A DNA stretch of 64,000 nt. Source: a virus. A program made the position numbers and the translations under genes. Positions within the stretch are counted from its first letter, which is position 1, and each line of letters begins with the position of its first letter. Below, piece after piece: positions 1 through 64,000 of the stretch. The stretch covers positions 1-64,000 of IMG/VR virus record IMGVR_UViG_3300033182_000157. One strand, given 5' to 3'. The notes below the pieces were generated by a model that worked only from the letters and a program-made list of their open reading frames with translations, searched no databases and was not told the DNA's origin.

Positions 1-33
1 CACCCTTTTTTATTTGCGTTATAACTCTAACTA

Positions 34-1209
34 TTAAGAGAAAGTAACGTTAGACACGCTAACTCTTTCAACATAGTCAGCAGCATTACCTAGTGATGAT
101 GCTGTGTTGTTAAGTTCAACATAACCATAACGTGTCATGAATGATACAACTGGCTCGAAAGTAGCTGGATCAAGTACAACACCACTGCTCATCAATGGAA
201 TGTATGGGCAGTAGAACGCTGCTGCGTCTGATTCTGAAGAACCTTTGTAACCAACAAGTACGTCAGTGCTATCTGAAGCATAAGTGTTAACGTATACTTT
301 CATAGCATTGTTCAAAGTACCAACAAACTTAGTGTTAGTAGGTGCTTCAAATGAGCCTTCAGTAGTACGTGCAAATGCTGAAGTAGTTGCTGACTGTAGT
401 ACAGTTAATGTGTGTGGTGAAACAACAGCAAAGTTACCTGCGCCACGACGTGTACGCTGAGCAATTTTGTTTGCTGCGCGGTTGATCATAACAGCAAGTG
501 CTGCATGCTCATCACCAACAAATGTTGCTGTACCAGAAACTGCTGCTTGATCGTATCGCGTATCAGAGGCTGCAGTGCCTGCTAGGTTGTAAAGAGAAGC
601 AATAATCTCTTGGTCGATTTCAGCGGTAATCTCTTGAGCCAAAGCAGCCATAATTTCTGCTTCAACGTCGATACCTTGTTGTGCTTGAGCGTCTTGAGCA
701 GACTCAAAAGTCCAACGTGCTGATAACTTACGTGATTTCGCTTCAACAGTTTGTTTCAAGATTTGAATTGACATTCTGTTACCTGCCTCACCTTCAAGAG
801 CCGCTGTAGAAGCCGCCTTGTCGTCTGTTGCACCAGAATAGCCTTCAGCAATCTTGAATGGTGACAACGCTTCGTCACCTGCTGCTGTGTCAGTGCCTGA
901 AGCACTGTCAAATGCGTCCGCATAACGGACTCTTAGTGTGTGGATTTGACCCACTGGACCTGTCATAGGTTGTACACCAACTAACTCGTTTGCGATAGTT
1001 GTCGGCATTACACGTCTAATAACTGGTAAAATAACTCTGTTAAGAGTTGCTACGTTACCGGCAGAAGTGGCACCTGCTGTAGCACTTTCAGACAAATACT
1101 TGCGAGTATTCTCAAGTGTTACACCCATTACTGACTTACGATTGCCTTCAAGGCCTTCGAGCAGTGCTTCTTTAGTATCCTGCCAGCGTGATTCTAGTAG
1201 TTCTGACAT
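34..1209 (-). CDS. gp23: Major capsid protein, T4 gp23 family
   Basis: This protein forms the hexamers of the phage head. The family is recognised from the conserved run VGVQPMTGPVGQ near residue 77 followed by HTLRVRYADAF, the counterpart of the T4 gp23 region GVQPMNSPTGQ. It is 391 residues against 521 in T4 gp23. A likely prohead protease site, LSE|S after residue 41, matches the (L/I)-x-E rule of gp21 and lines up with the T4 site FLTE|A, so the mature chain probably begins at Ser42. The start is set by AAGGAG about 9 bases upstream of the ATG. It is last in the minus-strand cassette gp20-gp67-gp21-gp22-gp23 and lies 12 bases after gp22. Family assignment is secure; the mature N-terminus is inferred. 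Confidence 0.96.
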   Translation of the reverse strand: MSELLESRWQDTKEALLEGLEGNRKSVMGVTLENTRKYLSESATAGATSAGNVATLNRVILPVIRRVMPTTIANELVGVQPMTGPVGQIHTLRVRYADAFDSASGTDTAAGDEALSPFKIAEGYSGATDDKAASTAALEGEAGNRMSIQILKQTVEAKSRKLSARWTFESAQDAQAQQGIDVEAEIMAALAQEITAEIDQEIIASLYNLAGTAASDTRYDQAAVSGTATFVGDEHAALAVMINRAANKIAQRTRRGAGNFAVVSPHTLTVLQSATTSAFARTTEGSFEAPTNTKFVGTLNNAMKVYVNTYASDSTDVLVGYKGSSESDAAAFYCPYIPLMSSGVVLDPATFEPVVSFMTRYGYVELNNTASSLGNAADYVERVSVSNVTFS

Positions 1210-1221
1210 AATTATATCTCC

Positions 1222-2310
1222 TTATTTGATTCCCGCTAAACGACGAATGTCATAAACATTTTCGTCCTTTGCACTACTAATACTAGTATGTTCTTTGTTG
1301 CCTGTAATTTCTTTGCCTTCAGTCAGTGCCTTCTTCTTCGCTGGAGTTTTACCGTCGATAACTGCCGATAGATACTTATTGAAAGATTCTTCCAATCTCT
1401 CAGTCTTTACCGACTCCAGTAAGTCTGTCATGATTTCCTTTTGCTCACCGCTTAGTGGGCTTAGGAGCTCGTTTAATTTATCTTTACGTACCATTGAATG
1501 GTTAGTCTTAGCAATTTCTATGTTCTTGCTTTCAACTAATGCTTCCTTTTCAGCGATCGCTGCTTTTGCTTCTGCTAGTTGTGCTTCTTTCTCAGCAACA
1601 ACTTTCATTAGTTTAGCAGTTTCACTTTTCTCATTTAGATAACTGTTTGAGTATTCAGAAGCAAACGATTCGAAAATCTTACGACCAAAATCGTTTCTAC
1701 GTGCTGTTTCAATGTCTTCTTTCAATTGAGTAATTTCACTAGATAGTGTCTTATCAACTGTTTCAGAAACTAGAGCAGCACTCTTCTTAACGAATGTATC
1801 TTTAACTTTCGCAAATTGAGCTTTTGCTTCTCTAATTAAACGCACTTTTGTTTCTGCCAAGTCTTTCTTGTCAGTGTGGAACTCTGCAATTTCTTTTGCT
1901 AGTGCTTCTACAACAAATTCCTCAAGTCTATTGAACTTGTTAGCCATTAACTTTTGGTCTTCGTGTAGTTCTGAAATTTCAGTAGTTAGTTGCTCAGCTA
2001 CAAAGTTCTGTAATAGTTCAGCGTTTTTACGCTGTGCTACTGCATATTTTGCTTTTGCTTCAGCAAGTTGCTTACGGTCTTCAGCAAACTCTTTAATTTC
2101 TTTTTCAAGTCTACTTTCAACTAATTTGTCAATTGCTTCAACCATTACACCTTTGTCATGTTCGTACTTTTGAGCAAATTCTTCACGCAGTTCTGAAACC
2201 GCTGTTTTCTTTGCTTCGTCAACACGAGTGTTCCAAGCCTCTTCAATTTCAGTACGCACTTCTTCAGAAATCACGTTGTTCTCAAATAGTGTTTTTAATG
2301 CTTCCAACAT
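1222..2310 (-). CDS. gp22: Prohead core scaffolding protein, gp22-like
   Basis: Scaffold of the prohead core, around which gp23 assembles and which gp21 later degrades. The 362 residues are almost entirely charged alpha-helix with heptad character. Four related units of about 30 residues follow each other at roughly 59-90, 100-129, 130-160 and 173-205, each with a pattern like (F/L)V-E-x-L-x-x-EI-x-E(F/L)-x-x-D(R/K)K. After them comes a conserved block beginning NDFGRKIFESFASEY near residue 206. Position between the protease gene (17 bases upstream) and gp23 (12 bases downstream) is the T4 order. The C-terminal 90 residues are variable and polar. Function follows from context and composition, since scaffolds diverge quickly. 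Confidence 0.9.
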   Translation of the reverse strand: MLEALKTLFENNVISEEVRTEIEEAWNTRVDEAKKTAVSELREEFAQKYEHDKGVMVEAIDKLVESRLEKEIKEFAEDRKQLAEAKAKYAVAQRKNAELLQNFVAEQLTTEISELHEDQKLMANKFNRLEEFVVEALAKEIAEFHTDKKDLAETKVRLIREAKAQFAKVKDTFVKKSAALVSETVDKTLSSEITQLKEDIETARRNDFGRKIFESFASEYSNSYLNEKSETAKLMKVVAEKEAQLAEAKAAIAEKEALVESKNIEIAKTNHSMVRKDKLNELLSPLSGEQKEIMTDLLESVKTERLEESFNKYLSAVIDGKTPAKKKALTEGKEITGNKEHTSISSAKDENVYDIRRLAGIK

Positions 2311-2327
2311 ATGATTCTCCTTATTGA

Positions 2328-2954
2328 TTATCGGAGCCCGCTGATGATATTCAACAGCGATTCTTTTAAGTACTTCTGTGCCTTAGGATCTTCCCTAACT
2401 TCTTGAGCTGTTACGTATGCCTTATACCCACCCGTGGTATTCATTAGATGCTCGTAAATTGGTGTTGGGTAAGCACCTGGAGCACTGGGCTGAGCGACTA
2501 CATCAACTGTTATGATTTCAAAGTCGCTAACTTCGCCGTTACCGTCTTCACTGACGTTACCGGAACCTCTTGAACTTACACCAAGTTTAACTCCGCTCTC
2601 TAGCATAGTTTTTACTAGAGAGCCCATTGGTGTAGGAATTATTTTAAGTTTGCCGTAGCCGTTTGCGCCATCCATCCACATTTCTGTGATCATATGACTC
2701 ACTCGGTCTAGGTTAATTCGTAGATGGTCTGGATGATCTACTTCGCCGAGAACACTGTATCCTCCTGCTATCTGATCGTTGAGAGTTTTGACAGCCCTGC
2801 CAATTTCGTTTACTGGATAAACACGCTGATTAGCATTACGTACACCGCCTTGGATGAAAATGCCTTTCATGTGAAGATCTTTACCTTCATTAGCAGACTC
2901 TACGACCATACCTGCCTGGTCAAATGTCAAGTTCTCTCGGAGTAAATTTCCCAT
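2328..2954 (-). CDS. gp21: Prohead maturation protease, gp21-like
   Basis: Serine protease that cleaves core and capsid proteins during head maturation. The expected triad is visible: His74 in GEVDHPDH, Ser127/Ser128 in GVSSRG, and Asp151 in the block DFEIITVDVVAQPSAPGA. The N-terminal region with KGIFIQGGVRNANQRVYP, where the fold begins, is also typical. Length 208 residues is close to T4 gp21 (212). The ATG at 2954 leaves a short N-terminal leader before the conserved part, as in related phages. The gene lies between the gp67-like acidic core gene and gp22. Its likely substrates in this window are gp22, gp23 (site after residue 41) and the acidic core protein. Confidence 0.94.
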   Translation of the reverse strand: MGNLLRENLTFDQAGMVVESANEGKDLHMKGIFIQGGVRNANQRVYPVNEIGRAVKTLNDQIAGGYSVLGEVDHPDHLRINLDRVSHMITEMWMDGANGYGKLKIIPTPMGSLVKTMLESGVKLGVSSRGSGNVSEDGNGEVSDFEIITVDVVAQPSAPGAYPTPIYEHLMNTTGGYKAYVTAQEVREDPKAQKYLKESLLNIISGLR

Positions 2955-2968
2955 CTTAATCTACCTAA

Positions 2969-3742
2969 TTATTCAGCTGACTTTTTTACTGATTGCTTTT
3001 TTAAACTCTTAGAAGCCTTACCACCTGGAACGTTTACGTTACCAGCATCGTCCTGCTTAGGAGCTGCAGCTTTACCACCTTTTTCTTCAGCAGATCCACG
3101 TGCGATATTTGATGCTGTGCCACCCATATCGTTCTTACCTGCTACTGGTGATTTCGCTTTGTTATCTTCGCCTTTAGGCTCAGCAACCTTTTCTACGTAT
3201 TCACGTACTTGTTCAGCGTCATCTTCTTCTTCTGCCTCAAGTTCCAAAGCCTCTTCAGCTTCTTCTTCATCATCGCCCTCTTCGTCGTCCATGTCCATGT
3301 CCATGTCGTCTTCACCTTCTTCATCGCCCATCATTTTTTCAAATTCGGCTTTAAGGTCATCTAGAGCGTCTTCTAGGTCAACTACACGATCTTCAAGATC
3401 TTCATCATCTTCATCGTCCATGTCGCCCATTTCATCATCGCCGTCCATTGCTTCAACGTCGTCGATCATGTCATCTGCTGGATCGCCGCCCATGTCTAGG
3501 TCGTCGTCAGCTTCAACTTCAAACTCTTCAAATTCATCTAATTCTTCATCATCAGATGCTTCATCAACTTCTTCGTCTTCTGCTTCATCAACTTCTTCGT
3601 CTTCAACTTCAGATTCTAACATTGATTCGTAAATTGTACGTGATTTTTCAACTACAATTTCGTGGAATAATTCTTCTGCTTTTGCTTGATCTTCGTTGAT
3701 CAAATGCTCAAGCATTTCTTCAAACTTATTAGTGTCAGTCAT
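2969..3742 (-). CDS. gp67: Acidic prohead core protein, gp67-like
   Basis: The N-terminal 40 residues (LINEDQAKAEELFHEIVVEK) have the same character as the T4 gp67 start, a short helix in which EDQAKAEELF resembles NDLVAARKLF. A long, extremely acidic tail with repeated DEEVDEA-type units follows to about residue 170. From about 185 the chain becomes basic and Gly/Ser/Lys-rich, ending KSLKKQSVKKSAE. T4 gp67 is only 80 residues, so this 257-residue form is much longer. It lies just upstream of gp21, as in T4. Start: GGAG precedes the ATG. An acidic protein here could act in the prohead core and be degraded on maturation; this is inferred from T4. Confidence 0.72.
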   Translation of the reverse strand: MTDTNKFEEMLEHLINEDQAKAEELFHEIVVEKSRTIYESMLESEVEDEEVDEAEDEEVDEASDDEELDEFEEFEVEADDDLDMGGDPADDMIDDVEAMDGDDEMGDMDDEDDEDLEDRVVDLEDALDDLKAEFEKMMGDEEGEDDMDMDMDDEEGDDEEEAEEALELEAEEEDDAEQVREYVEKVAEPKGEDNKAKSPVAGKNDMGGTASNIARGSAEEKGGKAAAPKQDDAGNVNVPGGKASKSLKKQSVKKSAE

Positions 3743-3780
3743 TGTTTATCTCCTTTATATATTGTTACAAGGCTGTCATT

Positions 3781-3789
3781 ATTATTTAA
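3781..3789 (-). promoter_or_regulatory. Possible late promoter element before the gp67-like gene
   Basis: On the minus strand the sequence reads TTAAATAAT about 39 bases before the ATG at 3742. It is a weaker relative of the AATAAATAC elements seen elsewhere in the window. The intergenic gap of 62 bases is one of the few in the head cassette, which is where a promoter would fit. In AT-rich DNA such a match is easily due to chance. Confidence 0.3.
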
Positions 3790-3804
3790 TGATTTGTATA
3801 AAAA

Positions 3805-4407
3805 CTACGTAGAAATAGGCTCGTTTTGAGCCATTTTTAGAAAATCGTCTAATTTTTCTATAAAAACGTTAGAAAAATTAGGATATTTTTGTATGTCTCG
3901 CGATGTAAAGTTATGTTCCTTTGTTATAACTCTACAATATTGTATGTCTGGATTATCTCTTATAATTAACTGTGTTTGTCTTACCCAATTACCAAAATAT
4001 GTTGCTGGTGCTTTAGAATCTTTATAATTCTTTGTGCTTCCATATATGTTATTTAGTTTTTCATCAGCACTTTGATAGTCAAAGCCAACTATAATAATTG
4101 TACTAGGTTTATGCTGACTTGCTAACCATAATGCTGTTGGTCCTGAACTCCATCCTAGTCTATCACTAGTAAAGTTTACACCGTCAATATCTCTAAATCT
4201 ATTGTGTTCTCTAGTGTAAAATTTAGTGGAAAGATGAGCCTTATTGTCTATTATCTCTTGAACCATCGGCGGGTCAACACCAATCAAATAGTCAACGTGA
4301 GTGTCGCGATAAATGGCATTACAGCCGTACATAGGACCATACTGTCTGTATGCTTCAATGTTAAAATCTAATCTGGATTTGCCGTTACCTAAAACGAATG
4401 ATATCAT
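3805..4407 (-). CDS. Uncharacterised Rossmann-like protein in the head cassette
   Basis: No confident family assignment. The 200-residue protein starts MISFVLGNGKSR, a beta-strand and glycine-loop start. It then has YGCNAIYRDTHVDYLIGVDPP near residues 28-48, SSGPTALWLAS near 87-97 and the strand IIIVGFDYQ near 104. This GNG-SR / D-x-P / GFDY arrangement resembles proteins of the DUF115/MptE-like or sialyltransferase-like type, so a nucleotide-sugar or nucleotide-binding role is possible but unproven. Its start codon overlaps the stop of the 80-residue gene upstream (ATGA at 4404-4407), so the two are translationally coupled. It sits between portal and core genes, an odd place for an enzyme. 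Confidence 0.85.
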   Translation of the reverse strand: MISFVLGNGKSRLDFNIEAYRQYGPMYGCNAIYRDTHVDYLIGVDPPMVQEIIDNKAHLSTKFYTREHNRFRDIDGVNFTSDRLGWSSGPTALWLASQHKPSTIIIVGFDYQSADEKLNNIYGSTKNYKDSKAPATYFGNWVRQTQLIIRDNPDIQYCRVITKEHNFTSRDIQKYPNFSNVFIEKLDDFLKMAQNEPIST

Positions 4408-4646
4408 GCTACTGGCGCTTGAGCTGCCAGTCCATACATTTGTCTGATGAACTCTAGCTCTTGTTCCTTCTCTTGTTCGTGAAGATCACTAGCAGCCCTC
4501 AGTTTGTTGATTTGTTCTAATGTTAGTCTTGTTTTACGAGTGTCGCTGATTTCAACCGCATCTGAATCATCTTCAGGTGAATAGCGTCCATCCTGACTCA
4601 TTTCTAATGTATTTTTATCAAAGTAAAATAACTCGTTAAGTATCAT
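4404..4646 (-). CDS. Small conserved head-cassette protein of unknown function
   Basis: An 80-residue polar protein with two parts: an acidic N-terminal half (residues 1-33, with EDDSDAVEI) and a helical half carrying TRKTRLTLEQINKLRAA and LHEQEKEQELEFIRQMYG. I do not recognise a named T4 counterpart. In T4 this interval between gp20 and gp21 is occupied by gp67 and gp68, so a prohead core role is possible. It starts 15 bases after the gp20 stop and its stop overlaps the next start by four bases, which fits co-translation in the head operon. The sequence GATAAATATT lies only six bases before the ATG and is too close to serve as an ordinary late promoter. Confidence 0.8.
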   Translation of the reverse strand: MILNELFYFDKNTLEMSQDGRYSPEDDSDAVEISDTRKTRLTLEQINKLRAASDLHEQEKEQELEFIRQMYGLAAQAPVA

Positions 4647-4661
4647 AATAATATTTATCCT

Positions 4662-6386
4662 TTACGCCGGAGGTGCGCCTTCCCCTGCTGGTGCTCCTGC
4701 CGCTGGTGCTCCTGCTGCTTCGCCACCGCCTTCTGCTGGTGCTGCTGGAGGTGCTTCTGTTTCTGCTCCACTTAGGTCTGAACTCATGCCACCTAAACTA
4801 ATACCTGCTCCTCTAAGTTCGCCAGCACTGTCAGTTGGAAGTTTTAGATTTTCATCATTTTCCTCACGCCATAATCTTTCGTTCTCAGCAATCTCTTCAT
4901 CACTAAGTCCTAAGAAACGTTGTAAAGCAAAACGCTGACTCATATATGGAACTTGTTGTAATTGTGTAAATGTACCAATACGAGCATTATCAAGTTCTGA
5001 TTGTCTATATGCTGCAAAGTTCTTTGGAGGTTGGAATTTTAAATCAAAAAGTGTAGTATCAATGTTTACACCTTTTTGTAAAATATATAATTTAAATTCT
5101 TGATCAAATGTTTCTTGTACTAAACTTTGTAATCTTTCGCAATATGTATTAAAGCGAAGTTCTTGAATATATGCTGTACCTACTCTACCGTCAGTATAAT
5201 TAGACTGTCCGTCGTCTGCTGCTGTTGGTAGATAACTTGAAGGAATACGTAAACCGCGAACGAGTTTGTTAGTAAAATATTTTAAGTCATCAATTTCACC
5301 AAGGTTTGTACCGCCTGGCAGTGTTTCAACTTTTGATCCGCGTCCTTCAGCAGTTTGTGGGAAAAAGTAATCTTCGTTGATTGACAACGGGTTGTACGCT
5401 GAGTCTATAACATTCTGACCCCCGCCTGTCGCACTTGGGATTCTACGTTGATGAATTTCATTCTTTACTCTTTCCACAAAACTCATTGCCAAGTGTGATG
5501 GCATATTACCAACATCTACATAAAACACACGTCTTTCAGGCGCACGTTGTACACGATAGATAATAATAGCATCTTCAAGCAATTCTTTTTGTTTATATAC
5601 TTTAAAGATTGATTCTAATAAACTGTTACCGAATGGATAGTTATTATCAAGTCCTTCTGATAATGATAAATGAACAACGTGCTCTGCGTCAATAGCAACT
5701 TCTTGAGCACCTGTTTCAAAACGAGAACTACTAGTGCTAGAGTTATTCGGAGTACCCGCTATCCCTCTAGCACCACCTTGGAAATATCCTTGGTGTCCAG
5801 AACTTGTAGTACCGCCCGGATCAGTATTGAGTGTTGTTGCTACAAGGTCTTGAAAGTTAATATTCAAGTCTTTAATAACATACTGCTCCGGCTTTTTGCC
5901 TTGTGACTCATTGACAATAATTTTCGTTACTTTAGCAGGATCTACATAAAACCATTTTTTAGTTTCTGGATCTCTAATAAAAAAGTTATCACCGTATTTG
6001 AATACATTACGTATAATACGGAAAATGCGTGTTTCAAACTTTTGTAGTTTGCTCCACTGCTGTAGGTACTGTTTAAGTATCGTGATTTCTGAGTTGGTTG
6101 CTTTTTCTTTAAAGTTTAAGCCAAAAGGTGTAGAATTGGAAGTATTTTTCTGCGTACAAAATTCAGCAAGAATATCTAGTGCGGCATTAACCTCACTGTC
6201 AGTATCCATAGTTTCATACTGACCGTATCGTTCAATACGATTAGGAGTACCAGTATATACATCTGGTAAGAAACTTGAATAATTTGCTCTCGCAGGTCCA
6301 GGTCTGCTACTAGCATTACCCATAGGACTATACGATCCGTCTTGCTCTCCTGTTACTACAGGTGTAAAATATTTTTTCCAACTCAT
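4662..6386 (-). CDS. gp20: Portal protein, gp20 family
   Basis: Forms the dodecameric portal at the head vertex, through which DNA is packaged and to which the tail joins. It is recognised from long conserved stretches: YDTD-like ETMDTDSEVNAALDIL near residue 58, FKYGDNFFIRDP near 129, VHLSLSEGLDNNYPFGNS near 238, QRAPERRVFYVDVGNMP near 284 and KVETLPGGTNLGEIDDLKYF near 352. The length of 574 residues is in the normal range (T4 gp20 has 524). The last 60 residues are a low-complexity Ala/Gly/Pro/Glu tail. The gene begins eight bases after the stop of the tape-measure candidate and leads the head cassette. Confidence 0.96.
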   Translation of the reverse strand: MSWKKYFTPVVTGEQDGSYSPMGNASSRPGPARANYSSFLPDVYTGTPNRIERYGQYETMDTDSEVNAALDILAEFCTQKNTSNSTPFGLNFKEKATNSEITILKQYLQQWSKLQKFETRIFRIIRNVFKYGDNFFIRDPETKKWFYVDPAKVTKIIVNESQGKKPEQYVIKDLNINFQDLVATTLNTDPGGTTSSGHQGYFQGGARGIAGTPNNSSTSSSRFETGAQEVAIDAEHVVHLSLSEGLDNNYPFGNSLLESIFKVYKQKELLEDAIIIYRVQRAPERRVFYVDVGNMPSHLAMSFVERVKNEIHQRRIPSATGGGQNVIDSAYNPLSINEDYFFPQTAEGRGSKVETLPGGTNLGEIDDLKYFTNKLVRGLRIPSSYLPTAADDGQSNYTDGRVGTAYIQELRFNTYCERLQSLVQETFDQEFKLYILQKGVNIDTTLFDLKFQPPKNFAAYRQSELDNARIGTFTQLQQVPYMSQRFALQRFLGLSDEEIAENERLWREENDENLKLPTDSAGELRGAGISLGGMSSDLSGAETEAPPAAPAEGGGEAAGAPAAGAPAGEGAPPA

Positions 6387-6394
6387 AATATTAC

Positions 6395-8443
6395 TTATAC
6401 CAACTGTAAATCACCGCCGTTCTTTTTGATAGCGCGAACGACTTGTTCTAATAATTTGTTTGTTTGTGCCATTTGTTGATTCTGTCCATTAAACAACATT
6501 TCAAAATCAACTTCTTTACTTGCTCTATTCATAGAACTTGCTATCTTAGGAGCGTTTGCTTTCATGTTTTCAGCAATACTTTCCATTTCAGGCTGCATTT
6601 GAGATGCCATGCTTTCCATCTGCGGTCTCATTTTATCTGCCATTTGTTTAGCAGTAACAACTAAACTGTTAGCATTAGGAGTAATAAATTCAGGACCTTT
6701 TTCGCCGACTAAGTTTAACATATCACCAAATGCTGTTCCTCCCATAAAGTTGCCGTCTTTGTTAATATTAGCATTAAGTTTTGTTAATGTAATATTTAAT
6801 TGAGAAATAACATCAATTAATTTTTGATTTAGTCCTGTAGTAGTTCGTTCTTGTTCAAAACCTGCTTGAGCAGTAGCGCCTAACTTCGCATGAGCCGAAG
6901 CTCTTGATTTTCCAATTATGCTAGATCCTGCTGTAAAGTTTGTATCTTCAGATAATAAAGCATCTCGTATTTTTGTTGAATGGTCTTTAACTCCGTCTCT
7001 TAATTTTAGTGCGGTTTCATTAATAGCATCTGGCAAGTCTTTTCCTAGCGAGTTAGCGGCTGTTCTAACAGAAGTTACCATTTCTGTTTTAAGAACACGA
7101 CTAGTATTACTAATAGCATCAGTAGCAGCAGCGTATGTTGCTGTCATTGTATCTTGAGCTGCTGTTGTCTTACCATCTTTGCCATCAACACCTGCTTGCT
7201 TTTGTCTTATGAGACCTTTTTCTAATAACGAAGCAGTTGCTTCTTCGATAGAAACCTTTCTTTTATGAATATTTTCCATTTCGGCTTGTTCGGCTTTAAT
7301 TCTATCGTTAGTGTCAGTAAAATTTCCAACCATGCCTTGTAAGCCTTGAATATATCCGCCACTAGTTCTATATGTTGCTACTCTAATTTTTTCTTGATCG
7401 TTTTGAGCTTTAGCTATCTCGATGATAAGTTTTTTCTGAGCTGCTGCGTATGCTTCTGTGTCACCTGCTTGTTGTGCTGCTCGCATTTCCTGAGCTGCGT
7501 CTGTAACGCCTTTACCGTAGAATGCTGCCGCTGCTGCACTTTCTTTAGTAGCAGAACCTTGTATTAAAATATCTTCAACAAGTGCTTGAGCTCCTTTATC
7601 CATACTACCTAACATAGCAGATGTTTTTGTAATAGCATCACCCATTTCGCCTGTTTGTGTTCTTAAGAATGCTTGTACTCGGCCGTCTCTACGTTTAGCA
7701 TCCATCTCTTTCATTAACTGTTTTCTATTCTCACCAGTTAATTGACTCATTCTATCTAATTCTGTAGCAAACTTAAATGCGGCTTTATTTTGACTTGTTC
7801 CTGCTTTTAGATTTTGTAAGTAAGTTGTACGGTTAATGGCAGCAAAACCTATTAAAGACTCATTTATTTCATCAGTACTAAAACCAATTTGTCTAAGACC
7901 TTGTGAGAAGTTTCTCGAATCTTGACTAAATTCAGCAGACATTCTAGCAAATCTAACGGCTGCTTGACCGCTTTCACCTGCCAGTGTGCGAAGCATTGAG
8001 CTGTTATCTTTAGCAAATCTTCCAAAATCTTTTACACTTAATCCTGCTTCGGATGCTGCTTGAGCAACAACTGACATTCCGCCTTCAAATTGAAACCCTG
8101 ACTGAGCTAAATCTTTAAATGATCCAGCGGTATCATCAATAAATTGTGCTACAAGGCCGCCGCCTTTAGAAAGTAGGCTGCCAAAAATTGGAACTTCTTT
8201 AGACAAGTCGCCAATAGCGTTAGCATAAGTAGTAATTCGTTCATCACCACTAATTGCTGCTGCTCCAAGGCTAGTTAGGCCTTTAGTTAAGCCAGGTAAC
8301 ACTCCGCCAGTAATGCCTTTTAGCATCTTGCCGTATTCGCCAGATGCCCTTCCTGCTTCGTAACTTTGTTTTTGAAAGTAAGCAAGCTCAGCTTTTATTT
8401 TATCAAGGTCCGCTTGAAGTTCTTCGGTTGTTTGTCCTGCCAT
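6395..8443 (-). CDS. Tape measure protein candidate (gp29 role)
   Basis: A 682-residue, largely helical, Ala/Gln/Lys-rich protein. It has hydrophobic glycine-rich stretches at about residues 45-68 and 85-105 (KGITGGVLPGLTKGLTSLG; PIFGSLLSKGGGLVAQFI) and a C-terminal motif LVGEKGPEFITPNANSLVV near residue 577. GE-GPE-(I/V)-P motifs close to the C-terminus are typical of phage tail length regulators. Position beside the divergent gp26-like hub gene also suits a tail protein. T4 gp29 has 590 residues and is poorly conserved, so the assignment rests on composition and motif. An internal virion or ejected protein is the main alternative. Confidence 0.75.
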   Translation of the reverse strand: MAGQTTEELQADLDKIKAELAYFQKQSYEAGRASGEYGKMLKGITGGVLPGLTKGLTSLGAAAISGDERITTYANAIGDLSKEVPIFGSLLSKGGGLVAQFIDDTAGSFKDLAQSGFQFEGGMSVVAQAASEAGLSVKDFGRFAKDNSSMLRTLAGESGQAAVRFARMSAEFSQDSRNFSQGLRQIGFSTDEINESLIGFAAINRTTYLQNLKAGTSQNKAAFKFATELDRMSQLTGENRKQLMKEMDAKRRDGRVQAFLRTQTGEMGDAITKTSAMLGSMDKGAQALVEDILIQGSATKESAAAAAFYGKGVTDAAQEMRAAQQAGDTEAYAAAQKKLIIEIAKAQNDQEKIRVATYRTSGGYIQGLQGMVGNFTDTNDRIKAEQAEMENIHKRKVSIEEATASLLEKGLIRQKQAGVDGKDGKTTAAQDTMTATYAAATDAISNTSRVLKTEMVTSVRTAANSLGKDLPDAINETALKLRDGVKDHSTKIRDALLSEDTNFTAGSSIIGKSRASAHAKLGATAQAGFEQERTTTGLNQKLIDVISQLNITLTKLNANINKDGNFMGGTAFGDMLNLVGEKGPEFITPNANSLVVTAKQMADKMRPQMESMASQMQPEMESIAENMKANAPKIASSMNRASKEVDFEMLFNGQNQQMAQTNKLLEQVVRAIKKNGGDLQLV

Positions 8444-8469
8444 TTTAATTAACTACCTAGATTATTCCA

Positions 8470-8479
8470 CATAAATAAT
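8470..8479 (+). promoter_or_regulatory. Possible late promoter element before the gp26-like gene
   Basis: CATAAATAAT lies 36 bases before the GTG start at 8515. This matches the spacing of the stronger AATAAATAC elements of this genome and shares seven of eight positions with the T4 late element TATAAATA. It is in the 71-base divergent gap between the tape-measure candidate and the gp26-like gene. Confidence 0.45.
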
Positions 8480-8514
8480 ATTTGCATAATACTATTTACC
8501 TTAAAGGAGCAACC

Positions 8515-9345
8515 GTGTCAGACAGTATTCTTAATAAGCATAGAAGACAGCCAAAGATCTATGTGGATGTTCCATCAGAGTTTCGCTACTGCGACGAAAA
8601 AGCATATTCCGGCACGTCAAAAGAAGTTCCAGTCTACAGTATGACTGGCGCTAACGAAATAATGATGAAAAATCCAGAAGCGTTACTTAACGGAGAAGCA
8701 GTAAAAAATTTAATACAATCTTGTATTCCAAGCATTAACAATACAGGTTTGCTATCATCAATTGACGTTGAGTTTTTATTAATGGCTATTCGTATCGCAA
8801 CATACGGAGAAACTTATAAAAAATCATCTACTTGTCCACATTGTGAAGAAGTAAACACTTATGATATTAATCTTAGCTCTTATATAGATAGTTACGCAAC
8901 TAAAGAATGGGTAGATAATGTTACGGTAGACGACTTAACTTTTTATATTCGTCCACACAATTATGACAAATTTACACAACTTCAAAAATTAATTTTTCAA
9001 GCACAACGTACTATTGCTCAGTTAGCAACTATTGAAAATATAAGTGAAGATGAAAGACTTAAACTTGAGTCAGACGTTGTTAATACATTAGAAGATATTA
9101 ACAAACAAAATATTATCGAACAAGTTTATATGATTAAAACTCCAGAAGGCGAAGAAACTAACGCTGAGATTGCTAGGAACTTTGTACTCGAAGAAGACAG
9201 AAAATATTTTCAAGCACTTAAAGAACTAACAGTAAAAAATACTAAAGTATGGGACGTTCCGGATCTTGAGTTAACCTGCGGAAGTTGCGGTAAAGAATAT
9301 ACTTCAATCTTTGCTATGGATGATTCAAATTTTTTCGCCGAATAA
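8515..9345 (+). CDS. gp26: Baseplate hub subunit, gp26-like
   Basis: The chosen start is the GTG at 8515, preceded by AAAGGAG with six bases between. The in-frame ATG at 8482 has no ribosome site. The product is 276 residues. It carries two CxxC pairs, CPHC near residue 106 and CGSC near 257, which probably bind one zinc ion. Between them is a helical region with many acidic residues. T4-like baseplate proteins of the gp26 type have this layout, and T4 gp26 itself is 208 residues. It is followed after eight bases by a small helical gene, as gp26 is followed by gp51 in T4. The tail role is well supported; the exact equivalence to gp26 is probable. Confidence 0.82.
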   Translation: MSDSILNKHRRQPKIYVDVPSEFRYCDEKAYSGTSKEVPVYSMTGANEIMMKNPEALLNGEAVKNLIQSCIPSINNTGLLSSIDVEFLLMAIRIATYGETYKKSSTCPHCEEVNTYDINLSSYIDSYATKEWVDNVTVDDLTFYIRPHNYDKFTQLQKLIFQAQRTIAQLATIENISEDERLKLESDVVNTLEDINKQNIIEQVYMIKTPEGEETNAEIARNFVLEEDRKYFQALKELTVKNTKVWDVPDLELTCGSCGKEYTSIFAMDDSNFFAE

Positions 9346-9353
9346 TCGTAACA

Positions 9354-9569
9354 ATGTCGGAGTCTGACTTACAAAAGTTACTCGACGAATACGAAGCAAG
9401 TCAAAAACAATTAAAAGATGATCTTTATAGGATACTTTGGTATATGCGTGGCGGTATTTCTTATGAAGAAATAATGTACGAGATTGATGTTGGCGATAGA
9501 GAAATCTTTAATAAAATTATCAAGTCTAATTGGGAACAAACAAATAAGAGCGGATTGCCTTTAATTTAA
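9354..9569 (+). CDS. Small baseplate/tail assembly chaperone candidate (gp51-like)
   Basis: A 71-residue helical protein with YRILWYMRGGISYEEIMYEI at residues 25-44, then GDREIFNKIIKSNWEQTNKSG. The pattern W-MRGG-(I/V)-S-E is seen in small proteins encoded beside hub or tape-measure genes of large myoviruses, some of them annotated as gp51 or as tail assembly chaperones. It lies eight bases after the gp26-like gene, so the two form an operon. The last four bases overlap the convergent gene at 9566. The chaperone role is inferred from size and neighbourhood. Confidence 0.7.
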   Translation: MSESDLQKLLDEYEASQKQLKDDLYRILWYMRGGISYEEIMYEIDVGDREIFNKIIKSNWEQTNKSGLPLI

Positions 9570-10825
9570 TTAAAGTTAAGATCATCTATACTATAAGTAT
9601 CTTTAGTTGTAGATTTTGAAGTTTCTGATTGCTCAAGTTCCTGTGCTTTTGCTTTAAGTTCTTCTTCACTTGCTTCTACAGGCTCTTGCTCAACTTCGCG
9701 GTTTATAACATTGTTAGTATATTTTTGAAATTGAGTACTTGACGTATATCCTTCTGTTAAGATAGATACATCATTTGTAATTATTGATCCAAAGATATCA
9801 ACAATACCTCTTGTAAAACCTAATAAGTATTTTTTGCCCCATTCACTACTAAGCAAAATCCACAGTCCTACTTCAGATATTACAGTTATTCCTACTGCTA
9901 CAGCAATACCAGCAGGACCTCCTAAAGCCAATGGTCCTCTAATCAATGTTAATAATGATCGTAGTATAGCTCTTAACGCTGCTCCTGCAGCAACTGCTCC
10001 TACCCACCAGGCAGCAATATCTCTAACCAATGACGGCCATTGTTGTCTTGTGTAGCGAATAACTGCTTGAGTAATATCTTCATCATCATCAATTGCTTGG
10101 TCAATAGTCTGTTGTAACCCATCATAATAGTTTTCAAAAGCAACAACTATAGCAGTAAAAATTCCAAGACCTCTAATAGTTCTCATCATTTTACCGTTTT
10201 GTAAAAAACGAACAAGTTTTCTATAATACTTTCTTTGCGCTGCTTTGTATGTTTTTGTATATTTGGCACGAACACTATTTGTATGCTTTTGAGCAACTTT
10301 TTTAAGATTGTCTACACTTTCGTCCGTTAAATCACCTTTAAATAATTTTGATTTACTTACACCTATTTTTTCTGCTTCAGCGTTGCTGCGTACTAATGCT
10401 CCTTCACGACTTTTCTTATTATAGTCTAACCCAGTAACTGGCTTATCAAAATCAATTCTTCCGCCTTGCTGTCCTGATTTAGCAAATTCTGCTGCAGCTT
10501 TTTTTGTTGTAAAGAATTTTACATCATCTGGGTCGTTAGTTAAATTAAGTTTAACCATATAAACTTTTTGTTTAAAAGGTTTTTTAGTTTCTCTATCTAT
10601 AAATTCAAAGGTGCCCGCAGATTCTACCTTTGGGTAGTGCCTTACATTTTTATTATATGCCATACCGTCTACAATATGAGCATCAACGGCATTTATTGAA
10701 CTATCTCCATTCTTCAACTTTTGTAAACGAGAACTATGCCATCCAGGAATAAAGCCACCTACTTGTACCTGTTCGATACCTGCTTCAGTTAAAGGGGTTT
10801 GAGAAATGATTTCATGTACTTGCAT
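9566..10825 (-). CDS. Late-expressed protein with hydrophobic segments, function unknown
   Basis: I do not recognise a family. The 419-residue chain begins MQVHEIISQTPLTEAG, a start style common among accessory virion proteins of marine T4-like phages. Residues 35-210 are basic and hydrophilic. Hydrophobic segments lie at about 217-232, 268-296 and 298-326, and the tail (375-419) is acidic and probably disordered. The gene stands alone on this strand between the gp51-like gene, with which it converges, and the non-coding block at 10826-11411. The late-type element AATAAATAC lies 35 bases upstream, so it is probably made late. Plausible roles are an internal protein ejected into the host envelope or a membrane-acting protein; neither is shown. 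Confidence 0.82.
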   Translation of the reverse strand: MQVHEIISQTPLTEAGIEQVQVGGFIPGWHSSRLQKLKNGDSSINAVDAHIVDGMAYNKNVRHYPKVESAGTFEFIDRETKKPFKQKVYMVKLNLTNDPDDVKFFTTKKAAAEFAKSGQQGGRIDFDKPVTGLDYNKKSREGALVRSNAEAEKIGVSKSKLFKGDLTDESVDNLKKVAQKHTNSVRAKYTKTYKAAQRKYYRKLVRFLQNGKMMRTIRGLGIFTAIVVAFENYYDGLQQTIDQAIDDDEDITQAVIRYTRQQWPSLVRDIAAWWVGAVAAGAALRAILRSLLTLIRGPLALGGPAGIAVAVGITVISEVGLWILLSSEWGKKYLLGFTRGIVDIFGSIITNDVSILTEGYTSSTQFQKYTNNVINREVEQEPVEASEEELKAKAQELEQSETSKSTTKDTYSIDDLNFN

Positions 10826-10859
10826 TTAAAATATCCAGAATGATTCTTTGCTGTATTAT

Positions 10860-10868
10860 GTATTTATT
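10860..10868 (-). promoter_or_regulatory. Late-type promoter element AATAAATAC
   Basis: Read on the minus strand, AATAAATAC lies 35 bases before the ATG of the 419-residue hydrophobic protein, inside a longer AATAAATAAATAC run. It is identical to the elements at 21577, 38619, 47277 and 58270 and resembles the T4 late consensus TATAAATA recognised by gp55. Confidence 0.6.
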
Positions 10869-10874
10869 TATTAA

Positions 10875-10893
10875 TGTTTCGTTCCACGAAACA
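10875..10893. repeat. 8-bp perfect inverted repeat
   Basis: TGTTTCGT-TCC-ACGAAACA forms a hairpin with a three-base loop. It lies just upstream of the minus-strand late promoter element. Neither strand has a T-run directly after it, so it is not a convincing terminator. It could be a protein-binding site or an RNA hairpin. Confidence 0.5.
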
Positions 10894-10957
10894 AGTTTTC
10901 GCTAACGCTCAAACTAAACACTTCGTTTTTGTATGATAGAAATAAATTATATAAAGA

Positions 10958-10985
10958 AGAAAAAACGCATTACAAAGTAATGCGT
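10958..10985 (-). terminator. Intrinsic terminator of the gp55-gp47-gp46-endonuclease strand
   Basis: On the minus strand a 9-bp perfect stem, ACGCATTAC / GTAATGCGT with loop TTT, is followed at once by a run of six T. It faces transcription coming from the recombination and gp55 genes. It lies about 430 bases beyond the stop of the last of them, the GIY-YIG gene. Those 430 bases would therefore be carried as a long 3' untranslated region or released as a separate RNA. On the plus strand there is no T-run. Confidence 0.8.
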
Positions 10986-11411
10986 CTTAAGTTTCATGTA
11001 GATTGTTTCAGTCAGACGGAACCTGTTACGGTTCCATCTAATCTCAAAGTTTGCGCTTCATGTGAGTTCGCCACCAGCCGAGACTTGGAAGTAGGTGTTT
11101 TCTGCTACACAATGGGCTCTGACCTTTCCCAACCTACGTCGACATCTAATGCGCAGATATTTGCGCATTATCCTATATTTTTATAGTTAATGTGCTAATA
11201 TTTGCGCATTATACCTCCCGCTTCGTTCCTAGTGCTAAGGAGTTTTTATGTGTAATGTGCAGTTTTTCGACAGCCAACAATCTATCTATATCAACCAGTA
11301 GCCCAATTTGTTTGATGGCTTCCACACTCTGGTGTGTCGATCAATATGTTACGTGTGCTCCGGTCAAGGATGCTTTTTCCACAGCGGTATTTTCAAACTG
11401 GCCCGCTAACC
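10986..11411 (-). other. GC-richer block without a credible gene, possible structured RNA or foreign relic
   Basis: This stretch has no gene I can support on either strand. Hand counts give 48% G+C for 11041-11160 and 43% for 11281-11400, well above the AT-rich genes around it. Folding elements are dense. Read on the minus strand they include GGAACC/GGTTCC around GTAACA (near 11016-11033) and an outer GTAGGT/ACCTAC pair enclosing two short hairpins (TGGG/CCCA and GTGT/ACAC) at 11090-11137, a possible three-way junction. Two tandem palindromes lie at 11147-11211. The terminator at 10958-10985 follows directly. Open frames are short: on the minus strand one runs from 11439 to 11209 but is broken by a TGA at 11341 and has no start. 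It could be a non-coding RNA, or a remnant of inserted DNA next to the endonuclease gene. Confidence 0.5.
11147..11211. repeat. Two tandem near-identical palindromes
   Basis: Plus strand: TAATGCGCA-GATATT-TGCGCATTA at 11147-11170, then TAATGTGC-TAATATTT-GCGCATTA at 11188-11211. The two copies share the right arm ATATTTGCGCATTAT exactly and are separated by an AT-rich linker. The second copy has one mismatch in its stem. The layout of inverted arms around a 6-8 base AT-rich centre recalls binding sites of dimeric regulators or of tyrosine recombinases, but no recombinase gene is in the window. Confidence 0.6.
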
Positions 11412-11861
11412 TTATGTGTTGGATTGTTTTGCCTGTATGCTATGTTCTAGCAATGCCTTCTTCAATTTGTCGCTACCGCCAACTCTTACGTTAATAATAC
11501 CGTTATAATAATCATCTGTTTCTAATACACGGCGGTCAAATTGTTCTCTTGCCTCTATATAGGACATCTCTGCCCTGCTTTTACATAGGAATAGTATTTC
11601 TCTTGTGAAGTTTTCTGGGCCTAGTGCTTTGACATCTGCGTTAAGTCGATCTGATGAACCCCAATAGTCCTTCCAATCGCTTTCTTTATAGCCTCTACGT
11701 TTATTCTTTTTGCCTTTGAGAGGTGGCTTTGTAGTTTTAAACTTTGCTAGTTTCTTGCCTATATATTTTTGCCCAGTGGTAAGATTGGTGATAAGGTAAA
11801 CAAAGCCTTCATACTCGTCTGGTATTGTGTCAACTGCTTTCCCTTCATAAGTCCACTGCAT
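11412..11861 (-). CDS. GIY-YIG endonuclease, free-standing Seg-like
   Basis: The catalytic module is plain: GFVYLI at residues 19-24 and YIGKK at 33-37 are the GIY and YIG halves. They are followed by a basic patch (KGKKNKRRGYKES), WKDYWGSS near 63-70, and YIEAREQF at 101-108, which contains the expected catalytic glutamate region. At 149 residues it is a nuclease domain with little room for a long DNA-binding tail. Such genes are common in T4-like phages, where Seg proteins behave as free-standing homing endonucleases; a repair or host-DNA role is also possible. It is the last gene of the minus-strand group and adjoins the unusual block at 10986-11411. Confidence 0.88.
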   Translation of the reverse strand: MQWTYEGKAVDTIPDEYEGFVYLITNLTTGQKYIGKKLAKFKTTKPPLKGKKNKRRGYKESDWKDYWGSSDRLNADVKALGPENFTREILFLCKSRAEMSYIEAREQFDRRVLETDDYYNGIINVRVGGSDKLKKALLEHSIQAKQSNT

Positions 11862-11893
11862 GAACTTACTTACCTGTGCCTAAAGTGTTTTGC

Positions 11894-12094
11894 CTATTTT
11901 CTGGTTTTACGTGTTGTTGTATGCTTTATGTGTATTTCATCCATACGCTCTTTAGCAAGGGTGCGAATTTCTCGCAACCATTTTCTTGCTTCTCGATGTG
12001 TGCGTACAGAGTTTCTATCTTCAAACTTTTCGTTTGCTTTGAAATACTCCATGTATGCCTTTGTTAACTGATCGTGAATGTCATCTTCTATCAT
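11894..12094 (-). CDS. Small conserved basic protein of unknown function
   Basis: A 66-residue helical, charged protein: YMEYFKANEKFEDRNSVRTH at residues 14-33, then EARKWLREIRTLAKERMDEI and a basic tail. It is of a type seen next to gp46/gp47 in marine T4-like phages, but no function is known to me. Its start overlaps the gp46 stop (position 12094 is shared), so it is translationally coupled to gp46. A DNA-binding or nuclease-accessory role would fit the neighbourhood but is not shown. Confidence 0.8.
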   Translation of the reverse strand: MIEDDIHDQLTKAYMEYFKANEKFEDRNSVRTHREARKWLREIRTLAKERMDEIHIKHTTTRKTRK

Positions 12095-13866
12095 TATTCT
12101 AATACTTCAACATCATTCTCATAACTTGTGAAGCCGTTTTCTTTTACAACTTTAAGAATGGTGTTGACTCTGCCTACTAATTCGTCTTTGTGTGATATTA
12201 GGAAAATGTTTTTATCACGTTCACGTGCGATCTTCTTCAATACACTTAAAGATCCTTCAACGCCTGCTGTGTCCATACCGCTATCGATTAACTCGTCAAT
12301 GAATAACAAGTTAATGTTTTGATATAAACTTTCCCAAACGTCGCGGAACGCAAAACTTAATCCTAGTATTAGCCTGTTACGCTCGCCTCTTGACAAGTTA
12401 TCAAAGTCTAAGTCTTGTCCTAGTTGTGTAATTTCTACATTCAAGTCATTTTGGAAAACAACTTGATGCGGTAAGCCTAATCTGTCAAGGTAATGTGTTA
12501 GCCTATTGTTTAAGTATGCTAGGTTTTGCTCAATAATCTTTTTGCGAATGAAACTATCCTTGTTTGTGAGCAGTTTTAATAAAAATTCTTGATGTTCTTT
12601 TAAATTTGTTAGTTCGTTTACAGGGTTCCAATTAATTTCTTGTAGTGCTTCTTTTTCTAAATCGTCAATTTGTGCCTGATACGGATCTTCTTCTGCCTCT
12701 TTACTTATCACAGCCTGCTTTAAGTTATCTACGTTGTTTCTATGATCGTATGCTTCTTTAGCAGTATCATAAAAAGTATTAGGAGGTGTTTCTAAGTCTC
12801 CAATAGTTTCTAAACCTTTTAATACTTCTGCTAGTTTACTGTTTACGTCTGTTTGATAAGCAATTGACTCTTCTAATTCTGTTGCCTTTGCTGCTAAAAT
12901 CTCTTCTTTTTTATCTGCGTGTAGTGCTTGTCCGCAAGTATAACACATAGCATCTTCAAGATCTAAGACATCTTTTTCAATCTTTTTAACACGCTTATCG
13001 GCTTGTAGTAGTGCTGAGTCTAGTGTGCTTTTTTCTTTATTAAGAGCCGTTTTTGCTGTGTTCATTTCAGTCCAACTTGCTAGTTTTTCGTGTGCTTCTA
13101 GTTCAACGTCAATGTCTAAATGTTCTAATTGATCCAAACCTTGCTGTAAACGTGCGACATCTTGTTGCTTTTTAGTATTCCACGCACTTTGCTTAGTACG
13201 TAAACTACGAATAGTTTCTTCAATGTGTGCGTTAGCACTTTGAACTGCTTCGATTTTAAGAGTTTCTTGCGTAATACTTTCTTTAGTATTACGAATTTCT
13301 TCTTTAAGTGCTTCTGCTTTTTCAGATAGGATAGTGATGCCGAGCAACTGCTCGATAATAGCACGTTGGTCGTTAGTTCGCATCGCAAGGAACGGCTCGG
13401 AATACGTATTAAGAGCAACAATATGTTTAAACATATCGTGCGACATACCTAGTAAGTCATTAATCGCTTCCTGAGTCTTACGTGAGTCGCCTTGTGATTC
13501 ATCCTCGGCATCTTGTTCTTGATTGTTAATATAGAACTTTAAGAAAGTAGGCGAGCGTCCTCTTTCAATTCTATATTCAATACCATCTTTTTCAAAATCT
13601 AAACTAACAACCATTCCTTTAGAATTAGTTTTGTTAATTAGATTATTTCTTTTAATATTTGTTAATGCTACACCGTATAACGCATACGACAACGCATTAA
13701 TAATTGTTGTTTTACCTGTACCATTACGTGAACCTGCGTCATCGCCGCCTTGGTCTAAGTTTTCTCCTAGCACCAATGTTAGTTTTTCTTTTGCGAAATC
13801 TACTGCTTGGGTTTGGTTACCCACGCTCATAAAATTCTTAACGGTTAAATCCTTTACTTTAATCAT
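12094..13866 (-). CDS. gp46: Recombination endonuclease subunit gp46 (Rad50/SbcC-like ATPase)
   Basis: ATPase partner of gp47. The complex processes DNA ends for phage recombination and host DNA breakdown. Motifs in order: an extended P-loop from residue 34 ending SRNGTGKTT at 54, with an insertion rich in Gly and Asp; a long coiled coil; the zinc-hook CYTCGQ near residue 306; a second coiled coil; the ABC signature LSRGERNRL near 488; and Walker B LLFIDELIDSGMD near 520. The length of 590 residues is close to T4 gp46 (560). It starts two bases after the gp47 stop, so the pair is one transcription unit. Confidence 0.96.
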   Translation of the reverse strand: MIKVKDLTVKNFMSVGNQTQAVDFAKEKLTLVLGENLDQGGDDAGSRNGTGKTTIINALSYALYGVALTNIKRNNLINKTNSKGMVVSLDFEKDGIEYRIERGRSPTFLKFYINNQEQDAEDESQGDSRKTQEAINDLLGMSHDMFKHIVALNTYSEPFLAMRTNDQRAIIEQLLGITILSEKAEALKEEIRNTKESITQETLKIEAVQSANAHIEETIRSLRTKQSAWNTKKQQDVARLQQGLDQLEHLDIDVELEAHEKLASWTEMNTAKTALNKEKSTLDSALLQADKRVKKIEKDVLDLEDAMCYTCGQALHADKKEEILAAKATELEESIAYQTDVNSKLAEVLKGLETIGDLETPPNTFYDTAKEAYDHRNNVDNLKQAVISKEAEEDPYQAQIDDLEKEALQEINWNPVNELTNLKEHQEFLLKLLTNKDSFIRKKIIEQNLAYLNNRLTHYLDRLGLPHQVVFQNDLNVEITQLGQDLDFDNLSRGERNRLILGLSFAFRDVWESLYQNINLLFIDELIDSGMDTAGVEGSLSVLKKIARERDKNIFLISHKDELVGRVNTILKVVKENGFTSYENDVEVLE

Positions 13867-13867
13867 A

Positions 13868-14878
13868 TTATAGCTCGTCGTAGATGTCTAGTAACATCTT
13901 CTTGTTAAAGTTGTCGCTTTCAATAGCAGATATTTCTTTAGATACAATTTCATCTACACTTTCAAATGTAGTAATATCTAAGTCTGTTGTAATTTCTTCA
14001 ATTTGTTTTTGTGGAATAAGTGTAATTTCTCTACAACCAAATTGACTAATATATGTTTCCTTAATAAATTGCGCTTCTTCGTAACTGATAGGAACGTCAA
14101 TAGTAACACGCAGATACATTTTAGGTTTAATAATATCGTTATCAGGATCTAGTAACTTACTAAGTGTAGTTGTACGATACTTAGGACAGTTCCACCAGTT
14201 GATGTACTCGGGCTCTTTGCCGTTTTCTTTGTCGAGTATCATCATCCCACGTTCATCATCCCACGCATCTGCGTAGTTGTGCGGAAAAGCATTACCAATG
14301 TAATGTATCTTACCTTGGACTTGACGTTTATGGAAGTGTCCACTAAACACATAGTCTTGATGTTTAAAATGATCAGGTTTTAGATCGCCGTGATCAGGCA
14401 TCTGTACCATTGCGTTCATATAGAAATGCGGAAGTTCAAAGTGACCAAACATATACTTAGATTTGATTTTACTAATTTTCTTCCATTCGTCACCTACTAG
14501 CCAAGGTACTAGTGCTACATCGTCTTGTTCGATAATTTCGTTTACAATAGTTACACCTGGAATGTGTTTACCAAACTCAGTAGAATACACATCACGTTTA
14601 TCTTTGTAATACAAATCGTGATTACCTGGAAAGTAAAAGAATTGATCAAATGCTTTACCTAGTTTTTCTAAACTACGTAAAGTTGCTTGCATTGTAGTTA
14701 CATTTAAACTGTTACGGTTATGATGCCAGTCACCGCAGAAGATTGCTGTTTCACAACCATTCTCTTTGGCTTGCTCAATAAACCAATCTACAAATTCTTC
14801 ACAATCTTCGTTATGTACTTTACTGTTGCCTTTTAGACCAAAGTGAATGTCTGTAAAGACCGCTGCTTTTTTAAACAA
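13868..14878 (-). CDS. gp47: Recombination endonuclease subunit gp47 (Mre11/SbcD-like)
   Basis: Metal-dependent nuclease subunit working with gp46. The metallophosphoesterase motifs are all present: D10-x-H12 in FTDIHFG, GDWHHNR at 49-55, GNHD at 85-88, a histidine in FGHFELPHF, and SGHFHKRQ. The length of 336 residues equals that usual for the family (T4 gp47 has 339). A sigma-70 type promoter (TTGACT, 17 bp, TATTAT) lies just upstream and GGAG precedes the ATG. This indicates expression by host polymerase before the late phase. Confidence 0.96.
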   Translation of the reverse strand: MFKKAAVFTDIHFGLKGNSKVHNEDCEEFVDWFIEQAKENGCETAIFCGDWHHNRNSLNVTTMQATLRSLEKLGKAFDQFFYFPGNHDLYYKDKRDVYSTEFGKHIPGVTIVNEIIEQDDVALVPWLVGDEWKKISKIKSKYMFGHFELPHFYMNAMVQMPDHGDLKPDHFKHQDYVFSGHFHKRQVQGKIHYIGNAFPHNYADAWDDERGMMILDKENGKEPEYINWWNCPKYRTTTLSKLLDPDNDIIKPKMYLRVTIDVPISYEEAQFIKETYISQFGCREITLIPQKQIEEITTDLDITTFESVDEIVSKEISAIESDNFNKKMLLDIYDEL

Positions 14879-14903
14879 AATGTATCTCCATTATTATACT
14901 AGT

Positions 14904-14932
14904 ATAATACACTAATTTTTATAGAAAGTCAA
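14904..14932 (-). promoter_or_regulatory. Sigma-70 promoter for gp47-gp46
   Basis: On the minus strand TTGACT (14927-14932) and TATTAT (14904-14909) are separated by exactly 17 bp. Five of six bases match consensus in each box. The -10 box is followed by ACTAGTATAATAATGGAG and the gp47 start, giving a leader of about 20 bases. The -35 box sits directly against the gp55 stop codon, so gp47 can be expressed apart from gp55. Confidence 0.8.
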
Positions 14933-15772
14933 TCAACTTTTAGACTTTTTGGTAGGATCAAGTCCTTCTCGACGCATTGCTGCTTCCCATTCTGCGTTTC
15001 CTGTTCTAGTAAATGAAGGATTCATATCATTCATTTCTAATATATCGTCACGAATGTTTTGATTGCGTTTCTCAATATTAATAACTCGCACAAATGAATT
15101 AGTAACAGCAGCCGTATAATAAGCAAATGGGTTGTTTGATTTGCTTTCGTCAAACTGTAAACCAATTTGAGCAAGTTGTAGTATTGCTTGCCCCTTCATT
15201 TCGTCATTATAGGTATAACCGCGAACGTTTCCTCTAGTAGCATAACGATCAACTAGTTTTAACCACATAAGAGCAAGTTTATTAGTTGCTGTACCTTTCT
15301 TTAAAACAAAGTGTCCATTCTCCATACCACCTTCCCAGTGGCTTTTACCTACACATATAAGTTCATCTTCGTCGTTAAACTTGTAATGTTGGAATGGAGG
15401 AAAGTTAAGTTTAACTTTGGTATCTGCTACAGTTTTAGGAGTTTTCTTTCTGCCTGGTTCATCCGGTATGTGATCAAACGTCATAACACGAAAAATTACA
15501 TCAGTTTTTTTAATTTTTTTGTAATCGTATTCGCATTCTGCTTGTTTTACACGTTCTCCTGCTAGTTTACGGCGCTCGTATTCTGCTGTACTAAAACGTT
15601 TTGCTCTTGCTCGCTTTGCTTCGGCAATAGTTCTAATGTTAATTTTTTCAATATTGTCTACGATAATATCGTATTGTGTATATTCAGGGTCTGTAAAACT
15701 AGAGTAACTTACTTTGCTTTTGTGTATTTCTGCTAGTAAGTCCTTATTGTTTAGGTAATTTTGTTTTCTCAT
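14933..15772 (-). CDS. gp55: Late-transcription sigma-like factor, gp55 family
   Basis: Directs host RNA polymerase to phage late promoters. The conserved core is at about residues 185-255: GYTYNDEMKGQAILQLAQIG, then FDESKSNNPFAYYTAAVTNSF and NIEKRNQNIRDDILE, the parts of gp55 related to sigma region 2. At 279 residues it is about 90 longer than T4 gp55 (185); the extra sequence is N-terminal, with a basic helix at 45-95. The gene has its own near-perfect host-type promoter and GGAGG before the ATG. Its presumed targets are the AATAAATAC elements in this window. Confidence 0.9.
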   Translation of the reverse strand: MRKQNYLNNKDLLAEIHKSKVSYSSFTDPEYTQYDIIVDNIEKINIRTIAEAKRARAKRFSTAEYERRKLAGERVKQAECEYDYKKIKKTDVIFRVMTFDHIPDEPGRKKTPKTVADTKVKLNFPPFQHYKFNDEDELICVGKSHWEGGMENGHFVLKKGTATNKLALMWLKLVDRYATRGNVRGYTYNDEMKGQAILQLAQIGLQFDESKSNNPFAYYTAAVTNSFVRVINIEKRNQNIRDDILEMNDMNPSFTRTGNAEWEAAMRREGLDPTKKSKS

Positions 15773-15799
15773 CTTCCCTCCAAATAAATTATATTATGC

Positions 15800-15828
15800 A
15801 TTATAATATACTCTGATAACTTTGTCAA
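15800..15828 (-). promoter_or_regulatory. Consensus sigma-70 promoter for gp55
   Basis: On the minus strand TTGACA (15823-15828), 17 bp, TATAAT (15800-15805) is a perfect match to both consensus boxes with ideal spacing. The start codon lies 27 bases beyond the -10 box, leaving a leader of about 20 bases that includes GGAGG. It lies in the divergent gap before the baseplate operon. Confidence 0.9.
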
Positions 15829-15838
15829 CTAAATAATA
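15829..15838 (+). promoter_or_regulatory. Possible late promoter element for the baseplate operon
   Basis: CTAAATAATA lies 20 bases before the ATG at 15858, next to the divergent gp55 promoter. It is a variant of the AATAAATAC element and resembles the CTAAATA-type late motif of marine T4-like phages. It is the only candidate for late transcription of the gp48-gp53-gp5 genes in this gap. Confidence 0.4.
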
Positions 15839-15857
15839 CTATAAAAGGAGCCATTGT

Positions 15858-16736
15858 ATGTCGTTCAAAAAAACACTAAGTTCAGTACAGAGTACAGCAA
15901 GTACAGTTTCAAAAGGTCTACGACTAGGAAACCAACTTGCGGCTGACGTTAAATCAGGAAACGTAGGACGTATTCTTAGAACAGGATCAAAATTAGTAGG
16001 GCTATTTAATGGCAGTGATAGCGGTAGTGCAACAGCATCGTTTCCAAGTTTAGGAGGAGATTGGCGTTGTAGACTTTCAATGCCTTCGCATCCTTTATAT
16101 TCGTCTAGTCCTGTACTAAGTCCTATAAGACAAAGTAACGGACTTGTTTGGCCATATACTCCAACAGTGTCAATCATACATTCTGCTCAATATAATCCTA
16201 TATCACATACACATACAAACTATCCATTCCAGGCATACAGAAACAGTACAGTTGATCAAATCAACGTTAACGGTCAGTTTTTTGTCGAAACTGAAGAAGA
16301 AGGCAAGTATTGGATTGCTATGTTACACTTCTTACGTAGTGTTACTAAAATGGCGTATGGTAATAATAATGGTGACATACAAGGTTCTCCGCCACCAGTG
16401 ATGCGTTTCAGCGGTTATGGTGACTATGTATTTAACAATGTACCGGTTGTCGTCCAGCAATTTACGATTGACTTATCACCAGACACTGATTACATTAGTG
16501 TTAATGTTGACAGCGGAGCAGGAAATGCGTTTAAAGAAATAACTTCTGCTATTAGGTCGATAGCCGGAGGCAGTATTCCTAGTTTTGGCGGCGGCGGTGG
16601 TGGCCAAGTACACGTTCCTATCTCAAGTTTAGTTAACGTTACATTAGTACCTGCGTACAGCAGAAGAGAACAAGCCAAATTTAGTTTGAAAGATTTTGTT
16701 AATGGTGGTCTTGTTAAAGGTGGAGGCTACATTTAA
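15858..16736 (+). CDS. gp48: Baseplate tail-tube cap/initiator, gp48/gp54-like
   Basis: This protein caps the baseplate hub and starts tail-tube growth. The central block from residue 93 onward (GLVWPYTPTVSIIHSAQYN, then the run PISHTHTNYPFQAY) continues with FVETEEEGKYWIAMLHFLRS and GYGDYVFNNVPVVVQQFTID, a tail-tube-like beta fold. A glycine-rich linker (SFGGGGGG near residue 243) precedes the C-terminal VPAYSRREQAKFSLKDFVNG. The length is 292 residues (T4 gp48 has 364, gp54 has 320). AAAGGAG is well placed before the ATG and the stop overlaps the gp53 start (TAATG). The choice between gp48 and gp54 is uncertain because only one such gene is present here. Confidence 0.8.
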   Translation: MSFKKTLSSVQSTASTVSKGLRLGNQLAADVKSGNVGRILRTGSKLVGLFNGSDSGSATASFPSLGGDWRCRLSMPSHPLYSSSPVLSPIRQSNGLVWPYTPTVSIIHSAQYNPISHTHTNYPFQAYRNSTVDQINVNGQFFVETEEEGKYWIAMLHFLRSVTKMAYGNNNGDIQGSPPPVMRFSGYGDYVFNNVPVVVQQFTIDLSPDTDYISVNVDSGAGNAFKEITSAIRSIAGGSIPSFGGGGGGQVHVPISSLVNVTLVPAYSRREQAKFSLKDFVNGGLVKGGGYI

Positions 16737-17041
16737 TGGCAGTAGAATATAAAGATTCAAGTCCTTGGGGAAGAACACCTTTCAATACTGACGGACACTT
16801 AGGCATTTTTAAAATTCGCCCAGTGCCGGCAGAAGATGATGATTTCTTATATGAAATTGAACCTCAGTACATTTATAGACCAGATTTGTTGTCATACGAC
16901 ATTTACGGTACCCCAAAATTATGGTGGGTATTTCAGCAACGTAATATGGATACACTTCAAGATCCTGTTTTTGATTTTACGCCAGGAGTAAAGATTTATT
17001 TGCCAAAAAAAGATAATTTACTGCAAGTATTAGGAGTATAA
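16736..17041 (+). CDS. gp53: Baseplate wedge protein gp53
   Basis: A 101-residue wedge component. It is recognised from YIYRPDLLSYDIYGTPKLWW (residues 45-64) followed by VFQQRNMDTLQDPVFDFTPG, a highly characteristic run for gp53 of marine T4-like phages with a LysM-like fold. T4 gp53 is 196 residues, so this is the short form. Its start overlaps the stop of the tube-cap gene and the next gene begins three bases after its stop. Confidence 0.9.
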   Translation: MAVEYKDSSPWGRTPFNTDGHLGIFKIRPVPAEDDDFLYEIEPQYIYRPDLLSYDIYGTPKLWWVFQQRNMDTLQDPVFDFTPGVKIYLPKKDNLLQVLGV

Positions 17042-17044
17042 TCT

Positions 17045-19747
17045 ATGGCAAGACCAACGGTTGACACACTATTACATGGAATCAACAAAGTAGAGAACAG
17101 TTTATCTGATCTAAAGTCTGTTGGCTCTGTTAGTAATGCTGTTGAAACAGTTAAAAATGTTGCTAACCTTGCTAATAATATTAAAGCATCTACTGAGGCA
17201 CTAGTTACAGATGCTAAGTCTTTGCTTAACGGAAGTCTTACTGGTAAAGGTGCTCTAGTAAACTTTTTAAACGGCACTAATATTTTTTCAAGTGTTAGAC
17301 CTAATGTGTTACATCAGTTTAGAACATACAACTATATTTTTACGTTAAGTTGTTTAACTAAAGAAGAATTAAATGATCCGCTCGGATCGTATCGTTCTAA
17401 CCCTCCTAAAATTGTTGTTTGTCGTAGCGGCGGCGGCACAGCAAACAAAGTAAAAACAGTATACGAAGGTAAAGGGCATGTTGAGTACTTTATTGACAAT
17501 GTAGAATTAACAAATACAATGCAAAATACTAGGGGTGTTGGTTCAACATCTGCGCATAGTATTTTCTTTGACGTTACTGAACCATATAGTATGGGATTGT
17601 TTTTACAAACACTACATCTTGCTGCTCAACAAGCAGGATATACAAATTATCTTGAAGCACCATTTTTATTAAGTATTGAATTTGTTGGTAATGTTGATGA
17701 CGGGTCGATGCGTAGTATACCAGAATGCAAAAGGTATATTCCAATTAGACTTTACGAAGCAAAAATGAATGTAACAGAAGCAGGCACACGTTATGCTGTG
17801 CGAGCAAACCCTTACAATCATATAGCAACAACAGACCAAGTTAACAAAGCTAATCAGTCAATATCCTTTTCAGGAGAAACTGTACACGATGTTTTACAAA
17901 AAGGTGAAAACAGTTTACAAATTGCCTTAAACAAAAGATTTAGAACACAACGAGAACAGCAGCCTAATCTTGTAGTTGATGAAATTTTTATTGTACTACC
18001 AAAAGACCTTGCTGCTTCATCGCTAACCGGTAGTAAGTCGCCTGGCGACTCAGAAAAAACAGGTGATATTGATGCGGCAAAAGCCAGTCCTGGTGAATTA
18101 TTAAGTACATTAAAAAATGCCGCGAGTGTTGTTGACAATGCGGTAGGACAAGTTTCACAAAATTTATCTGCTTGGAGTACACAGGCACCAGCATTAGGAT
18201 CGATTTTTAACGACTTAGGAAGTATTACAGATATTTCAGCAGCAGCAATCGATACAGTTAGTGCTATACAAGATTTAGCAAGTGATAAAAAGTCAGTTCT
18301 TAGTAAAGCAATTGGAAAAATATCTGGAGCACCGGCACCTAAATCATTAGGCGAAGCAAAAAAGAAAAAAGCAGAAGCAACAGACGATATTAAAGAAAGA
18401 CAATCTGGTGCTAGTGATTTCTTAATTGGCGGTGTAAAGACAACACGTGAAGGCGAGTTTGGTAATCTTGTACAAGAAGATAGCACAGTAAATGCTATTG
18501 GTTTGGCCAAAATGGGATTTGACGTAACAAGTGCTGGCGCAGGCCCTTCACCTAAAGCAAACGAAGTGTACGATAAAGAAACTAAGACTATGAGCCGCGC
18601 CCAAGTTAGCATTGACCCTGGTAAACGAGAATTTAAGTTTCCAGCAGGATCAAAAATAACTGATATGATTGAAGAAGTTATAATAAACTCTGAATGGGGC
18701 AAAAAGTTTTTAGAACGTAAAGACGACAAAGGAATGATTGATTGGTTCTCAATAGATCCACAAGTGTTTATCAACCCAGGCAAGAATGATGCTGATCAAG
18801 GTCAAATGGGTAAAGTTTATGTATATCGTGTTATACCAGCAAAAGTACACTCAAGCATATTTAAAAAGCCAGGAGCAAAAGGCTTTGGATATAATAAGAT
18901 TGCTCCGTTAGTAAGAAAAAAATACGATTACATCTATACAGGTTTAAACAATGACATATTAGACTTTAACATTGAATATAACTTGGCATTTGTTAATGCT
19001 GTTCCTTCAGATATGGGTAATAATAGTGACGCTCCGTCTTCTATGAAAACAGTAGAAGATAAAGACGCAGTAGAATTATCCAAAGGGGAAGTATCAAACG
19101 ATCCGCAACAAGCAGTTCCTTCTGTACCAGAACACAAATTAAATGTTAAACAAGGCGGTGTAGCAGGCAACGAAACAACAGAAGTTAGAATTTCACGTTC
19201 ATTCCAAAATGCTCTTGTAAACAGTACTGCTGACTTAGTAGAAGTAGATTTAAGAATTGTAGGTGACCCTTATTTTATAAGTGATAGCGGAATGGGCAAT
19301 TATACTGCTGACTTAGGACCTGTTTCTACAGAGACAGCAGATGGCGCTGCTGATTATCAAAGAACTGAAATTGACATAATGCTTAATTTTAGAACGCCTT
19401 TAGATATTGGCGGCAAAGGCGGCTATTATGAAATGTTAGAAGATACTGTTCCTATTTCACCATTTAGTGGATTATACAAAGTAGTCGAAGTTAAGCATAC
19501 ATTTTCAGAAGGCGAGTTTAATCAAGAGTTACATTTAGTTAGAAGACTTGACCAAGACAAGGATCTTAGTAAGGCTGCTACTAAAAATAATGATTTGGTT
19601 ACTAAGACACAAAAACCAAACGAAGATGTTGTTCCTACAACTAACGAAGCATCGCAAGGCAAGCCTAAAACATCATCAAAGCCTACAGTTACTTCGGGAA
19701 CTGATACATCTAGTAGTATTTTTGGCGATGATCTAGGAGGAGCATAA
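17045..19747 (+). CDS. Large baseplate structural protein, possible gp27-like hub
   Basis: A 900-residue protein between gp53 and gp5. The N-terminal 85 residues are helical, and residues 88-320 look like a beta-rich tail-hub domain. Residues about 345-480 are Ala/Ser/Lys-rich and probably a flexible insert. The C-terminal 250 residues again look like a hub domain and end in FSGLYKVVEVKHTFSEGEF followed by NQELHLVRRLD, a pattern of gp27-type and other tail hub proteins. The T4 hub protein gp27 (391 residues) binds gp5, and this gene directly precedes gp5 by three bases. Equivalence to gp27 is inferred; the structural role is well supported. Confidence 0.8.
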   Translation: MARPTVDTLLHGINKVENSLSDLKSVGSVSNAVETVKNVANLANNIKASTEALVTDAKSLLNGSLTGKGALVNFLNGTNIFSSVRPNVLHQFRTYNYIFTLSCLTKEELNDPLGSYRSNPPKIVVCRSGGGTANKVKTVYEGKGHVEYFIDNVELTNTMQNTRGVGSTSAHSIFFDVTEPYSMGLFLQTLHLAAQQAGYTNYLEAPFLLSIEFVGNVDDGSMRSIPECKRYIPIRLYEAKMNVTEAGTRYAVRANPYNHIATTDQVNKANQSISFSGETVHDVLQKGENSLQIALNKRFRTQREQQPNLVVDEIFIVLPKDLAASSLTGSKSPGDSEKTGDIDAAKASPGELLSTLKNAASVVDNAVGQVSQNLSAWSTQAPALGSIFNDLGSITDISAAAIDTVSAIQDLASDKKSVLSKAIGKISGAPAPKSLGEAKKKKAEATDDIKERQSGASDFLIGGVKTTREGEFGNLVQEDSTVNAIGLAKMGFDVTSAGAGPSPKANEVYDKETKTMSRAQVSIDPGKREFKFPAGSKITDMIEEVIINSEWGKKFLERKDDKGMIDWFSIDPQVFINPGKNDADQGQMGKVYVYRVIPAKVHSSIFKKPGAKGFGYNKIAPLVRKKYDYIYTGLNNDILDFNIEYNLAFVNAVPSDMGNNSDAPSSMKTVEDKDAVELSKGEVSNDPQQAVPSVPEHKLNVKQGGVAGNETTEVRISRSFQNALVNSTADLVEVDLRIVGDPYFISDSGMGNYTADLGPVSTETADGAADYQRTEIDIMLNFRTPLDIGGKGGYYEMLEDTVPISPFSGLYKVVEVKHTFSEGEFNQELHLVRRLDQDKDLSKAATKNNDLVTKTQKPNEDVVPTTNEASQGKPKTSSKPTVTSGTDTSSSIFGDDLGGA

Positions 19748-19750
19748 TAA

Positions 19751-21100
19751 GTGGCAGAAATTAGACGTAGTCCATATCAAGCAAGTTTTCCAAAAGACGC
19801 AGGTCCTTATAGAGCAACTGTGATTAAACATCTTGATGGCGGCTATATGGGACGCTTAAGAGTTAGTTTACGTAAAACTACAGAAGCAGGTGATCCTTTA
19901 GGTAATGAAGAAGCAGCATACGATGTTGCTTATCTAAGTCCTTTCTACGGAACAACAGGTGGCAAGCAATACTTGTCAAAAAATAAAGATTACAACAGCA
20001 CACAAAAAGCATATGGCTTTTGGATGGTACCACCTGATGTTGGCACAGATGTTCTTGTAATTTTTACAGAAGGTGTTAAAAAAGAAGGTTTTTGGATTGG
20101 TTGTATTCAGTCTGAATATATTAACATGACAGTACCAGGCGTTGCTCCAGCAACTGACACTCGTTGGAAAGAAAATGAGCCCGGCGATATTACAGGTAAG
20201 CGTTTGCCATCAGGTGAAATTAACACACTGTTAGAAGATAATAAACCTAACTCAGATCCAACAAAAATTAAACGTCCTTATCATCCACATCAAACAGCAT
20301 TTTTAAAAGAACAAGGGTTGCTAGATGACTGGGTACGTGGCACAACAACTTCTAGTGCTAGACGTGATATGCCAAGTATGGTATTTGGTATTTCAACTCC
20401 GGGTCCTATTGATAAATCAGACGGTGCTCCCAAAGGTAGATATGGATCAAATACAGACGCAGTTTTAAAACCAGTTAGTAGATTAGGTGGTACTAGTTTT
20501 GTAATGGATGACGGTGACGAAACACTTGTAAGAAAAGCACCAGCAAGTGAAGCACCGCCAGAATACGATGTAAAAAGTGATTATAATTTACCTCACAACG
20601 AACTTGTAAGAATACGTACTAGAACAGGCCATCAGATATTATTACACAATACAGAAGATTTGATTTATATTGGTAATGCTAGAGGCACTACTTGGGTTGA
20701 ACTAACATCTAACGGTAAGATAGACATTTATGCTAAAGACAGCATTAGTATGCATACAGAAAACGATTTAAACATTACTGCTGGCAGAGATATTAATCTA
20801 AAAGCAGGCGGAAATGTAAACACAAATGCTGGCGCAAGTATACTAGAAACATCAGTAGGAACTAACGAAACTAAAGCAGGTGGAAATATTGTTGAAACTG
20901 CTCCTAATATTCATATGAATGGACCAGAAGCAACTGAAGCACCGCAACCGCACAGAGTACCGCAACACGAACCGTGGAGCGGGCACGAAAACTTAAACCC
21001 AGCAGGACATACTCCTGATAAAACACAAGGAACTACTACACCAAAACCAGAAGAAGGAGAGTTACCAATTATCCCAGACACGTTTAGAAAGGGTGTATAA
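19751..21100 (+). CDS. gp5: Baseplate spike protein gp5, without lysozyme domain
   Basis: Central puncturing device of the tail. The start is GTG, with AGGAGG eight bases before it. Residues about 18-130 form an OB-fold (YRATVIKHLDGGYMGRLRVS; GFWMVPPDVGTDVLVIF; GFWIGCI). Residues about 283-400 are the needle-like beta-helix, with repeated short units such as NDLNITAGRDINLKAGGNVN. T4 gp5 has 575 residues and carries a lysozyme between these two parts. Here the 450-residue chain has only a polar linker there and I see no lysozyme catalytic motif. The Pro-rich C-terminus (400-449) follows the helix. Confidence 0.9.
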   Translation: MAEIRRSPYQASFPKDAGPYRATVIKHLDGGYMGRLRVSLRKTTEAGDPLGNEEAAYDVAYLSPFYGTTGGKQYLSKNKDYNSTQKAYGFWMVPPDVGTDVLVIFTEGVKKEGFWIGCIQSEYINMTVPGVAPATDTRWKENEPGDITGKRLPSGEINTLLEDNKPNSDPTKIKRPYHPHQTAFLKEQGLLDDWVRGTTTSSARRDMPSMVFGISTPGPIDKSDGAPKGRYGSNTDAVLKPVSRLGGTSFVMDDGDETLVRKAPASEAPPEYDVKSDYNLPHNELVRIRTRTGHQILLHNTEDLIYIGNARGTTWVELTSNGKIDIYAKDSISMHTENDLNITAGRDINLKAGGNVNTNAGASILETSVGTNETKAGGNIVETAPNIHMNGPEATEAPQPHRVPQHEPWSGHENLNPAGHTPDKTQGTTTPKPEEGELPIIPDTFRKGV

Positions 21101-21118
21101 AACAAGGTAAATATTGTT

Positions 21119-21556
21119 ATGGCTAAGAGACTTTACAAAGACGTTGTTGTCAAATCAAATAAAGTACAAGAAGACCCTGTAGTTAGCAAAGCATACAGGG
21201 GGTTATCTACTGTCGGCAGACGTTCAGGTGAAACAACAGTCTACGACTTGGCCTTAATTAAACAAGATTTGCTAAACAACTTTCATATCCGTCAAGGCGA
21301 AAAATTAGAAAATCCAGAATTTGGAACAATTATTTGGGACGTTTTGTTTGAACCTTTAACAGACGAAGTAAAGGAAGTTATAGCAGAAAATGTTACTGAG
21401 ATTATTAACTATGATCCAAGAATACAGGTAGAAAGTGTAGTCGTTGACGAATACGAATCAGGCATTATTATTGAGTGCGAATTAAAATACTTGCCATACA
21501 ACATTGTAGAGCAGTTAGTTTTTAGATTCGACGAAGATAACGGATTACTGAATTAA
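21119..21556 (+). CDS. gp25: Baseplate wedge protein gp25
   Basis: Wedge and sheath-initiating protein of the gp25/W family. The pattern DLALIKQDLLNNFHIRQGEK at residues 41-60, then NPEFGTIIWDVLFEPL and the EIINYDPRI region near 99, is the family core; the E-NPEFG-I segment is especially typical. The length of 145 residues is close to T4 gp25 (132). It follows gp5 by 18 bases and precedes gp6, the usual order in this phage group. Confidence 0.93.
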   Translation: MAKRLYKDVVVKSNKVQEDPVVSKAYRGLSTVGRRSGETTVYDLALIKQDLLNNFHIRQGEKLENPEFGTIIWDVLFEPLTDEVKEVIAENVTEIINYDPRIQVESVVVDEYESGIIIECELKYLPYNIVEQLVFRFDEDNGLLN

Positions 21557-21576
21557 CTACGCACTTTTCTCAATCA

Positions 21577-21585
21577 AATAAATAC
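21577..21585 (+). promoter_or_regulatory. Late-type promoter element AATAAATAC before gp6
   Basis: AATAAATAC lies 30 bases before the gp6 ATG, in a 58-base gap that interrupts an otherwise closely packed operon. It is identical to four other elements of the window and resembles the T4 late consensus TATAAATA. Confidence 0.65.
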
Positions 21586-21614
21586 TATTAAGAAAATGGC
21601 AAGGTACCAATAAT

Positions 21615-24600
21615 ATGTCAACTACGAACAGACAAAACAGATTATTAGTTGCTGAAGATTGGAAGAGAATCTATCAGAGCTACCAAAACGCAGACTTTAA
21701 GTCATACGACTTCGACAATTTAAGAAGGGCGATGATTAACTATTTGCGTCAAAACTATCCAGAAGATTTTAACGATTACATTGAAAGTTCAGAATACCTT
21801 GCTCTTATTGATCTTATTGCTTTCTTAGGTCAAAACATTTCTTTCCGTGTTGACTTAAACGCTCGTGAAAACTTTTTAGAATTAGCAGAACGTAGAGATT
21901 CAGTACTACGTATTGCTCGTATGTTGTCATACAATCCTAAGCGTAATAAAGCAGCAAACGGATTGCTACGTTTAGAAACTGTACAAACTACAGAAACTGT
22001 ATATGATAGTAATGGCACAAATTTAAGTAATGTTACAGTAGAATGGAACGATAGTTCAAACCCAGACTGGTACGAGCAGTTTACTAAAGTTCTTAATGCT
22101 GCCTTTACAAAGCGTAATCAAATTGGTTCGCCAATACAACAAGAAAATATTAACAATGTTGCTACAAGTGTTTATAAAGTAAATGCTAATTCAAACAGTG
22201 TGCCTAACTATAGTTTTTCTAAAAACGTAGACGGTAAAAACTTAGCATTTGAGGTTGTAAGTTCAAGAATTACAGACGGAGAAATTTTTGAAGAAACTCC
22301 GTTGCCAGGAAACAATCTAAGTATTCTTTACAGAGACGACGGCGCAGGCGCAGGAAGTGCTAATACAGGATTCTTTGTACACTTCCGCCAAGGCACATTA
22401 CAAACAGCAGATTTTTCAATTACTAATCCAAGTAATAACCAAGTAGTTGCTCTTGATGTTGAAAACATTAACAACGATGATTTATGGTTATATCAACTTG
22501 ATTCAAATGGCAGCGAACAAAGTCTATGGACTAAGGTAGATGCTATTGAAGGTAATAATGTTGTTTACAACTCAATTAACAAAAATATTAGAAACATTTA
22601 CTTTCCACAAACAAGAGTTGGTGATAGAGTAAACTTAGTATTCAGTGACGGCGTGTTCGGTAACTTGCCTAAAGGCAATTTTAGAAGTTACTACAGAACT
22701 TCTACAAATGCTTCATATACTATTGCTCCTAAAAACATACAAAATGTAAGTGTACAAATTCAGTATGTAAGTGGAATTGGTAAAATTGAAACAGTAACAC
22801 TAAACTTATCGTTAACTACTACAATTAATAACAGTTCAGTATCTGAAGATAACGAAACTATTAAAACAAATGCTCCAGCGTTATATTACACACAGGGTAG
22901 AATGATTACTGCTGAAGATTATAACGTTGCTCCATTAGCATCAAGTCAAGATATTATTAAAGTAAAAAGTGTAAACAGAACAACAAGTGGTTTTTCAAGA
23001 TACTTTGATTTAATTGATGCTACAGGAAAATATTCTAACACTAATATTTTTGCTACAGACGGTGTTGTATACAGAGAAGAATTTAATGAAAAGATTAATT
23101 TTAGTTTTACTAATAGAACAGAAGTAGAAGATGTAGTATATAATCAAATTGTTCCTATTATTCGTAACAAGAAAACTAGAAACTATTTTTATAAAAACTT
23201 CCCACAAGTTGATATGTCAACATACGATTCAAAGTTTATTAACATAACTGCTGAAACAAACTTGTGTACAGGTTATTTCCAAGATATTAACTTTGGATCA
23301 CCATTTGATGTAGGTCCAATATATGCTACTGGTAACTTTAAATATATTCAACCAGGCGCAATGTGTAAATTTATTGCTCCGGAAGGGTATCACTTTATGT
23401 TAGATCGCAATAACGAACTAATGGCAGGTGAGCCAAATCATCCAGAAGCATCAACATACAAATGGGTTAAAGTTATTAGCGTTGTCGGAGACGGTAAAGG
23501 TAATCTTGAAGGTGTTGATTATACAGGCGTTGTTGATAATGAAGGTACTATTAAGTTTAACGACAATATTCCAACAGGCGCAAAAATTGAAAAGATTGTA
23601 CCTAAGTTTTCACAAGGGTTATTAGATGAAGTTTCTACAAGAGTAGTTGACTTAATCTTTGCTTATAAAAACTTTGGTTTAAGATACGATCAAAATTCTG
23701 CTACTTGGAAAATTATTTTAGAAGATAACTTAAACACAGTTAACGAATTTAGTTTAGGTAAAGCAGGCGACAACACAAATCAAAACTTAGATTCTAGTTG
23801 GTTAATACTTTTTGAAAACAACGGCGAAGTATACACTGTAACTTATAGAAATTTACGTTACATTTTTGAAAGTAAAAAACAAGTACGCTTCTTCTACGAC
23901 AGTTCAGATAAGGTATATGACAGTTCAACAGGAAAAGTAGTTAAAGATCAAATTAAAGTTTTAAACATTAACAACAAGCCGGATCAAACAATTCCATTTA
24001 CTACAGATTATGCTTGGGAAATTATTGCTGAATATAAAGAACCTACGGGTTATATTGATACTAAAAAGATTGAAGTAACTTTTGCTGACTCTGACGATGA
24101 CGGCGTAGTAGACGATCCAGATATCTTTAAACAACTTGTAGCACCAGATACTAATATTATAGAAAAATATATTGTTCAACGTTTAGCAAATAACTTAGAT
24201 AATGTTGAAGAATGGGGATATGTTGATTTTAGTATAGATAATATTTTAACAACTAAGCCAAATACTACTGACGGATTGCCTGAAGGTACTGTAACGGGCG
24301 ATTTGTTTTATATTATAGATACTAATACATTTGAAACTATTAATATGTCTAACGGAAAGTGGTCCATCAACAATAGTTATAGAGCGTTTGTTGGTAGAGA
24401 TGACATGAAGTTCCAATATATTCACTCTGCTGATTATAATCAAAGAATTGACCCAAGTGCTAGTAACATTATTGATGTTTATATGTTAACAAGAAACTAC
24501 GATACAGAGTTTACTAAATGGATTAAAGGTATTAGAACAACCAAACCTTTACCTCCTAGCACAAACCAAATGTATTTTGACTACGGAAAACAACTAGATA

Positions 24601-25088
24601 GTATTAAAAGTTTAAGTGATGAAATTGTTTATCATCCTGTAAGTTACAAAGTATTATTTGGTAGTAAAGCAGATTCAGAGTTACAAGCAAAAGTTAAGAT
24701 TGTAAAAAACAAAGAAGTTGTTATTAGTGACAATGACATTAAGACTAGAGTTATTACTGCTATTGACGAGTTTTTTGATATAGAAAACTGGGACTTTGGC
24801 GACACTTTTTATTGGAGTGAACTAAGTGCTTATATTACATACAACTTAGCACCTGATATTGTTAGTATTGTTATTGTACCAGAAGATGCTAATTCGTCAT
24901 TTGGATCGTTATTCCAAATTAATAGCGAAGGTAACGAAATCTTTAAGAGTGGCGCAACAGTTAATGATGTTGAAATCATTGACGAATTAACTGCTACAAA
25001 ACTAAAAGCACAAGGTTACATTACATATAATTCAAGTGACCTTACTACAATTACTACAGCAGATTTTAACGGAGGAAGTAGTCAATAA
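21615..25088 (+). CDS. gp6: Baseplate wedge protein gp6
   Basis: Ring-forming wedge protein. The N-terminus is diagnostic: FDNLRRAMINYLRQNYPEDF (residues 33-52), then DYIESSEYLALIDLIAFLGQ and RVDLNARENFLELAERRDSV, the start of the gp6/J-like family. The C-terminal 150 residues (from YKVLFGSKADSELQAKVKIV) carry a second conserved domain with ITAIDEFFDIENWDFGDTFY. The length of 1157 residues is nearly twice T4 gp6 (660). The extra part is in the middle (about 450-950) and consists of beta-rich, Asn/Asp-rich sequence. Its stop overlaps the start of the giant gene downstream (ATAATG). Confidence 0.93.
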   Translation: MSTTNRQNRLLVAEDWKRIYQSYQNADFKSYDFDNLRRAMINYLRQNYPEDFNDYIESSEYLALIDLIAFLGQNISFRVDLNARENFLELAERRDSVLRIARMLSYNPKRNKAANGLLRLETVQTTETVYDSNGTNLSNVTVEWNDSSNPDWYEQFTKVLNAAFTKRNQIGSPIQQENINNVATSVYKVNANSNSVPNYSFSKNVDGKNLAFEVVSSRITDGEIFEETPLPGNNLSILYRDDGAGAGSANTGFFVHFRQGTLQTADFSITNPSNNQVVALDVENINNDDLWLYQLDSNGSEQSLWTKVDAIEGNNVVYNSINKNIRNIYFPQTRVGDRVNLVFSDGVFGNLPKGNFRSYYRTSTNASYTIAPKNIQNVSVQIQYVSGIGKIETVTLNLSLTTTINNSSVSEDNETIKTNAPALYYTQGRMITAEDYNVAPLASSQDIIKVKSVNRTTSGFSRYFDLIDATGKYSNTNIFATDGVVYREEFNEKINFSFTNRTEVEDVVYNQIVPIIRNKKTRNYFYKNFPQVDMSTYDSKFINITAETNLCTGYFQDINFGSPFDVGPIYATGNFKYIQPGAMCKFIAPEGYHFMLDRNNELMAGEPNHPEASTYKWVKVISVVGDGKGNLEGVDYTGVVDNEGTIKFNDNIPTGAKIEKIVPKFSQGLLDEVSTRVVDLIFAYKNFGLRYDQNSATWKIILEDNLNTVNEFSLGKAGDNTNQNLDSSWLILFENNGEVYTVTYRNLRYIFESKKQVRFFYDSSDKVYDSSTGKVVKDQIKVLNINNKPDQTIPFTTDYAWEIIAEYKEPTGYIDTKKIEVTFADSDDDGVVDDPDIFKQLVAPDTNIIEKYIVQRLANNLDNVEEWGYVDFSIDNILTTKPNTTDGLPEGTVTGDLFYIIDTNTFETINMSNGKWSINNSYRAFVGRDDMKFQYIHSADYNQRIDPSASNIIDVYMLTRNYDTEFTKWIKGIRTTKPLPPSTNQMYFDYGKQLDSIKSLSDEIVYHPVSYKVLFGSKADSELQAKVKIVKNKEVVISDNDIKTRVITAIDEFFDIENWDFGDTFYWSELSAYITYNLAPDIVSIVIVPEDANSSFGSLFQINSEGNEIFKSGATVNDVEIIDELTATKLKAQGYITYNSSDLTTITTADFNGGSSQ

Positions 25089-28000
25089 TGGCTGATCAAG
25101 AAGAAATCAATTTGCCAGGTGGCGGCGAATCTAAAAAGACTTCAGCGGACTTACTGCCTAAGTATTTTAGAACTAACACAAACAAGAAGTTTCTATCAGC
25201 AACACTAGATCCTTTAATTCAGGACGGTGTTATTGAAAAACTTAACGGCTTTGTTGGACGTAAAACAAGTAAGGCACATACAGCAACAGATAGTTATATT
25301 CCAGACGTAACAAAAGAGCGTCAAGATTATCAACTTGAACCAGCAACAGTTGTAAAAGATTACAATGACAATGTGTTATTCTACAAAGATTATAATGATT
25401 ATATTAACCAAATTGGAGTGTTTGGCGGCAACACAGCAAACCATAGTCGCTTAAATGCTCAAGAATATTATTCATGGGATCCAAGAGTTGATTGGGACAA
25501 ACTAGTAAACTATCGTGAGTATTACTGGTTATCCGCAGGCCCCGTCGCAATTGACATTGCTGGACAAGAAAAAGGTATTACATCAACATATACTGTTGAC
25601 TTAGTTGACGATGCCGGAGATCTTGCTTACGTTTTAAATCCTGATGGATTAACTCGTAACCCTACAATTAAGTTGTACAGAGGGCAAACTTATAAGTTTG
25701 AAGTAACTTCGGTTGACAACCCGTTTTTCATTAAAACTAGAAGAACAAAAAATGGTGCTATCTACGAAGAAGGTGTAGAAAATAATGGTATTGAAGAAGG
25801 TGTAGTAACACTTACTATTACACAAAATACTCCAGATATACTTTATTATATGAGTGACACTGACTTGGCACTTAGTGGTGTAATTCAAGTTATGTCTATT
25901 GAAGAAAATACTGAAATAGATGTTGAAAGTGAAATTGTAGGTAAAAAGTCATATCAACTTAAAAGCGGCGATTACCTTTCAAATGGAATGAAGATAAACT
26001 TTTTAGGCGATGTTAGTCCTGAAAAGTATGCTAGTGGTAACTGGTATGTTGAAGGTGTAGGAAAAAGTATTACACTTGTAAGCGAACAAGATTTAGAAGT
26101 ACCGTATAAAAGTCAAATACTAGAAGAACTACAGTTTGACACAACAGCATTTGACTCATCACCATTTGACCAATTATCAGAAAAAGACAAAGATTATATC
26201 ACTATTAATCGTGCTGCTCTTGACGGTAACCAATGGAGTAGAGCAAACAGATGGTTCCATAAAGATGTAATTGAAACTAGTTATAGAATTTCTGGCATTA
26301 CATCAGTACTAGATCAAACTACTAGAGCTAACAGACCTATTGTTGAATTTATTCCTGGAATTAAATTACTTAATAACGGTTTCCGTAAAATTTCTGATGT
26401 AGACTTAGTTGATACATTTACAACTAATATTATGGCAGAAATTGAAGGTAGTATTGGTTACTTTGTTGACAATGTAGAATTACTTAGTGGTATGCGTGTA
26501 ATCTTTACAGAAGATACTGATTCGCTAGTTAAGGGAAAAATTTACGAAGTTAAATCTATTAGATTTGACAATGAAAAAATTATTAGTTTAATAGAAGTTG
26601 ACACAGCACAAGAAGGCGATACTGTTGTTGTAAAAAGCGGAAAAGACAACACAGGAACACAGTTTTACTTTAACGGAACTACATGGACTAAAGCGCAACA
26701 AAAACTAGGAACAAACCAGACACCTCTTTTTGAACTATTTGACAAAGACGGTGTAAGTCTTACAGATACAACAAAATACGGAGCAACAGAATTTGCTGGT
26801 AACAAAGTATTTTCGTATAAAGAAGGCACTGGAGCCAACGACACAGTTTTAGGTTTTCCTTTAACATATCTAAACATAAACAACATTGGTGATATTGTAT
26901 TTGAATGTGACCTTATTGTTAAATCTTACAATTATGTTACTAACGAGCAAAAGTTTACCATAGATGCTGAAGATACTTTTATTCACGTATATAATAAATT
27001 CTTTGAATGGAGTCCGCATAGTGCGTGGGAAAAAGCAATATCTAAATCAAAGCAATTAGTTGTAAAAAACTATGTTGCTGATTTAATAAGAAACGATTTT
27101 GAAATTGACGTTTACAATCGTGCTGGTGATTTAACAGACGTAAAAACTTATGTTTACGTAAACGACATACTACAAGTTATAGACGAAGATTATACTCTTT
27201 ATACTAATAACTCTCGTTTGTTTATACGTTTTACAAACGATCTACAAGACAACGATACAATTATTGTAAAAACAGAAAGTTCAGCAAGTAAAAATAATAA
27301 TGGATATTATGAGTTTCCGTTAAACATGCAGAACAATCCTTCTAACGAAAATCCTGATAAAATTACACTAGGTCAATTAACTAACCATGTAGAGTCAATT
27401 ACAACATTCCATCCGGACTTAATTGGTACGTTCCCAGGCAGATCAAATTTAAGAGATTTGCCTAAGCAAAGTGCTTATGGTACAAGATATGTAAAACACT
27501 CTGGACCGTTAAATATTGGATTATACCACATTACTGACAAAGCCACAAACATTGTTAAAGCAATAGACTTTGCGTCAAGAGAATACACTAAGTTTAAGAA
27601 AACATTTATTGATTTAGTGTCAACTGCTGAACTTGAAGATGATGTTGCTCAAGATGTAGATAATATCTTACAAGCAATGATGGAAGATAAGAAAACTTCT
27701 GATCCATTTTATAATAGTGGCATGGTACCATTTAGAGCATATAATGAAATTGAGCATACTGTTATTGATCCAGAATTTTTATTATACGGTATTACAGAAA
27801 CTTACGATAACTCATTACATCAAGATAAAGCAATATTAGTATATGTGAATGGTGTACAACTTGTACATGAACAAGACTATGTTTTTTCTAACGACAACTT
27901 TGTATCAATTACAAAAACAGTAGAAGTAGGCGACAAAATAATTATCAGAGAATACGATACTTTAATAGGTAACTACATTCCGCCTACTCCATCAAAGTTA

Positions 28001-31000
28001 GGTTTATTACCAAAAAAATATCCTACAAAATATACTGACAACACTTATCAAAATCCAGTTGAAGTAATACAGTGCCACGATGGTAGTATTATGACAGCAT
28101 ATGGTGACTATCGAGATGACTTAATTTTAGAACTAGAAAAACGTATCTTTAATAATATTAAAATAGAGTTTTCAAATGATCTAATTGATATAAACGATTT
28201 TATTCCTAACGGATTTAGAGAAACAGATTATTCTAGACAAGAAGTAAACAGAATACTAGAACCAATGTTTTTAAAATGGCATAAAAACATTGTTAATTCT
28301 TATACTGATAACAGTTATTTCTCACCCGGATTACCTAAAACATATAACTATTCAACTGGCGAATTTAACGGTAAAACATTACCTGGTTATTGGAGAGGTA
28401 TTTTCAATTATTGGTATGGCACAGATCGTCCGCATACACATCCTTGGGAAATGTTAGGAATTTCTAACCAGCCAACTTGGTGGGAAGAAGTTTACGGACC
28501 TGCTCCTTATACTGGCGAAAATTTAATTCTTTGGAGAGATTTAGAAAAGGGTATTATAGCAGAGCCTGGTAATAAACGAGTTAATAAAAAGTTTGCCCGC
28601 CCTGGACTACTAAGTATCATTCCTTCAAACGCTTCCGGAGAGTTACTAAGCCCAATTGAAGCAAACGTAGCACAGAATTATGAAACTAACGAATTAGATA
28701 TTAACTTTGTGTTTGGTGATGAAGGTCCAGTTGAAACTGCTTGGAGAAAATCAAGTTCTTATAGATTTGCTTTATTAACTGCTTGGATACTTGCTAAGCC
28801 TGCTCAATTGTTTGGTGTTTATCTTGATAGAGCTTATACCGCTAGAGATGCGTCTGGTATTATCAAATATGTAGACGAGTATGTTAATCTTTCAATGTTG
28901 GCTGATAAAGTTTCTAAAACTGACTTAGCAAGCGGATTAATAAGTTATATTAACGAGTGGTTATATTATAACGGATCATCGAATGTAAACAATTACATTT
29001 ATAATCTTAAAAATGCTAAAAATCAAATTGGCATGAAACTTGCTGGCTTTACTGAGAAGGACAAGTTTAAATTAATTTTAGATAGTAGAACTCCGTTGAA
29101 CGAAGGTAACGTCTTTATACCATCAGAAAACTATCAAGTATTTTTAAACAAGAGTTCTCCGACACAAAGTATTTCTTACAGCGGTGTAATTGTTGAAAAG
29201 AGAAAAGGCGGATTTTTAGTTAGAGGATATGATCAAAAATTCCCAACGTTTACTTACAAGAAAGTTATTCCTAGTAACGCAGACAGAGCTATTCGAATTG
29301 GCGCTATTAGTGAATCTTTTGTAAATTGGGCAGAAGGTAAAACTTATGTCTCAGGTCAGATTGTAAACTTTGAAGGCGGTTATTTTAGAGTCACTGAAAA
29401 GCACGTTAGTACAGGAAGTTTTGACAACGATAAATTTGCTAGTCTGCCTGAATTACCACAAACTGGCGGCAACAGTTTTTATCATAGAGAAAAGTTCTCA
29501 GCAGTAGATTATATTACAATTTCATATGGTCATATGTTTTATACTATACAAGACGTTGTTGACTTCTTGTATGGATACGCAGAATACTTAAAAGAACAAG
29601 GTTTTATATTTGACAACTTTGATAGAGAAAATGCTATTTTACAAGACTGGGCAACAGCAATTAGAGAATATGTATTTTGGACTACGCAAAACTGGTCAGA
29701 AGGAACTGTTGTTGCTTTAAGCCCTGGAGCAACAATGTTATCATTTGACGGCGAATATGCTGTAGTAGATGACATTACAAATGACTTTTATGACTACGAA
29801 ATTTATAGTAGTAACGGAACAAGAATATCAATTAACAATCTTGACATATCAAGAGATGGAACTAAGTTTAGTATTGAAACAACTTCTGACGAAGGCTTAT
29901 ATTTTGCTAGATTACATTTAGTTCAGACTGAACACGCTATTGTTTTAGATAATACCACAGTCTTTAACGATACAATTTACGATAGACCATCAGGTTACAA
30001 ACAAGACCGTATTAAGGTTTTAGGTTATAGAACAGTTGACTGGACAGGTAACTTATCTAGTCCTGGATTTATTTACGATGAAATTAAAGTTGTAGATTGG
30101 GAACCGTATACTGTATACAGAATTGGTGATGTAGTTAAACACAAAGAATACTACTATAGTGCTAACTCAAAAGTTATTAGCCAAGATGTATTCAATGAAG
30201 ATAACTGGAGTCGCATAGACAACTTAAACAAGAGTCAATTGCTTCCAAACTTTGATTACAGAGCAGAGCAGTTTACAGACTTTTTTGATCTAGACACAGA
30301 TAATTTTGACCTAGGACAACAAAAAGTTGCTCAACACGTTATTGGATATCAAAAACGTCAATACCTAGAAAACATTATTAATGACGATGTAAGTCAATAC
30401 AAGTTCTATCAAGGAATGATTCTTGATAAAGGTACTCGTAACGTTCTTACTAAAATGTTTGACAAGTTAGGGGCAGCAGATAAAGAAAGTTTAGAATTTT
30501 ACGAAGAGTGGGCAGTACGTTTAAGCGAATTTGGCGCTGTTGATAACTTTGTAGAATTAGAATATAAAATTGATGAAGCACAATATAGATTAGAACCACA
30601 GCCGTTTGAAATTGTTGATGTTAAAGATACTCGTAGTACAGACTTGGTATACAGATATACTGCTGAAGATGTTTACGCCAAGTACGAAGGATACAACAAC
30701 CAGCCGTTTAGACAGACAGAAGTACAACCAAATTTCTTAAGGTCTACAGGTAACGTTGATTCTAACGACATTGATTTTAACGTTAAAAACTACGATGATA
30801 TTTTAGGTATTGATTTTACAGAAGTTAATGATGGCACTACTATTTGGGTTAGTTTCTACGGAACTACGTGGACAGTAAAACGTGTTGTTGAAACTAATGT
30901 AGAATTTGTAGATTCTATAGTTAACGAAGATACAGGCGATTTTGTAATAACAGTAAACGCAAATGCTGAAGCATTATATACTGCGGGCGACATTATTGGT

Positions 31001-34000
31001 ATTAGAGGCGTAACAACTGAAACTGATAAATTCTGGAAAATTAAATCAGTAGAAGGTGCTAACATTACTTTTGAAACACCAGACGCAATTATTCAAGAAC
31101 CAGATCCCCAAGATAGTACAGCAGTTGTAATTTTTGATTTAGTAGATGCTAGATTTGATAAAATTAAAGACATTAACGAAAGTCAGTTATCAAGAGCATT
31201 TAACTTTGGTGAATTTATTTGGGTAGATGACATTAATGGTAATTGGCAAGTACTTCAGAAACAAGACGCTTATAAAAAAATTGTTGCTACTAACCCTACA
31301 CAAGGAGTAGTAAGTGGGTTTGGAAGCGACTTTGATGTAGACGAATACACAAGAGAAATGATAGTAGGCGATTCAGTAAATCAAACTACATACATCTTTA
31401 ATAGATCTACAGACAAAGCACAGTTTAATAAAGCACAAGAACTTGAATTAATTAGCAATATACCATTAGATGAATATGGCTCAGTAGTAACATTGGCTAA
31501 AGATGCTAATTTTGCTGCAGTATCTGCTCCTGGAGCAGGAAATATTCCTACATTCTTTGTAGGCACCTGGAATTTAAGCACAACCTATCAAAAACAGGAT
31601 GTTGTATTTTATAACGGTTTATGGTATACTTGCTTAGAAGATAACACTATTGGAGGAAGTAATCCAGACGTAAGTGATGTTTGGTCAGCTACAGGTCATT
31701 TGCCAGTCGGTGATGGCAGTTCGACACTTACAGGACCAGCACAAGGTTGGGTAGGAATATTCCAACGTAATGGCGCAGGGTTCTTTGACAGAATTGCTGT
31801 ACTACAAAGTCCTGATCCACAAGACAATGCTCGCTTTGGTAGTAACTTACAATTTGCTGTAGTTGGCGAAAGAGATTACAGACTATTTGTAACAGCAGAA
31901 GGTTATGACACTTACGGTAAAGTATTTGTGTTTGATTGGAACGCTAACACAACTGGTTGGGAATATCAACCTACTAAAGATTTACCTTTACCTGCAACAC
32001 TTGAAGCAGGAATGAAATTTGGTTCAAAAGTTGTTTCTACTTACAAAGGTAATACAGTAGCAGTTAGTTCAACAGAGGTAAGTTCGGCACAAGGAAGTGT
32101 TTATGTTTATAATTATGACGGTAGTACATATTCACTAAACCAAACAATTACTAGTTCTACATTTGGAGTTGTTCCGCAAAACGGTGATTCTTTAGGTGAA
32201 GGGTTAGCAATAGACTATAACGGAAATTATATAGCCGTTGGTATTCCTAACTATGACGATAGCGAGTTATCTATTACTGATGCTGGAAGAGTAGAAGTAT
32301 TAAAATTAGTAGGCAGCACTTATGTTCCTTTACAAACTATAAGAACATTAGCAGTTGAAACACAACAGTTTGGTGTTTCTTTAAGTCTATATGGAACAAC
32401 ACTTGTAGTAGGTTCGTCTAATGGCGGAAGTCAAGACGAAGGCGAAGTAGAAGTCTATAACAGATATGAAGATTTGTACACATACGATGATTCATTAAAA
32501 CTTGATACATTTACTGATGGTTCAACAATAGTTGAATTTGGTAAAAATGTATTAGCACAAAGAAATCATGTGTTTACAGGACTTGTTTCGTGGGACGGCG
32601 ATAGCGGAGCAGTTATAGATTTCCGTAAAACAAAAGACAATGTTTGGGAAACTTATAGAAAAGCAGAAAACCCAGCAGACATTAAAGGTATTAAAAGTAT
32701 TCTTCTTTACAATACAAGAACTAATACACTAGTTAAAGAACTTGATATTACAGATCCTTTACAAGGTAAGATATTAGGTGTAGTAGAACAAGAACTAAAA
32801 TATAAAACATACTATGATCCAGCAACTTACAGTGTAGGTATTAATGGTGTTACAGTTGATGCTGTTGATGCTTGGGACGCAACACACGAGGGCGAAGTGT
32901 GGTGGGATTTAACTACATCAAGATTTGTTAATTACCATCAGAACACTCCGTTATATAGAGCAAACAACTGGAATAAACTAGATCAACATAGTAGTGTAGA
33001 TGTGTATGAATGGGTTGTAACAGAATACAAACCTAGCGAATGGGACGCTATTTCAGATACAGCAGAAGGACTATCTTTAGGCGTATCAGGAAAGTCTAAG
33101 TACGGTGATGAAGTTTACGCAACAGCAAAAGTATATGACGAAGTGTCAAAGACATTTAAAACAAAATACTTGTTCTGGGTAAAAGGTAAGAGAACAACTC
33201 CTGACTTTAGTGATAGAACAGTAGATGTAGAATCTATGGCTAACTTAATCGCAGATCCAAGAAGTCAAGGTTATACATTTGCCGCAGTTACAGGCACAAA
33301 CAGTTTTGTATTGTTTAACTGTAAGCAATTCTTAAATGATGACGAAGTTGCTATTAACTTTAAGTTCTGGACAACAGCAGATACAGATACTAATATTCAC
33401 AGACAATACCAAATCCTTTCACAAGGATTAGATATTAGTCAACCTAATGATACTATTGTTGATAAATGGTTTGACAGTCTAGTAGGATTTACTAAAACAG
33501 GATTACCTGTCCCTAATGTTGCGTTAAGTAAAAAACAACGTTACGGTATTTTAAACAAACCTCGTCAGAGTATGTTTAAAAATCGTGTTGAAGCACTAAA
33601 GCAATTTGTAGAATATGCTAACTACGTTTTTGCTAACAATATTATTGTTGATGATTTTGATTTAGCACCACTTTCTGCTAAAGAAGAATATCCAGCAGAA
33701 TATACTAATGAATGGGATATTTTAATTAACGATGATTTTGAATTAGAATTAATTTCTACAGGTAAAATAAAATCAGCAGAAATTGAACTTGTTGTTGAAG
33801 AAGGAAAAATTGTAGACGTTGCTATTATTGACGAAGGCCGCGGCTACGCTAAGCCACCAAAAATTGATATTTACGGACAAGGCATAAATGCTAAACTAAC
33901 AGCAGTATTAGACACATTCGGCAGAATAATTGATATAACAATTGATAACCCAGGTTCGGGCTATCTAACTGGAAACGATACTTTTGCTATTGTTAGAAAG

Positions 34001-37000
34001 TACACAGTTTTAAGTACAAATATTGAAAACAGCGGCAAGTGGGGAATTTACGAATACGATGAAGTAAATTCCAAATGGGCTATTGCTAGAATTCAATCGT
34101 TTGATACTACTCGTTATTGGAATTATAAAGATTGGTATGCTAGTGGTTATAGCAGTGCTACGCCAATTGACTTCCAAATTGCTGGTTCGTACGAATTAGA
34201 AAATCTAGCATCAAAACCTAATCAGATTGTTAAAGTTACAAACATTGGAACAACTGGTACTTGGTTATTGTTGAAGAGATTAAACAACAATGATGAAACT
34301 GATGTAAACTTAAATTATCAGGTAGTCGGCAGACAAAACGGAACAATTGAACTTTCAAGTTCTTTATATAACTTTGAGAAAAACTTATTAGGTTATGACG
34401 GTATTAGTTATGAAGAAGTTCCATACGATAGTGTTCCTGTAATAGAATTAAGAAACATTCTTGAAGCAATAAGAAATAACATTTTTGTTGATAATCTTAT
34501 TGTTGAGTTTAACAACTTATTCTTTAACAGTGTTAGATACGTTCTTTCAGAGCAGCCAACAGTTGACTGGATATTTAAAACAAGTTTTGTAAAAGCAAAA
34601 CATAATGTAGGTGAGTTAGAACAGCGTACTACATATAAAAATGACAGTCTATCAAGTTACCAAGATTATGTTAACGAAGTAAAACCGTTTAGAACTAAGG
34701 TTAGAGAATTTGTAAGTAGTTACACTAAAGTAGAAGAAACACAATCAGTTGTAACAGACTTTGACTTAGAAAAGAATAATAGAATAATTGTTAAAGACAA
34801 TCAGTTAATAACAACAGACGACAACTATTTAGACTATCCAAATAAACATTGGACTGATAATCATACATTTAATATTACAAGTGTAGAAATTGCTGATCCA
34901 GGTTTAGGTTATCAGTCAGTTCCGGAAATTACTTTTGAAGGCGGCGGTGGCTCAGGCGCTAAAGCAAGAGCGTTTATTGGTCAAGGCGGCAAGTTAACAA
35001 ATGTTATTATAGAATCCCAAGGCTCGGGTTATTATTCTATGCCTAATGTTGTTATCAATGGATCAGTGGACGACACTGGTAGATCAGCAGTGCTTGTTCC
35101 TATAATAGGCAATAAAACTGTTAGAAAAAATAATCTTGTTATTAAGTTTGACAGAATTCAGGGAACAAAAGTTATTGAAACTTTAGACGCAGTTGATACA
35201 TTTACTGATACAGGTATTTTGACTGAGTTTAGTTTAAGATGGCCAATTGATTACCAAAACGGAAACGTAGTTGTAAAAGTTAACAGTGACGAACTTTTAG
35301 AAAGTGATTTTACATTTGAAAATCGTAGCAAAGTAGTAAATGACCATACTGTTAATTATGGATTTGTAACTATCACAAATTTACCAGACGAAGATGCTAT
35401 TACCTCTGTTGTAATTGAGTACACTAAAGATGTAGCATTCCTTAATGCAGCCGACAGAATACATTATTATTACAAGCCAATTGACGGACAAGCCGCTGAC
35501 GATTTAGACGCACTTATGTTAGGCGTAGATTATGGTGGCGTTAATATTTCAGGCTTTGGCTTTGAACCAGTTGGTGGCTGGGCAGATGGCGAAGGTTGGG
35601 AATCTGTAAAATGGAGCGGCGGCGACGAAGCATACAAAGATGTATCATTAGACGGTGACGGTTCGGAAATAGTTTATACATTTGGAGGCACACCAGAAGA
35701 TGGAACAGTATGGAACGTGTATGTAAATGGTATACGTATAGACGATCCTAATTTTGGAACTCCAGAGCAAACTAATAATAGTGCTGAAATGGAAACGTTT
35801 ATTGGAGATGGTTCTACTACAAGCATTACAATTCCAGCCCAAGTAGCAGGAGCACAAATTATTTTAAGACCTTCGTCAAGCGACGGAAGTTTTATCCCTG
35901 TTGGTGTTGACTTAGATAGTGTTGTTACAGGTGGCGCTTTAAATTACACAAACGCTACAGGTTATAGTCCTGAAGATTTAACATTAGACGGCGATGGATT
36001 TGTTACACCAACTACTGGCGGAAGTTTAGAAGAACATATTCCAGGACAAATATCAGAATCAGTTAACATTTTTGTATATAACATTGCTAAGAGCGGTGGT
36101 CCAAAAGTTAATACTGTAAGTTATGTAGCAGACGGAGAATCTAAAAGTTTTGCTTATCTAGCACAACCACAAAGTAAGGATGCTATTATAGTTAAAGTGA
36201 ATAATACTATTTTACGTCCAACAGACTATAAGTATACTCCAAACTTTGCGGCGTACACTGATTACTTAACTGGTTATAAGTCAGAGAAACAACGTGCTGA
36301 AGATAATGTAGTTAGTCTACAAAGTCAAAAAACACAACTTGAAACAGATATTGCTAATAACACTCTTGCGTTAACTACTGTACAAAATGATCATGCGCAA
36401 AAATTAAGCGAGTTGACTTATTGGCAAAATGAAGTTATTGGGTATCAGAATTTAATTAATAACCTACTAGCACAGTTATCACAGTTAACACCTGGAACTC
36501 CTCAGTATGCTGCTAAAGAACAAGAAATTGCTCAAGCACAAGCAGGTTTAGCAGCCGCTCAAGCAGAAGTTGACACAATAACAAATGAAATAGTAATTTT
36601 ACAGCAAACTGAATCAGCATTAACGAATACTATTACAGCAGATCAAAATACGTTAGACGATGTTAACGCAGAAATTACATCTGAAGAAGAACGTATTGCT
36701 AAGTTAGAAATAGACATTCAGACAACTGAAGACTATTTGATTAATCCAGGTAAAACTATCATTCTTAATACGACGCCAAATGCGAACGATGTAGTATCAA
36801 TTACTACATTTGGTACAAACGGCAATGATATTATTATTAATGATATGTTTAAGGGAGACGGCTCTACAAACGAGTTTGTTACTCCGTTAAAGTATACAAA
36901 AGATTTAAGAGCATTTGCTACAGTTAACGGTGTTAAACTTTCACCTAGAGTGTTTACAACAGACGGAAATTATGAAACTGCTGGGCGTTTAGGATTGCGT

Positions 37001-38623
37001 TTTGATCCTGTTCCTCCTGCTAACTCGGACATTTATTATACTATCTATAATAATGCTGCTCCTGAATATTCTTATATTCAGCGTCAGATAATTACAACAG
37101 ATATTAGCACTTCGAGTTACGAACTAGATCCTAGTCCGTTTGGCAACTTACCAGCAGAAAACTTTGTTGTTGTATTTGCTGGAGACAAACTACTCAGTGG
37201 AGGCTATACAACTACATATACTGTTGATACAACTGATAAGTTTACATTAGATTTAAGTGACTTTGATTACGGTGATTTTAGTGCTACCGGCACAGAAGTT
37301 TATATTAATGGCGAACTTAAACAACTTGGCGCAGATTACCAACTTGACTTCGGAACAAACTCTATAAACATAGTAGACGGAAAAGTTAAACCAGGCGACA
37401 AAGTAAAAATATATATTTCAGATGACGCAGAATACACTATAGCAAATAATAATATAACACTAAAAGAAACATATCCAGATAATACTAGTATTATGGTAAT
37501 GTCGTTCTTTAACATCGACGCTTTCGATGTAACTGAAAGAACTAAGGAAGTATTAAGTAGACGTAAAATTAGTTCTGACAGCGAATGGTATAGAAGTAGT
37601 GTTTCTGCTAGTGGCGGAACATTGTTACTACCTGAAAAAGTTGTAGATGCTAGCCAAGTGCTTGTTGCTCTTAACGGAAAATTATTAACTGCTAGTAGAG
37701 ATTATAAACTGATTGAAGGTGGATCAGCAGTGCAAGTAGAGATAGAACGTCCTATAGCAAAAACTGACGAATTTACACTTGTAATTTTTGCTTACACTCC
37801 GGCAGATGAAGGGTTTGCTTACAGACAATTTATTGATAGTTTAAACAGAACACACTTTAAAGCAATTAATACTGCTAGAGGTGCAGAATTAGCCCAAGAT
37901 TTAAATTGGAACGACAGTGAACTTGTAGTTGACGATGCTACAGAATTAGACGAACCTGTAGCAACTAGAAATATTCCAGGAATTATATTCATTGGTAGCG
38001 AACGTATTGAATATATGAAGAAAGATGGAAATATATTAAGTCAGTTGCGAAGAGGTACATTAGGTACAGCAGCACCACAAGTTCACTTAGCAGGATCAGA
38101 AGTACAAAACCAAGGCAAGAGTTTAACAATTGGTTATGAAAATACTGAAAAAACTAAAATATTCTATGGCGACGGAGTTACTAAACAAATTCCATTACCA
38201 TTCGAACCTCAAATTGATCTAGGAACACTAAACGATTCGTGGAATCGAGCAGATGAAGTAAATAACGTTGCTGAAGCAATTCCTGCTACTTATGGTTTAG
38301 CCAAAGACATTGAAGTGTTTGTTGCTGGTAAAAGATTAGATAAAAATCCATGTACGATGTATACACCGTCCATTGATCAAGATAGTCCAAACGGCAATTT
38401 AGCAATCCCAGCAGGGTTTAGTGTAACACCAAATAGTGATGCTACTAAAGTAGGTTTAGCAGAGCCTCATGTGTTGTTAACGCAGGCTCCGGCTGCTGGA
38501 GATAAGGTTGTTATTAAGTTAAAACAAGGTGTAACGTGGACAAAACCGGGAGAAAGTTTATCAGAAGCGGAAAATTCTATAGCAGAATTCTTGCGAAGAC
38601 AAACAGTTTCGTTTCCTAAATAA
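25088..38623 (+). CDS. gp7: Giant baseplate wedge/tail protein, gp7-like
   Basis: At 4511 residues this is the largest gene here; T4 gp7 has 1032. The N-terminal 200 residues (LLPKYFRTNTNKKFLSATLD; FGGNTANHSRLNAQEYYSWD; RVDWDKLVNYREYYWLSAGP) match the opening of giant gp7-like proteins of marine T4-like phages. Domains I can see: repeated carbohydrate-binding-like beta units to about 2100; FG-GAP-like propeller repeats at about 2130-2455 (FGSNLQFAV, FGSKVVSTY, LGEGLAIDY, FGVSLSLYG); two blocks with G-x-GY turns at about 2897-2960 and 3262-3320; a coiled coil at about 3723-3885; and a beta-rich C-terminal region. It overlaps gp6 by one base. The gp7 name rests on position and N-terminus, and most of the chain is accessory to a T4-sized gp7. 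Confidence 0.85.
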   Translation: MADQEEINLPGGGESKKTSADLLPKYFRTNTNKKFLSATLDPLIQDGVIEKLNGFVGRKTSKAHTATDSYIPDVTKERQDYQLEPATVVKDYNDNVLFYKDYNDYINQIGVFGGNTANHSRLNAQEYYSWDPRVDWDKLVNYREYYWLSAGPVAIDIAGQEKGITSTYTVDLVDDAGDLAYVLNPDGLTRNPTIKLYRGQTYKFEVTSVDNPFFIKTRRTKNGAIYEEGVENNGIEEGVVTLTITQNTPDILYYMSDTDLALSGVIQVMSIEENTEIDVESEIVGKKSYQLKSGDYLSNGMKINFLGDVSPEKYASGNWYVEGVGKSITLVSEQDLEVPYKSQILEELQFDTTAFDSSPFDQLSEKDKDYITINRAALDGNQWSRANRWFHKDVIETSYRISGITSVLDQTTRANRPIVEFIPGIKLLNNGFRKISDVDLVDTFTTNIMAEIEGSIGYFVDNVELLSGMRVIFTEDTDSLVKGKIYEVKSIRFDNEKIISLIEVDTAQEGDTVVVKSGKDNTGTQFYFNGTTWTKAQQKLGTNQTPLFELFDKDGVSLTDTTKYGATEFAGNKVFSYKEGTGANDTVLGFPLTYLNINNIGDIVFECDLIVKSYNYVTNEQKFTIDAEDTFIHVYNKFFEWSPHSAWEKAISKSKQLVVKNYVADLIRNDFEIDVYNRAGDLTDVKTYVYVNDILQVIDEDYTLYTNNSRLFIRFTNDLQDNDTIIVKTESSASKNNNGYYEFPLNMQNNPSNENPDKITLGQLTNHVESITTFHPDLIGTFPGRSNLRDLPKQSAYGTRYVKHSGPLNIGLYHITDKATNIVKAIDFASREYTKFKKTFIDLVSTAELEDDVAQDVDNILQAMMEDKKTSDPFYNSGMVPFRAYNEIEHTVIDPEFLLYGITETYDNSLHQDKAILVYVNGVQLVHEQDYVFSNDNFVSITKTVEVGDKIIIREYDTLIGNYIPPTPSKLGLLPKKYPTKYTDNTYQNPVEVIQCHDGSIMTAYGDYRDDLILELEKRIFNNIKIEFSNDLIDINDFIPNGFRETDYSRQEVNRILEPMFLKWHKNIVNSYTDNSYFSPGLPKTYNYSTGEFNGKTLPGYWRGIFNYWYGTDRPHTHPWEMLGISNQPTWWEEVYGPAPYTGENLILWRDLEKGIIAEPGNKRVNKKFARPGLLSIIPSNASGELLSPIEANVAQNYETNELDINFVFGDEGPVETAWRKSSSYRFALLTAWILAKPAQLFGVYLDRAYTARDASGIIKYVDEYVNLSMLADKVSKTDLASGLISYINEWLYYNGSSNVNNYIYNLKNAKNQIGMKLAGFTEKDKFKLILDSRTPLNEGNVFIPSENYQVFLNKSSPTQSISYSGVIVEKRKGGFLVRGYDQKFPTFTYKKVIPSNADRAIRIGAISESFVNWAEGKTYVSGQIVNFEGGYFRVTEKHVSTGSFDNDKFASLPELPQTGGNSFYHREKFSAVDYITISYGHMFYTIQDVVDFLYGYAEYLKEQGFIFDNFDRENAILQDWATAIREYVFWTTQNWSEGTVVALSPGATMLSFDGEYAVVDDITNDFYDYEIYSSNGTRISINNLDISRDGTKFSIETTSDEGLYFARLHLVQTEHAIVLDNTTVFNDTIYDRPSGYKQDRIKVLGYRTVDWTGNLSSPGFIYDEIKVVDWEPYTVYRIGDVVKHKEYYYSANSKVISQDVFNEDNWSRIDNLNKSQLLPNFDYRAEQFTDFFDLDTDNFDLGQQKVAQHVIGYQKRQYLENIINDDVSQYKFYQGMILDKGTRNVLTKMFDKLGAADKESLEFYEEWAVRLSEFGAVDNFVELEYKIDEAQYRLEPQPFEIVDVKDTRSTDLVYRYTAEDVYAKYEGYNNQPFRQTEVQPNFLRSTGNVDSNDIDFNVKNYDDILGIDFTEVNDGTTIWVSFYGTTWTVKRVVETNVEFVDSIVNEDTGDFVITVNANAEALYTAGDIIGIRGVTTETDKFWKIKSVEGANITFETPDAIIQEPDPQDSTAVVIFDLVDARFDKIKDINESQLSRAFNFGEFIWVDDINGNWQVLQKQDAYKKIVATNPTQGVVSGFGSDFDVDEYTREMIVGDSVNQTTYIFNRSTDKAQFNKAQELELISNIPLDEYGSVVTLAKDANFAAVSAPGAGNIPTFFVGTWNLSTTYQKQDVVFYNGLWYTCLEDNTIGGSNPDVSDVWSATGHLPVGDGSSTLTGPAQGWVGIFQRNGAGFFDRIAVLQSPDPQDNARFGSNLQFAVVGERDYRLFVTAEGYDTYGKVFVFDWNANTTGWEYQPTKDLPLPATLEAGMKFGSKVVSTYKGNTVAVSSTEVSSAQGSVYVYNYDGSTYSLNQTITSSTFGVVPQNGDSLGEGLAIDYNGNYIAVGIPNYDDSELSITDAGRVEVLKLVGSTYVPLQTIRTLAVETQQFGVSLSLYGTTLVVGSSNGGSQDEGEVEVYNRYEDLYTYDDSLKLDTFTDGSTIVEFGKNVLAQRNHVFTGLVSWDGDSGAVIDFRKTKDNVWETYRKAENPADIKGIKSILLYNTRTNTLVKELDITDPLQGKILGVVEQELKYKTYYDPATYSVGINGVTVDAVDAWDATHEGEVWWDLTTSRFVNYHQNTPLYRANNWNKLDQHSSVDVYEWVVTEYKPSEWDAISDTAEGLSLGVSGKSKYGDEVYATAKVYDEVSKTFKTKYLFWVKGKRTTPDFSDRTVDVESMANLIADPRSQGYTFAAVTGTNSFVLFNCKQFLNDDEVAINFKFWTTADTDTNIHRQYQILSQGLDISQPNDTIVDKWFDSLVGFTKTGLPVPNVALSKKQRYGILNKPRQSMFKNRVEALKQFVEYANYVFANNIIVDDFDLAPLSAKEEYPAEYTNEWDILINDDFELELISTGKIKSAEIELVVEEGKIVDVAIIDEGRGYAKPPKIDIYGQGINAKLTAVLDTFGRIIDITIDNPGSGYLTGNDTFAIVRKYTVLSTNIENSGKWGIYEYDEVNSKWAIARIQSFDTTRYWNYKDWYASGYSSATPIDFQIAGSYELENLASKPNQIVKVTNIGTTGTWLLLKRLNNNDETDVNLNYQVVGRQNGTIELSSSLYNFEKNLLGYDGISYEEVPYDSVPVIELRNILEAIRNNIFVDNLIVEFNNLFFNSVRYVLSEQPTVDWIFKTSFVKAKHNVGELEQRTTYKNDSLSSYQDYVNEVKPFRTKVREFVSSYTKVEETQSVVTDFDLEKNNRIIVKDNQLITTDDNYLDYPNKHWTDNHTFNITSVEIADPGLGYQSVPEITFEGGGGSGAKARAFIGQGGKLTNVIIESQGSGYYSMPNVVINGSVDDTGRSAVLVPIIGNKTVRKNNLVIKFDRIQGTKVIETLDAVDTFTDTGILTEFSLRWPIDYQNGNVVVKVNSDELLESDFTFENRSKVVNDHTVNYGFVTITNLPDEDAITSVVIEYTKDVAFLNAADRIHYYYKPIDGQAADDLDALMLGVDYGGVNISGFGFEPVGGWADGEGWESVKWSGGDEAYKDVSLDGDGSEIVYTFGGTPEDGTVWNVYVNGIRIDDPNFGTPEQTNNSAEMETFIGDGSTTSITIPAQVAGAQIILRPSSSDGSFIPVGVDLDSVVTGGALNYTNATGYSPEDLTLDGDGFVTPTTGGSLEEHIPGQISESVNIFVYNIAKSGGPKVNTVSYVADGESKSFAYLAQPQSKDAIIVKVNNTILRPTDYKYTPNFAAYTDYLTGYKSEKQRAEDNVVSLQSQKTQLETDIANNTLALTTVQNDHAQKLSELTYWQNEVIGYQNLINNLLAQLSQLTPGTPQYAAKEQEIAQAQAGLAAAQAEVDTITNEIVILQQTESALTNTITADQNTLDDVNAEITSEEERIAKLEIDIQTTEDYLINPGKTIILNTTPNANDVVSITTFGTNGNDIIINDMFKGDGSTNEFVTPLKYTKDLRAFATVNGVKLSPRVFTTDGNYETAGRLGLRFDPVPPANSDIYYTIYNNAAPEYSYIQRQIITTDISTSSYELDPSPFGNLPAENFVVVFAGDKLLSGGYTTTYTVDTTDKFTLDLSDFDYGDFSATGTEVYINGELKQLGADYQLDFGTNSINIVDGKVKPGDKVKIYISDDAEYTIANNNITLKETYPDNTSIMVMSFFNIDAFDVTERTKEVLSRRKISSDSEWYRSSVSASGGTLLLPEKVVDASQVLVALNGKLLTASRDYKLIEGGSAVQVEIERPIAKTDEFTLVIFAYTPADEGFAYRQFIDSLNRTHFKAINTARGAELAQDLNWNDSELVVDDATELDEPVATRNIPGIIFIGSERIEYMKKDGNILSQLRRGTLGTAAPQVHLAGSEVQNQGKSLTIGYENTEKTKIFYGDGVTKQIPLPFEPQIDLGTLNDSWNRADEVNNVAEAIPATYGLAKDIEVFVAGKRLDKNPCTMYTPSIDQDSPNGNLAIPAGFSVTPNSDATKVGLAEPHVLLTQAPAAGDKVVIKLKQGVTWTKPGESLSEAENSIAEFLRRQTVSFPK

Positions 38624-38627
38624 ATAC
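38619..38627 (+). promoter_or_regulatory. Late-type promoter element AATAAATAC
   Basis: AATAAATAC overlaps the stop codon of the giant gene and lies 18 bases before the next start at 38645. It is identical to the elements before gp6, the third fibre gene and the UDP-sugar dehydrogenase gene, so this gene and those after it can be transcribed without reading through 13.5 kb. Confidence 0.6.
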
Positions 38628-38644
38628 AGTTAGGTAGAGAAAAA

Positions 38645-39256
38645 ATGACAAATATTAAAGAACAAAATGGAATACACGTAGAAGGACATATTAAAATATA
38701 TGACCCTGAAACTCAAGAAGTTTATGTGAATAAGCGTAATGCTATCCACTATGAAAACATGAGTATTGCTTTAGCAGAAAGTTTGGCTAACGCAGGTCAA
38801 GGTAATATTTACGAAATGTCGTTTGGTAATAGCGGTACTAGTGTTGACCCTACAGGGATTATCACATACTTAACTCCAAACTCTACAGGTACTAATGCTA
38901 GTTTGTACAACCAAACTTATAGTAAGGTTGTTGACGATCGCAGCACAGAAAATACAGACCCACTAAGAAATAAAATTGAAACACGTCACGTAACTGGTGC
39001 AAACTACACTGACATTGTTGTAAGTTGCTTACTAGACTACGGTGAGCCAGAAGGCCAAGATGCGTTTGATAACTCTACCGATACTGAAGGCTTGTTTGTA
39101 TTTGACGAATTAGGTTTAAAAGCAAAACGCACCACAGGCGATAACTTGCTTATTACCCACGTTATTTTCCACCCTGTTCAAAAGTCATTAAACAGACTTA
39201 TTCAAATTGATTATACAATTCGTGTACAAAGTTTAACTGGCGGCGGAGAAGGATAA
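38645..39256 (+). CDS. Baseplate or tail structural protein of uncertain identity
   Basis: A 203-residue protein with VNKRNAIHYENMSIALAESL near residue 28, then GNIYEMSFGNSGTSVDPTG and SCLLDYGEPEGQDAFDN near 123, ending in a beta-strand region that closes with QIDYTIRVQSLTGGGEG. It sits where gp8 would follow gp7 in T4 order, but I see no clear likeness to T4 gp8. Proteins of this sort are usually baseplate components linking wedge to fibre. It begins 18 bases after its late-type element and ends two bases before the first fibre gene. Confidence 0.78.
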   Translation: MTNIKEQNGIHVEGHIKIYDPETQEVYVNKRNAIHYENMSIALAESLANAGQGNIYEMSFGNSGTSVDPTGIITYLTPNSTGTNASLYNQTYSKVVDDRSTENTDPLRNKIETRHVTGANYTDIVVSCLLDYGEPEGQDAFDNSTDTEGLFVFDELGLKAKRTTGDNLLITHVIFHPVQKSLNRLIQIDYTIRVQSLTGGGEG

Positions 39257-39257
39257 T

Positions 39258-41351
39258 ATGGCATATACACTCTACTTTACAGACGAAACTAAAGAGCCAA
39301 TTACGGTTGAAGACCTTACTCTTAATAATAGTACTGACTTAAACTTTGTAGGTAAAAATAGATCAGACTACGCTGTTGCTACAGGTGAGAACTTTTTACA
39401 CCTATTAGAAAATTTTGCTAATATTAGTCCACCTAATAATCCAATTGAAGGACAACTTTGGTACAACACAGCACGTAATGTTATGTACGTATTTGATAGT
39501 ACACAATGGGTTGAAACAGGTGGCCTTAAAAAATCTTCTACAGCACCTACAGCACAACAAAGTCAAGAAGGCGACTTGTGGGTAGACGCTGGAACAAAAC
39601 AACTTTACTTATTTGCCAACGGTGCTTGGATCTTAGTAGGTCCTGAATTTAGCGGTGGTAGTAAAACAGGTATTATAGCAGAAGAAGTTATTGACGTAAA
39701 CAGCAATCCATACATGGTTGTTAAAGTTTATATTTCAGGTGAACTTGTAGCAGTGTTTAACTCAGCAGAAGAATCTGCTAGTGTTCCTTACATTCGTCCA
39801 AGAACACGTATTCCAGGATTTGATGTATTATACAAAGGTGTTACATTAAAGAATAGTCCAACTGGAACAAACTTCAAATACTACGGAACTGTAGAAAAAG
39901 CAGAAGCATTAAGTGTTGCTGGAAGCACAATTACTGCTGATAAGTTTTTACGTAATGATACAAGTGGATCAATAAACGGTAACTTACGTATTAAAAATGA
40001 CGCAGGTGTTTACTTAGGTAACGAAGGTACATTTAATCTTCGTGTACTTTCAGGAGCAGGTGTTATTTCAAATCTTGTATCTGGTAGTGACATACAATTT
40101 AAAATTAATGATTCTGGAACAACTATAACTCCATTAACAGTTACTAGCACAGGAAATATTACTATTACAGGTAACATAGAAAATGCTGGTACTATTACAA
40201 GTGCTGGCAGAGTAATTGTAGACAACACTCAAGGTTCAACGAATACAAGTACTGGTTCAATTAAAACTGCTGGCGGCATTGGCGTAGCAGGCGAGTCGTA
40301 CTTTGGTAGCAGTGTAACATTTAACGATGATCTAACAGTAAAAAATATTATTCCATCTGCTGATGCTACTTATACATTAGGTACAACAACAAACAAGTTT
40401 AGTGTTGTTAACGCTGAAACAATTCGTACAGATACATTAAACGTAGAAACTATTACAGGTAGTAACTTAACTATTGAAGGTAACGTAGAAAGTGCGTCAA
40501 CACTTGCTAACGCTACTACATTTAGAATTACAGGTGACGTAATTAGTAATGATATTACTTTTGACGGAGCAGCAAACGCAGGAACTGGTACATTTGTACA
40601 AGAGTTTGAAACAGCATTAGGCTCAGGGTTGATTTCAACTAAGCAGTCATTAGCAGCAGTAGATATTAGCGACAACGACGAGATATTATTAAATGCTGTT
40701 GGCGATGATTTGCGTAAAACAACAGTTGGAAATTTATTAGGTCTTGTACCTACAATGCCAATTGGAACAGTTGTTCCTTACGCAGGTGATTGGACAAATA
40801 CAGCAACTAGACCAGCAGGGTGGTTACTATGCGACGGAAGCCAAGTTAGTCAAACAACTTATGCTGAGTTGTATATTGTATTAGGCGGAGCAAACACTAA
40901 TTACCAACAACAAACACAACCAGATCCAGGAAACTTTTATTTGCCGGATTTGAGAGGAAGAACAATATTTGGTGTAGATACAATGAATAACGTTGTAGGC
41001 ACCGGCGGCGGAGCAGCAAACAGAATTGCTGATAATGCCGCAGCAAGTTTAGGTGCGTTTGGAGGATCAGAAGAAAAAGTTCTTGATGCTAGTAACTTAC
41101 CAGACCACACTCACAACTTTACATCAAATGGGCAACAATTTTATGCGTACAGAGACTTTAATGACGGGGCAACAGGTAATGGTATATCTGTAACAGACTC
41201 TGGTACGACAACTAATGGGGGCCAGTTACTAAACAATGCTGGCGACACTGTTGATGCTGACGGTAACACAGTTAGTTTATCACAGCCGCTAAACGTACTA
41301 AACCCATTTATGGCCCTTAACTTTATTATATACGCTGGGGAAACTTCATAA
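39258..41351 (+). CDS. Tail fibre protein with phage tail-collar domain
   Basis: Residues 1-90 are the attachment module shared with the two next fibre genes (VGKNRSDYAVATGENFLHLL, then ENFANISPPNNPIEGQLWY). Residues about 225-480 are beta-rich repeats with many Gly-Thr-Ile units. The C-terminal part from Met500 is a tail-collar domain: MPIGTVVPYAGDW, RPAGWLLCDGS, FYLPDLRGRTIFG and the metal-binding-like DHTH. Such fibres usually recognise host surface structures; T4 gp12 has a related collar fold. The stop overlaps the next start (TAATG). It is 697 residues long. Confidence 0.9.
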   Translation: MAYTLYFTDETKEPITVEDLTLNNSTDLNFVGKNRSDYAVATGENFLHLLENFANISPPNNPIEGQLWYNTARNVMYVFDSTQWVETGGLKKSSTAPTAQQSQEGDLWVDAGTKQLYLFANGAWILVGPEFSGGSKTGIIAEEVIDVNSNPYMVVKVYISGELVAVFNSAEESASVPYIRPRTRIPGFDVLYKGVTLKNSPTGTNFKYYGTVEKAEALSVAGSTITADKFLRNDTSGSINGNLRIKNDAGVYLGNEGTFNLRVLSGAGVISNLVSGSDIQFKINDSGTTITPLTVTSTGNITITGNIENAGTITSAGRVIVDNTQGSTNTSTGSIKTAGGIGVAGESYFGSSVTFNDDLTVKNIIPSADATYTLGTTTNKFSVVNAETIRTDTLNVETITGSNLTIEGNVESASTLANATTFRITGDVISNDITFDGAANAGTGTFVQEFETALGSGLISTKQSLAAVDISDNDEILLNAVGDDLRKTTVGNLLGLVPTMPIGTVVPYAGDWTNTATRPAGWLLCDGSQVSQTTYAELYIVLGGANTNYQQQTQPDPGNFYLPDLRGRTIFGVDTMNNVVGTGGGAANRIADNAAASLGAFGGSEEKVLDASNLPDHTHNFTSNGQQFYAYRDFNDGATGNGISVTDSGTTTNGGQLLNNAGDTVDADGNTVSLSQPLNVLNPFMALNFIIYAGETS

Positions 41352-44300
41352 TGGCATACAGAATCAATAGGACAGATGGCACACTGATAACTGAAGTTAT
41401 TGACGGTACTATTGACAGCAATAGTATTGATATAACACTTATTGGTAAAAACTACGCAGGGTTTGGTGAAATTCTAAACGAAAACTTTGTTAAGTTATTA
41501 GAGAATTTTGCGAGTGCTACAAGTCCTCAAAACCCATTACAAGGCCAGTTGTGGTACGATAAAAACGAAAACCGTTTAAAAATTTATGATGGCTCACAAT
41601 TTAGAGCAGGCGCAGGACCTATTGTTTCATCTAGCACACCAGTAGGATTAGTTGCTGGTGATATTTGGATGGATAGCGCAGAACAAATTATGTACTTCTA
41701 CGACGGTGTAGGAGATGCTGACGGAAATCCAATTCCAGCAAGTAGAATTTATAGTAAGACTCAAGGTAAAAGTGGCTTTGAAGCAGAAACTGTAAAAGAT
41801 AATTTATTACAACCTGTAACAGTAACTAAAGTTTATTCAGGTGGTGTGTTATTAGGGTTATATAGTCCAAGAGATTTTACACCGTTAGCAGGATTGTTAA
41901 CAGAATTTGGTACTAGTATTGTTACCGGCTTCAATGCTAGAGCAGATCTTAACTTTACAATTAACAATGCTACAATTGATAAAGCAAACTTCTTAGTAGA
42001 CGGACAAAATATTAAACGTGATGCTTCACAATTTTTGCCAACGTACAAAGACGGACAAATTAACGGTAGTTTAAGTGTTGCTGACAACGATGGTATTACT
42101 ATTGGCGCTCAAGGACAGGTTAGACATTACTTGTCTAGTGAATTATACAGTATTAGCAGTATCTATGACAACCAAAAAGTTGTGTTTGATGTTAGTGTAA
42201 ATGGTGTTCGAGAAAATGCTATTACAATTAATACACCTGAAAGAGCAGTTGGTATATTCCAACCAACTCCGTCATATGCTTTAGACGTTAGCGGCAATGC
42301 TAGAATTACAGGAAACTTGATTGTTGAAGGCGATACAACAACTATTAGCACTTCAGAACTTAGTGTTGAAGATTTAAATATTACACTTGCGTCTGGAGCA
42401 CTAACTCCGGCAGATGCGCAGGGCGGCGGTATTACACTCGCTGGAGCCAATGCTACATTTAATTATGATAGTACAGGTGATGCTTATTGGACGTCATCGG
42501 AAAACTTAAATGTTCCTAGCAGCCATGGTTACTATATTAATAAGGCAAGAGTTCTTAGTTACGATACTTTAGAATCTAGTGTAGTTAATTCTAGTTTAAC
42601 TAACGTAGGGACACTAACAGATTTACAAATAACTGATTCAGCAGGATTGTATTTACAAAATAGCGCAATACAATCAACAAACACAATTTCAATTCAACCG
42701 TCTACAGGTATTGTGATTTTTGGATCAGTCGGCGGAACTCCTTACACAGTACAATTAAAGAACTTAACAGATCCAAGTTCAAATTCAGATGCTGCTACAA
42801 AGGGGTATGTTGATACACTAGTTCAAAACAATGCTGGTGTAAACACTGTACAAGGTCAAAGCGGCACAGTACGTTTTGATTCTAATAGACTACCAGAAGG
42901 ATCGCAAGGTGATGCTGTTTACTTTAACGGTTCTAATTGGGTACCTGCTTCTTATACAAACGGCTTAGACGGTGTTAGTTTAGATTTAAATAGAAAATAT
43001 TATACAGACGAGCGTGTACAAGCATATTTGTCTGCTAACAACTATACAACTACAACTTATGTAAACACTATTCGTGATAATATTGTAGGTACTCCTGCTC
43101 CTCCAAGCAACATGAATTCGTTAGCAGAAATAGCAGCAAGTATCGACAACAACCCAGATTTCAAAGCATACGTAGACGCAGAAGTTGCTACTCGTATTAG
43201 TGCTGGTGTAAACGTATTTGCTGGCGCTGGCTTAGTTGACGCAGGTAATACACAATTAACAAATGATATTACAATTAACGTAGGCGCAGGCAACGGTATT
43301 ATTGCTACTGCTAGTGAAGTACGTGTTGATATGAGTGTGTTTGATACAGATGATTTGTCAGAAGGTTCTGTAAACTTATACTTCACAGCACTTAGAGCAA
43401 GACAAGCACTAACTGGAACAAACGGTGTTATCTATAACGATATTACTGGTGCTATTGCTATTGGACAAGACGTTGCGGTTACTGCTGCTCCAACATTTGC
43501 TGGTTTGATTAGTACAGGTAATACTACATTAGGCGGTACAACTACACAGATTAACTCAACTAATTTACGTTTTGCTGGCTTAGAATTATTAATGAATTCA
43601 GATGAAACTGCTGCTCCGGTTGATAACGTAGCATTTACAGTTGAACGCGGTACATTAAGTAACGTTTCAATTCGTTGGAACGAAACAACAGATCAGTGGG
43701 AATTTTCAAATAACGGTGTTACATTTACTCCGCTAGGTAGTGCAAGTGTGTTTACTGGTGATACTGACGGCGTTCCAGAAGGTATTGGTAATCTTTACTT
43801 TACAACAGCACGAGTTGATGCTCACTTAAACGGCGGCACAGGCGTAACTTATAATACTGGTACTATTTCGATTGGACAAGACGTTGGTACAACTGCTACT
43901 GTAGATTTTGGCAACGTAAATGTTCTAAATGGTTTAGTTGATACTGACAACTTAGTAGTTGCTACTAGAGCAGAAATAGGCAGTATTGCTATTGAAAACA
44001 GTTTGATTACAAACAAAGATCCGTTAAATGCCGCGGTACAAATTGCGGCAACAGGAACAGGGTTAATTGAATTATTAAGTCCTACTACTGCTACAGATAT
44101 GACAATAACACGTCTAACAGCAGACGGCGTATATATTACAAACAATAAGATTACATCTGCTCTTTCTAGTTCTAACTTAGAATTAGATGCTGCGGGCGGC
44201 GGCATAGTTGATGTACTTACAAGTCTAAATGTTACAGGCAACCTTACAGTACAAGGTACTACAACTACTGTAAATTCTACAACAGTAGAATTAGGTGACA

Positions 44301-47281
44301 ATATTATTGTATTAAACAGCGGCGAAGCAGGATTGCCAACATCAAACGCTGGTATTGAAGTAGAGCGCGGAACTTTAAACAATGTATTAATTCAATACAA
44401 CGAAGGTGCTGATGTATGGACGTTTACAAACGACGGTACAACATACTTTAATATTCCGGTTACAACATCAGATTTAGCAGAAGGAAGTAATTTATATTAT
44501 ACTACTGCTAGATTCCAAACTGATTTAACAAATTCAGATACTGATGCGTTAGCAGAAGGCGCAAGTAATTTTTATTACACAAGTACACGATTCTTTAATG
44601 ACTTTACTGCTCAAAACACAGGTAATTTACCAGAAGGCACTAACTTGTATTACACAGACGCTAGAGCAAGAGCGGCTATTACAGTAACTGGTGATGCTAC
44701 TTATGATAGTATTACAGGTGCGTTAGACGTAGATGCTCCAGTAGATAGTGTTAATGGTTATACAGGTGTTGTTGCGTTAACATCAAATGATGTAACTGAA
44801 GGCAATATTAACCAGTACTTTACACAAACAAGAGCAAGAAACTCAGTTCAAGGTAGCACAGGTGTAACATACGATAATCAAACTGGCGATATTAGCATTG
44901 GACAAGATGTTGCTACAACAGCAAATGTTACATTTAATAGTGCTACAATTACAGATACAATTGACGCATCTGGTGTTGTTACAGTTTCAGGTGATAGAAA
45001 TACATTAAATTACGCTACAGATGGCCAGTTCTTAATTACAGGTACAACTAATCCTAACTTTGTAATGTCAATGGGTTACGAAACTAACGCAGACTTTGCT
45101 TGGATTAATGTTGCTGAAACTACGCAAGGCGGACGTAACTTAATATTACAACCTACTGGAACAGACACAACAGGTCGTGTTGCTATTGGTAAAACTACAG
45201 CACAAGCATTACTTGACGTTGCTGGCACAGTAAAAGCAGAAGCAATTGATACACAATCACTCGGTGTTACAAGTCTTGTAGTTGATAGTACAATTGAATT
45301 AATTGGTAATAGAATTGGTACACTAAGCTCTAACGCAGACTTAGAACTAAGACCACAAGGTACTGGTAATGTTTACATTCCAGAAGCATATTTAGGTATT
45401 GGTTATGATAATGATTTACAAGGTCAAACACCTAATACATTAAGTTATGCTCTTGACGTCGCCGCAGGTACAGATGTAACTGTAGGTAGATTTAAGAACG
45501 TTGATTCTACAGCAAACGCAGGTCCGTTTGTTAATATTTACAGAGACTCTCCAAACCCAGCAGACGAAGACTTTATTGGTGGATTACAAATTACTGGTAA
45601 TGATAACTTAGGTTCAGAAACTGCGTACTGTAAAATCCGCGGTCACATTGGCGATTTTACAAGCACAACTAAAGCGTCAAGAACTATATTTGAAAACTAT
45701 AAAAATAATGCGTATGTTCAACATATATACGGCGAAGATGAAGTTGTCTTTAACGAAACAGGTGCCGATGTTAACTTCCGTGTAGAAGGTAACGGCGCCG
45801 CTGACGCATTATTTGTACAAGGTTCTGATGGTAACGTAGGTTTAGGAACACAGAGTCCTGTACAACGTTTAGATATTAATGGTAACATTGGTATCGGTAG
45901 TATTGAAATTGTTACTTCAGGAAGAAATATTACAAATATTGTAGATTATAGTGCTACAGGTCAGTTACAAATTGGTGGCGCAGCAACACTAGGCGATTTA
46001 ACATACACTGCTGCTCATTCATTTAATGGTACTGCTACATTTACTAACTCGACAAACTCTGTAGTAATTAATGGTGCTGAACTAAGGTCGCAAGGTGGTC
46101 TTACAGTAAGACTAGACACCGACGTTTCAGGCGGTGCTAACGAGTATTTTAAAGTAATTGACAATAGTGGCACTGAAAGATTAAGTGTTAAGTCGAGTGA
46201 TGGAACAGTAAAAATTGCTAATGCGTTTACATTACCAGTTGCTGATGGAACATCTAATCAAGTTATAGTGACAGATGGACTTGGTACATCAACTTGGCAA
46301 ACTATTTCAAGTACTATTATTTCAGAAGGTACTAACTTATTCTATACGCAAGGACGTTTTGATACAGCATTTAGTAACAAATCGACTACTAACTTAGGTG
46401 AAGGTTTAAACTTATACTATACTGATGCTAGAGTACAACAAAAACTAGCAGACGTAAGTGGTTCAGTTATTCCTGATACTAATAACGTTTACGATTTTGG
46501 TTCACAGGTAAACAACTTTAGAACAGGTTATTTTGGATCAGGTATTGGTGTAGGTCTAAACACAGCACTTTCAGCAGAAATACACGTAAGCGGCAGCGGA
46601 GACCAAGAAGCAAGAATACAATCTACATCAAATGGTGAAGCATTATTCTACGGTATAGGTAGTGGTACTGGAAACGGCGGCCGCTTTAAAGGTAATCCAG
46701 ATACTTACATAGGTGGATCTAACTCAAGTACCATTTACTTTGAAAGTGGTCTTTCAGAAATTATGCGAATGAACGCAAGTCAATTTATTGTCGGCGGCGG
46801 CGCATACGCAGATACAGCAAACCGTGTAATGATTTCTACTAGTGGCGACATTACATTTGGCACAAACACTACTGCTAACAGAACTGTACAGCAGTTTAAC
46901 AACGCAAACGGTGAAATTGGTAGTATTACAACATCAGGTACTGCTACAGCGTTCAATACAACTTCAGATTACAGATTAAAAGAAGTTGTAAGTAATATTG
47001 ACGATGCGGCAGAGCGTGTTAAAGCATTGAAACCTATCAAGTTTAAGTACTTGGCAGACGAAGATGAATTAGTAGTAGATGGTTTCTTAGCACACGAAGT
47101 ACAAGAAGTAGTACCAAATGCTGTTTACGGTGAAAAAGATGCCGTAGAAGAAGACGGTCGTGTTAAACCACAACAACTAGATCATAGTAAACTTGTTCCG
47201 TTACTAACAAGTGCGTTACAAGAAGCATTAAACAAGATAGACGAACTCGAAGCTCGCCTATCAAATTTGGAAAACAAATAA
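41351..47281 (+). CDS. Long tail fibre with C-terminal S74 intramolecular chaperone
   Basis: A 1976-residue fibre. Residues 1-90 are the shared attachment module (IGKNYAGFGEILNENFVKLL). The shaft holds at least eight copies of a unit with core EG-x-(N/S)-LYYT-x-(A/T)R, three of them contiguous near residues 1040-1110. The end is an endosialidase-type chaperone: the cleavage motif S1872-D1873 in TTSDYRLKEVVSNID, then LKPIKFKYL, VDGFLAHEVQEVVP and a terminal coiled coil. By family knowledge this domain trimerises the fibre and cuts itself off, releasing about 104 residues. It is probably the main host-binding fibre. Confidence 0.92.
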   Translation: MAYRINRTDGTLITEVIDGTIDSNSIDITLIGKNYAGFGEILNENFVKLLENFASATSPQNPLQGQLWYDKNENRLKIYDGSQFRAGAGPIVSSSTPVGLVAGDIWMDSAEQIMYFYDGVGDADGNPIPASRIYSKTQGKSGFEAETVKDNLLQPVTVTKVYSGGVLLGLYSPRDFTPLAGLLTEFGTSIVTGFNARADLNFTINNATIDKANFLVDGQNIKRDASQFLPTYKDGQINGSLSVADNDGITIGAQGQVRHYLSSELYSISSIYDNQKVVFDVSVNGVRENAITINTPERAVGIFQPTPSYALDVSGNARITGNLIVEGDTTTISTSELSVEDLNITLASGALTPADAQGGGITLAGANATFNYDSTGDAYWTSSENLNVPSSHGYYINKARVLSYDTLESSVVNSSLTNVGTLTDLQITDSAGLYLQNSAIQSTNTISIQPSTGIVIFGSVGGTPYTVQLKNLTDPSSNSDAATKGYVDTLVQNNAGVNTVQGQSGTVRFDSNRLPEGSQGDAVYFNGSNWVPASYTNGLDGVSLDLNRKYYTDERVQAYLSANNYTTTTYVNTIRDNIVGTPAPPSNMNSLAEIAASIDNNPDFKAYVDAEVATRISAGVNVFAGAGLVDAGNTQLTNDITINVGAGNGIIATASEVRVDMSVFDTDDLSEGSVNLYFTALRARQALTGTNGVIYNDITGAIAIGQDVAVTAAPTFAGLISTGNTTLGGTTTQINSTNLRFAGLELLMNSDETAAPVDNVAFTVERGTLSNVSIRWNETTDQWEFSNNGVTFTPLGSASVFTGDTDGVPEGIGNLYFTTARVDAHLNGGTGVTYNTGTISIGQDVGTTATVDFGNVNVLNGLVDTDNLVVATRAEIGSIAIENSLITNKDPLNAAVQIAATGTGLIELLSPTTATDMTITRLTADGVYITNNKITSALSSSNLELDAAGGGIVDVLTSLNVTGNLTVQGTTTTVNSTTVELGDNIIVLNSGEAGLPTSNAGIEVERGTLNNVLIQYNEGADVWTFTNDGTTYFNIPVTTSDLAEGSNLYYTTARFQTDLTNSDTDALAEGASNFYYTSTRFFNDFTAQNTGNLPEGTNLYYTDARARAAITVTGDATYDSITGALDVDAPVDSVNGYTGVVALTSNDVTEGNINQYFTQTRARNSVQGSTGVTYDNQTGDISIGQDVATTANVTFNSATITDTIDASGVVTVSGDRNTLNYATDGQFLITGTTNPNFVMSMGYETNADFAWINVAETTQGGRNLILQPTGTDTTGRVAIGKTTAQALLDVAGTVKAEAIDTQSLGVTSLVVDSTIELIGNRIGTLSSNADLELRPQGTGNVYIPEAYLGIGYDNDLQGQTPNTLSYALDVAAGTDVTVGRFKNVDSTANAGPFVNIYRDSPNPADEDFIGGLQITGNDNLGSETAYCKIRGHIGDFTSTTKASRTIFENYKNNAYVQHIYGEDEVVFNETGADVNFRVEGNGAADALFVQGSDGNVGLGTQSPVQRLDINGNIGIGSIEIVTSGRNITNIVDYSATGQLQIGGAATLGDLTYTAAHSFNGTATFTNSTNSVVINGAELRSQGGLTVRLDTDVSGGANEYFKVIDNSGTERLSVKSSDGTVKIANAFTLPVADGTSNQVIVTDGLGTSTWQTISSTIISEGTNLFYTQGRFDTAFSNKSTTNLGEGLNLYYTDARVQQKLADVSGSVIPDTNNVYDFGSQVNNFRTGYFGSGIGVGLNTALSAEIHVSGSGDQEARIQSTSNGEALFYGIGSGTGNGGRFKGNPDTYIGGSNSSTIYFESGLSEIMRMNASQFIVGGGAYADTANRVMISTSGDITFGTNTTANRTVQQFNNANGEIGSITTSGTATAFNTTSDYRLKEVVSNIDDAAERVKALKPIKFKYLADEDELVVDGFLAHEVQEVVPNAVYGEKDAVEEDGRVKPQQLDHSKLVPLLTSALQEALNKIDELEARLSNLENK

Positions 47282-47285
47282 ATAC
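47277..47285 (+). promoter_or_regulatory. Late-type promoter element AATAAATAC
   Basis: AATAAATAC overlaps the stop codon of the 1976-residue fibre and lies 27 bases before the ATG at 47312. The same overlap of element and stop codon is seen at 38619, suggesting a regular way of packing promoters into gene ends in this genome. Confidence 0.6.
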
Positions 47286-47311
47286 AATAGAACATATTAG
47301 GGGTTCAGGAA

Positions 47312-48811
47312 ATGGCTTATACAATTAACAGTTTTACCGGTGTCAATACAGACATCACACTTGAAGACGGTACTATTAACCAAGCAACTGCGTTAAAGTT
47401 TATTGGTAAAAACTATGCCGGCTACGGGGAGATACAAAATGAGAATTTTTATCACCTATTAGAGAATTTTGCGGGTACTGGAGAACCAGGTAGAAAAACT
47501 ACTGGTATGATTTGGTACGATTCGTCCACAACTAAATTAAGATATTATGATGGACAACGATTCCGCCCAGCAACAGGCGCAGAAGTAAATGGTTCTGAAC
47601 CAGAAGGACAAGCGGCTGGTGATTTTTGGTTTGATAGCCAAAACGATCAAATTTTTGTGTACAACGGAACAGAGTACATTCTAGTTGGTCCACAGTCTAG
47701 TTCACAAGGACAAGTAACACAACTTGAAACTGGGACAGCAAAAGTTGAAAATGAAAACACACTAAAGCCTATTATTAGAGGCTATGTAAATGGTGAAGTT
47801 GTATTTGTTATTTCGGGCGGTACTGACGGTTTTAACATTGACTCAGCAGAACCTGAAAACGCTGATCTAGTTGGATTTACTGTCATTAAGCCAGGCCTAA
47901 CCCTAAAAAATACTCCAGCAGACGGTAAAACAACAGGTAATCAACGCTTTTGGGGTACAGCAAGTGCCGCTGAAAGTCTAATTGTAAACGGCGCAATTCT
48001 TAACGCAGACGAGTTTGTAGAAAAAGCAGATCCAGAAATGACTGGACAAGCACACATTCGTGTTGACGGCGCATCGGGTGGCATCACAATTGGTACTGCT
48101 GACAACTATAAGTTGTACAATCAAGGCAATGATGCTTATATTGCTAACGAAGGCGGCAGTAACATTGTATTTAGGGCAGATGCTACTGACAGATTTAAAA
48201 TTAGTTCAGATAAGTTTTTACCTGTAACAAATAACACTTACGATTTAGGTGAATCGTCGACTAAGTTTAGAACAGTTTATGCTACAACATTTAGTGGACT
48301 TGCTACAAATGCTTCTCAAATTGAATATGATGGTGATGGCAGTGGACTTTATGCAAGGGCAACTATTGCTAATAACACTTTAACTATTCCTGTACGTGAT
48401 TCAAACGGTACAATATTTGCTACAACATTTGACGGTGTATCAACAAGCGCACAATACGCTGACTTGGCAGAGAAATACACTACAGATGAAGAATATGATG
48501 TTGGTACTGTAATGATGATTAGTATGGAAGAAGGCAGTGAAGCAACTGCTTGTACTAAAAACGGTATAGCAATGGGCGTTATTTCAGCAGAACCTGCTTA
48601 CTTAATGAACTCAGAAGCAGACGGCCAGGCAATTGGTTTGAAAGGTCGAGTTCCTGTAAAAGTAGTTGGTACTGTTAAGAAAGGTCAAGCAGTATACGCA
48701 TTTAATGGCGGTGTAGCATCAACAGAAATTAGCGGTTCTTTAGTAGGTATTGCTTTAGAATCTAGTGATGATACTGAAGTGTCATTAGTAGAATGCGTAC
48801 TTAAAGTATAA
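47312..48811 (+). CDS. Tail fibre protein with C-terminal ADLAEKY domain
   Basis: The 499-residue chain opens with the shared attachment module (IGKNYAGYGEIQNENFYHLL). Residues 180-235 (GFTVIKPGLTLKNTP; FWGTASAAESL) match a second module of the first fibre gene (GFDVLYKGVTLKNSP; YYGTVEKAEAL). From about residue 380 follows a compact domain starting YADLAEKYTTDEEYDVGTVM and containing GVISAEPAYLMNSEADGQA and GRVPVKVVGTVKKGQAVYA. This is a frequent C-terminal domain of phage fibres, sometimes linked to self-cleaving peptidase families, but cleavage cannot be read from the sequence. The receptor is unknown. Confidence 0.88.
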   Translation: MAYTINSFTGVNTDITLEDGTINQATALKFIGKNYAGYGEIQNENFYHLLENFAGTGEPGRKTTGMIWYDSSTTKLRYYDGQRFRPATGAEVNGSEPEGQAAGDFWFDSQNDQIFVYNGTEYILVGPQSSSQGQVTQLETGTAKVENENTLKPIIRGYVNGEVVFVISGGTDGFNIDSAEPENADLVGFTVIKPGLTLKNTPADGKTTGNQRFWGTASAAESLIVNGAILNADEFVEKADPEMTGQAHIRVDGASGGITIGTADNYKLYNQGNDAYIANEGGSNIVFRADATDRFKISSDKFLPVTNNTYDLGESSTKFRTVYATTFSGLATNASQIEYDGDGSGLYARATIANNTLTIPVRDSNGTIFATTFDGVSTSAQYADLAEKYTTDEEYDVGTVMMISMEEGSEATACTKNGIAMGVISAEPAYLMNSEADGQAIGLKGRVPVKVVGTVKKGQAVYAFNGGVASTEISGSLVGIALESSDDTEVSLVECVLKV

Positions 48812-48823
48812 TAGGTTTTTATA

Positions 48824-49870
48824 ATGGCTCAAATTAGTGCTCAGAACTTTAATAAACTAAGACAACGTATCTTAAACGTAGTAAATAATTCAGACTACGG
48901 TACAAATCCTCAAACGGACCAAGCAGTTGGCGGATACGGTCAAACGTACACAATTAATAGTGCTACAGTAGGCGGGATAATTGGCACTTTAGAGCATAGA
49001 CAATTATATCAGGCGATAGCAGCAGCAAGATTACACCAAACTGGCTCGCTACCTACATTAGTATCACCTATTGATGAAGATGATATTATTGGTCAAACAG
49101 AAACAAAACGATTATCAGGACAAAATGTTGTAACGGATGACTTATTAGCAGGTTACGATGATATGGAGGCTGCGATTGCTGCAGCTGAAGCAGATTTAAG
49201 AAATGATGTACACGCCCTAGGATCAAGAGAATTGTTTGATTTACGTTCTACTACTAGATCTTCAAATTGGGGAAACACGCAAACAAGTACAGAAATTAAC
49301 TGTGAGTTTCAGGTAGACTTTGGTAGTGCAGCAAATGCTAGAAAGTTTTTCAACACTGGCGGCGATATTAGAATTACAGCACAGCATAACATTCAAAATG
49401 GCGTAGCGGCAAGTGCTGCCAAAGACACTAGTTGGCAAGTACTACTAAACAACTTTAGTTATATTTTAAAATCACGTTCGTCAGCAGGTTCAGCACAACA
49501 AATCAACCAAGGTTGGGCAGGATTAACAAATTCTTACGCTCAAGTTGGTTATTATGCTAACGCTGGTGGCGGAGTTTATGCAGAAAACTATGTTAAAATT
49601 TCAGCAAAAGTTGACCAAGCAACTAACACAGCAGGAAATAGCCGTTATTTGTATATTAAAGTTGAACTAGTTGATGCTGATACAGGTGACGGAGCAAATT
49701 TAGGTTATAATCCTCCACTAGGTGTTGACGAATTTGTATCCGCTGGAACAGTAGTTGTATTATCTGAATACAGAGCAAACGCAGGACAATTATCAACGCC
49801 AGCAGGAACTATTAATGGTGTAGCAGTAGCACAGCCTAATGTAACATTCCTTAACGGCAACGAACTGTAA
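48824..49870 (+). CDS. Virion structural protein, paralogue 1
   Basis: A 348-residue protein with N-terminal ISAQNFNKLRQRILNVVN and a helix LYQAIAAARLHQTGSLP near residue 65. A beta-rich C-terminal half follows, with CEFQVDFGSAANARKFFNTG and DIRITAQHNIQNG near 155-190. The next gene has the same plan, so the two arose by duplication. No known domain is recognised. Position directly after the fibres suggests a fibre-associated or adhesion protein. Confidence 0.82.
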   Translation: MAQISAQNFNKLRQRILNVVNNSDYGTNPQTDQAVGGYGQTYTINSATVGGIIGTLEHRQLYQAIAAARLHQTGSLPTLVSPIDEDDIIGQTETKRLSGQNVVTDDLLAGYDDMEAAIAAAEADLRNDVHALGSRELFDLRSTTRSSNWGNTQTSTEINCEFQVDFGSAANARKFFNTGGDIRITAQHNIQNGVAASAAKDTSWQVLLNNFSYILKSRSSAGSAQQINQGWAGLTNSYAQVGYYANAGGGVYAENYVKISAKVDQATNTAGNSRYLYIKVELVDADTGDGANLGYNPPLGVDEFVSAGTVVVLSEYRANAGQLSTPAGTINGVAVAQPNVTFLNGNEL

Positions 49871-49881
49871 GAGGTAGATAA

Positions 49882-50901
49882 ATGGCGGCAATTGGAGATT
49901 CGGTCACAGCAAGTGATTATAATAATATTCGAGCAAGAATAAATGCTGTCACAGCCGGTTATTATCTTTCTAATTATCCAGGTCTAAATACAGTATCTGA
50001 AGGCGATACAATCGATGATGCTCATTTTGATTCTTTAGAGCAAGCAATTACATATCTATATCTCCACCAAAACGGAACAGATCCTGGCATAACACAAAAT
50101 GACGCAGGTGATACTATTTTAGCAGGTGACGGCGCCGGCGGCTCTATTACTAGAGGTATTGAAGATTACAGTGCTGTATTGACTGACGTAGAAGGTGGAA
50201 CGGCAAATCACGCTGCAAATCAATATTCGCAAACAGGCACAGCAGGAAAAGCAACAAGCACTACTACCTGGGGCGGAAGTACATCGTGGGACGGTCCTGA
50301 AACGTTTGAAAATGACGAAGGTAATATATCTGCTGGACCGGGCGATTTTAGAGCTGGCTTAAACGAAAATGGTCGAGTTGAAATTACTTGGACTATAAAC
50401 TTTGGTAATACTACAAATTACAACAGCTTTTTTGCGTTAGGTTGCAATCTAACATTTAAGGCTAGATTAGGAAATAGTAGCGGAACAGTTTATACAAGTG
50501 AACCAACTCAAGCAAAACGTGCTTGGTGGTATAATCATTTAAATGTTGCTAATCCTATTAACTATGTAATGGATAAAGCAGCTCTTGACGCGGCTACTAC
50601 AACTTACGCAAATGTAATTAACAAATCAGACAGTGATGACGCAACATATAGTGTTAACAATACCCAGTTAGCAATTAGAAAAAATGCTGCGGGCACAAGT
50701 TTTGATTTACGCTTACGTTGTAACGATTGGGATGATGCTTCAGTTGAATGGCCAGGCGAACCTGAAGATGAGAACGTAAATGGATCTGTAATATCGTGGG
50801 TAGACATGAAACGTATTACTGCTTCTACTAACGCATACGTTAATACCGACACTTCACAACCATCTATAACCAACGGTGGTTATACAGTTGTTGATATCTA
50901 A
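49882..50901 (+). CDS. Virion structural protein, paralogue 2
   Basis: 339 residues, related to the gene before it: VTASDYNNIRARINAVTAGY matches the paralogue's N-terminus, SLEQAITYLYLHQNGTDPG its middle helix, and VEITWTINFGNTTNYNSFFA followed by LGCNLTFKARLGN its C-terminal strands. The two are only modestly similar outside these blocks. It is the last gene of the structural group, since a host-type promoter follows after its stop. Function unknown beyond a likely virion role. Confidence 0.82.
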   Translation: MAAIGDSVTASDYNNIRARINAVTAGYYLSNYPGLNTVSEGDTIDDAHFDSLEQAITYLYLHQNGTDPGITQNDAGDTILAGDGAGGSITRGIEDYSAVLTDVEGGTANHAANQYSQTGTAGKATSTTTWGGSTSWDGPETFENDEGNISAGPGDFRAGLNENGRVEITWTINFGNTTNYNSFFALGCNLTFKARLGNSSGTVYTSEPTQAKRAWWYNHLNVANPINYVMDKAALDAATTTYANVINKSDSDDATYSVNNTQLAIRKNAAGTSFDLRLRCNDWDDASVEWPGEPEDENVNGSVISWVDMKRITASTNAYVNTDTSQPSITNGGYTVVDI

Positions 50902-50910
50902 AAACCACTC

Positions 50911-50939
50911 TTGACATCTTGTGTGTTTTATAGTATTAT
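50911..50939 (+). promoter_or_regulatory. Sigma-70 promoter at the start of the accessory cluster
   Basis: TTGACA (50911-50916), 17 bp, TATTAT (50934-50939) matches consensus at eleven of twelve positions with ideal spacing. Transcription would begin near 50946, about 20 bases before the ATG at 50966, with AAAGG as ribosome site. It separates the late structural genes from the enzyme cluster downstream. Confidence 0.85.
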
Positions 50940-50965
50940 ATACTATAAACTAAAGGCGTTTTCTT

Positions 50966-51298
50966 ATGGACCAAAGACTAGAAACTGTATTACAAGATGT
51001 TGATCATATCAACACTATTAACAATCAAAAAAGATTACTAAAAGAGCAATATGTTGAAGATTGCGTTCTTTACTATAACGGCGGAAAATTTACTGTAACT
51101 AAAGAACTACTAGGATTTACAACACAACTAGGAACATCATACATTACAGACGATAATCTAGTACCAGTTGAAATTGATAAAGACGAGTTTAATCGTTTAA
51201 TATCTAGTGTGTATTGGAACGCAACAAAAAAGTATCACGCAGCATATCAAGAACTTATAAAAAACTCTAGAAATATTGAGGAACTACTCAATTTATGA
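50966..51298 (+). CDS. Small protein of unknown function at head of accessory cluster
   Basis: A 110-residue protein with an amphipathic helix (LETVLQDVDHINTINNQKRL), a beta segment (CVLYYNGGKFTVTKELLGF) and a C-terminal helix. I recognise no family. It is first behind the sigma-70 promoter and its stop overlaps the start of the first glycosyltransferase-like gene by four bases (ATGA), so it belongs to the same transcription unit. Confidence 0.8.
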   Translation: MDQRLETVLQDVDHINTINNQKRLLKEQYVEDCVLYYNGGKFTVTKELLGFTTQLGTSYITDDNLVPVEIDKDEFNRLISSVYWNATKKYHAAYQELIKNSRNIEELLNL

Positions 51299-52155
51299 CA
51301 GCAGGAGTTTTGTTTTTTGCGTATAACAATGATCTTGTTGACTATATTAAACAAGCAATTTATAACGCAAAACTAGTTAAAAAGCATTTAAACTTGCCAG
51401 TAGCAATAGTTACTGACAGTGTTAATTATCTTGAAAAAACGTATCCGTGGTATAAGAAATATGTTGATTATGTTATACCTAAAGGAACTGGACAAAATAC
51501 ATTTTCAAAAAAACACTATTATGCCGGTGAACACTTCTCTACTATGGCAGAATGGAAAAACGTGAACAGATTTGATGCGTATAACCTTTCACCATTTGAT
51601 ACCACCATTGTTTTAGATACTGATTACTTAATTAGTAACAACAACTTTCTTAAAGTATTAGATCAAGATGATGACTTGTTTATATACAAGGACAGTTATG
51701 ATATTTCCTTAACAAGGAATATTCCAGGATTTGAACGTATTTCAGATGATACCCTTGACTTTTATTGGGCAACAGTTTTAATTTTTAAGAAAACAGAGCG
51801 TACAAACCGTCTGTTTAAACTTGTACAATTTATAAGAGAACATTATCATTATTTTAGAACATTGTATAGAATACCTTTAAAGACTTTTAGAAACGATTTT
51901 GCGTTTAGTATTGCTATACATATTCTTAATGGATATACTATAACAGACTGGCCTAAGATATTACCAGGTAAGATGTTATATTCTAGTCCAGAAGATGATT
52001 TGCTTACAATTAAAGATGAAAAATATACGTTTGTTGTAGGTAATAAATTTAGACGAGATAAAGTTAATGTAGTAACATTGACAGGCAGTAATATTCACGT
52101 TATGAATAAACTTCATTTAAATGAATTAATAGATAAGGAGTTTGAGCATGAGTAA
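51295..52155 (+). CDS. GT-A-like glycosyltransferase, paralogue A
   Basis: The 286-residue protein has a Rossmann-like start (GVLFFAYNNDLVDYIKQAI) and a DxD motif, D108-T-D110 in TTIVLDTDYLI, placed after the segment NRFDAYNLSPFDTTIV. In GT-A enzymes the DxD binds the metal and the nucleotide-sugar phosphates. The next gene has the same arrangement (NRWKAYNLSPYDETVVLDAD), so the two are paralogues. Sugar and acceptor are unknown. Overlaps of four bases upstream and eight downstream show tight coupling. Confidence 0.78.
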   Translation: MTAGVLFFAYNNDLVDYIKQAIYNAKLVKKHLNLPVAIVTDSVNYLEKTYPWYKKYVDYVIPKGTGQNTFSKKHYYAGEHFSTMAEWKNVNRFDAYNLSPFDTTIVLDTDYLISNNNFLKVLDQDDDLFIYKDSYDISLTRNIPGFERISDDTLDFYWATVLIFKKTERTNRLFKLVQFIREHYHYFRTLYRIPLKTFRNDFAFSIAIHILNGYTITDWPKILPGKMLYSSPEDDLLTIKDEKYTFVVGNKFRRDKVNVVTLTGSNIHVMNKLHLNELIDKEFEHE

Positions 52156-52918
52156 AGGTTATGTAATTTTTGCTCAACCTAACGGTAAAAGCGATTATAT
52201 TGCTCAAGCAGAATTGTTAGCGAAGAGTATACAAAAGTATAATACTATAAACAATGTAACAATAATATCAGAATTTGACGAAGATGATGCTGCGAACACA
52301 GATTGGAAAATAGAAAATCGATGGAAGGCATATAATTTATCACCATACGATGAAACAGTAGTGTTAGACGCAGATATGTTGTTTTTTAGAAATGTAGATC
52401 ATTGGTGGAATAAACTTGCTAACTATGATTTATTTTTTACTAGTGATGTATTAACATATAGAGGCGAAACTGTTACTAGTAATTACTATAGAAAAACATT
52501 TGAAAAGAATAATTTGCCTAATTTGTATTCAGCATTTTATTACTTTAAAAAGACTGAAATAACAAAGCAGTATTTTAAATTGTTAGAATCTATTATGAAA
52601 AATTGGAAAACGTATTATCAACGTTATCTAAAAAATATGTATCAAACTAAACAAAGTTTTGATCTATCATCTGCTTTAGCAGTAAAACTTTTAGGATTAG
52701 AAGATAGCGTTACGGATAATACACAAATACCAACATTTATACATTTAAAACCACACGCACAAAATTGGAAAGCAGTTTCTGAAAAGTGTACTACAAGAAT
52801 ACCAGTGTATAAATTTAACAATAATTTAATGTTAGATAGTTATATGTGTAACGATATTCTACATTATGTAGAAGATGAATTTGTTACACCTGAAATAAAG
52901 GAGTTCTTTAATGAATAG
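52148..52918 (+). CDS. GT-A-like glycosyltransferase, paralogue B
   Basis: The ATG at 52148 is chosen because AAGGAG stands seven bases before it; an in-frame TTG two codons earlier has no advantage. The 256-residue product starts SKGYVIFAQPNGKSDYIAQA and has the DxD motif D74-A-D76 in ETVVLDADMLFF, preceded by NRWKAYNLSPYDE as in its neighbour. After it come aromatic-rich helices and a conserved-looking THL-type end (FIHLKPHAQNWK). It is a probable retaining or inverting transferase of unknown sugar. Its last eight bases overlap the next gene. Confidence 0.78.
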   Translation: MSKGYVIFAQPNGKSDYIAQAELLAKSIQKYNTINNVTIISEFDEDDAANTDWKIENRWKAYNLSPYDETVVLDADMLFFRNVDHWWNKLANYDLFFTSDVLTYRGETVTSNYYRKTFEKNNLPNLYSAFYYFKKTEITKQYFKLLESIMKNWKTYYQRYLKNMYQTKQSFDLSSALAVKLLGLEDSVTDNTQIPTFIHLKPHAQNWKAVSEKCTTRIPVYKFNNNLMLDSYMCNDILHYVEDEFVTPEIKEFFNE

Positions 52919-53459
52919 TGCTGAAGAACGTAAAAGAATATTTAGAGAACAGTTACAAAAAACACAACAACAAAAGTTTTATGTAGGTTTTGAGGATTCT
53001 GGGTTTATTACAAGCGTTGTATCCAATCCGGAACAATTAACTACAAAGGCTTGTGAAATTTCTAAAGAACTAGCAGAAGGATTTTTATCAGGTACGATAA
53101 ACAAAGACACTTATATTGCTCTTCCTATAGGCGATGGTTGGGAAATAGTTAAGAAAGAACAGCAAAAAAATGTTGCTGAAGTTTCTCGTAATTTTTATAG
53201 GGTAGAAGAAAAGCAAGATAAAGTACAATTAGTGATTAATGTACAGGATAGTACACTTACATTAGAAGTCGATAGTAGTGTAGATAAAAGTACACTAACG
53301 TCCTATGGACTATATGTTTGTGATAAAAACTGTTTTCACATGTTACATCAATCTATTGTATTAGACCCAGAAAGACGAGTATATCCTTTAACAAAAGTAG
53401 ATGATATTGACATATACGCAGGCGCCCACGCAGTAGGATTAGGCATAACTTATGTTTGA
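52911..53459 (+). CDS. Protein of unknown function in the accessory cluster
   Basis: 182 residues without a family I recognise. A charged helix (AEERKRIFREQLQKTQQQ) is followed by beta-rich sequence such as GFEDSGFITSVVSNPEQL, then LVINVQDSTLTLEVD and LDPERRVYPLTKVDDIDIYA. No catalytic motif or membrane segment is visible. It overlaps both neighbours by eight bases, so it is co-expressed with the glycosyltransferases and may be a partner or scaffold protein. Confidence 0.78.
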   Translation: MNSAEERKRIFREQLQKTQQQKFYVGFEDSGFITSVVSNPEQLTTKACEISKELAEGFLSGTINKDTYIALPIGDGWEIVKKEQQKNVAEVSRNFYRVEEKQDKVQLVINVQDSTLTLEVDSSVDKSTLTSYGLYVCDKNCFHMLHQSIVLDPERRVYPLTKVDDIDIYAGAHAVGLGITYV

Positions 53460-54780
53460 ACTAAAGTTTACTGATTACAATTTTTATTTTTTAGATCAAG
53501 GCAGTCCTAATGTCGAGGAAAACTACTACGATCTAATTAACAAAGTGCCTTGGGCAATTAGAACAAACGCATTACCTTCTAATGAAAAGTATTTTGTTAT
53601 AACAGACAATAGTAAGTTAGATGATAACTTTTTCAATTTTACAACTAAGTTTGAAGATACGGTAGAAAATTCTACAATAGTATGGCAAAATGTAAGTGCT
53701 ACTAATAGACTAACTTTTAATTCTAGCGGTTTACGTTGGGTAGGCGGCGATAGTTTTTCATTTGAAATACCTCAAGTAGGTGCGTATGTATTTCATAGTA
53801 GTTCTAACACACAAGCATACGATACAGCATACAACGAAGTAACAAACTTAATAAATGAACATAGTTTAAAAAACATTAGCAACAGCGATTACAAAAAAAT
53901 ATTAGTATGGTGTAATGTTGGTGCTGATGTAGATTACGGAGTTGAAAGTACTAAAGGTGCTAGACAAGCACTAGTTGACAACAACTTTGAAATAGATTTT
54001 GACGAGCCATATACTCCGTTACAAAGTGAATTCTTTAAAACAGTATACAAAACACCATATAGAATTGCTAATAAAATGATTAGAGAAAACGTTAATAGCA
54101 AATATGACATTGTGTTTATTTCTTATAACGAACCAAATGCGGAAGAAAATTGGCAGGCACTAAAAGCACGTTTTCCTAGAGCAAAAAGAGTACACGGTGT
54201 AAAAGGAATACACCAAGCACACATCGAAGCAGCCAAACAATGTTCTACAGAAATGTTTTGGGTAGTTGATGCAGATGCTAAAATTGACGAAGAGTTTAAA
54301 TTTAACTATCTTGTTCCTAAACATGAATTAGACTTTGTTCACGTATGGCGTTCAAAAAATCCTGTAAATGATTTAATTTACGGATACGGCGGAGTAAAAC
54401 TATTACCAACACAAAAAACAATCAATATGGATTTATCTAAACCTGATATGACAACGAGTATATCAGATAAATTTAAACCAATGGGAACAGTATCAAATAT
54501 TACAGCGTTTAATACAGATCCTTTTAATACTTGGAAATCAGCGTTTCGTGAATGCTGTAAATTAGCAAGTAAAAGTATTGACAGACAACACACTGAAGAA
54601 ACAGAAGAACGTTTAACACATTGGCAGTTTGAAGGTGCTAATAGAAGATACGGAGAGTATGCTCAAATGGGCGCAAAACAAGGACGTGATTACGGAGAAG
54701 CAAATAGCAAATCTCCAAAAGACTTACGTAAGATAAATGACTTTGATTGGCTAAAGGAACAGTTTAATGAAAATACGTGA
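53452..54780 (+). CDS. Tandem glycosyltransferase-like protein with degenerate first unit
   Basis: The 442 residues hold two copies of one domain. Unit 2 (about 222-435) has YNEPNAEENWQALKARFP, the DxD motif D273-A-D275 in FWVVDADAKID, VWRSKNPVNDLIYGYGGVKL and a C-terminal GAKQGRDY block. Unit 1 (about 14-175) repeats the order in shorter form: GSPNVEENYYDLINKVPWA, YFVITDNSKLDDNF where DxD has become T-D-N, VWQNVSATNRLTFNSSGLRW, then WCNVGADVDYGVESTKGARQ. The single-unit paralogue downstream has the same parts. Unit 2 is probably a GT-A type transferase; unit 1 is probably inactive. The stop overlaps the next gene by 14 bases. Confidence 0.8.
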   Translation: MFELKFTDYNFYFLDQGSPNVEENYYDLINKVPWAIRTNALPSNEKYFVITDNSKLDDNFFNFTTKFEDTVENSTIVWQNVSATNRLTFNSSGLRWVGGDSFSFEIPQVGAYVFHSSSNTQAYDTAYNEVTNLINEHSLKNISNSDYKKILVWCNVGADVDYGVESTKGARQALVDNNFEIDFDEPYTPLQSEFFKTVYKTPYRIANKMIRENVNSKYDIVFISYNEPNAEENWQALKARFPRAKRVHGVKGIHQAHIEAAKQCSTEMFWVVDADAKIDEEFKFNYLVPKHELDFVHVWRSKNPVNDLIYGYGGVKLLPTQKTINMDLSKPDMTTSISDKFKPMGTVSNITAFNTDPFNTWKSAFRECCKLASKSIDRQHTEETEERLTHWQFEGANRRYGEYAQMGAKQGRDYGEANSKSPKDLRKINDFDWLKEQFNENT

Positions 54781-55681
54781 TATTGATATTATATATCTAA
54801 GTTATGACGAGCCTAACGCTGATGAAAATTACGCCGACTTGCTTACAAAAGCACCGTGGGCCAAACGTGTACACGGAGTAGAAGGTAGCGATGCTGCTCA
54901 TAAAATGTGTGCTGAAATGTCAGAAACAGATCGCTTTATTACTGTTGACGGTGACAACAAAATTTATGCTGACTTTTTAGAGCAAGAGATAGATTTTAAT
55001 CAACACAAATACATAAGTGAAAGCGTGTTAAGTTGGTGCGGTTATAATGTAGTCAATGGACTGATGTATGGCAATGGCGGGTTAAAATGCTGGCCTAAAG
55101 ATGTTGTTTTAAATATGAAAACACACGAAGCAAGTGATCCAAACGATTTAGCAGCTCAAGTAGAATTCTGTTGGAACTTAGATTATGTACAAATGAGTAG
55201 TTGCTATTCAAAAGTATATAACAATGCCAGTCCTTGGCAAGCCTGGAGAGCAGGTTTTCGTGAAGGTGTTAAAATGAGTTTAGATCAAGGTAAGAGGTTT
55301 AATAGTCTTACATTTAGGGAAGAAGTATATTGGCAAAACTTACATAGGTTACTTATTTGGTGTAACGTAGGAAGCGATGTTGAAAACGGACTATGGGCAA
55401 TGTATGGCGCAAGACAAGGCGCATACATGACAAATCTTACAGACTGGGATTATGTAAATGTACGTGATTTCAAATACTTGAACAATCTCTGGAAAACTCA
55501 AGTAAGTAAAGAAGTAAATGAAGATAATTTAATGGACAAAATAAACGATGTAGGAAACGCTCTACAACGTGATTTACATATTGCTGTAACTTCAGTGTTT
55601 ACTCCAACACAAAGTAAACAGTTTAAGGAAAGTTATACTAATACAGATAGGACAGGACAAGGATTTATTGATGTTGAATAA
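54767..55681 (+). CDS. Single-unit glycosyltransferase-like protein, paralogue of the tandem one
   Basis: 304 residues beginning directly with the shared domain: LSYDEPNADENYADLLTKAP, RVHGVEGSDAAH, the DxD motif D61-G-D63 in FITVDGDNKIYADF, SWCGYNVVNGLMYGNGGLKC, and LLIWCNVGSDVENGLWAMYG followed by ARQGAYM near 197-221. It keeps the acidic motif that the first unit of its neighbour has lost. The C-terminal 80 residues are unique and helical. It overlaps the previous gene by 14 bases and the next by 11, so this is a run of coupled genes. Confidence 0.8.
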   Translation: MKIRDIDIIYLSYDEPNADENYADLLTKAPWAKRVHGVEGSDAAHKMCAEMSETDRFITVDGDNKIYADFLEQEIDFNQHKYISESVLSWCGYNVVNGLMYGNGGLKCWPKDVVLNMKTHEASDPNDLAAQVEFCWNLDYVQMSSCYSKVYNNASPWQAWRAGFREGVKMSLDQGKRFNSLTFREEVYWQNLHRLLIWCNVGSDVENGLWAMYGARQGAYMTNLTDWDYVNVRDFKYLNNLWKTQVSKEVNEDNLMDKINDVGNALQRDLHIAVTSVFTPTQSKQFKESYTNTDRTGQGFIDVE

Positions 55682-57053
55682 ACTTGTAAAACGTTTAGGT
55701 AGACGATTAAAAATTGTAAAAGATCCTATTGATCGTATGTCAGAAGTAAAAGCAATTACTGATCAAATATCTCCTACCTTTTGTTTAGCAAAATGGCATC
55801 ATACTACTATCTATTTACAAACTGGAGAAACACACAGTTGTTATCATCCAGCACCGCATACAATACCGTTAGAAGAAATAGAAACAAATCCAAGTGCGTT
55901 ACATAATACAAAAGAAAAGAAACAACAACGTTACCAAATGCTAAAAGGCGAAAAGCCTAGCGGTTGTCAGTATTGTTGGAACATTGAATGTATGGGCAAG
56001 GATTATATTAGTGACAGGCACGAACGTAATAGCGGAATCTATACAAAGCAACGACTACAAGAAATAGAAACAAACGATTGGAACTTTAATGTAAATCCTG
56101 AATACATTGAAATTTCGTTTGGCAATGAATGTAATTTACGTTGCGGATACTGTCACCCTAAAGCAAGTAGTAGTTACTATAAAGAAATAGAACATTATGG
56201 CCCTTATAAAACTAAAAATCATACACAACACATACGTAAATTAAACATTTATAAAAAGGAAGAAGAAAATCCTTATGTAGAAGCATGGTGGCGTTGGTGG
56301 CCTGAAGTAAGTAAAACTCTAAATATTTTGCGTATTACCGGAGGGGAGCCACTACTACAACAAAGTACTTGGCGTCTGCTTGACGATTTAGAAACTAACC
56401 CTTTACCTAATCTTGAACTAAACATTAATTCTAACTTAGCAGTAAAAAATGTACTAGTAAGACGCCTTGCTGATAAAGTAAATCATTTAGTTAAAAACGG
56501 AAAAATAAAACGTTTTAAACTTTTTACAAGTTTAGATACTTGGGGCAAACCTGCCGAATATATTAGAACAGGTTTAGACTTACAGGTGTGGGAACAAAAC
56601 TTTGATACGTGGATGACAAAAACAGATCAGCCTATAACATTTATGGTAACGTTTAATATACTTTCAGTTACTACATTTGATCAATTGTTAGCAAAATTTT
56701 TAGAATGGCGTAAAAAATATCAAACAGGAAAAAGACGTATTAGATTTGACACTCCGTATTTAAAAGAGCCTATTCAATATGATATGAATATACTTCCTAA
56801 AAGTTTTATGTCTTATATGGAACAACATTTACAGTTTATAAAAGACAATCAAGATGAAAATGACGTAAACAAATTTTCAAATCTTGAGTATGAAAAGTTC
56901 CGTCGTGTTGTAGATTATATGCGTACTACAGAATATAGTACAGAGCGTTTAGAAGAAGGGCGTAAAGATTTTGTTATATGGTTTACTGAACACGATAAAC
57001 GTAGAGGTACAAATTTTGCTGAAACGTTCCCAAAACTAAAAAACGTTTTTTGA
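55671..57053 (+). CDS. Radical SAM enzyme with N-terminal cysteine-rich (twitch-like) region
   Basis: The ATG at 55671 is preferred to the in-frame TTG at 55668. The radical SAM cluster motif is C154-NLR-C158-GY-C161, and ITGGEPLLQ near residue 221 is the typical SAM-binding GGEP. Before it lie Cys38, Cys57, Cys99, Cys102 and Cys107 (FCLAKWHH; HSCYHP; GCQYCWNIEC), enough for an auxiliary iron-sulfur cluster. This order, accessory cysteines first, is the reverse of usual SPASM/twitch enzymes, in which they are C-terminal. Phage proteins of this kind are annotated as twitch-domain radical SAM proteins. Substrate unknown. The 3' end overlaps the convergent gene by 18 bases. Confidence 0.86.
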   Translation: MLNKLVKRLGRRLKIVKDPIDRMSEVKAITDQISPTFCLAKWHHTTIYLQTGETHSCYHPAPHTIPLEEIETNPSALHNTKEKKQQRYQMLKGEKPSGCQYCWNIECMGKDYISDRHERNSGIYTKQRLQEIETNDWNFNVNPEYIEISFGNECNLRCGYCHPKASSSYYKEIEHYGPYKTKNHTQHIRKLNIYKKEEENPYVEAWWRWWPEVSKTLNILRITGGEPLLQQSTWRLLDDLETNPLPNLELNINSNLAVKNVLVRRLADKVNHLVKNGKIKRFKLFTSLDTWGKPAEYIRTGLDLQVWEQNFDTWMTKTDQPITFMVTFNILSVTTFDQLLAKFLEWRKKYQTGKRRIRFDTPYLKEPIQYDMNILPKSFMSYMEQHLQFIKDNQDENDVNKFSNLEYEKFRRVVDYMRTTEYSTERLEEGRKDFVIWFTEHDKRRGTNFAETFPKLKNVF

Positions 57054-58268
57054 TTGGTAATGTTCGTCTACTTGAAGGTTGCCATTAGTATATCTTATAG
57101 AGTTTTCAACAAGTAATAAAAACTCATCTACACTGTACTGATTGTAGTCTGCTCTTTTATAGTTATAATTTAAGACATCGACATTTCCTAAAGACCAATC
57201 TATTTGTTGTGTACGATTCATTTTAGAAAGCAGTTTACATACTCTTTTAAGTTCTTTTTCTAAAGCAGCCCATCGTTTTGCTGGATCTCTTATAAAATCA
57301 AATTCATAATCAAACCAGTCAGTATAAAGTTTATATCCTAATCTTGCTAGGTTATAGTTTTGCCCCATTTGCCCCCAAATAATTATAGGTACTTTTTGGG
57401 CAACAACTTTAAAAGTTTTTTCACTGTAGAACAGACTAGTTTCATTCCAGTCACTTTGCATTGTTTCGCAGGTTAGGTTAAACAATACTTGTTGATTTAG
57501 TTTTATACCTAAGTCGTTTGCCCAGTTAGTTTCAAAGTCTTCAGTGTCGACAATCATGGGAGTATTTTTTGACATAAACTTATCCATAGAGTCAGTATGA
57601 AAATAATTGCTACGATATTCACCGGGACGTACTTTGTCGTGACTAATTAATCCGTGTTTTGCTAATCCGCTATCGTGTAAACGCCAAACAGCATAACTCC
57701 TCCAAAAACGTTTACGTCTATTTAAGTTAAGAAAGTATTTTCCGTTATAATTTTCTAACAATGATATATGTCTTGGCTTAGATTTGCCAGCATCTATGTA
57801 CATTGCTTTTTGAAAACTGTCCCAATGCATCATTTCTATAACATTTATTTTATTTTTCTTTTCGGTTAAACCATGCCAATATACATCAAATATTCCTTTT
57901 TCTCGTAAATTTCCGCTAATAAAAAATATTCCAGCAGGGTCAATATTATGCTTTACCGCGCTATTATATAATGCTTGTGAAACAGCATGATGTGGAACAG
58001 CCCATCCTTCATGAGAACCGTCTAGTACAAATACACATTGTTTGTTGCGTAACAGATCTAAAAAGTTAGTCTTGATGCTACCTAAGATATCACTATCAAG
58101 ATATATTCCTTGTTTATATGAATACTGACACATCATTACACAGACCTTGTCAAATTCTCTATTCTTCATAAACGACAAGTGTTTACGATAATGATGAAAA
58201 CTACCAGGCGGGTCTATCATCTCTCTAACATAAGTTGTGTCATTTAGCCATTCAGAAAAATATATCAT
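57036..58268 (-). CDS. Conserved phage protein, possible glycosyltransferase of GT-B type
   Basis: It is the only minus-strand gene in the accessory cluster. The start is taken as the ATG at 58268; a TTG codon immediately before it is in frame. The 410-residue protein has VCVMMCQYSYKQG near 43, CVFVLDGSHEGWAVPHH near 78 and, near 294, the segment FYSEKTFKVVAQKVPIIIWG followed by LARLGYKLYTDWFDYEFDF. The pattern S-EKT-K-x-P-I-x-G-LG is common in the C-terminal half of exostosin- or fucosyltransferase-like proteins, but no full family match can be claimed. The gene converges with the radical SAM gene (18-base overlap) and diverges from the dehydrogenase gene. Confidence 0.75.
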   Translation of the reverse strand: MIYFSEWLNDTTYVREMIDPPGSFHHYRKHLSFMKNREFDKVCVMMCQYSYKQGIYLDSDILGSIKTNFLDLLRNKQCVFVLDGSHEGWAVPHHAVSQALYNSAVKHNIDPAGIFFISGNLREKGIFDVYWHGLTEKKNKINVIEMMHWDSFQKAMYIDAGKSKPRHISLLENYNGKYFLNLNRRKRFWRSYAVWRLHDSGLAKHGLISHDKVRPGEYRSNYFHTDSMDKFMSKNTPMIVDTEDFETNWANDLGIKLNQQVLFNLTCETMQSDWNETSLFYSEKTFKVVAQKVPIIIWGQMGQNYNLARLGYKLYTDWFDYEFDFIRDPAKRWAALEKELKRVCKLLSKMNRTQQIDWSLGNVDVLNYNYKRADYNQYSVDEFLLLVENSIRYTNGNLQVDEHYQSKNVF

Positions 58269-58269
58269 C

Positions 58270-58278
58270 AATAAATAC
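58270..58278 (+). promoter_or_regulatory. Late-type promoter element AATAAATAC before the UDP-sugar dehydrogenase
   Basis: AATAAATAC lies 36 bases before the ATG at 58314 and abuts the start codon of the divergent gene. It gives the dehydrogenase gene a late-type signal, while the genes on both sides of it in the cluster have host-type promoters upstream. Confidence 0.6.
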
Positions 58279-58313
58279 TCTTATAATAACAGCAATATTT
58301 AGTGGAGTAATTT

Positions 58314-59540
58314 ATGAAGATTGGATTTATTGGCGTAGGCAAACTAGGTATGCCTTGTGCGGAAGAAATTGTACACAAAGGACACACTGTTGATGGGTAC
58401 GATGTAGCAGAAGTACAAAGCGACTATGTAAACGTAGTAAATTCAATTGAAGAAGCAGTATCAAATAAGGAAATTGTGTTTATTGCTGTACCTACTCCGC
58501 ACGATCCATTATATGATGGCAATGCACCAACAGCACATTTACCTACAAAAGATTTCTCATACGATATTGTAAAAGAAGTTTTGTTTGAAGCAAACAAGCA
58601 TATGACTGAAGATCAGTTATTAGTTCTTATTTCAACAGTACTTCCAGGAACAACTCGTCAACAGTTTGTACAGTTAGTTACTAATACACGTTTTGTATAT
58701 AACCCTTACTTGATTGCTATGGGCAGTGTAGCATGGGACATGGTAAATCCAGAGATGGTAATGATTGGCACAGAAGATGGACGCGAAACAGGTGATGCTA
58801 AACAACTTGTTGAATTTTATAAAACTGTAATGGAAAACGATCCGCGTTATGTTGTTGGAACTTGGGACGAGTGCGAGTGTATTAAAGTATTTTATAACAC
58901 ATTTATTTCTACTAAAATTAGTTTAGTGAATATGATACAAGACGTAGCAGAAAAGCAAGGTAACATCAATGTTGATGTTGTTACTAAAGCACTTGCTGAA
59001 AGCACAATGCGTATTATGGGCAAGCAGTATATGACTGCTGGAATGGGCGATGGCGGTGCGTGTCATCCACGTGATAATATTGCTCTACGTTATATGGCAG
59101 AAGAACTTGATTTAGGATATGATTTGTTTGATGCTATTATGAATGCTCGTGAAATACAAGCAGAAAATTTAGCAAAAGAATTAGTAAAACACTCTAAAGA
59201 AAATAAGATGCCTATCTATATTCACGGTAAAGCATACAAACCAAAAGTATCGTACTTAGACGGTAGTTATAGTTTGTTAGTAGGACACTATTGCGAAGCA
59301 ATGGGATACCCTGTAAAATATATTGATCCTTATACTGGAGATGATTTTGAACCTAGCAAGCCGGGTGTATTTTTGTTAGCACATTCCGCAGAAGTAACGT
59401 ATGAATATACAGGTAAACAAAGTACAGACGAATTATATTGTGTTATACCAATGGGAAGTATTGTAATTGACCCTTGGCGTAAGTTTCAATCTCAAGCAAG
59501 TAAAGTAATACACTACGGAAATACCCGGAATAGAGCTTGA
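58314..59540 (+). CDS. UDP-glucose/GDP-mannose 6-dehydrogenase family
   Basis: Oxidises the C6 hydroxyl of a nucleotide sugar to a carboxylate with two NAD+, giving a uronic acid donor. Evidence: the NAD motif GVGKLG at residues 7-12 with D30 ending the second strand; VPTPHDP near 59; STVLPGTT near 107; the central-domain run ECECIKVFYNTFISTKIS near 186; and the catalytic cysteine C250 in GDGGACHPRDN. The length of 408 residues suits the family. The substrate (UDP-glucose, UDP-HexNAc or GDP-mannose) cannot be told. It probably supplies the neighbouring glycosyltransferases. A ribosome site GGAG is present. Confidence 0.92.
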   Translation: MKIGFIGVGKLGMPCAEEIVHKGHTVDGYDVAEVQSDYVNVVNSIEEAVSNKEIVFIAVPTPHDPLYDGNAPTAHLPTKDFSYDIVKEVLFEANKHMTEDQLLVLISTVLPGTTRQQFVQLVTNTRFVYNPYLIAMGSVAWDMVNPEMVMIGTEDGRETGDAKQLVEFYKTVMENDPRYVVGTWDECECIKVFYNTFISTKISLVNMIQDVAEKQGNINVDVVTKALAESTMRIMGKQYMTAGMGDGGACHPRDNIALRYMAEELDLGYDLFDAIMNAREIQAENLAKELVKHSKENKMPIYIHGKAYKPKVSYLDGSYSLLVGHYCEAMGYPVKYIDPYTGDDFEPSKPGVFLLAHSAEVTYEYTGKQSTDELYCVIPMGSIVIDPWRKFQSQASKVIHYGNTRNRA

Positions 59541-59565
59541 CATTTCTAATAAGAGATGTTACTAT
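59537..59565 (+). promoter_or_regulatory. Sigma-70 promoter with start point at the next ATG
   Basis: TTGACA (59537-59542), 17 bp, TACTAT (59560-59565). The -35 box overlaps the dehydrogenase stop codon. The start codon at 59572 begins six bases after the -10 box, just where transcription would start, so the message would have almost no leader. There is no ribosome site in front of that ATG. Confidence 0.75.
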
Positions 59566-59571
59566 GTATAG

Positions 59572-60627
59572 ATGCAAAATGTCAACGATATTAAAACAGT
59601 TCATATTGAGCTAACTGATAAATGCCAAGCACAATGTCCAATGTGTGCTAGAAACTATCACGGTGGCAAACCTCGTCCTTTTATTCGCAACGGCGATATT
59701 AGCATTGAACAATTTAAAGAATGGTTCCCTAAAGACTTCCTAGCACAACTATCTAATTTTTATAGTTGTGGCAATTACGGCGATCCTGCTTTTGCTAGAG
59801 ATTGTTTAGAAATCTATTCGTATGTACGAGAATGTAACCCGCATACAAGACTAGCAATACATACTAACGGTGGTATGCGAAATCCCGAATGGTGGACTAA
59901 ACTAGCACAACACAACATTGAAGTTGTGTTTGCTGTAGACGGATTCAAAGGTAAACACGAGTTATATCGTAAGAACACAAATTTTGATAAAGTTATTGAA
60001 AATCTAACAGCATTTATAAACGCAGGAGGCACTGCAAAAGTTGATAGTCTTGTTTTCGCACACAATGAACGCGATGTAGAAGAACTAGAACAATATCTAT
60101 TAGGGTTAGGTGTAGAAAGTGTAAATTTTGTTAGCACAACAAGATTTTATGAAATGACAGAATTTGAAGTACATGATAATAATGGAAATGTACAATATAA
60201 AATACATCCTGCTCAGACGCCTAAGTATAAACGAACACCAAACAACACGTTAAACGCATTAGTGGATAAAGAAGTACGAGATGCTGCTCTTGAAGCAGCA
60301 GAGATATCTCCTATATGCGAGAGCGAACAAGGTATATATGTTGATCCTTACGGAAATATATCACCGTGCTGTTGGATAGGTGGCGACTATTTAGAAGAAC
60401 CAGTTAAAGAAACACTGCCGATACATTATCTTAGAAACATAAGTGTAGAAAATACTCAACAAATAATGAACGAAATAGGTGTTCCTAAATGCCAAGATGG
60501 TGTACTTGGAACTAATACAGTCTTGTTTGAAGAACTTAACAAGTACTGGCAAGGTCCTGATAAATGTATGACTTGTGTGAAGGTATGCTCTAAAGCATTA
60601 TATAATAGTAGAACGAAAAATGACTGA
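59572..60627 (+). CDS. Radical SAM/SPASM enzyme
   Basis: The radical SAM motif is C18-QAQ-C22-PM-C25 in LTDKCQAQCPMCARN. The C-terminal part has the cysteines of a SPASM domain: C249, C266, C267 (ISPICESEQGIYVDPYGNIS, then PCCWIGGD), C307 and C332-MT-C335-VKV-C339. SPASM proteins usually modify peptides, as in ribosomally made peptide products and anaerobic sulfatase maturation, or act on sugars and small molecules. The length of 351 residues is normal. It carries its own promoter, its ATG has no ribosome site, and it overlaps the next gene by eight bases. Substrate unknown. Confidence 0.88.
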   Translation: MQNVNDIKTVHIELTDKCQAQCPMCARNYHGGKPRPFIRNGDISIEQFKEWFPKDFLAQLSNFYSCGNYGDPAFARDCLEIYSYVRECNPHTRLAIHTNGGMRNPEWWTKLAQHNIEVVFAVDGFKGKHELYRKNTNFDKVIENLTAFINAGGTAKVDSLVFAHNERDVEELEQYLLGLGVESVNFVSTTRFYEMTEFEVHDNNGNVQYKIHPAQTPKYKRTPNNTLNALVDKEVRDAALEAAEISPICESEQGIYVDPYGNISPCCWIGGDYLEEPVKETLPIHYLRNISVENTQQIMNEIGVPKCQDGVLGTNTVLFEELNKYWQGPDKCMTCVKVCSKALYNSRTKND

Positions 60628-61597
60628 CATTCCATGGGATAATATTACACGATTTGGCCAAAAGACCCTCCTAAAGAGCCATCTTTTTACAGTCTCTTGG
60701 ATCACCACTAGATATTGTAATTATGAGTGCTCTTATTGCTGGCCTCACGCAAGATCTAGTACCCCAGATACAAACCCACTAGAATTGTACTTAAACACGA
60801 TGGATAGTATCAAGGCACAGGCAAGAAACAATGGTTTTACAGATTTCCACTTCAGTTTTAGCGGAGGAGAACCTACAGTAAATAAGCACTTCTTGCCCTT
60901 AGTAGAACACTACTGTAACGACGAAGCACCAGAATATCAAAGCATACACATGACTACAAATCTGTCCCCAGGCAGCAAGTGGTGGAATAAGTACTTAGAA
61001 GCAACACAAACTCTACAGCGCAGAAGCGTAACAGCAAGTTTCCACGACGAGTTTGCTAAAGAACAAGAGTTTGGAGATAAGTGCTTACAACTAATGAATG
61101 GAGGAGTATATGTTACAATCAATCAAGTTATGGTTCCAGAAAAGTTTGACGAGCTTTACGAACGCTTGGGAAGATTTGCCGCCAGAGGTATTAATGTCAC
61201 TCTCAAACCACAGTCCAATCCTACCGCTACAGCAGTGGTTGAAGGCTACACAGAAGAACAAATCCGAATCATGCGAGAAGGATTCCCACAGCAGTGGCAA
61301 GGCGAATCAGTCGCACAAGTTGCACTCTACGACAAAGAAGGACAAGAGTACGAATTAGATCAAGCAGAACGTTTTAATGCGTTTGGATTCAATAAATTTG
61401 AAGGTTGGTATTGTAACGCAGGATATCAAGGTATTGTAATACGTGAGAATGAAGTTAAACGTAGTTACAGTTGCCACGAAGAACCATTAGGTACACTAGA
61501 AAACTTTAAGATATTCGATGGCCCTCGTAGATGTATAACTCCAACTTGCGTTAGTTCGGCAGACTCAAAACTGCCAAAGGTAAAATATGAAGGTTGA
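60620..61597 (+). CDS. Radical SAM enzyme, third of the cluster
   Basis: The motif C33-NYE-C37-SY-C40 in TTRYCNYECSYCWPHAR and the SGGEP at 81-85 identify a radical SAM protein. The core is followed by VTASFHDEFAKEQEFGD and NVTLKPQSNPTATAV. Several cysteines near the C-terminus (GWYCNAGYQ; SYSCHEEP; RCITPTC) may bind a second cluster. It is 325 residues long. It overlaps the SPASM gene by eight bases and the methyltransferase-like gene by 11, so the three are probably made together and may act in sequence. Confidence 0.87.
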   Translation: MTDIPWDNITRFGQKTLLKSHLFTVSWITTRYCNYECSYCWPHARSSTPDTNPLELYLNTMDSIKAQARNNGFTDFHFSFSGGEPTVNKHFLPLVEHYCNDEAPEYQSIHMTTNLSPGSKWWNKYLEATQTLQRRSVTASFHDEFAKEQEFGDKCLQLMNGGVYVTINQVMVPEKFDELYERLGRFAARGINVTLKPQSNPTATAVVEGYTEEQIRIMREGFPQQWQGESVAQVALYDKEGQEYELDQAERFNAFGFNKFEGWYCNAGYQGIVIRENEVKRSYSCHEEPLGTLENFKIFDGPRRCITPTCVSSADSKLPKVKYEG

Positions 61598-62183
61598 ATT
61601 AGAAGATGTATTGTTTTGGATGGACGCTATTCGCAATAGCGATGATCGTTATCGTACACTTGAAAGTTTCTGGAAAGGACAGATTCATAGTAAGCAATGG
61701 CTTATTGAACGCCTTGAAGAACACGCTCTACCAAGCAAAAATAATATAGAAATACACGGAGGTTGGAATGGAGTTCTTGCTAGTCTTATTTTTAATAGCA
61801 GCATTAATGTTGGACGAATCACAAGTGTAGATGTTGATCCTGTATGTAAAGAAATTGCTCATACAGTGAATAAAGCATATGAAATGCGGGGTATGTTTAA
61901 GGCTGTAACAGAAGATATGTGTACTCGTAATTACAAAGCGGATATTGTTATTAACACAAGTTGCGAGCATATTACTCAAGAACAGTACGAGCAATGGTTA
62001 AGCAATGTTCCCCAATTAGCAACTATTGTTTTACAAAGTAATAATTATTTTGCTTGTGAAGAACATATTAGATGTGTAGAAGATTTAGATGAGTTTGTAG
62101 AACAAAGTAACATACGTGTATTTTGGAAAGGAGTTTACGAAACTCCGACGTACAGTAGATTTATGATTATTGGAAAGAAGTAA
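61587..62183 (+). CDS. Small methyltransferase-like Rossmann protein
   Basis: In the 198-residue protein the glycine-containing loop IEIHGGWNGVLASL (55-68) is in the place of motif I, and RITSVDVDP (78-85) gives the acidic residue expected to hold the ribose of S-adenosylmethionine. ADIVINTSCEHIT (118-130) is in the place of motif IV. The pattern suits a class I methyltransferase, but motif I is not of the classical GxGxG type, so a related nucleotide-binding role remains possible. It is placed between a radical SAM and an oxygenase gene. The stop shares a base with the next start. Confidence 0.75.
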   Translation: MKVELEDVLFWMDAIRNSDDRYRTLESFWKGQIHSKQWLIERLEEHALPSKNNIEIHGGWNGVLASLIFNSSINVGRITSVDVDPVCKEIAHTVNKAYEMRGMFKAVTEDMCTRNYKADIVINTSCEHITQEQYEQWLSNVPQLATIVLQSNNYFACEEHIRCVEDLDEFVEQSNIRVFWKGVYETPTYSRFMIIGKK

Positions 62184-62842
62184 TGGAAGAGCGTGTAAAC
62201 AAGTTGCTACAGATGTTTGTTGATGGTGAGTTAGGCTGGCTTGAACTTGATACTTCGTTTACACCTTATTATGAACCTACTGAACTAGAAGCAGTTGAAC
62301 CTTATTATGTAGAACATCGTGAAGGGGAAAATCACGAAGGTTGGGAAAGTTGTTGTATACACGGACTAGGTCCCAACAAAACACGTATTTGTTACGACTA
62401 CGGATATGATAATGAAATAGAAGCACCGTACTACTGGACTGAAGTGGCAGAAGCAGCACCGAGAGCGGCACAGTTTTGGAAAGACTTCCCAGCAGAGCGA
62501 TTTGCTCGTATGAGATTTATGAAATTAAAGCCAGGTGGAAACATAGGACTACACAATGACAGACCTAAACAATTTCCGCCTAGTTTAGTTGACTTTTTAT
62601 TACCTATAAATGTAGCAATTACACATCCGGAAGATTGTCGTATGTTTGTAGAAGGATACGGTTTTGTTCCGTGGGAGCCTGGAAAGGTATTTCTTGTGAA
62701 CATAATGCAAAATCATATGGTAATTAACAATTCAGATCAAGATAGAATTCATATGATTGCTCAAGTACATCCTGGCAATCGTAAAAAAGAATTTATGGAC
62801 CTATTAATTAGAAGCGCAGTAAAAAATGGTTACGAAGTTTAA
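62183..62842 (+). CDS. 2-oxoglutarate/Fe(II) oxygenase, aspartyl/asparaginyl hydroxylase-like
   Basis: The iron-binding triad is visible: H124-x-D126 in GGNIGLHNDRP, and H178 in NIMQNHMVINNSD. Arg188 in DQDRIHMIAQV is the probable 2-oxoglutarate ligand. The chain of 219 residues also has FARMRFMKLKPG just before the HxD, as in aspartyl/asparaginyl beta-hydroxylases. Such enzymes hydroxylate proteins, peptides or small molecules. Its start overlaps the stop of the methyltransferase-like gene by one base and its end overlaps the next gene by 17 bases. Confidence 0.82.
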   Translation: MEERVNKLLQMFVDGELGWLELDTSFTPYYEPTELEAVEPYYVEHREGENHEGWESCCIHGLGPNKTRICYDYGYDNEIEAPYYWTEVAEAAPRAAQFWKDFPAERFARMRFMKLKPGGNIGLHNDRPKQFPPSLVDFLLPINVAITHPEDCRMFVEGYGFVPWEPGKVFLVNIMQNHMVINNSDQDRIHMIAQVHPGNRKKEFMDLLIRSAVKNGYEV

Positions 62843-64000
62843 AGCAAGAACATCTAGCAATATAGCATTCATATGTCTTGATATTTTAAAATATGTCAAG
62901 GACACGTATATTAGAGATATAGTAAAGAATATTGCAGATTTTACGGTACAGAATTTAGTTGACCATGGATATGATGTGTATATTACTAAAAGATACACAG
63001 ATGGCCAACGTTTATTTTTAGATGATGTTATTAAACAAATTAGGAACGATTATACTCACGTAGTTGTTTATACAAATGACACAGAGTTTGAAGGCGGCGG
63101 ATTTTTTAGTGCCCTTGAAAATTTAGTACAGGAAGATTTTTTTGTTGCTGGGCATATTTTAGATCGTAGTAACTTTGATGCTTATTACGAAATACACGAT
63201 CAATGTTTTGTAGTTAATTTAAAACAATACATTGATTTAGGCACTCCAGAAATTGGCGACCAGGAAGAAGTATCAGAAGTTAATTTATTAGAAATTGTTC
63301 CTAGTACAGATCATTATCACGACAACTACACACCAAAGAGTGTTTGTGTAAGTGATACGTTAAAAAAATTTAAGAATGTTCCATTTGGATGGAAGTGGCT
63401 AAACACTGGCGCACGAATTAAAGTGTTTGATGAATCAATTAGAAACGCAAAACGAAACTATTATGCTCGTTATCCGGAAGAGTTTCATAAAAATATTGCT
63501 TATAATTTTAAAAAACATCATTATGCTAGTTCAGAATTATTTTATCCGGCAAATACAGAAGAGCCTGTAGAATTAGACATTGATATAATTGAGCAAATTG
63601 CTGTCTCTGCAAGCGGGTTAAATTTTTTATATTACTTAGACAAATACGGATATAATGAAAATACAGAAGTTATTTTTTATGATAACAACCCAACCAGTTT
63701 ACGTATGATGGAAAAGGTTGTATCTTGTTTTGACGGAACAGATTATGTTAAATTTGTAAAAGAAAATTGTACAGGAATATTTGCTAGTGACAAAGCAATA
63801 CAAGACCATTGGGATACATTTAAAAAGTTGTGGCCAATTGTCAATAAAGTTAAGTTTCGTTTTGATAATATAGATGCAATGTACGAAGTACCTCCAAGTT
63901 TATGTAACGGTAAAAATAATATCTATAATCTTACTAACGTATTTTCATACGAGCCTAATATAGCGTTTCGTTCACTTTCTCACAGAGTTGCTTCACAAAA
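62826..64000 (+). CDS. Partial gene cut by the window end, methyltransferase-like C-terminal part
   Basis: The frame opens at the ATG at 62826 and stays open to the end of the window (391 complete codons), so the protein is longer than seen. It begins MVTKFKARTSSNIAFICLDI. Residues about 30-130 look like a small alpha/beta domain. Residues about 257-295 hold AVSASGLNFLYYL and TEVIFYDNNPTSLRMME, a loop and acid arrangement like motifs I and II of S-adenosylmethionine-dependent methyltransferases. It overlaps the oxygenase gene by 17 bases and is probably the next member of the same operon. No function can be assigned. Confidence 0.8.
   Translation, partial: MVTKFKARTSSNIAFICLDILKYVKDTYIRDIVKNIADFTVQNLVDHGYDVYITKRYTDGQRLFLDDVIKQIRNDYTHVVVYTNDTEFEGGGFFSALENLVQEDFFVAGHILDRSNFDAYYEIHDQCFVVNLKQYIDLGTPEIGDQEEVSEVNLLEIVPSTDHYHDNYTPKSVCVSDTLKKFKNVPFGWKWLNTGARIKVFDESIRNAKRNYYARYPEEFHKNIAYNFKKHHYASSELFYPANTEEPVELDIDIIEQIAVSASGLNFLYYLDKYGYNENTEVIFYDNNPTSLRMMEKVVSCFDGTDYVKFVKENCTGIFASDKAIQDHWDTFKKLWPIVNKVKFRFDNIDAMYEVPPSLCNGKNNIYNLTNVFSYEPNIAFRSLSHRVASQ

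Follow-up and report, generated by a model that had tools for sequence, protein, structure and literature searches.

What would a phage make with radical SAM (rSAM) proteins, glycosyltransferases, a sugar dehydrogenase and an oxygenase encoded side by side, next to its tail-fibre genes? The question arises at the end of a 64,000-nucleotide stretch (the window), which is the initial 64 kb of an 80,035-base record of a large uncultured T4-like virus. The cluster described in the first-pass annotation of the window is real and larger than it appeared there, as it is an island of 32 tightly packed genes (g01 to g32, positions 50966-79242) lying 3' of tail-fibre genes. Fourteen ORFs (50966-64163) are seen in the window, the last of which, g14, exceeds its end. 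The reported overlap of the genes held, with 10 of 11 same-strand neighbours overlapping versus 5 of 23 in positions 1-50902 of the same record. Three rSAM proteins had been counted, and CxxxCxxC is indeed found in g07 (C155), g10 (C18) and g11 (C33), but six further rSAM genes lie beyond the window within g15-g32, making nine in the whole island. Among phage records none is close to this one at the DNA level, and g05, g07, g08 and g16 gave no tblastn match at 1e-5 in 50,697 phage records. The island consists of two modules, A (g01-g09) and B (g10-g32).

Module A and the fibre side

Module A comprises glycosyltransferases, two of them of the Nucleotid_trans type and the rest GT-A or GT-B by predicted fold, together with a UDP-glucose-dehydrogenase-like enzyme and a twitch-domain rSAM protein. 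It opens with a small conserved protein (g01, 50966..51298, +), which is followed by g02 (51295..52155, +), a glycosyltransferase-like paralogue of g03 (26% over 220 aa) with a DTD motif, and by g03 itself (52142..52918, +), a Nucleotid_trans-type glycosyltransferase with a DAD motif that scores 24.6 bits on PF03407 (cut-off 22). The next protein, g04 (52911..53459, +), stands at a conserved position, the slot being held by family F16 in other phages. The GT-A-like g05 (53452..54780, +) contains two g06-like regions (33% and 21% matches), and g06 (54767..55681, +) is a predicted GT-A glycosyltransferase with a DGD motif, whose model (pLDDT 85) matches RmlT, TarS and the PBCV-1 capsid glycosyltransferase in Foldseek. 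On the minus strand, g08 (57036..58271) is a predicted GT-B-type glycosyltransferase (model pLDDT 86; best Foldseek matches TreT, MurG and BshA, E 0.004-0.02). The fold matches are modest, with E about 1e-3. Of the glycosyltransferases proposed earlier, g03 is borne out by its family score, and the models of g06 and g08 resemble GT-A and GT-B enzymes; the family search gave no usable match for g05/g06 and g08. Profile searches against the PDB yielded little or nothing for g06, g08 and the PLP-like, QueC-like and 2OG-like families, the sole match being that of g31 to a kinase (E 4e-5).

The rSAM protein of this module, g07 (55668..57053, +; CNLRCGYC), falls under the PF04055 cut-off and scores 324 bits on NF033640. 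As g18, g21 and g26 of module B also exceed the 170-bit cut-off of that profile (335, 406 and 187 bits), all four, in which the CxxxCxxC motif is present, are assigned by sequence to the NF033640 twitch-domain rSAM family. The nucleotide-sugar dehydrogenase with a catalytic-type C250 was likewise correctly recognised: g09 (58314..59540, +) carries C250 (GMGDGGACHPRD), belongs to the UDP-glucose/GDP-mannose dehydrogenase family with PF00984 and PF03721 above the Pfam cut-off, and scores 328 bits on phrog_9148.

Ahead of the island stand u04 (47312..48811, +), a tail-fibre-type protein by its PHROG matches, u05 (48824..49870, +), a conserved protein between fibre gene and module A and, by synteny, a candidate acceptor, and u06 (49882..50901, +; family F77), which in close relatives occupies the slot beside g01. 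The core order u05-g01-g02-g03-x-g06/g05-g07 straight after fibre genes was found in 24/24 dereplicated phages, these being all cases with a readable start of module A, and in all 24 the u05 family lies directly ahead of g01 or of the u06-g01 pair. The T4 late motif TATAAATA was not found; the phage's own late-type motif is ATAAATA, which occurs 27 nt 5' of u04 and 36 nt ahead of g09 (58271..58277, +). In the window's own lineage this motif is absent before g01, which has instead, as in early genes, a sigma-70-type promoter-like site (TTGACA-17-TATTAT, 50911..50939, +), the sole 11/12 match in 46-64 kb; G001 and G009 have one at the same position.

Module B and its recurrence elsewhere

Module B contains rSAMs, 2OG-type oxygenases and PLP-like, QueC-like and kinase-like proteins. 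Its first gene, g10 (59572..60627, +), and g11 (60620..61597, +) encode rSAM proteins (PF04055, 42.8 and 43.8 bits, both exceeding the Pfam cut-off). The methyltransferase-like call for the conserved protein g12 (61587..62183, +) stays weak, its 13.1 bits on PF13649 being below the cut-off of 27, whereas the HxD oxygenase is borne out by g13 (62183..62842, +), an aspartyl/asparaginyl hydroxylase-type 2OG oxygenase with HND at residue 124 and 43.5 bits on PF05118 (cut-off 22.6). The in-window part of g14 spans 62826..64000 (+); a scan with g14 as query gave no match, and other loci hold weak g14 relatives. The rest of the module, g15-g32, lies outside the window and runs to 79242. One module B rSAM carries a B12-binding domain, and the labels PLP-like (g15, g28) and 2OG-like (g24, g25, g29, g30) reflect mainly motifs and conserved residues rather than family scores.

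The checks proposed earlier, for conservation of the whole set in relatives and for a constant place beside fibre genes, came out differently for each module. Each module recurs, and module A adjoins fibre genes in all 24 phages. Module B need not lie there; dozens of contigs from sea and fresh water carry it in altered order, some together with module A and some not. The island is not one unit, and by the refuting condition set in the first-pass annotation its genes come apart in part: G004, G012 and G013 have module B but not A, whereas L017/G015, for example, has A and lacks most of B. The two are contiguous in five records.

Diverged relatives of both modules reside in bacterial chromosomes, the phylum of these bacteria (that of MAG L084) being probably Bdellovibrionota. 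Relatives of g05, g06, g09, g10, g11, g12, g15, g16, g17, g21 and g27 are found there side by side, a module A-like gene order occurs in a bacterial chromosome, and a 28% relative of u05 adjoins module A genes in one. These regions differ from the island in forming a separate lineage (100/100 branch for g11 and g21) and in having GT2 genes as neighbours (10/20 regions versus 1/20 controls), with further polysaccharide genes nearby. A fusion of rSAM and GT2 domains in the bacterial loci, where CxxxCxxC stands beside GT2 domains, is not claimed, since Pfam and rSAM profiles at E 10 gave no support for it.

Relation to published phage regions

Related rSAM/glycosyltransferase regions are already published in pelagimyophages and Campylobacter phages, and the novelty once attached to the combination is therefore smaller than suggested. 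The host recognition cluster (HRC) of pelagimyophages, which are T4-like marine phages with SAR11 hosts, is hypervariable and, besides tail fibres and UDP-glucose 6-dehydrogenase, has many glycosyltransferases and rSAM cassettes (PMC7029224). Our island resembles it in adjoining tail fibres in a T4-like phage and in its glycosyltransferase and rSAM genes, and differs in module composition, in the fixed order of module A and in the rSAM/2OG/PLP/QueC-like set of module B, which is undescribed there. Campylobacter phages CP220 and CPt10 have an interchangeable rSAM module (PMC2853527), in which several rSAMs, scoring 88-93 bits on the g10 profile in CP220, accompany sugar-transferase-like genes. 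That module includes an amidinotransferase akin to family F70, which other loci have but the gene map of the present record lacks; the record has the several rSAMs of a CP220-type module without its amidinotransferase. Conversely, in CP220/CPt10 no gene for a 2OG oxygenase or for a PLP-like or QueC-like protein was recognised. In Vibrio phage K566 four twitch-type rSAMs have as neighbours two GT8 genes and one gene with weak resemblance to GT4, yet identity to g21 is about 21% and no module B partners were recognised; a scan with a K566 rSAM found no viral contig. TARA_ERS488813_N000010, a T4-like marine virus with 12 rSAM genes, was discussed in terms of Fe-S metabolism and not as a glycan island (PMC5332604); compared by description only, it shares with ours a T4-like marine setting and many rSAMs. 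A literature search turned up no paper on rSAM biosynthetic gene clusters in phages.

What the island may make

We tentatively favour, at somewhat less than even confidence, a two-module carbohydrate-tailoring island in a host-recognition region, with the glycan most likely on the adjacent fibre-associated proteins. This retains the earlier idea of glycan synthesis with C-H chemistry beside fibre genes and abandons that of a single unit, A and B being partly separable. In the scheme that we infer from genes, motifs, predicted folds, synteny and genomic contexts, conjectural as to every reaction, the acceptor and whether A and B act together, g09 would make a UDP-uronic-acid-type donor, the GT-A and GT-B enzymes g02, g03, g05, g06 and g08 would attach sugars to an acceptor, and g07 would perform a radical C-H step on the sugar nucleotide or on the glycan. 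Module B may add further tailoring through its rSAMs (one B12-binding), 2-oxoglutarate-type oxygenases, PLP-like, QueC-like (carboxylate-activating) and kinase-like proteins, and the glycan would be put on u05/u06, perhaps also u04. Tailoring is favoured by the glycosyltransferase families and folds of module A, by its invariant order next to fibre genes in the 24 phages, which has a similar counterpart in a bacterial chromosome, by the g05/g06-type genes outlasting linkage to g07 (kept in 2/2 long records with a detached g07), and by the recurrence of rSAM/glycosyltransferase pairing far away, in K566 (GT8), in CP220 (sugar-transferase-like genes) and in bacterial GT2 regions. As several records have module B without A, its link to glycans comes mainly from the bacterial neighbourhoods and the contiguity in five records. 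It is possible, if doubtful, that module B is an undescribed phage-adapted pathway whose product, a hypermodified sugar or a substituent of one, is destined for the phage surface. A broad range of uncultured T4-like and jumbo phages would then have kept it as a lineage of its own, shared in the distant past with Bdellovibrionota-like bacteria. The pathway would draw on six to nine rSAMs (the B12-binding type included), on several 2-oxoglutarate-type oxygenases, and on proteins of PLP-like, QueC-like, kinase-like and acetyltransferase-like kinds.

The main rival, to which we give a substantial but smaller chance, is that soluble phage enzymes alter host sugar nucleotides, LPS core or O-chain intermediates, so that the surface blocks superinfection or adsorption to debris. 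Such a role has been put forward for the HRC glycosyltransferases, published opinion on related phages preferring host LPS (PMC7029224); the bacterial relatives lie near surface-polysaccharide genes, and the K566 cluster adjoins a gene annotated as PagP, a lipid A acylation protein. Like an LPS or O-antigen locus, the island has a sugar-nucleotide enzyme and glycosyltransferases (g09, g03 and, by fold, g06 and g08), but g01-g32 include no flippase, polymerase, ligase or Gtr-type membrane protein, and no strongly hydrophobic segment or membrane-spanning protein was found in them, which suits a soluble acceptor. Module A is moreover strictly linked to u05 and fibre genes. Promoter-like motifs point both ways, the sigma-70-type site that precedes g01 in the lineage of the window agreeing with a host-surface role and counting against fibre proteins, and the late-type motif, which precedes g01 in most relatives (17/28), the reverse.

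Readings as a peptide-modifying or a DNA-modification pathway are disfavoured. The island combines PF05118 oxygenases, a B12-type rSAM and numerous rSAMs extended by cysteine-rich ends, and such sets are typical of heavily modified peptides, as in polytheonamide-type clusters. A RiPP-like pathway of the rSAM and oxygenase genes, with the glycosyltransferases separate, is nevertheless unlikely: the 28 kb of the island hold 159 non-coding nt and no gene shorter than 110 aa, in keeping with the earlier failure to recognise a precursor peptide, and Pfam found neither a recognition element nor a peptidase or exporter in g01-g32. It is slightly less likely still that module B serves to produce or change a modified base of phage DNA or tRNA, with g16 as the QueC step, for although g16 has a QueC-like zinc motif and QueD-type PTPS genes occur in 5/10 records, g16 scores 13.8 bits on TIGR00364 against a QueC cut-off of 150, the PTPS genes sit outside the island, and TGT/DpdA was found in 0/10 records, none of which is known to be complete. 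Least probable of all is an assortment of auxiliary genes at a shared insertion hot spot, serving no common pathway. Gene order is indeed shuffled and sub-blocks are inverted between phages, and A and B separate, but the same families recur jointly: g10, g18, g19, g21 and g22 in 21/21 dereplicated loci fetched with g15, g23 and g30 in 14/14 fetched with g24, and g10, g11 and g21 together in bacteria as well.

Phage rSAM genes have been counted since 2010, so far without explanation. The regular pairing of rSAMs with glycosyltransferases beside fibre genes, and its bacterial counterpart near polysaccharide genes, turn this into a testable question, namely whether these phages make radical-modified glycans and whether the glycans end up on virions or on host cells. 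With either outcome we would learn of novel glycan chemistry and of a way in which phages of seas and lakes compete or disguise themselves.

Layout of the island and its enzymes

The window is the leading part (1-64000) of an IMG/VR virus record that is 80,035 bases long. The first 50.9 kb of the window form a T4-like structural module, and the major capsid protein of the record shares 71% identity with that of a 349-kb Vibrio phage. Between the baseplate and fibre genes, positions 25088-38623 are one uninterrupted open frame of 4511 amino acids. The island (genes g01-g32, 50966-79242) follows the structural module and is compact, as 23 of 25 same-strand neighbours overlap compared to 5 of 23 in 1-50902, and its non-coding total is 159 nt. 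Nine of its proteins carry CxxxCxxC together with radical SAM family matches (g07, g10, g11, g17, g18, g19, g20, g21 and g26), and g02/g03, g05/g06, g15/g28, g23/g31 and g24/g25 are paralogue pairs.

In module A (g01-g09), g03 exceeds the Pfam cut-off for Nucleotid_trans, g02 is its paralogue and g07 is a twitch radical SAM protein. The UDP-glucose dehydrogenase family member g09 has its catalytic cysteine at 250, and nearby an arginine stands where lysine is usual. Family searches gave no usable match for g06 and g08. Their AlphaFold models (mean pLDDT 85-86) retrieved mostly glycosyltransferases in Foldseek, of GT-A fold for g06 (the PBCV-1 capsid glycosyltransferase among them) and of GT-B fold for g08; as the E-values are modest, the models support the predicted fold class and neither donor nor acceptor. 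Within module B (g10-g32), family matches make g17 a B12-binding radical SAM protein, g13 a PF05118 member and g16 a PP-loop protein with a QueC-like end, and a profile match makes g31 kinase-like. At motif level only, g15/g28 are PLP-like (an invariant lysine in an SLSKG-type motif) and g24/g25, g29 and g30 resemble 2-oxoglutarate-type oxygenases (HxD...H).

Recurrence and expression signals in phages

Among the records compared, which are incomplete, u05 (48824-49870) or the pair u05-u06 (u06, 49882-50901) lies directly upstream of g01 in all 24 dereplicated phages with a readable gene before g01, and in the same 24 g01 is immediately followed by g02-g03, with g06/g05 and g07 no more than seven genes away. 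The glycosyltransferase block is missing from the available stretch of 11 dereplicated g07 loci, some of which simply start at g07, while most others have g07 amid other genes. In two long records, G003 (353 kb) and G008 (223 kb), g07 is detached and g05/g06-type genes lie elsewhere, the shorter contigs being too short to decide this point. These two records and loci L012-L016 and L046 represent a lineage in which the twitch radical SAM gene of g07 type stands apart from the glycosyltransferase block, surrounded by other genes.

Scans with g15 and g24 returned 85 loci in which g10, g18, g19, g21, g22, g23, g24/F24, g30 and g31 recur, with sub-blocks inverted and shuffled; the labels come from our own profiles, which can put paralogues under one name, as with g26, which bears the label g18 in one gene map. 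Counting dereplicated loci of 14 kb or more, all 21 fetched with g15 contain g10, g18, g19, g21 and g22, and all 14 fetched with g24 contain g23 and g30. Gene maps show fibre, module A and module B contiguous in five records (G000, G001, G002, G003, G009) and module B without module A in G004, G012 and G013. One module B locus has several oxygenase-like genes of families g24 and F24 side by side on one strand (L112:1020-5506). Five of the 10 records (G002, G003, G004, G012, G013) have QueD-type (PTPS) genes beyond the limits of the mapped island, and no TGT-type gene turned up in any of the 10.

T4-like viruses with many radical SAM genes (PMC5332604) and pelagimyophage regions with glycosyltransferases and radical SAM cassettes (PMC7029224) have been published. 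The Campylobacter phage CP220 has a cluster of radical SAM, amidinotransferase and sugar-transferase-like genes, termed an interchangeable module by its authors (PMC2853527), and its radical SAM proteins match the g10 profile. The cultured Vibrio phage K566 carries four twitch-type radical SAM genes with GT8 genes, a cluster followed by a gene whose annotation is PagP, a lipid A acylation protein. No INPHARED record matched g05, g07, g08 or g16.

Upstream regions of related loci fall into two clean classes. The late-type motif ATAAATA precedes families F33 (22/22), F51 (16/17) and F73 (8/8) and the tail-fibre-type gene u04 (10/12; 47312-48811 in the window), whereas sigma-70-type sites precede F58, which reads as DNA ligase (8/8), and F46 (7/7). 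Upstream of g01 the late-type motif was found in 17 of 28 cases and a sigma-70-type site in 4, among them the window (TTGACA-17-TATTAT, 50911-50939, its position kept in G001 and G009); a late-type motif also precedes g09 in the window. With signals this mixed, timing alone does not tell a virion role from a host-surface one. Neither strand of the window or of the compared locus L002 contains the octamer TATAAATA (shuffling expectation 9.2 and 4.2). ATAAATA is rare and its copies stand mostly a short way ahead of genes, which looks like selection against late-type promoters in the wrong place.

Bacterial counterparts

A single MAG contig, titled Oligoflexia and placed by NCBI in the phylum Bdellovibrionota, encodes a g07 relative of 39% identity adjoining carbamoyltransferase and DUF5989 genes, and NF033640, a twitch-domain radical SAM family, scored above cut-off in 94 of 291 genomes of that phylum. 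We examined twenty bacterial regions of 14-20 kb, most centred on the strongest NF033640 hits. They hold relatives of g10, g11 and g21, often with g05/g06, g12, g15, g16, g17, g27 or g09; by our count from the maps g10, g11 and g21 are all present in 13 of 20, g21 being there by selection. GT2 genes occurred in 10 of 20 regions and in 1 of 20 controls taken from some of the same genomes, a comparison somewhat biased by a GT2 profile that was built from cluster members. Pfam matches from selected regions comprise UDP-GlcNAc 2-epimerase, CapD-type, bacterial sugar transferase, PMT_2 and acyltransferase/SGNH genes. Some bacterial GT2 proteins have CxxxCxxC in an extra domain (L222:13684-15186, L223:4137-5642, L211:4982-7930), and neither Pfam nor our profiles recognised them as radical SAM proteins. 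A membrane-type protein of ~160 residues recurs next to the radical SAM clusters of L217, L218, L220 and L221, often adjoining a hydrophobic protein of ~300 residues.

In bacterial locus L229, u05-g01-g02-g03-x-g06 lie downstream of genes reading as pheS/pheT; u05 may be part of the unit, or the region may be a transferred phage piece. In the g11 and g21 trees one 100/100 branch divides the phage from the bacterial sequences, so the phages keep their own lineage of these genes, a comparison that covers one bacterial phylum and indicates neither host nor transfer direction.

Chemistry and its target

Convergent genomic contexts favour carbohydrate chemistry, namely the glycosyltransferase-rich phage block, GT8 in K566, the sugar-transferase-like genes of CP220 and the GT2 and polysaccharide genes in bacteria. 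A RiPP pathway is disfavoured, as the island lacks a precursor gene and, by Pfam, any recognition element, peptidase or exporter, and so is DNA modification, as the island offers no genuine QueC and none of the 10 records searched has a TGT/DpdA. As to the acceptor of the putative glycan, the strict link to u05 and the fibre genes and the finding of no membrane proteins in g01-g32 make us lean tentatively, at a little under an even chance, towards a virion protein. That the sugar chemistry is instead aimed at host-surface glycans has published precedent and is in line with the bacterial contexts; we hold it to be the main rival, somewhat less likely than the first. K566, with its twitch radical SAM/GT8 cluster, is a possible model system.
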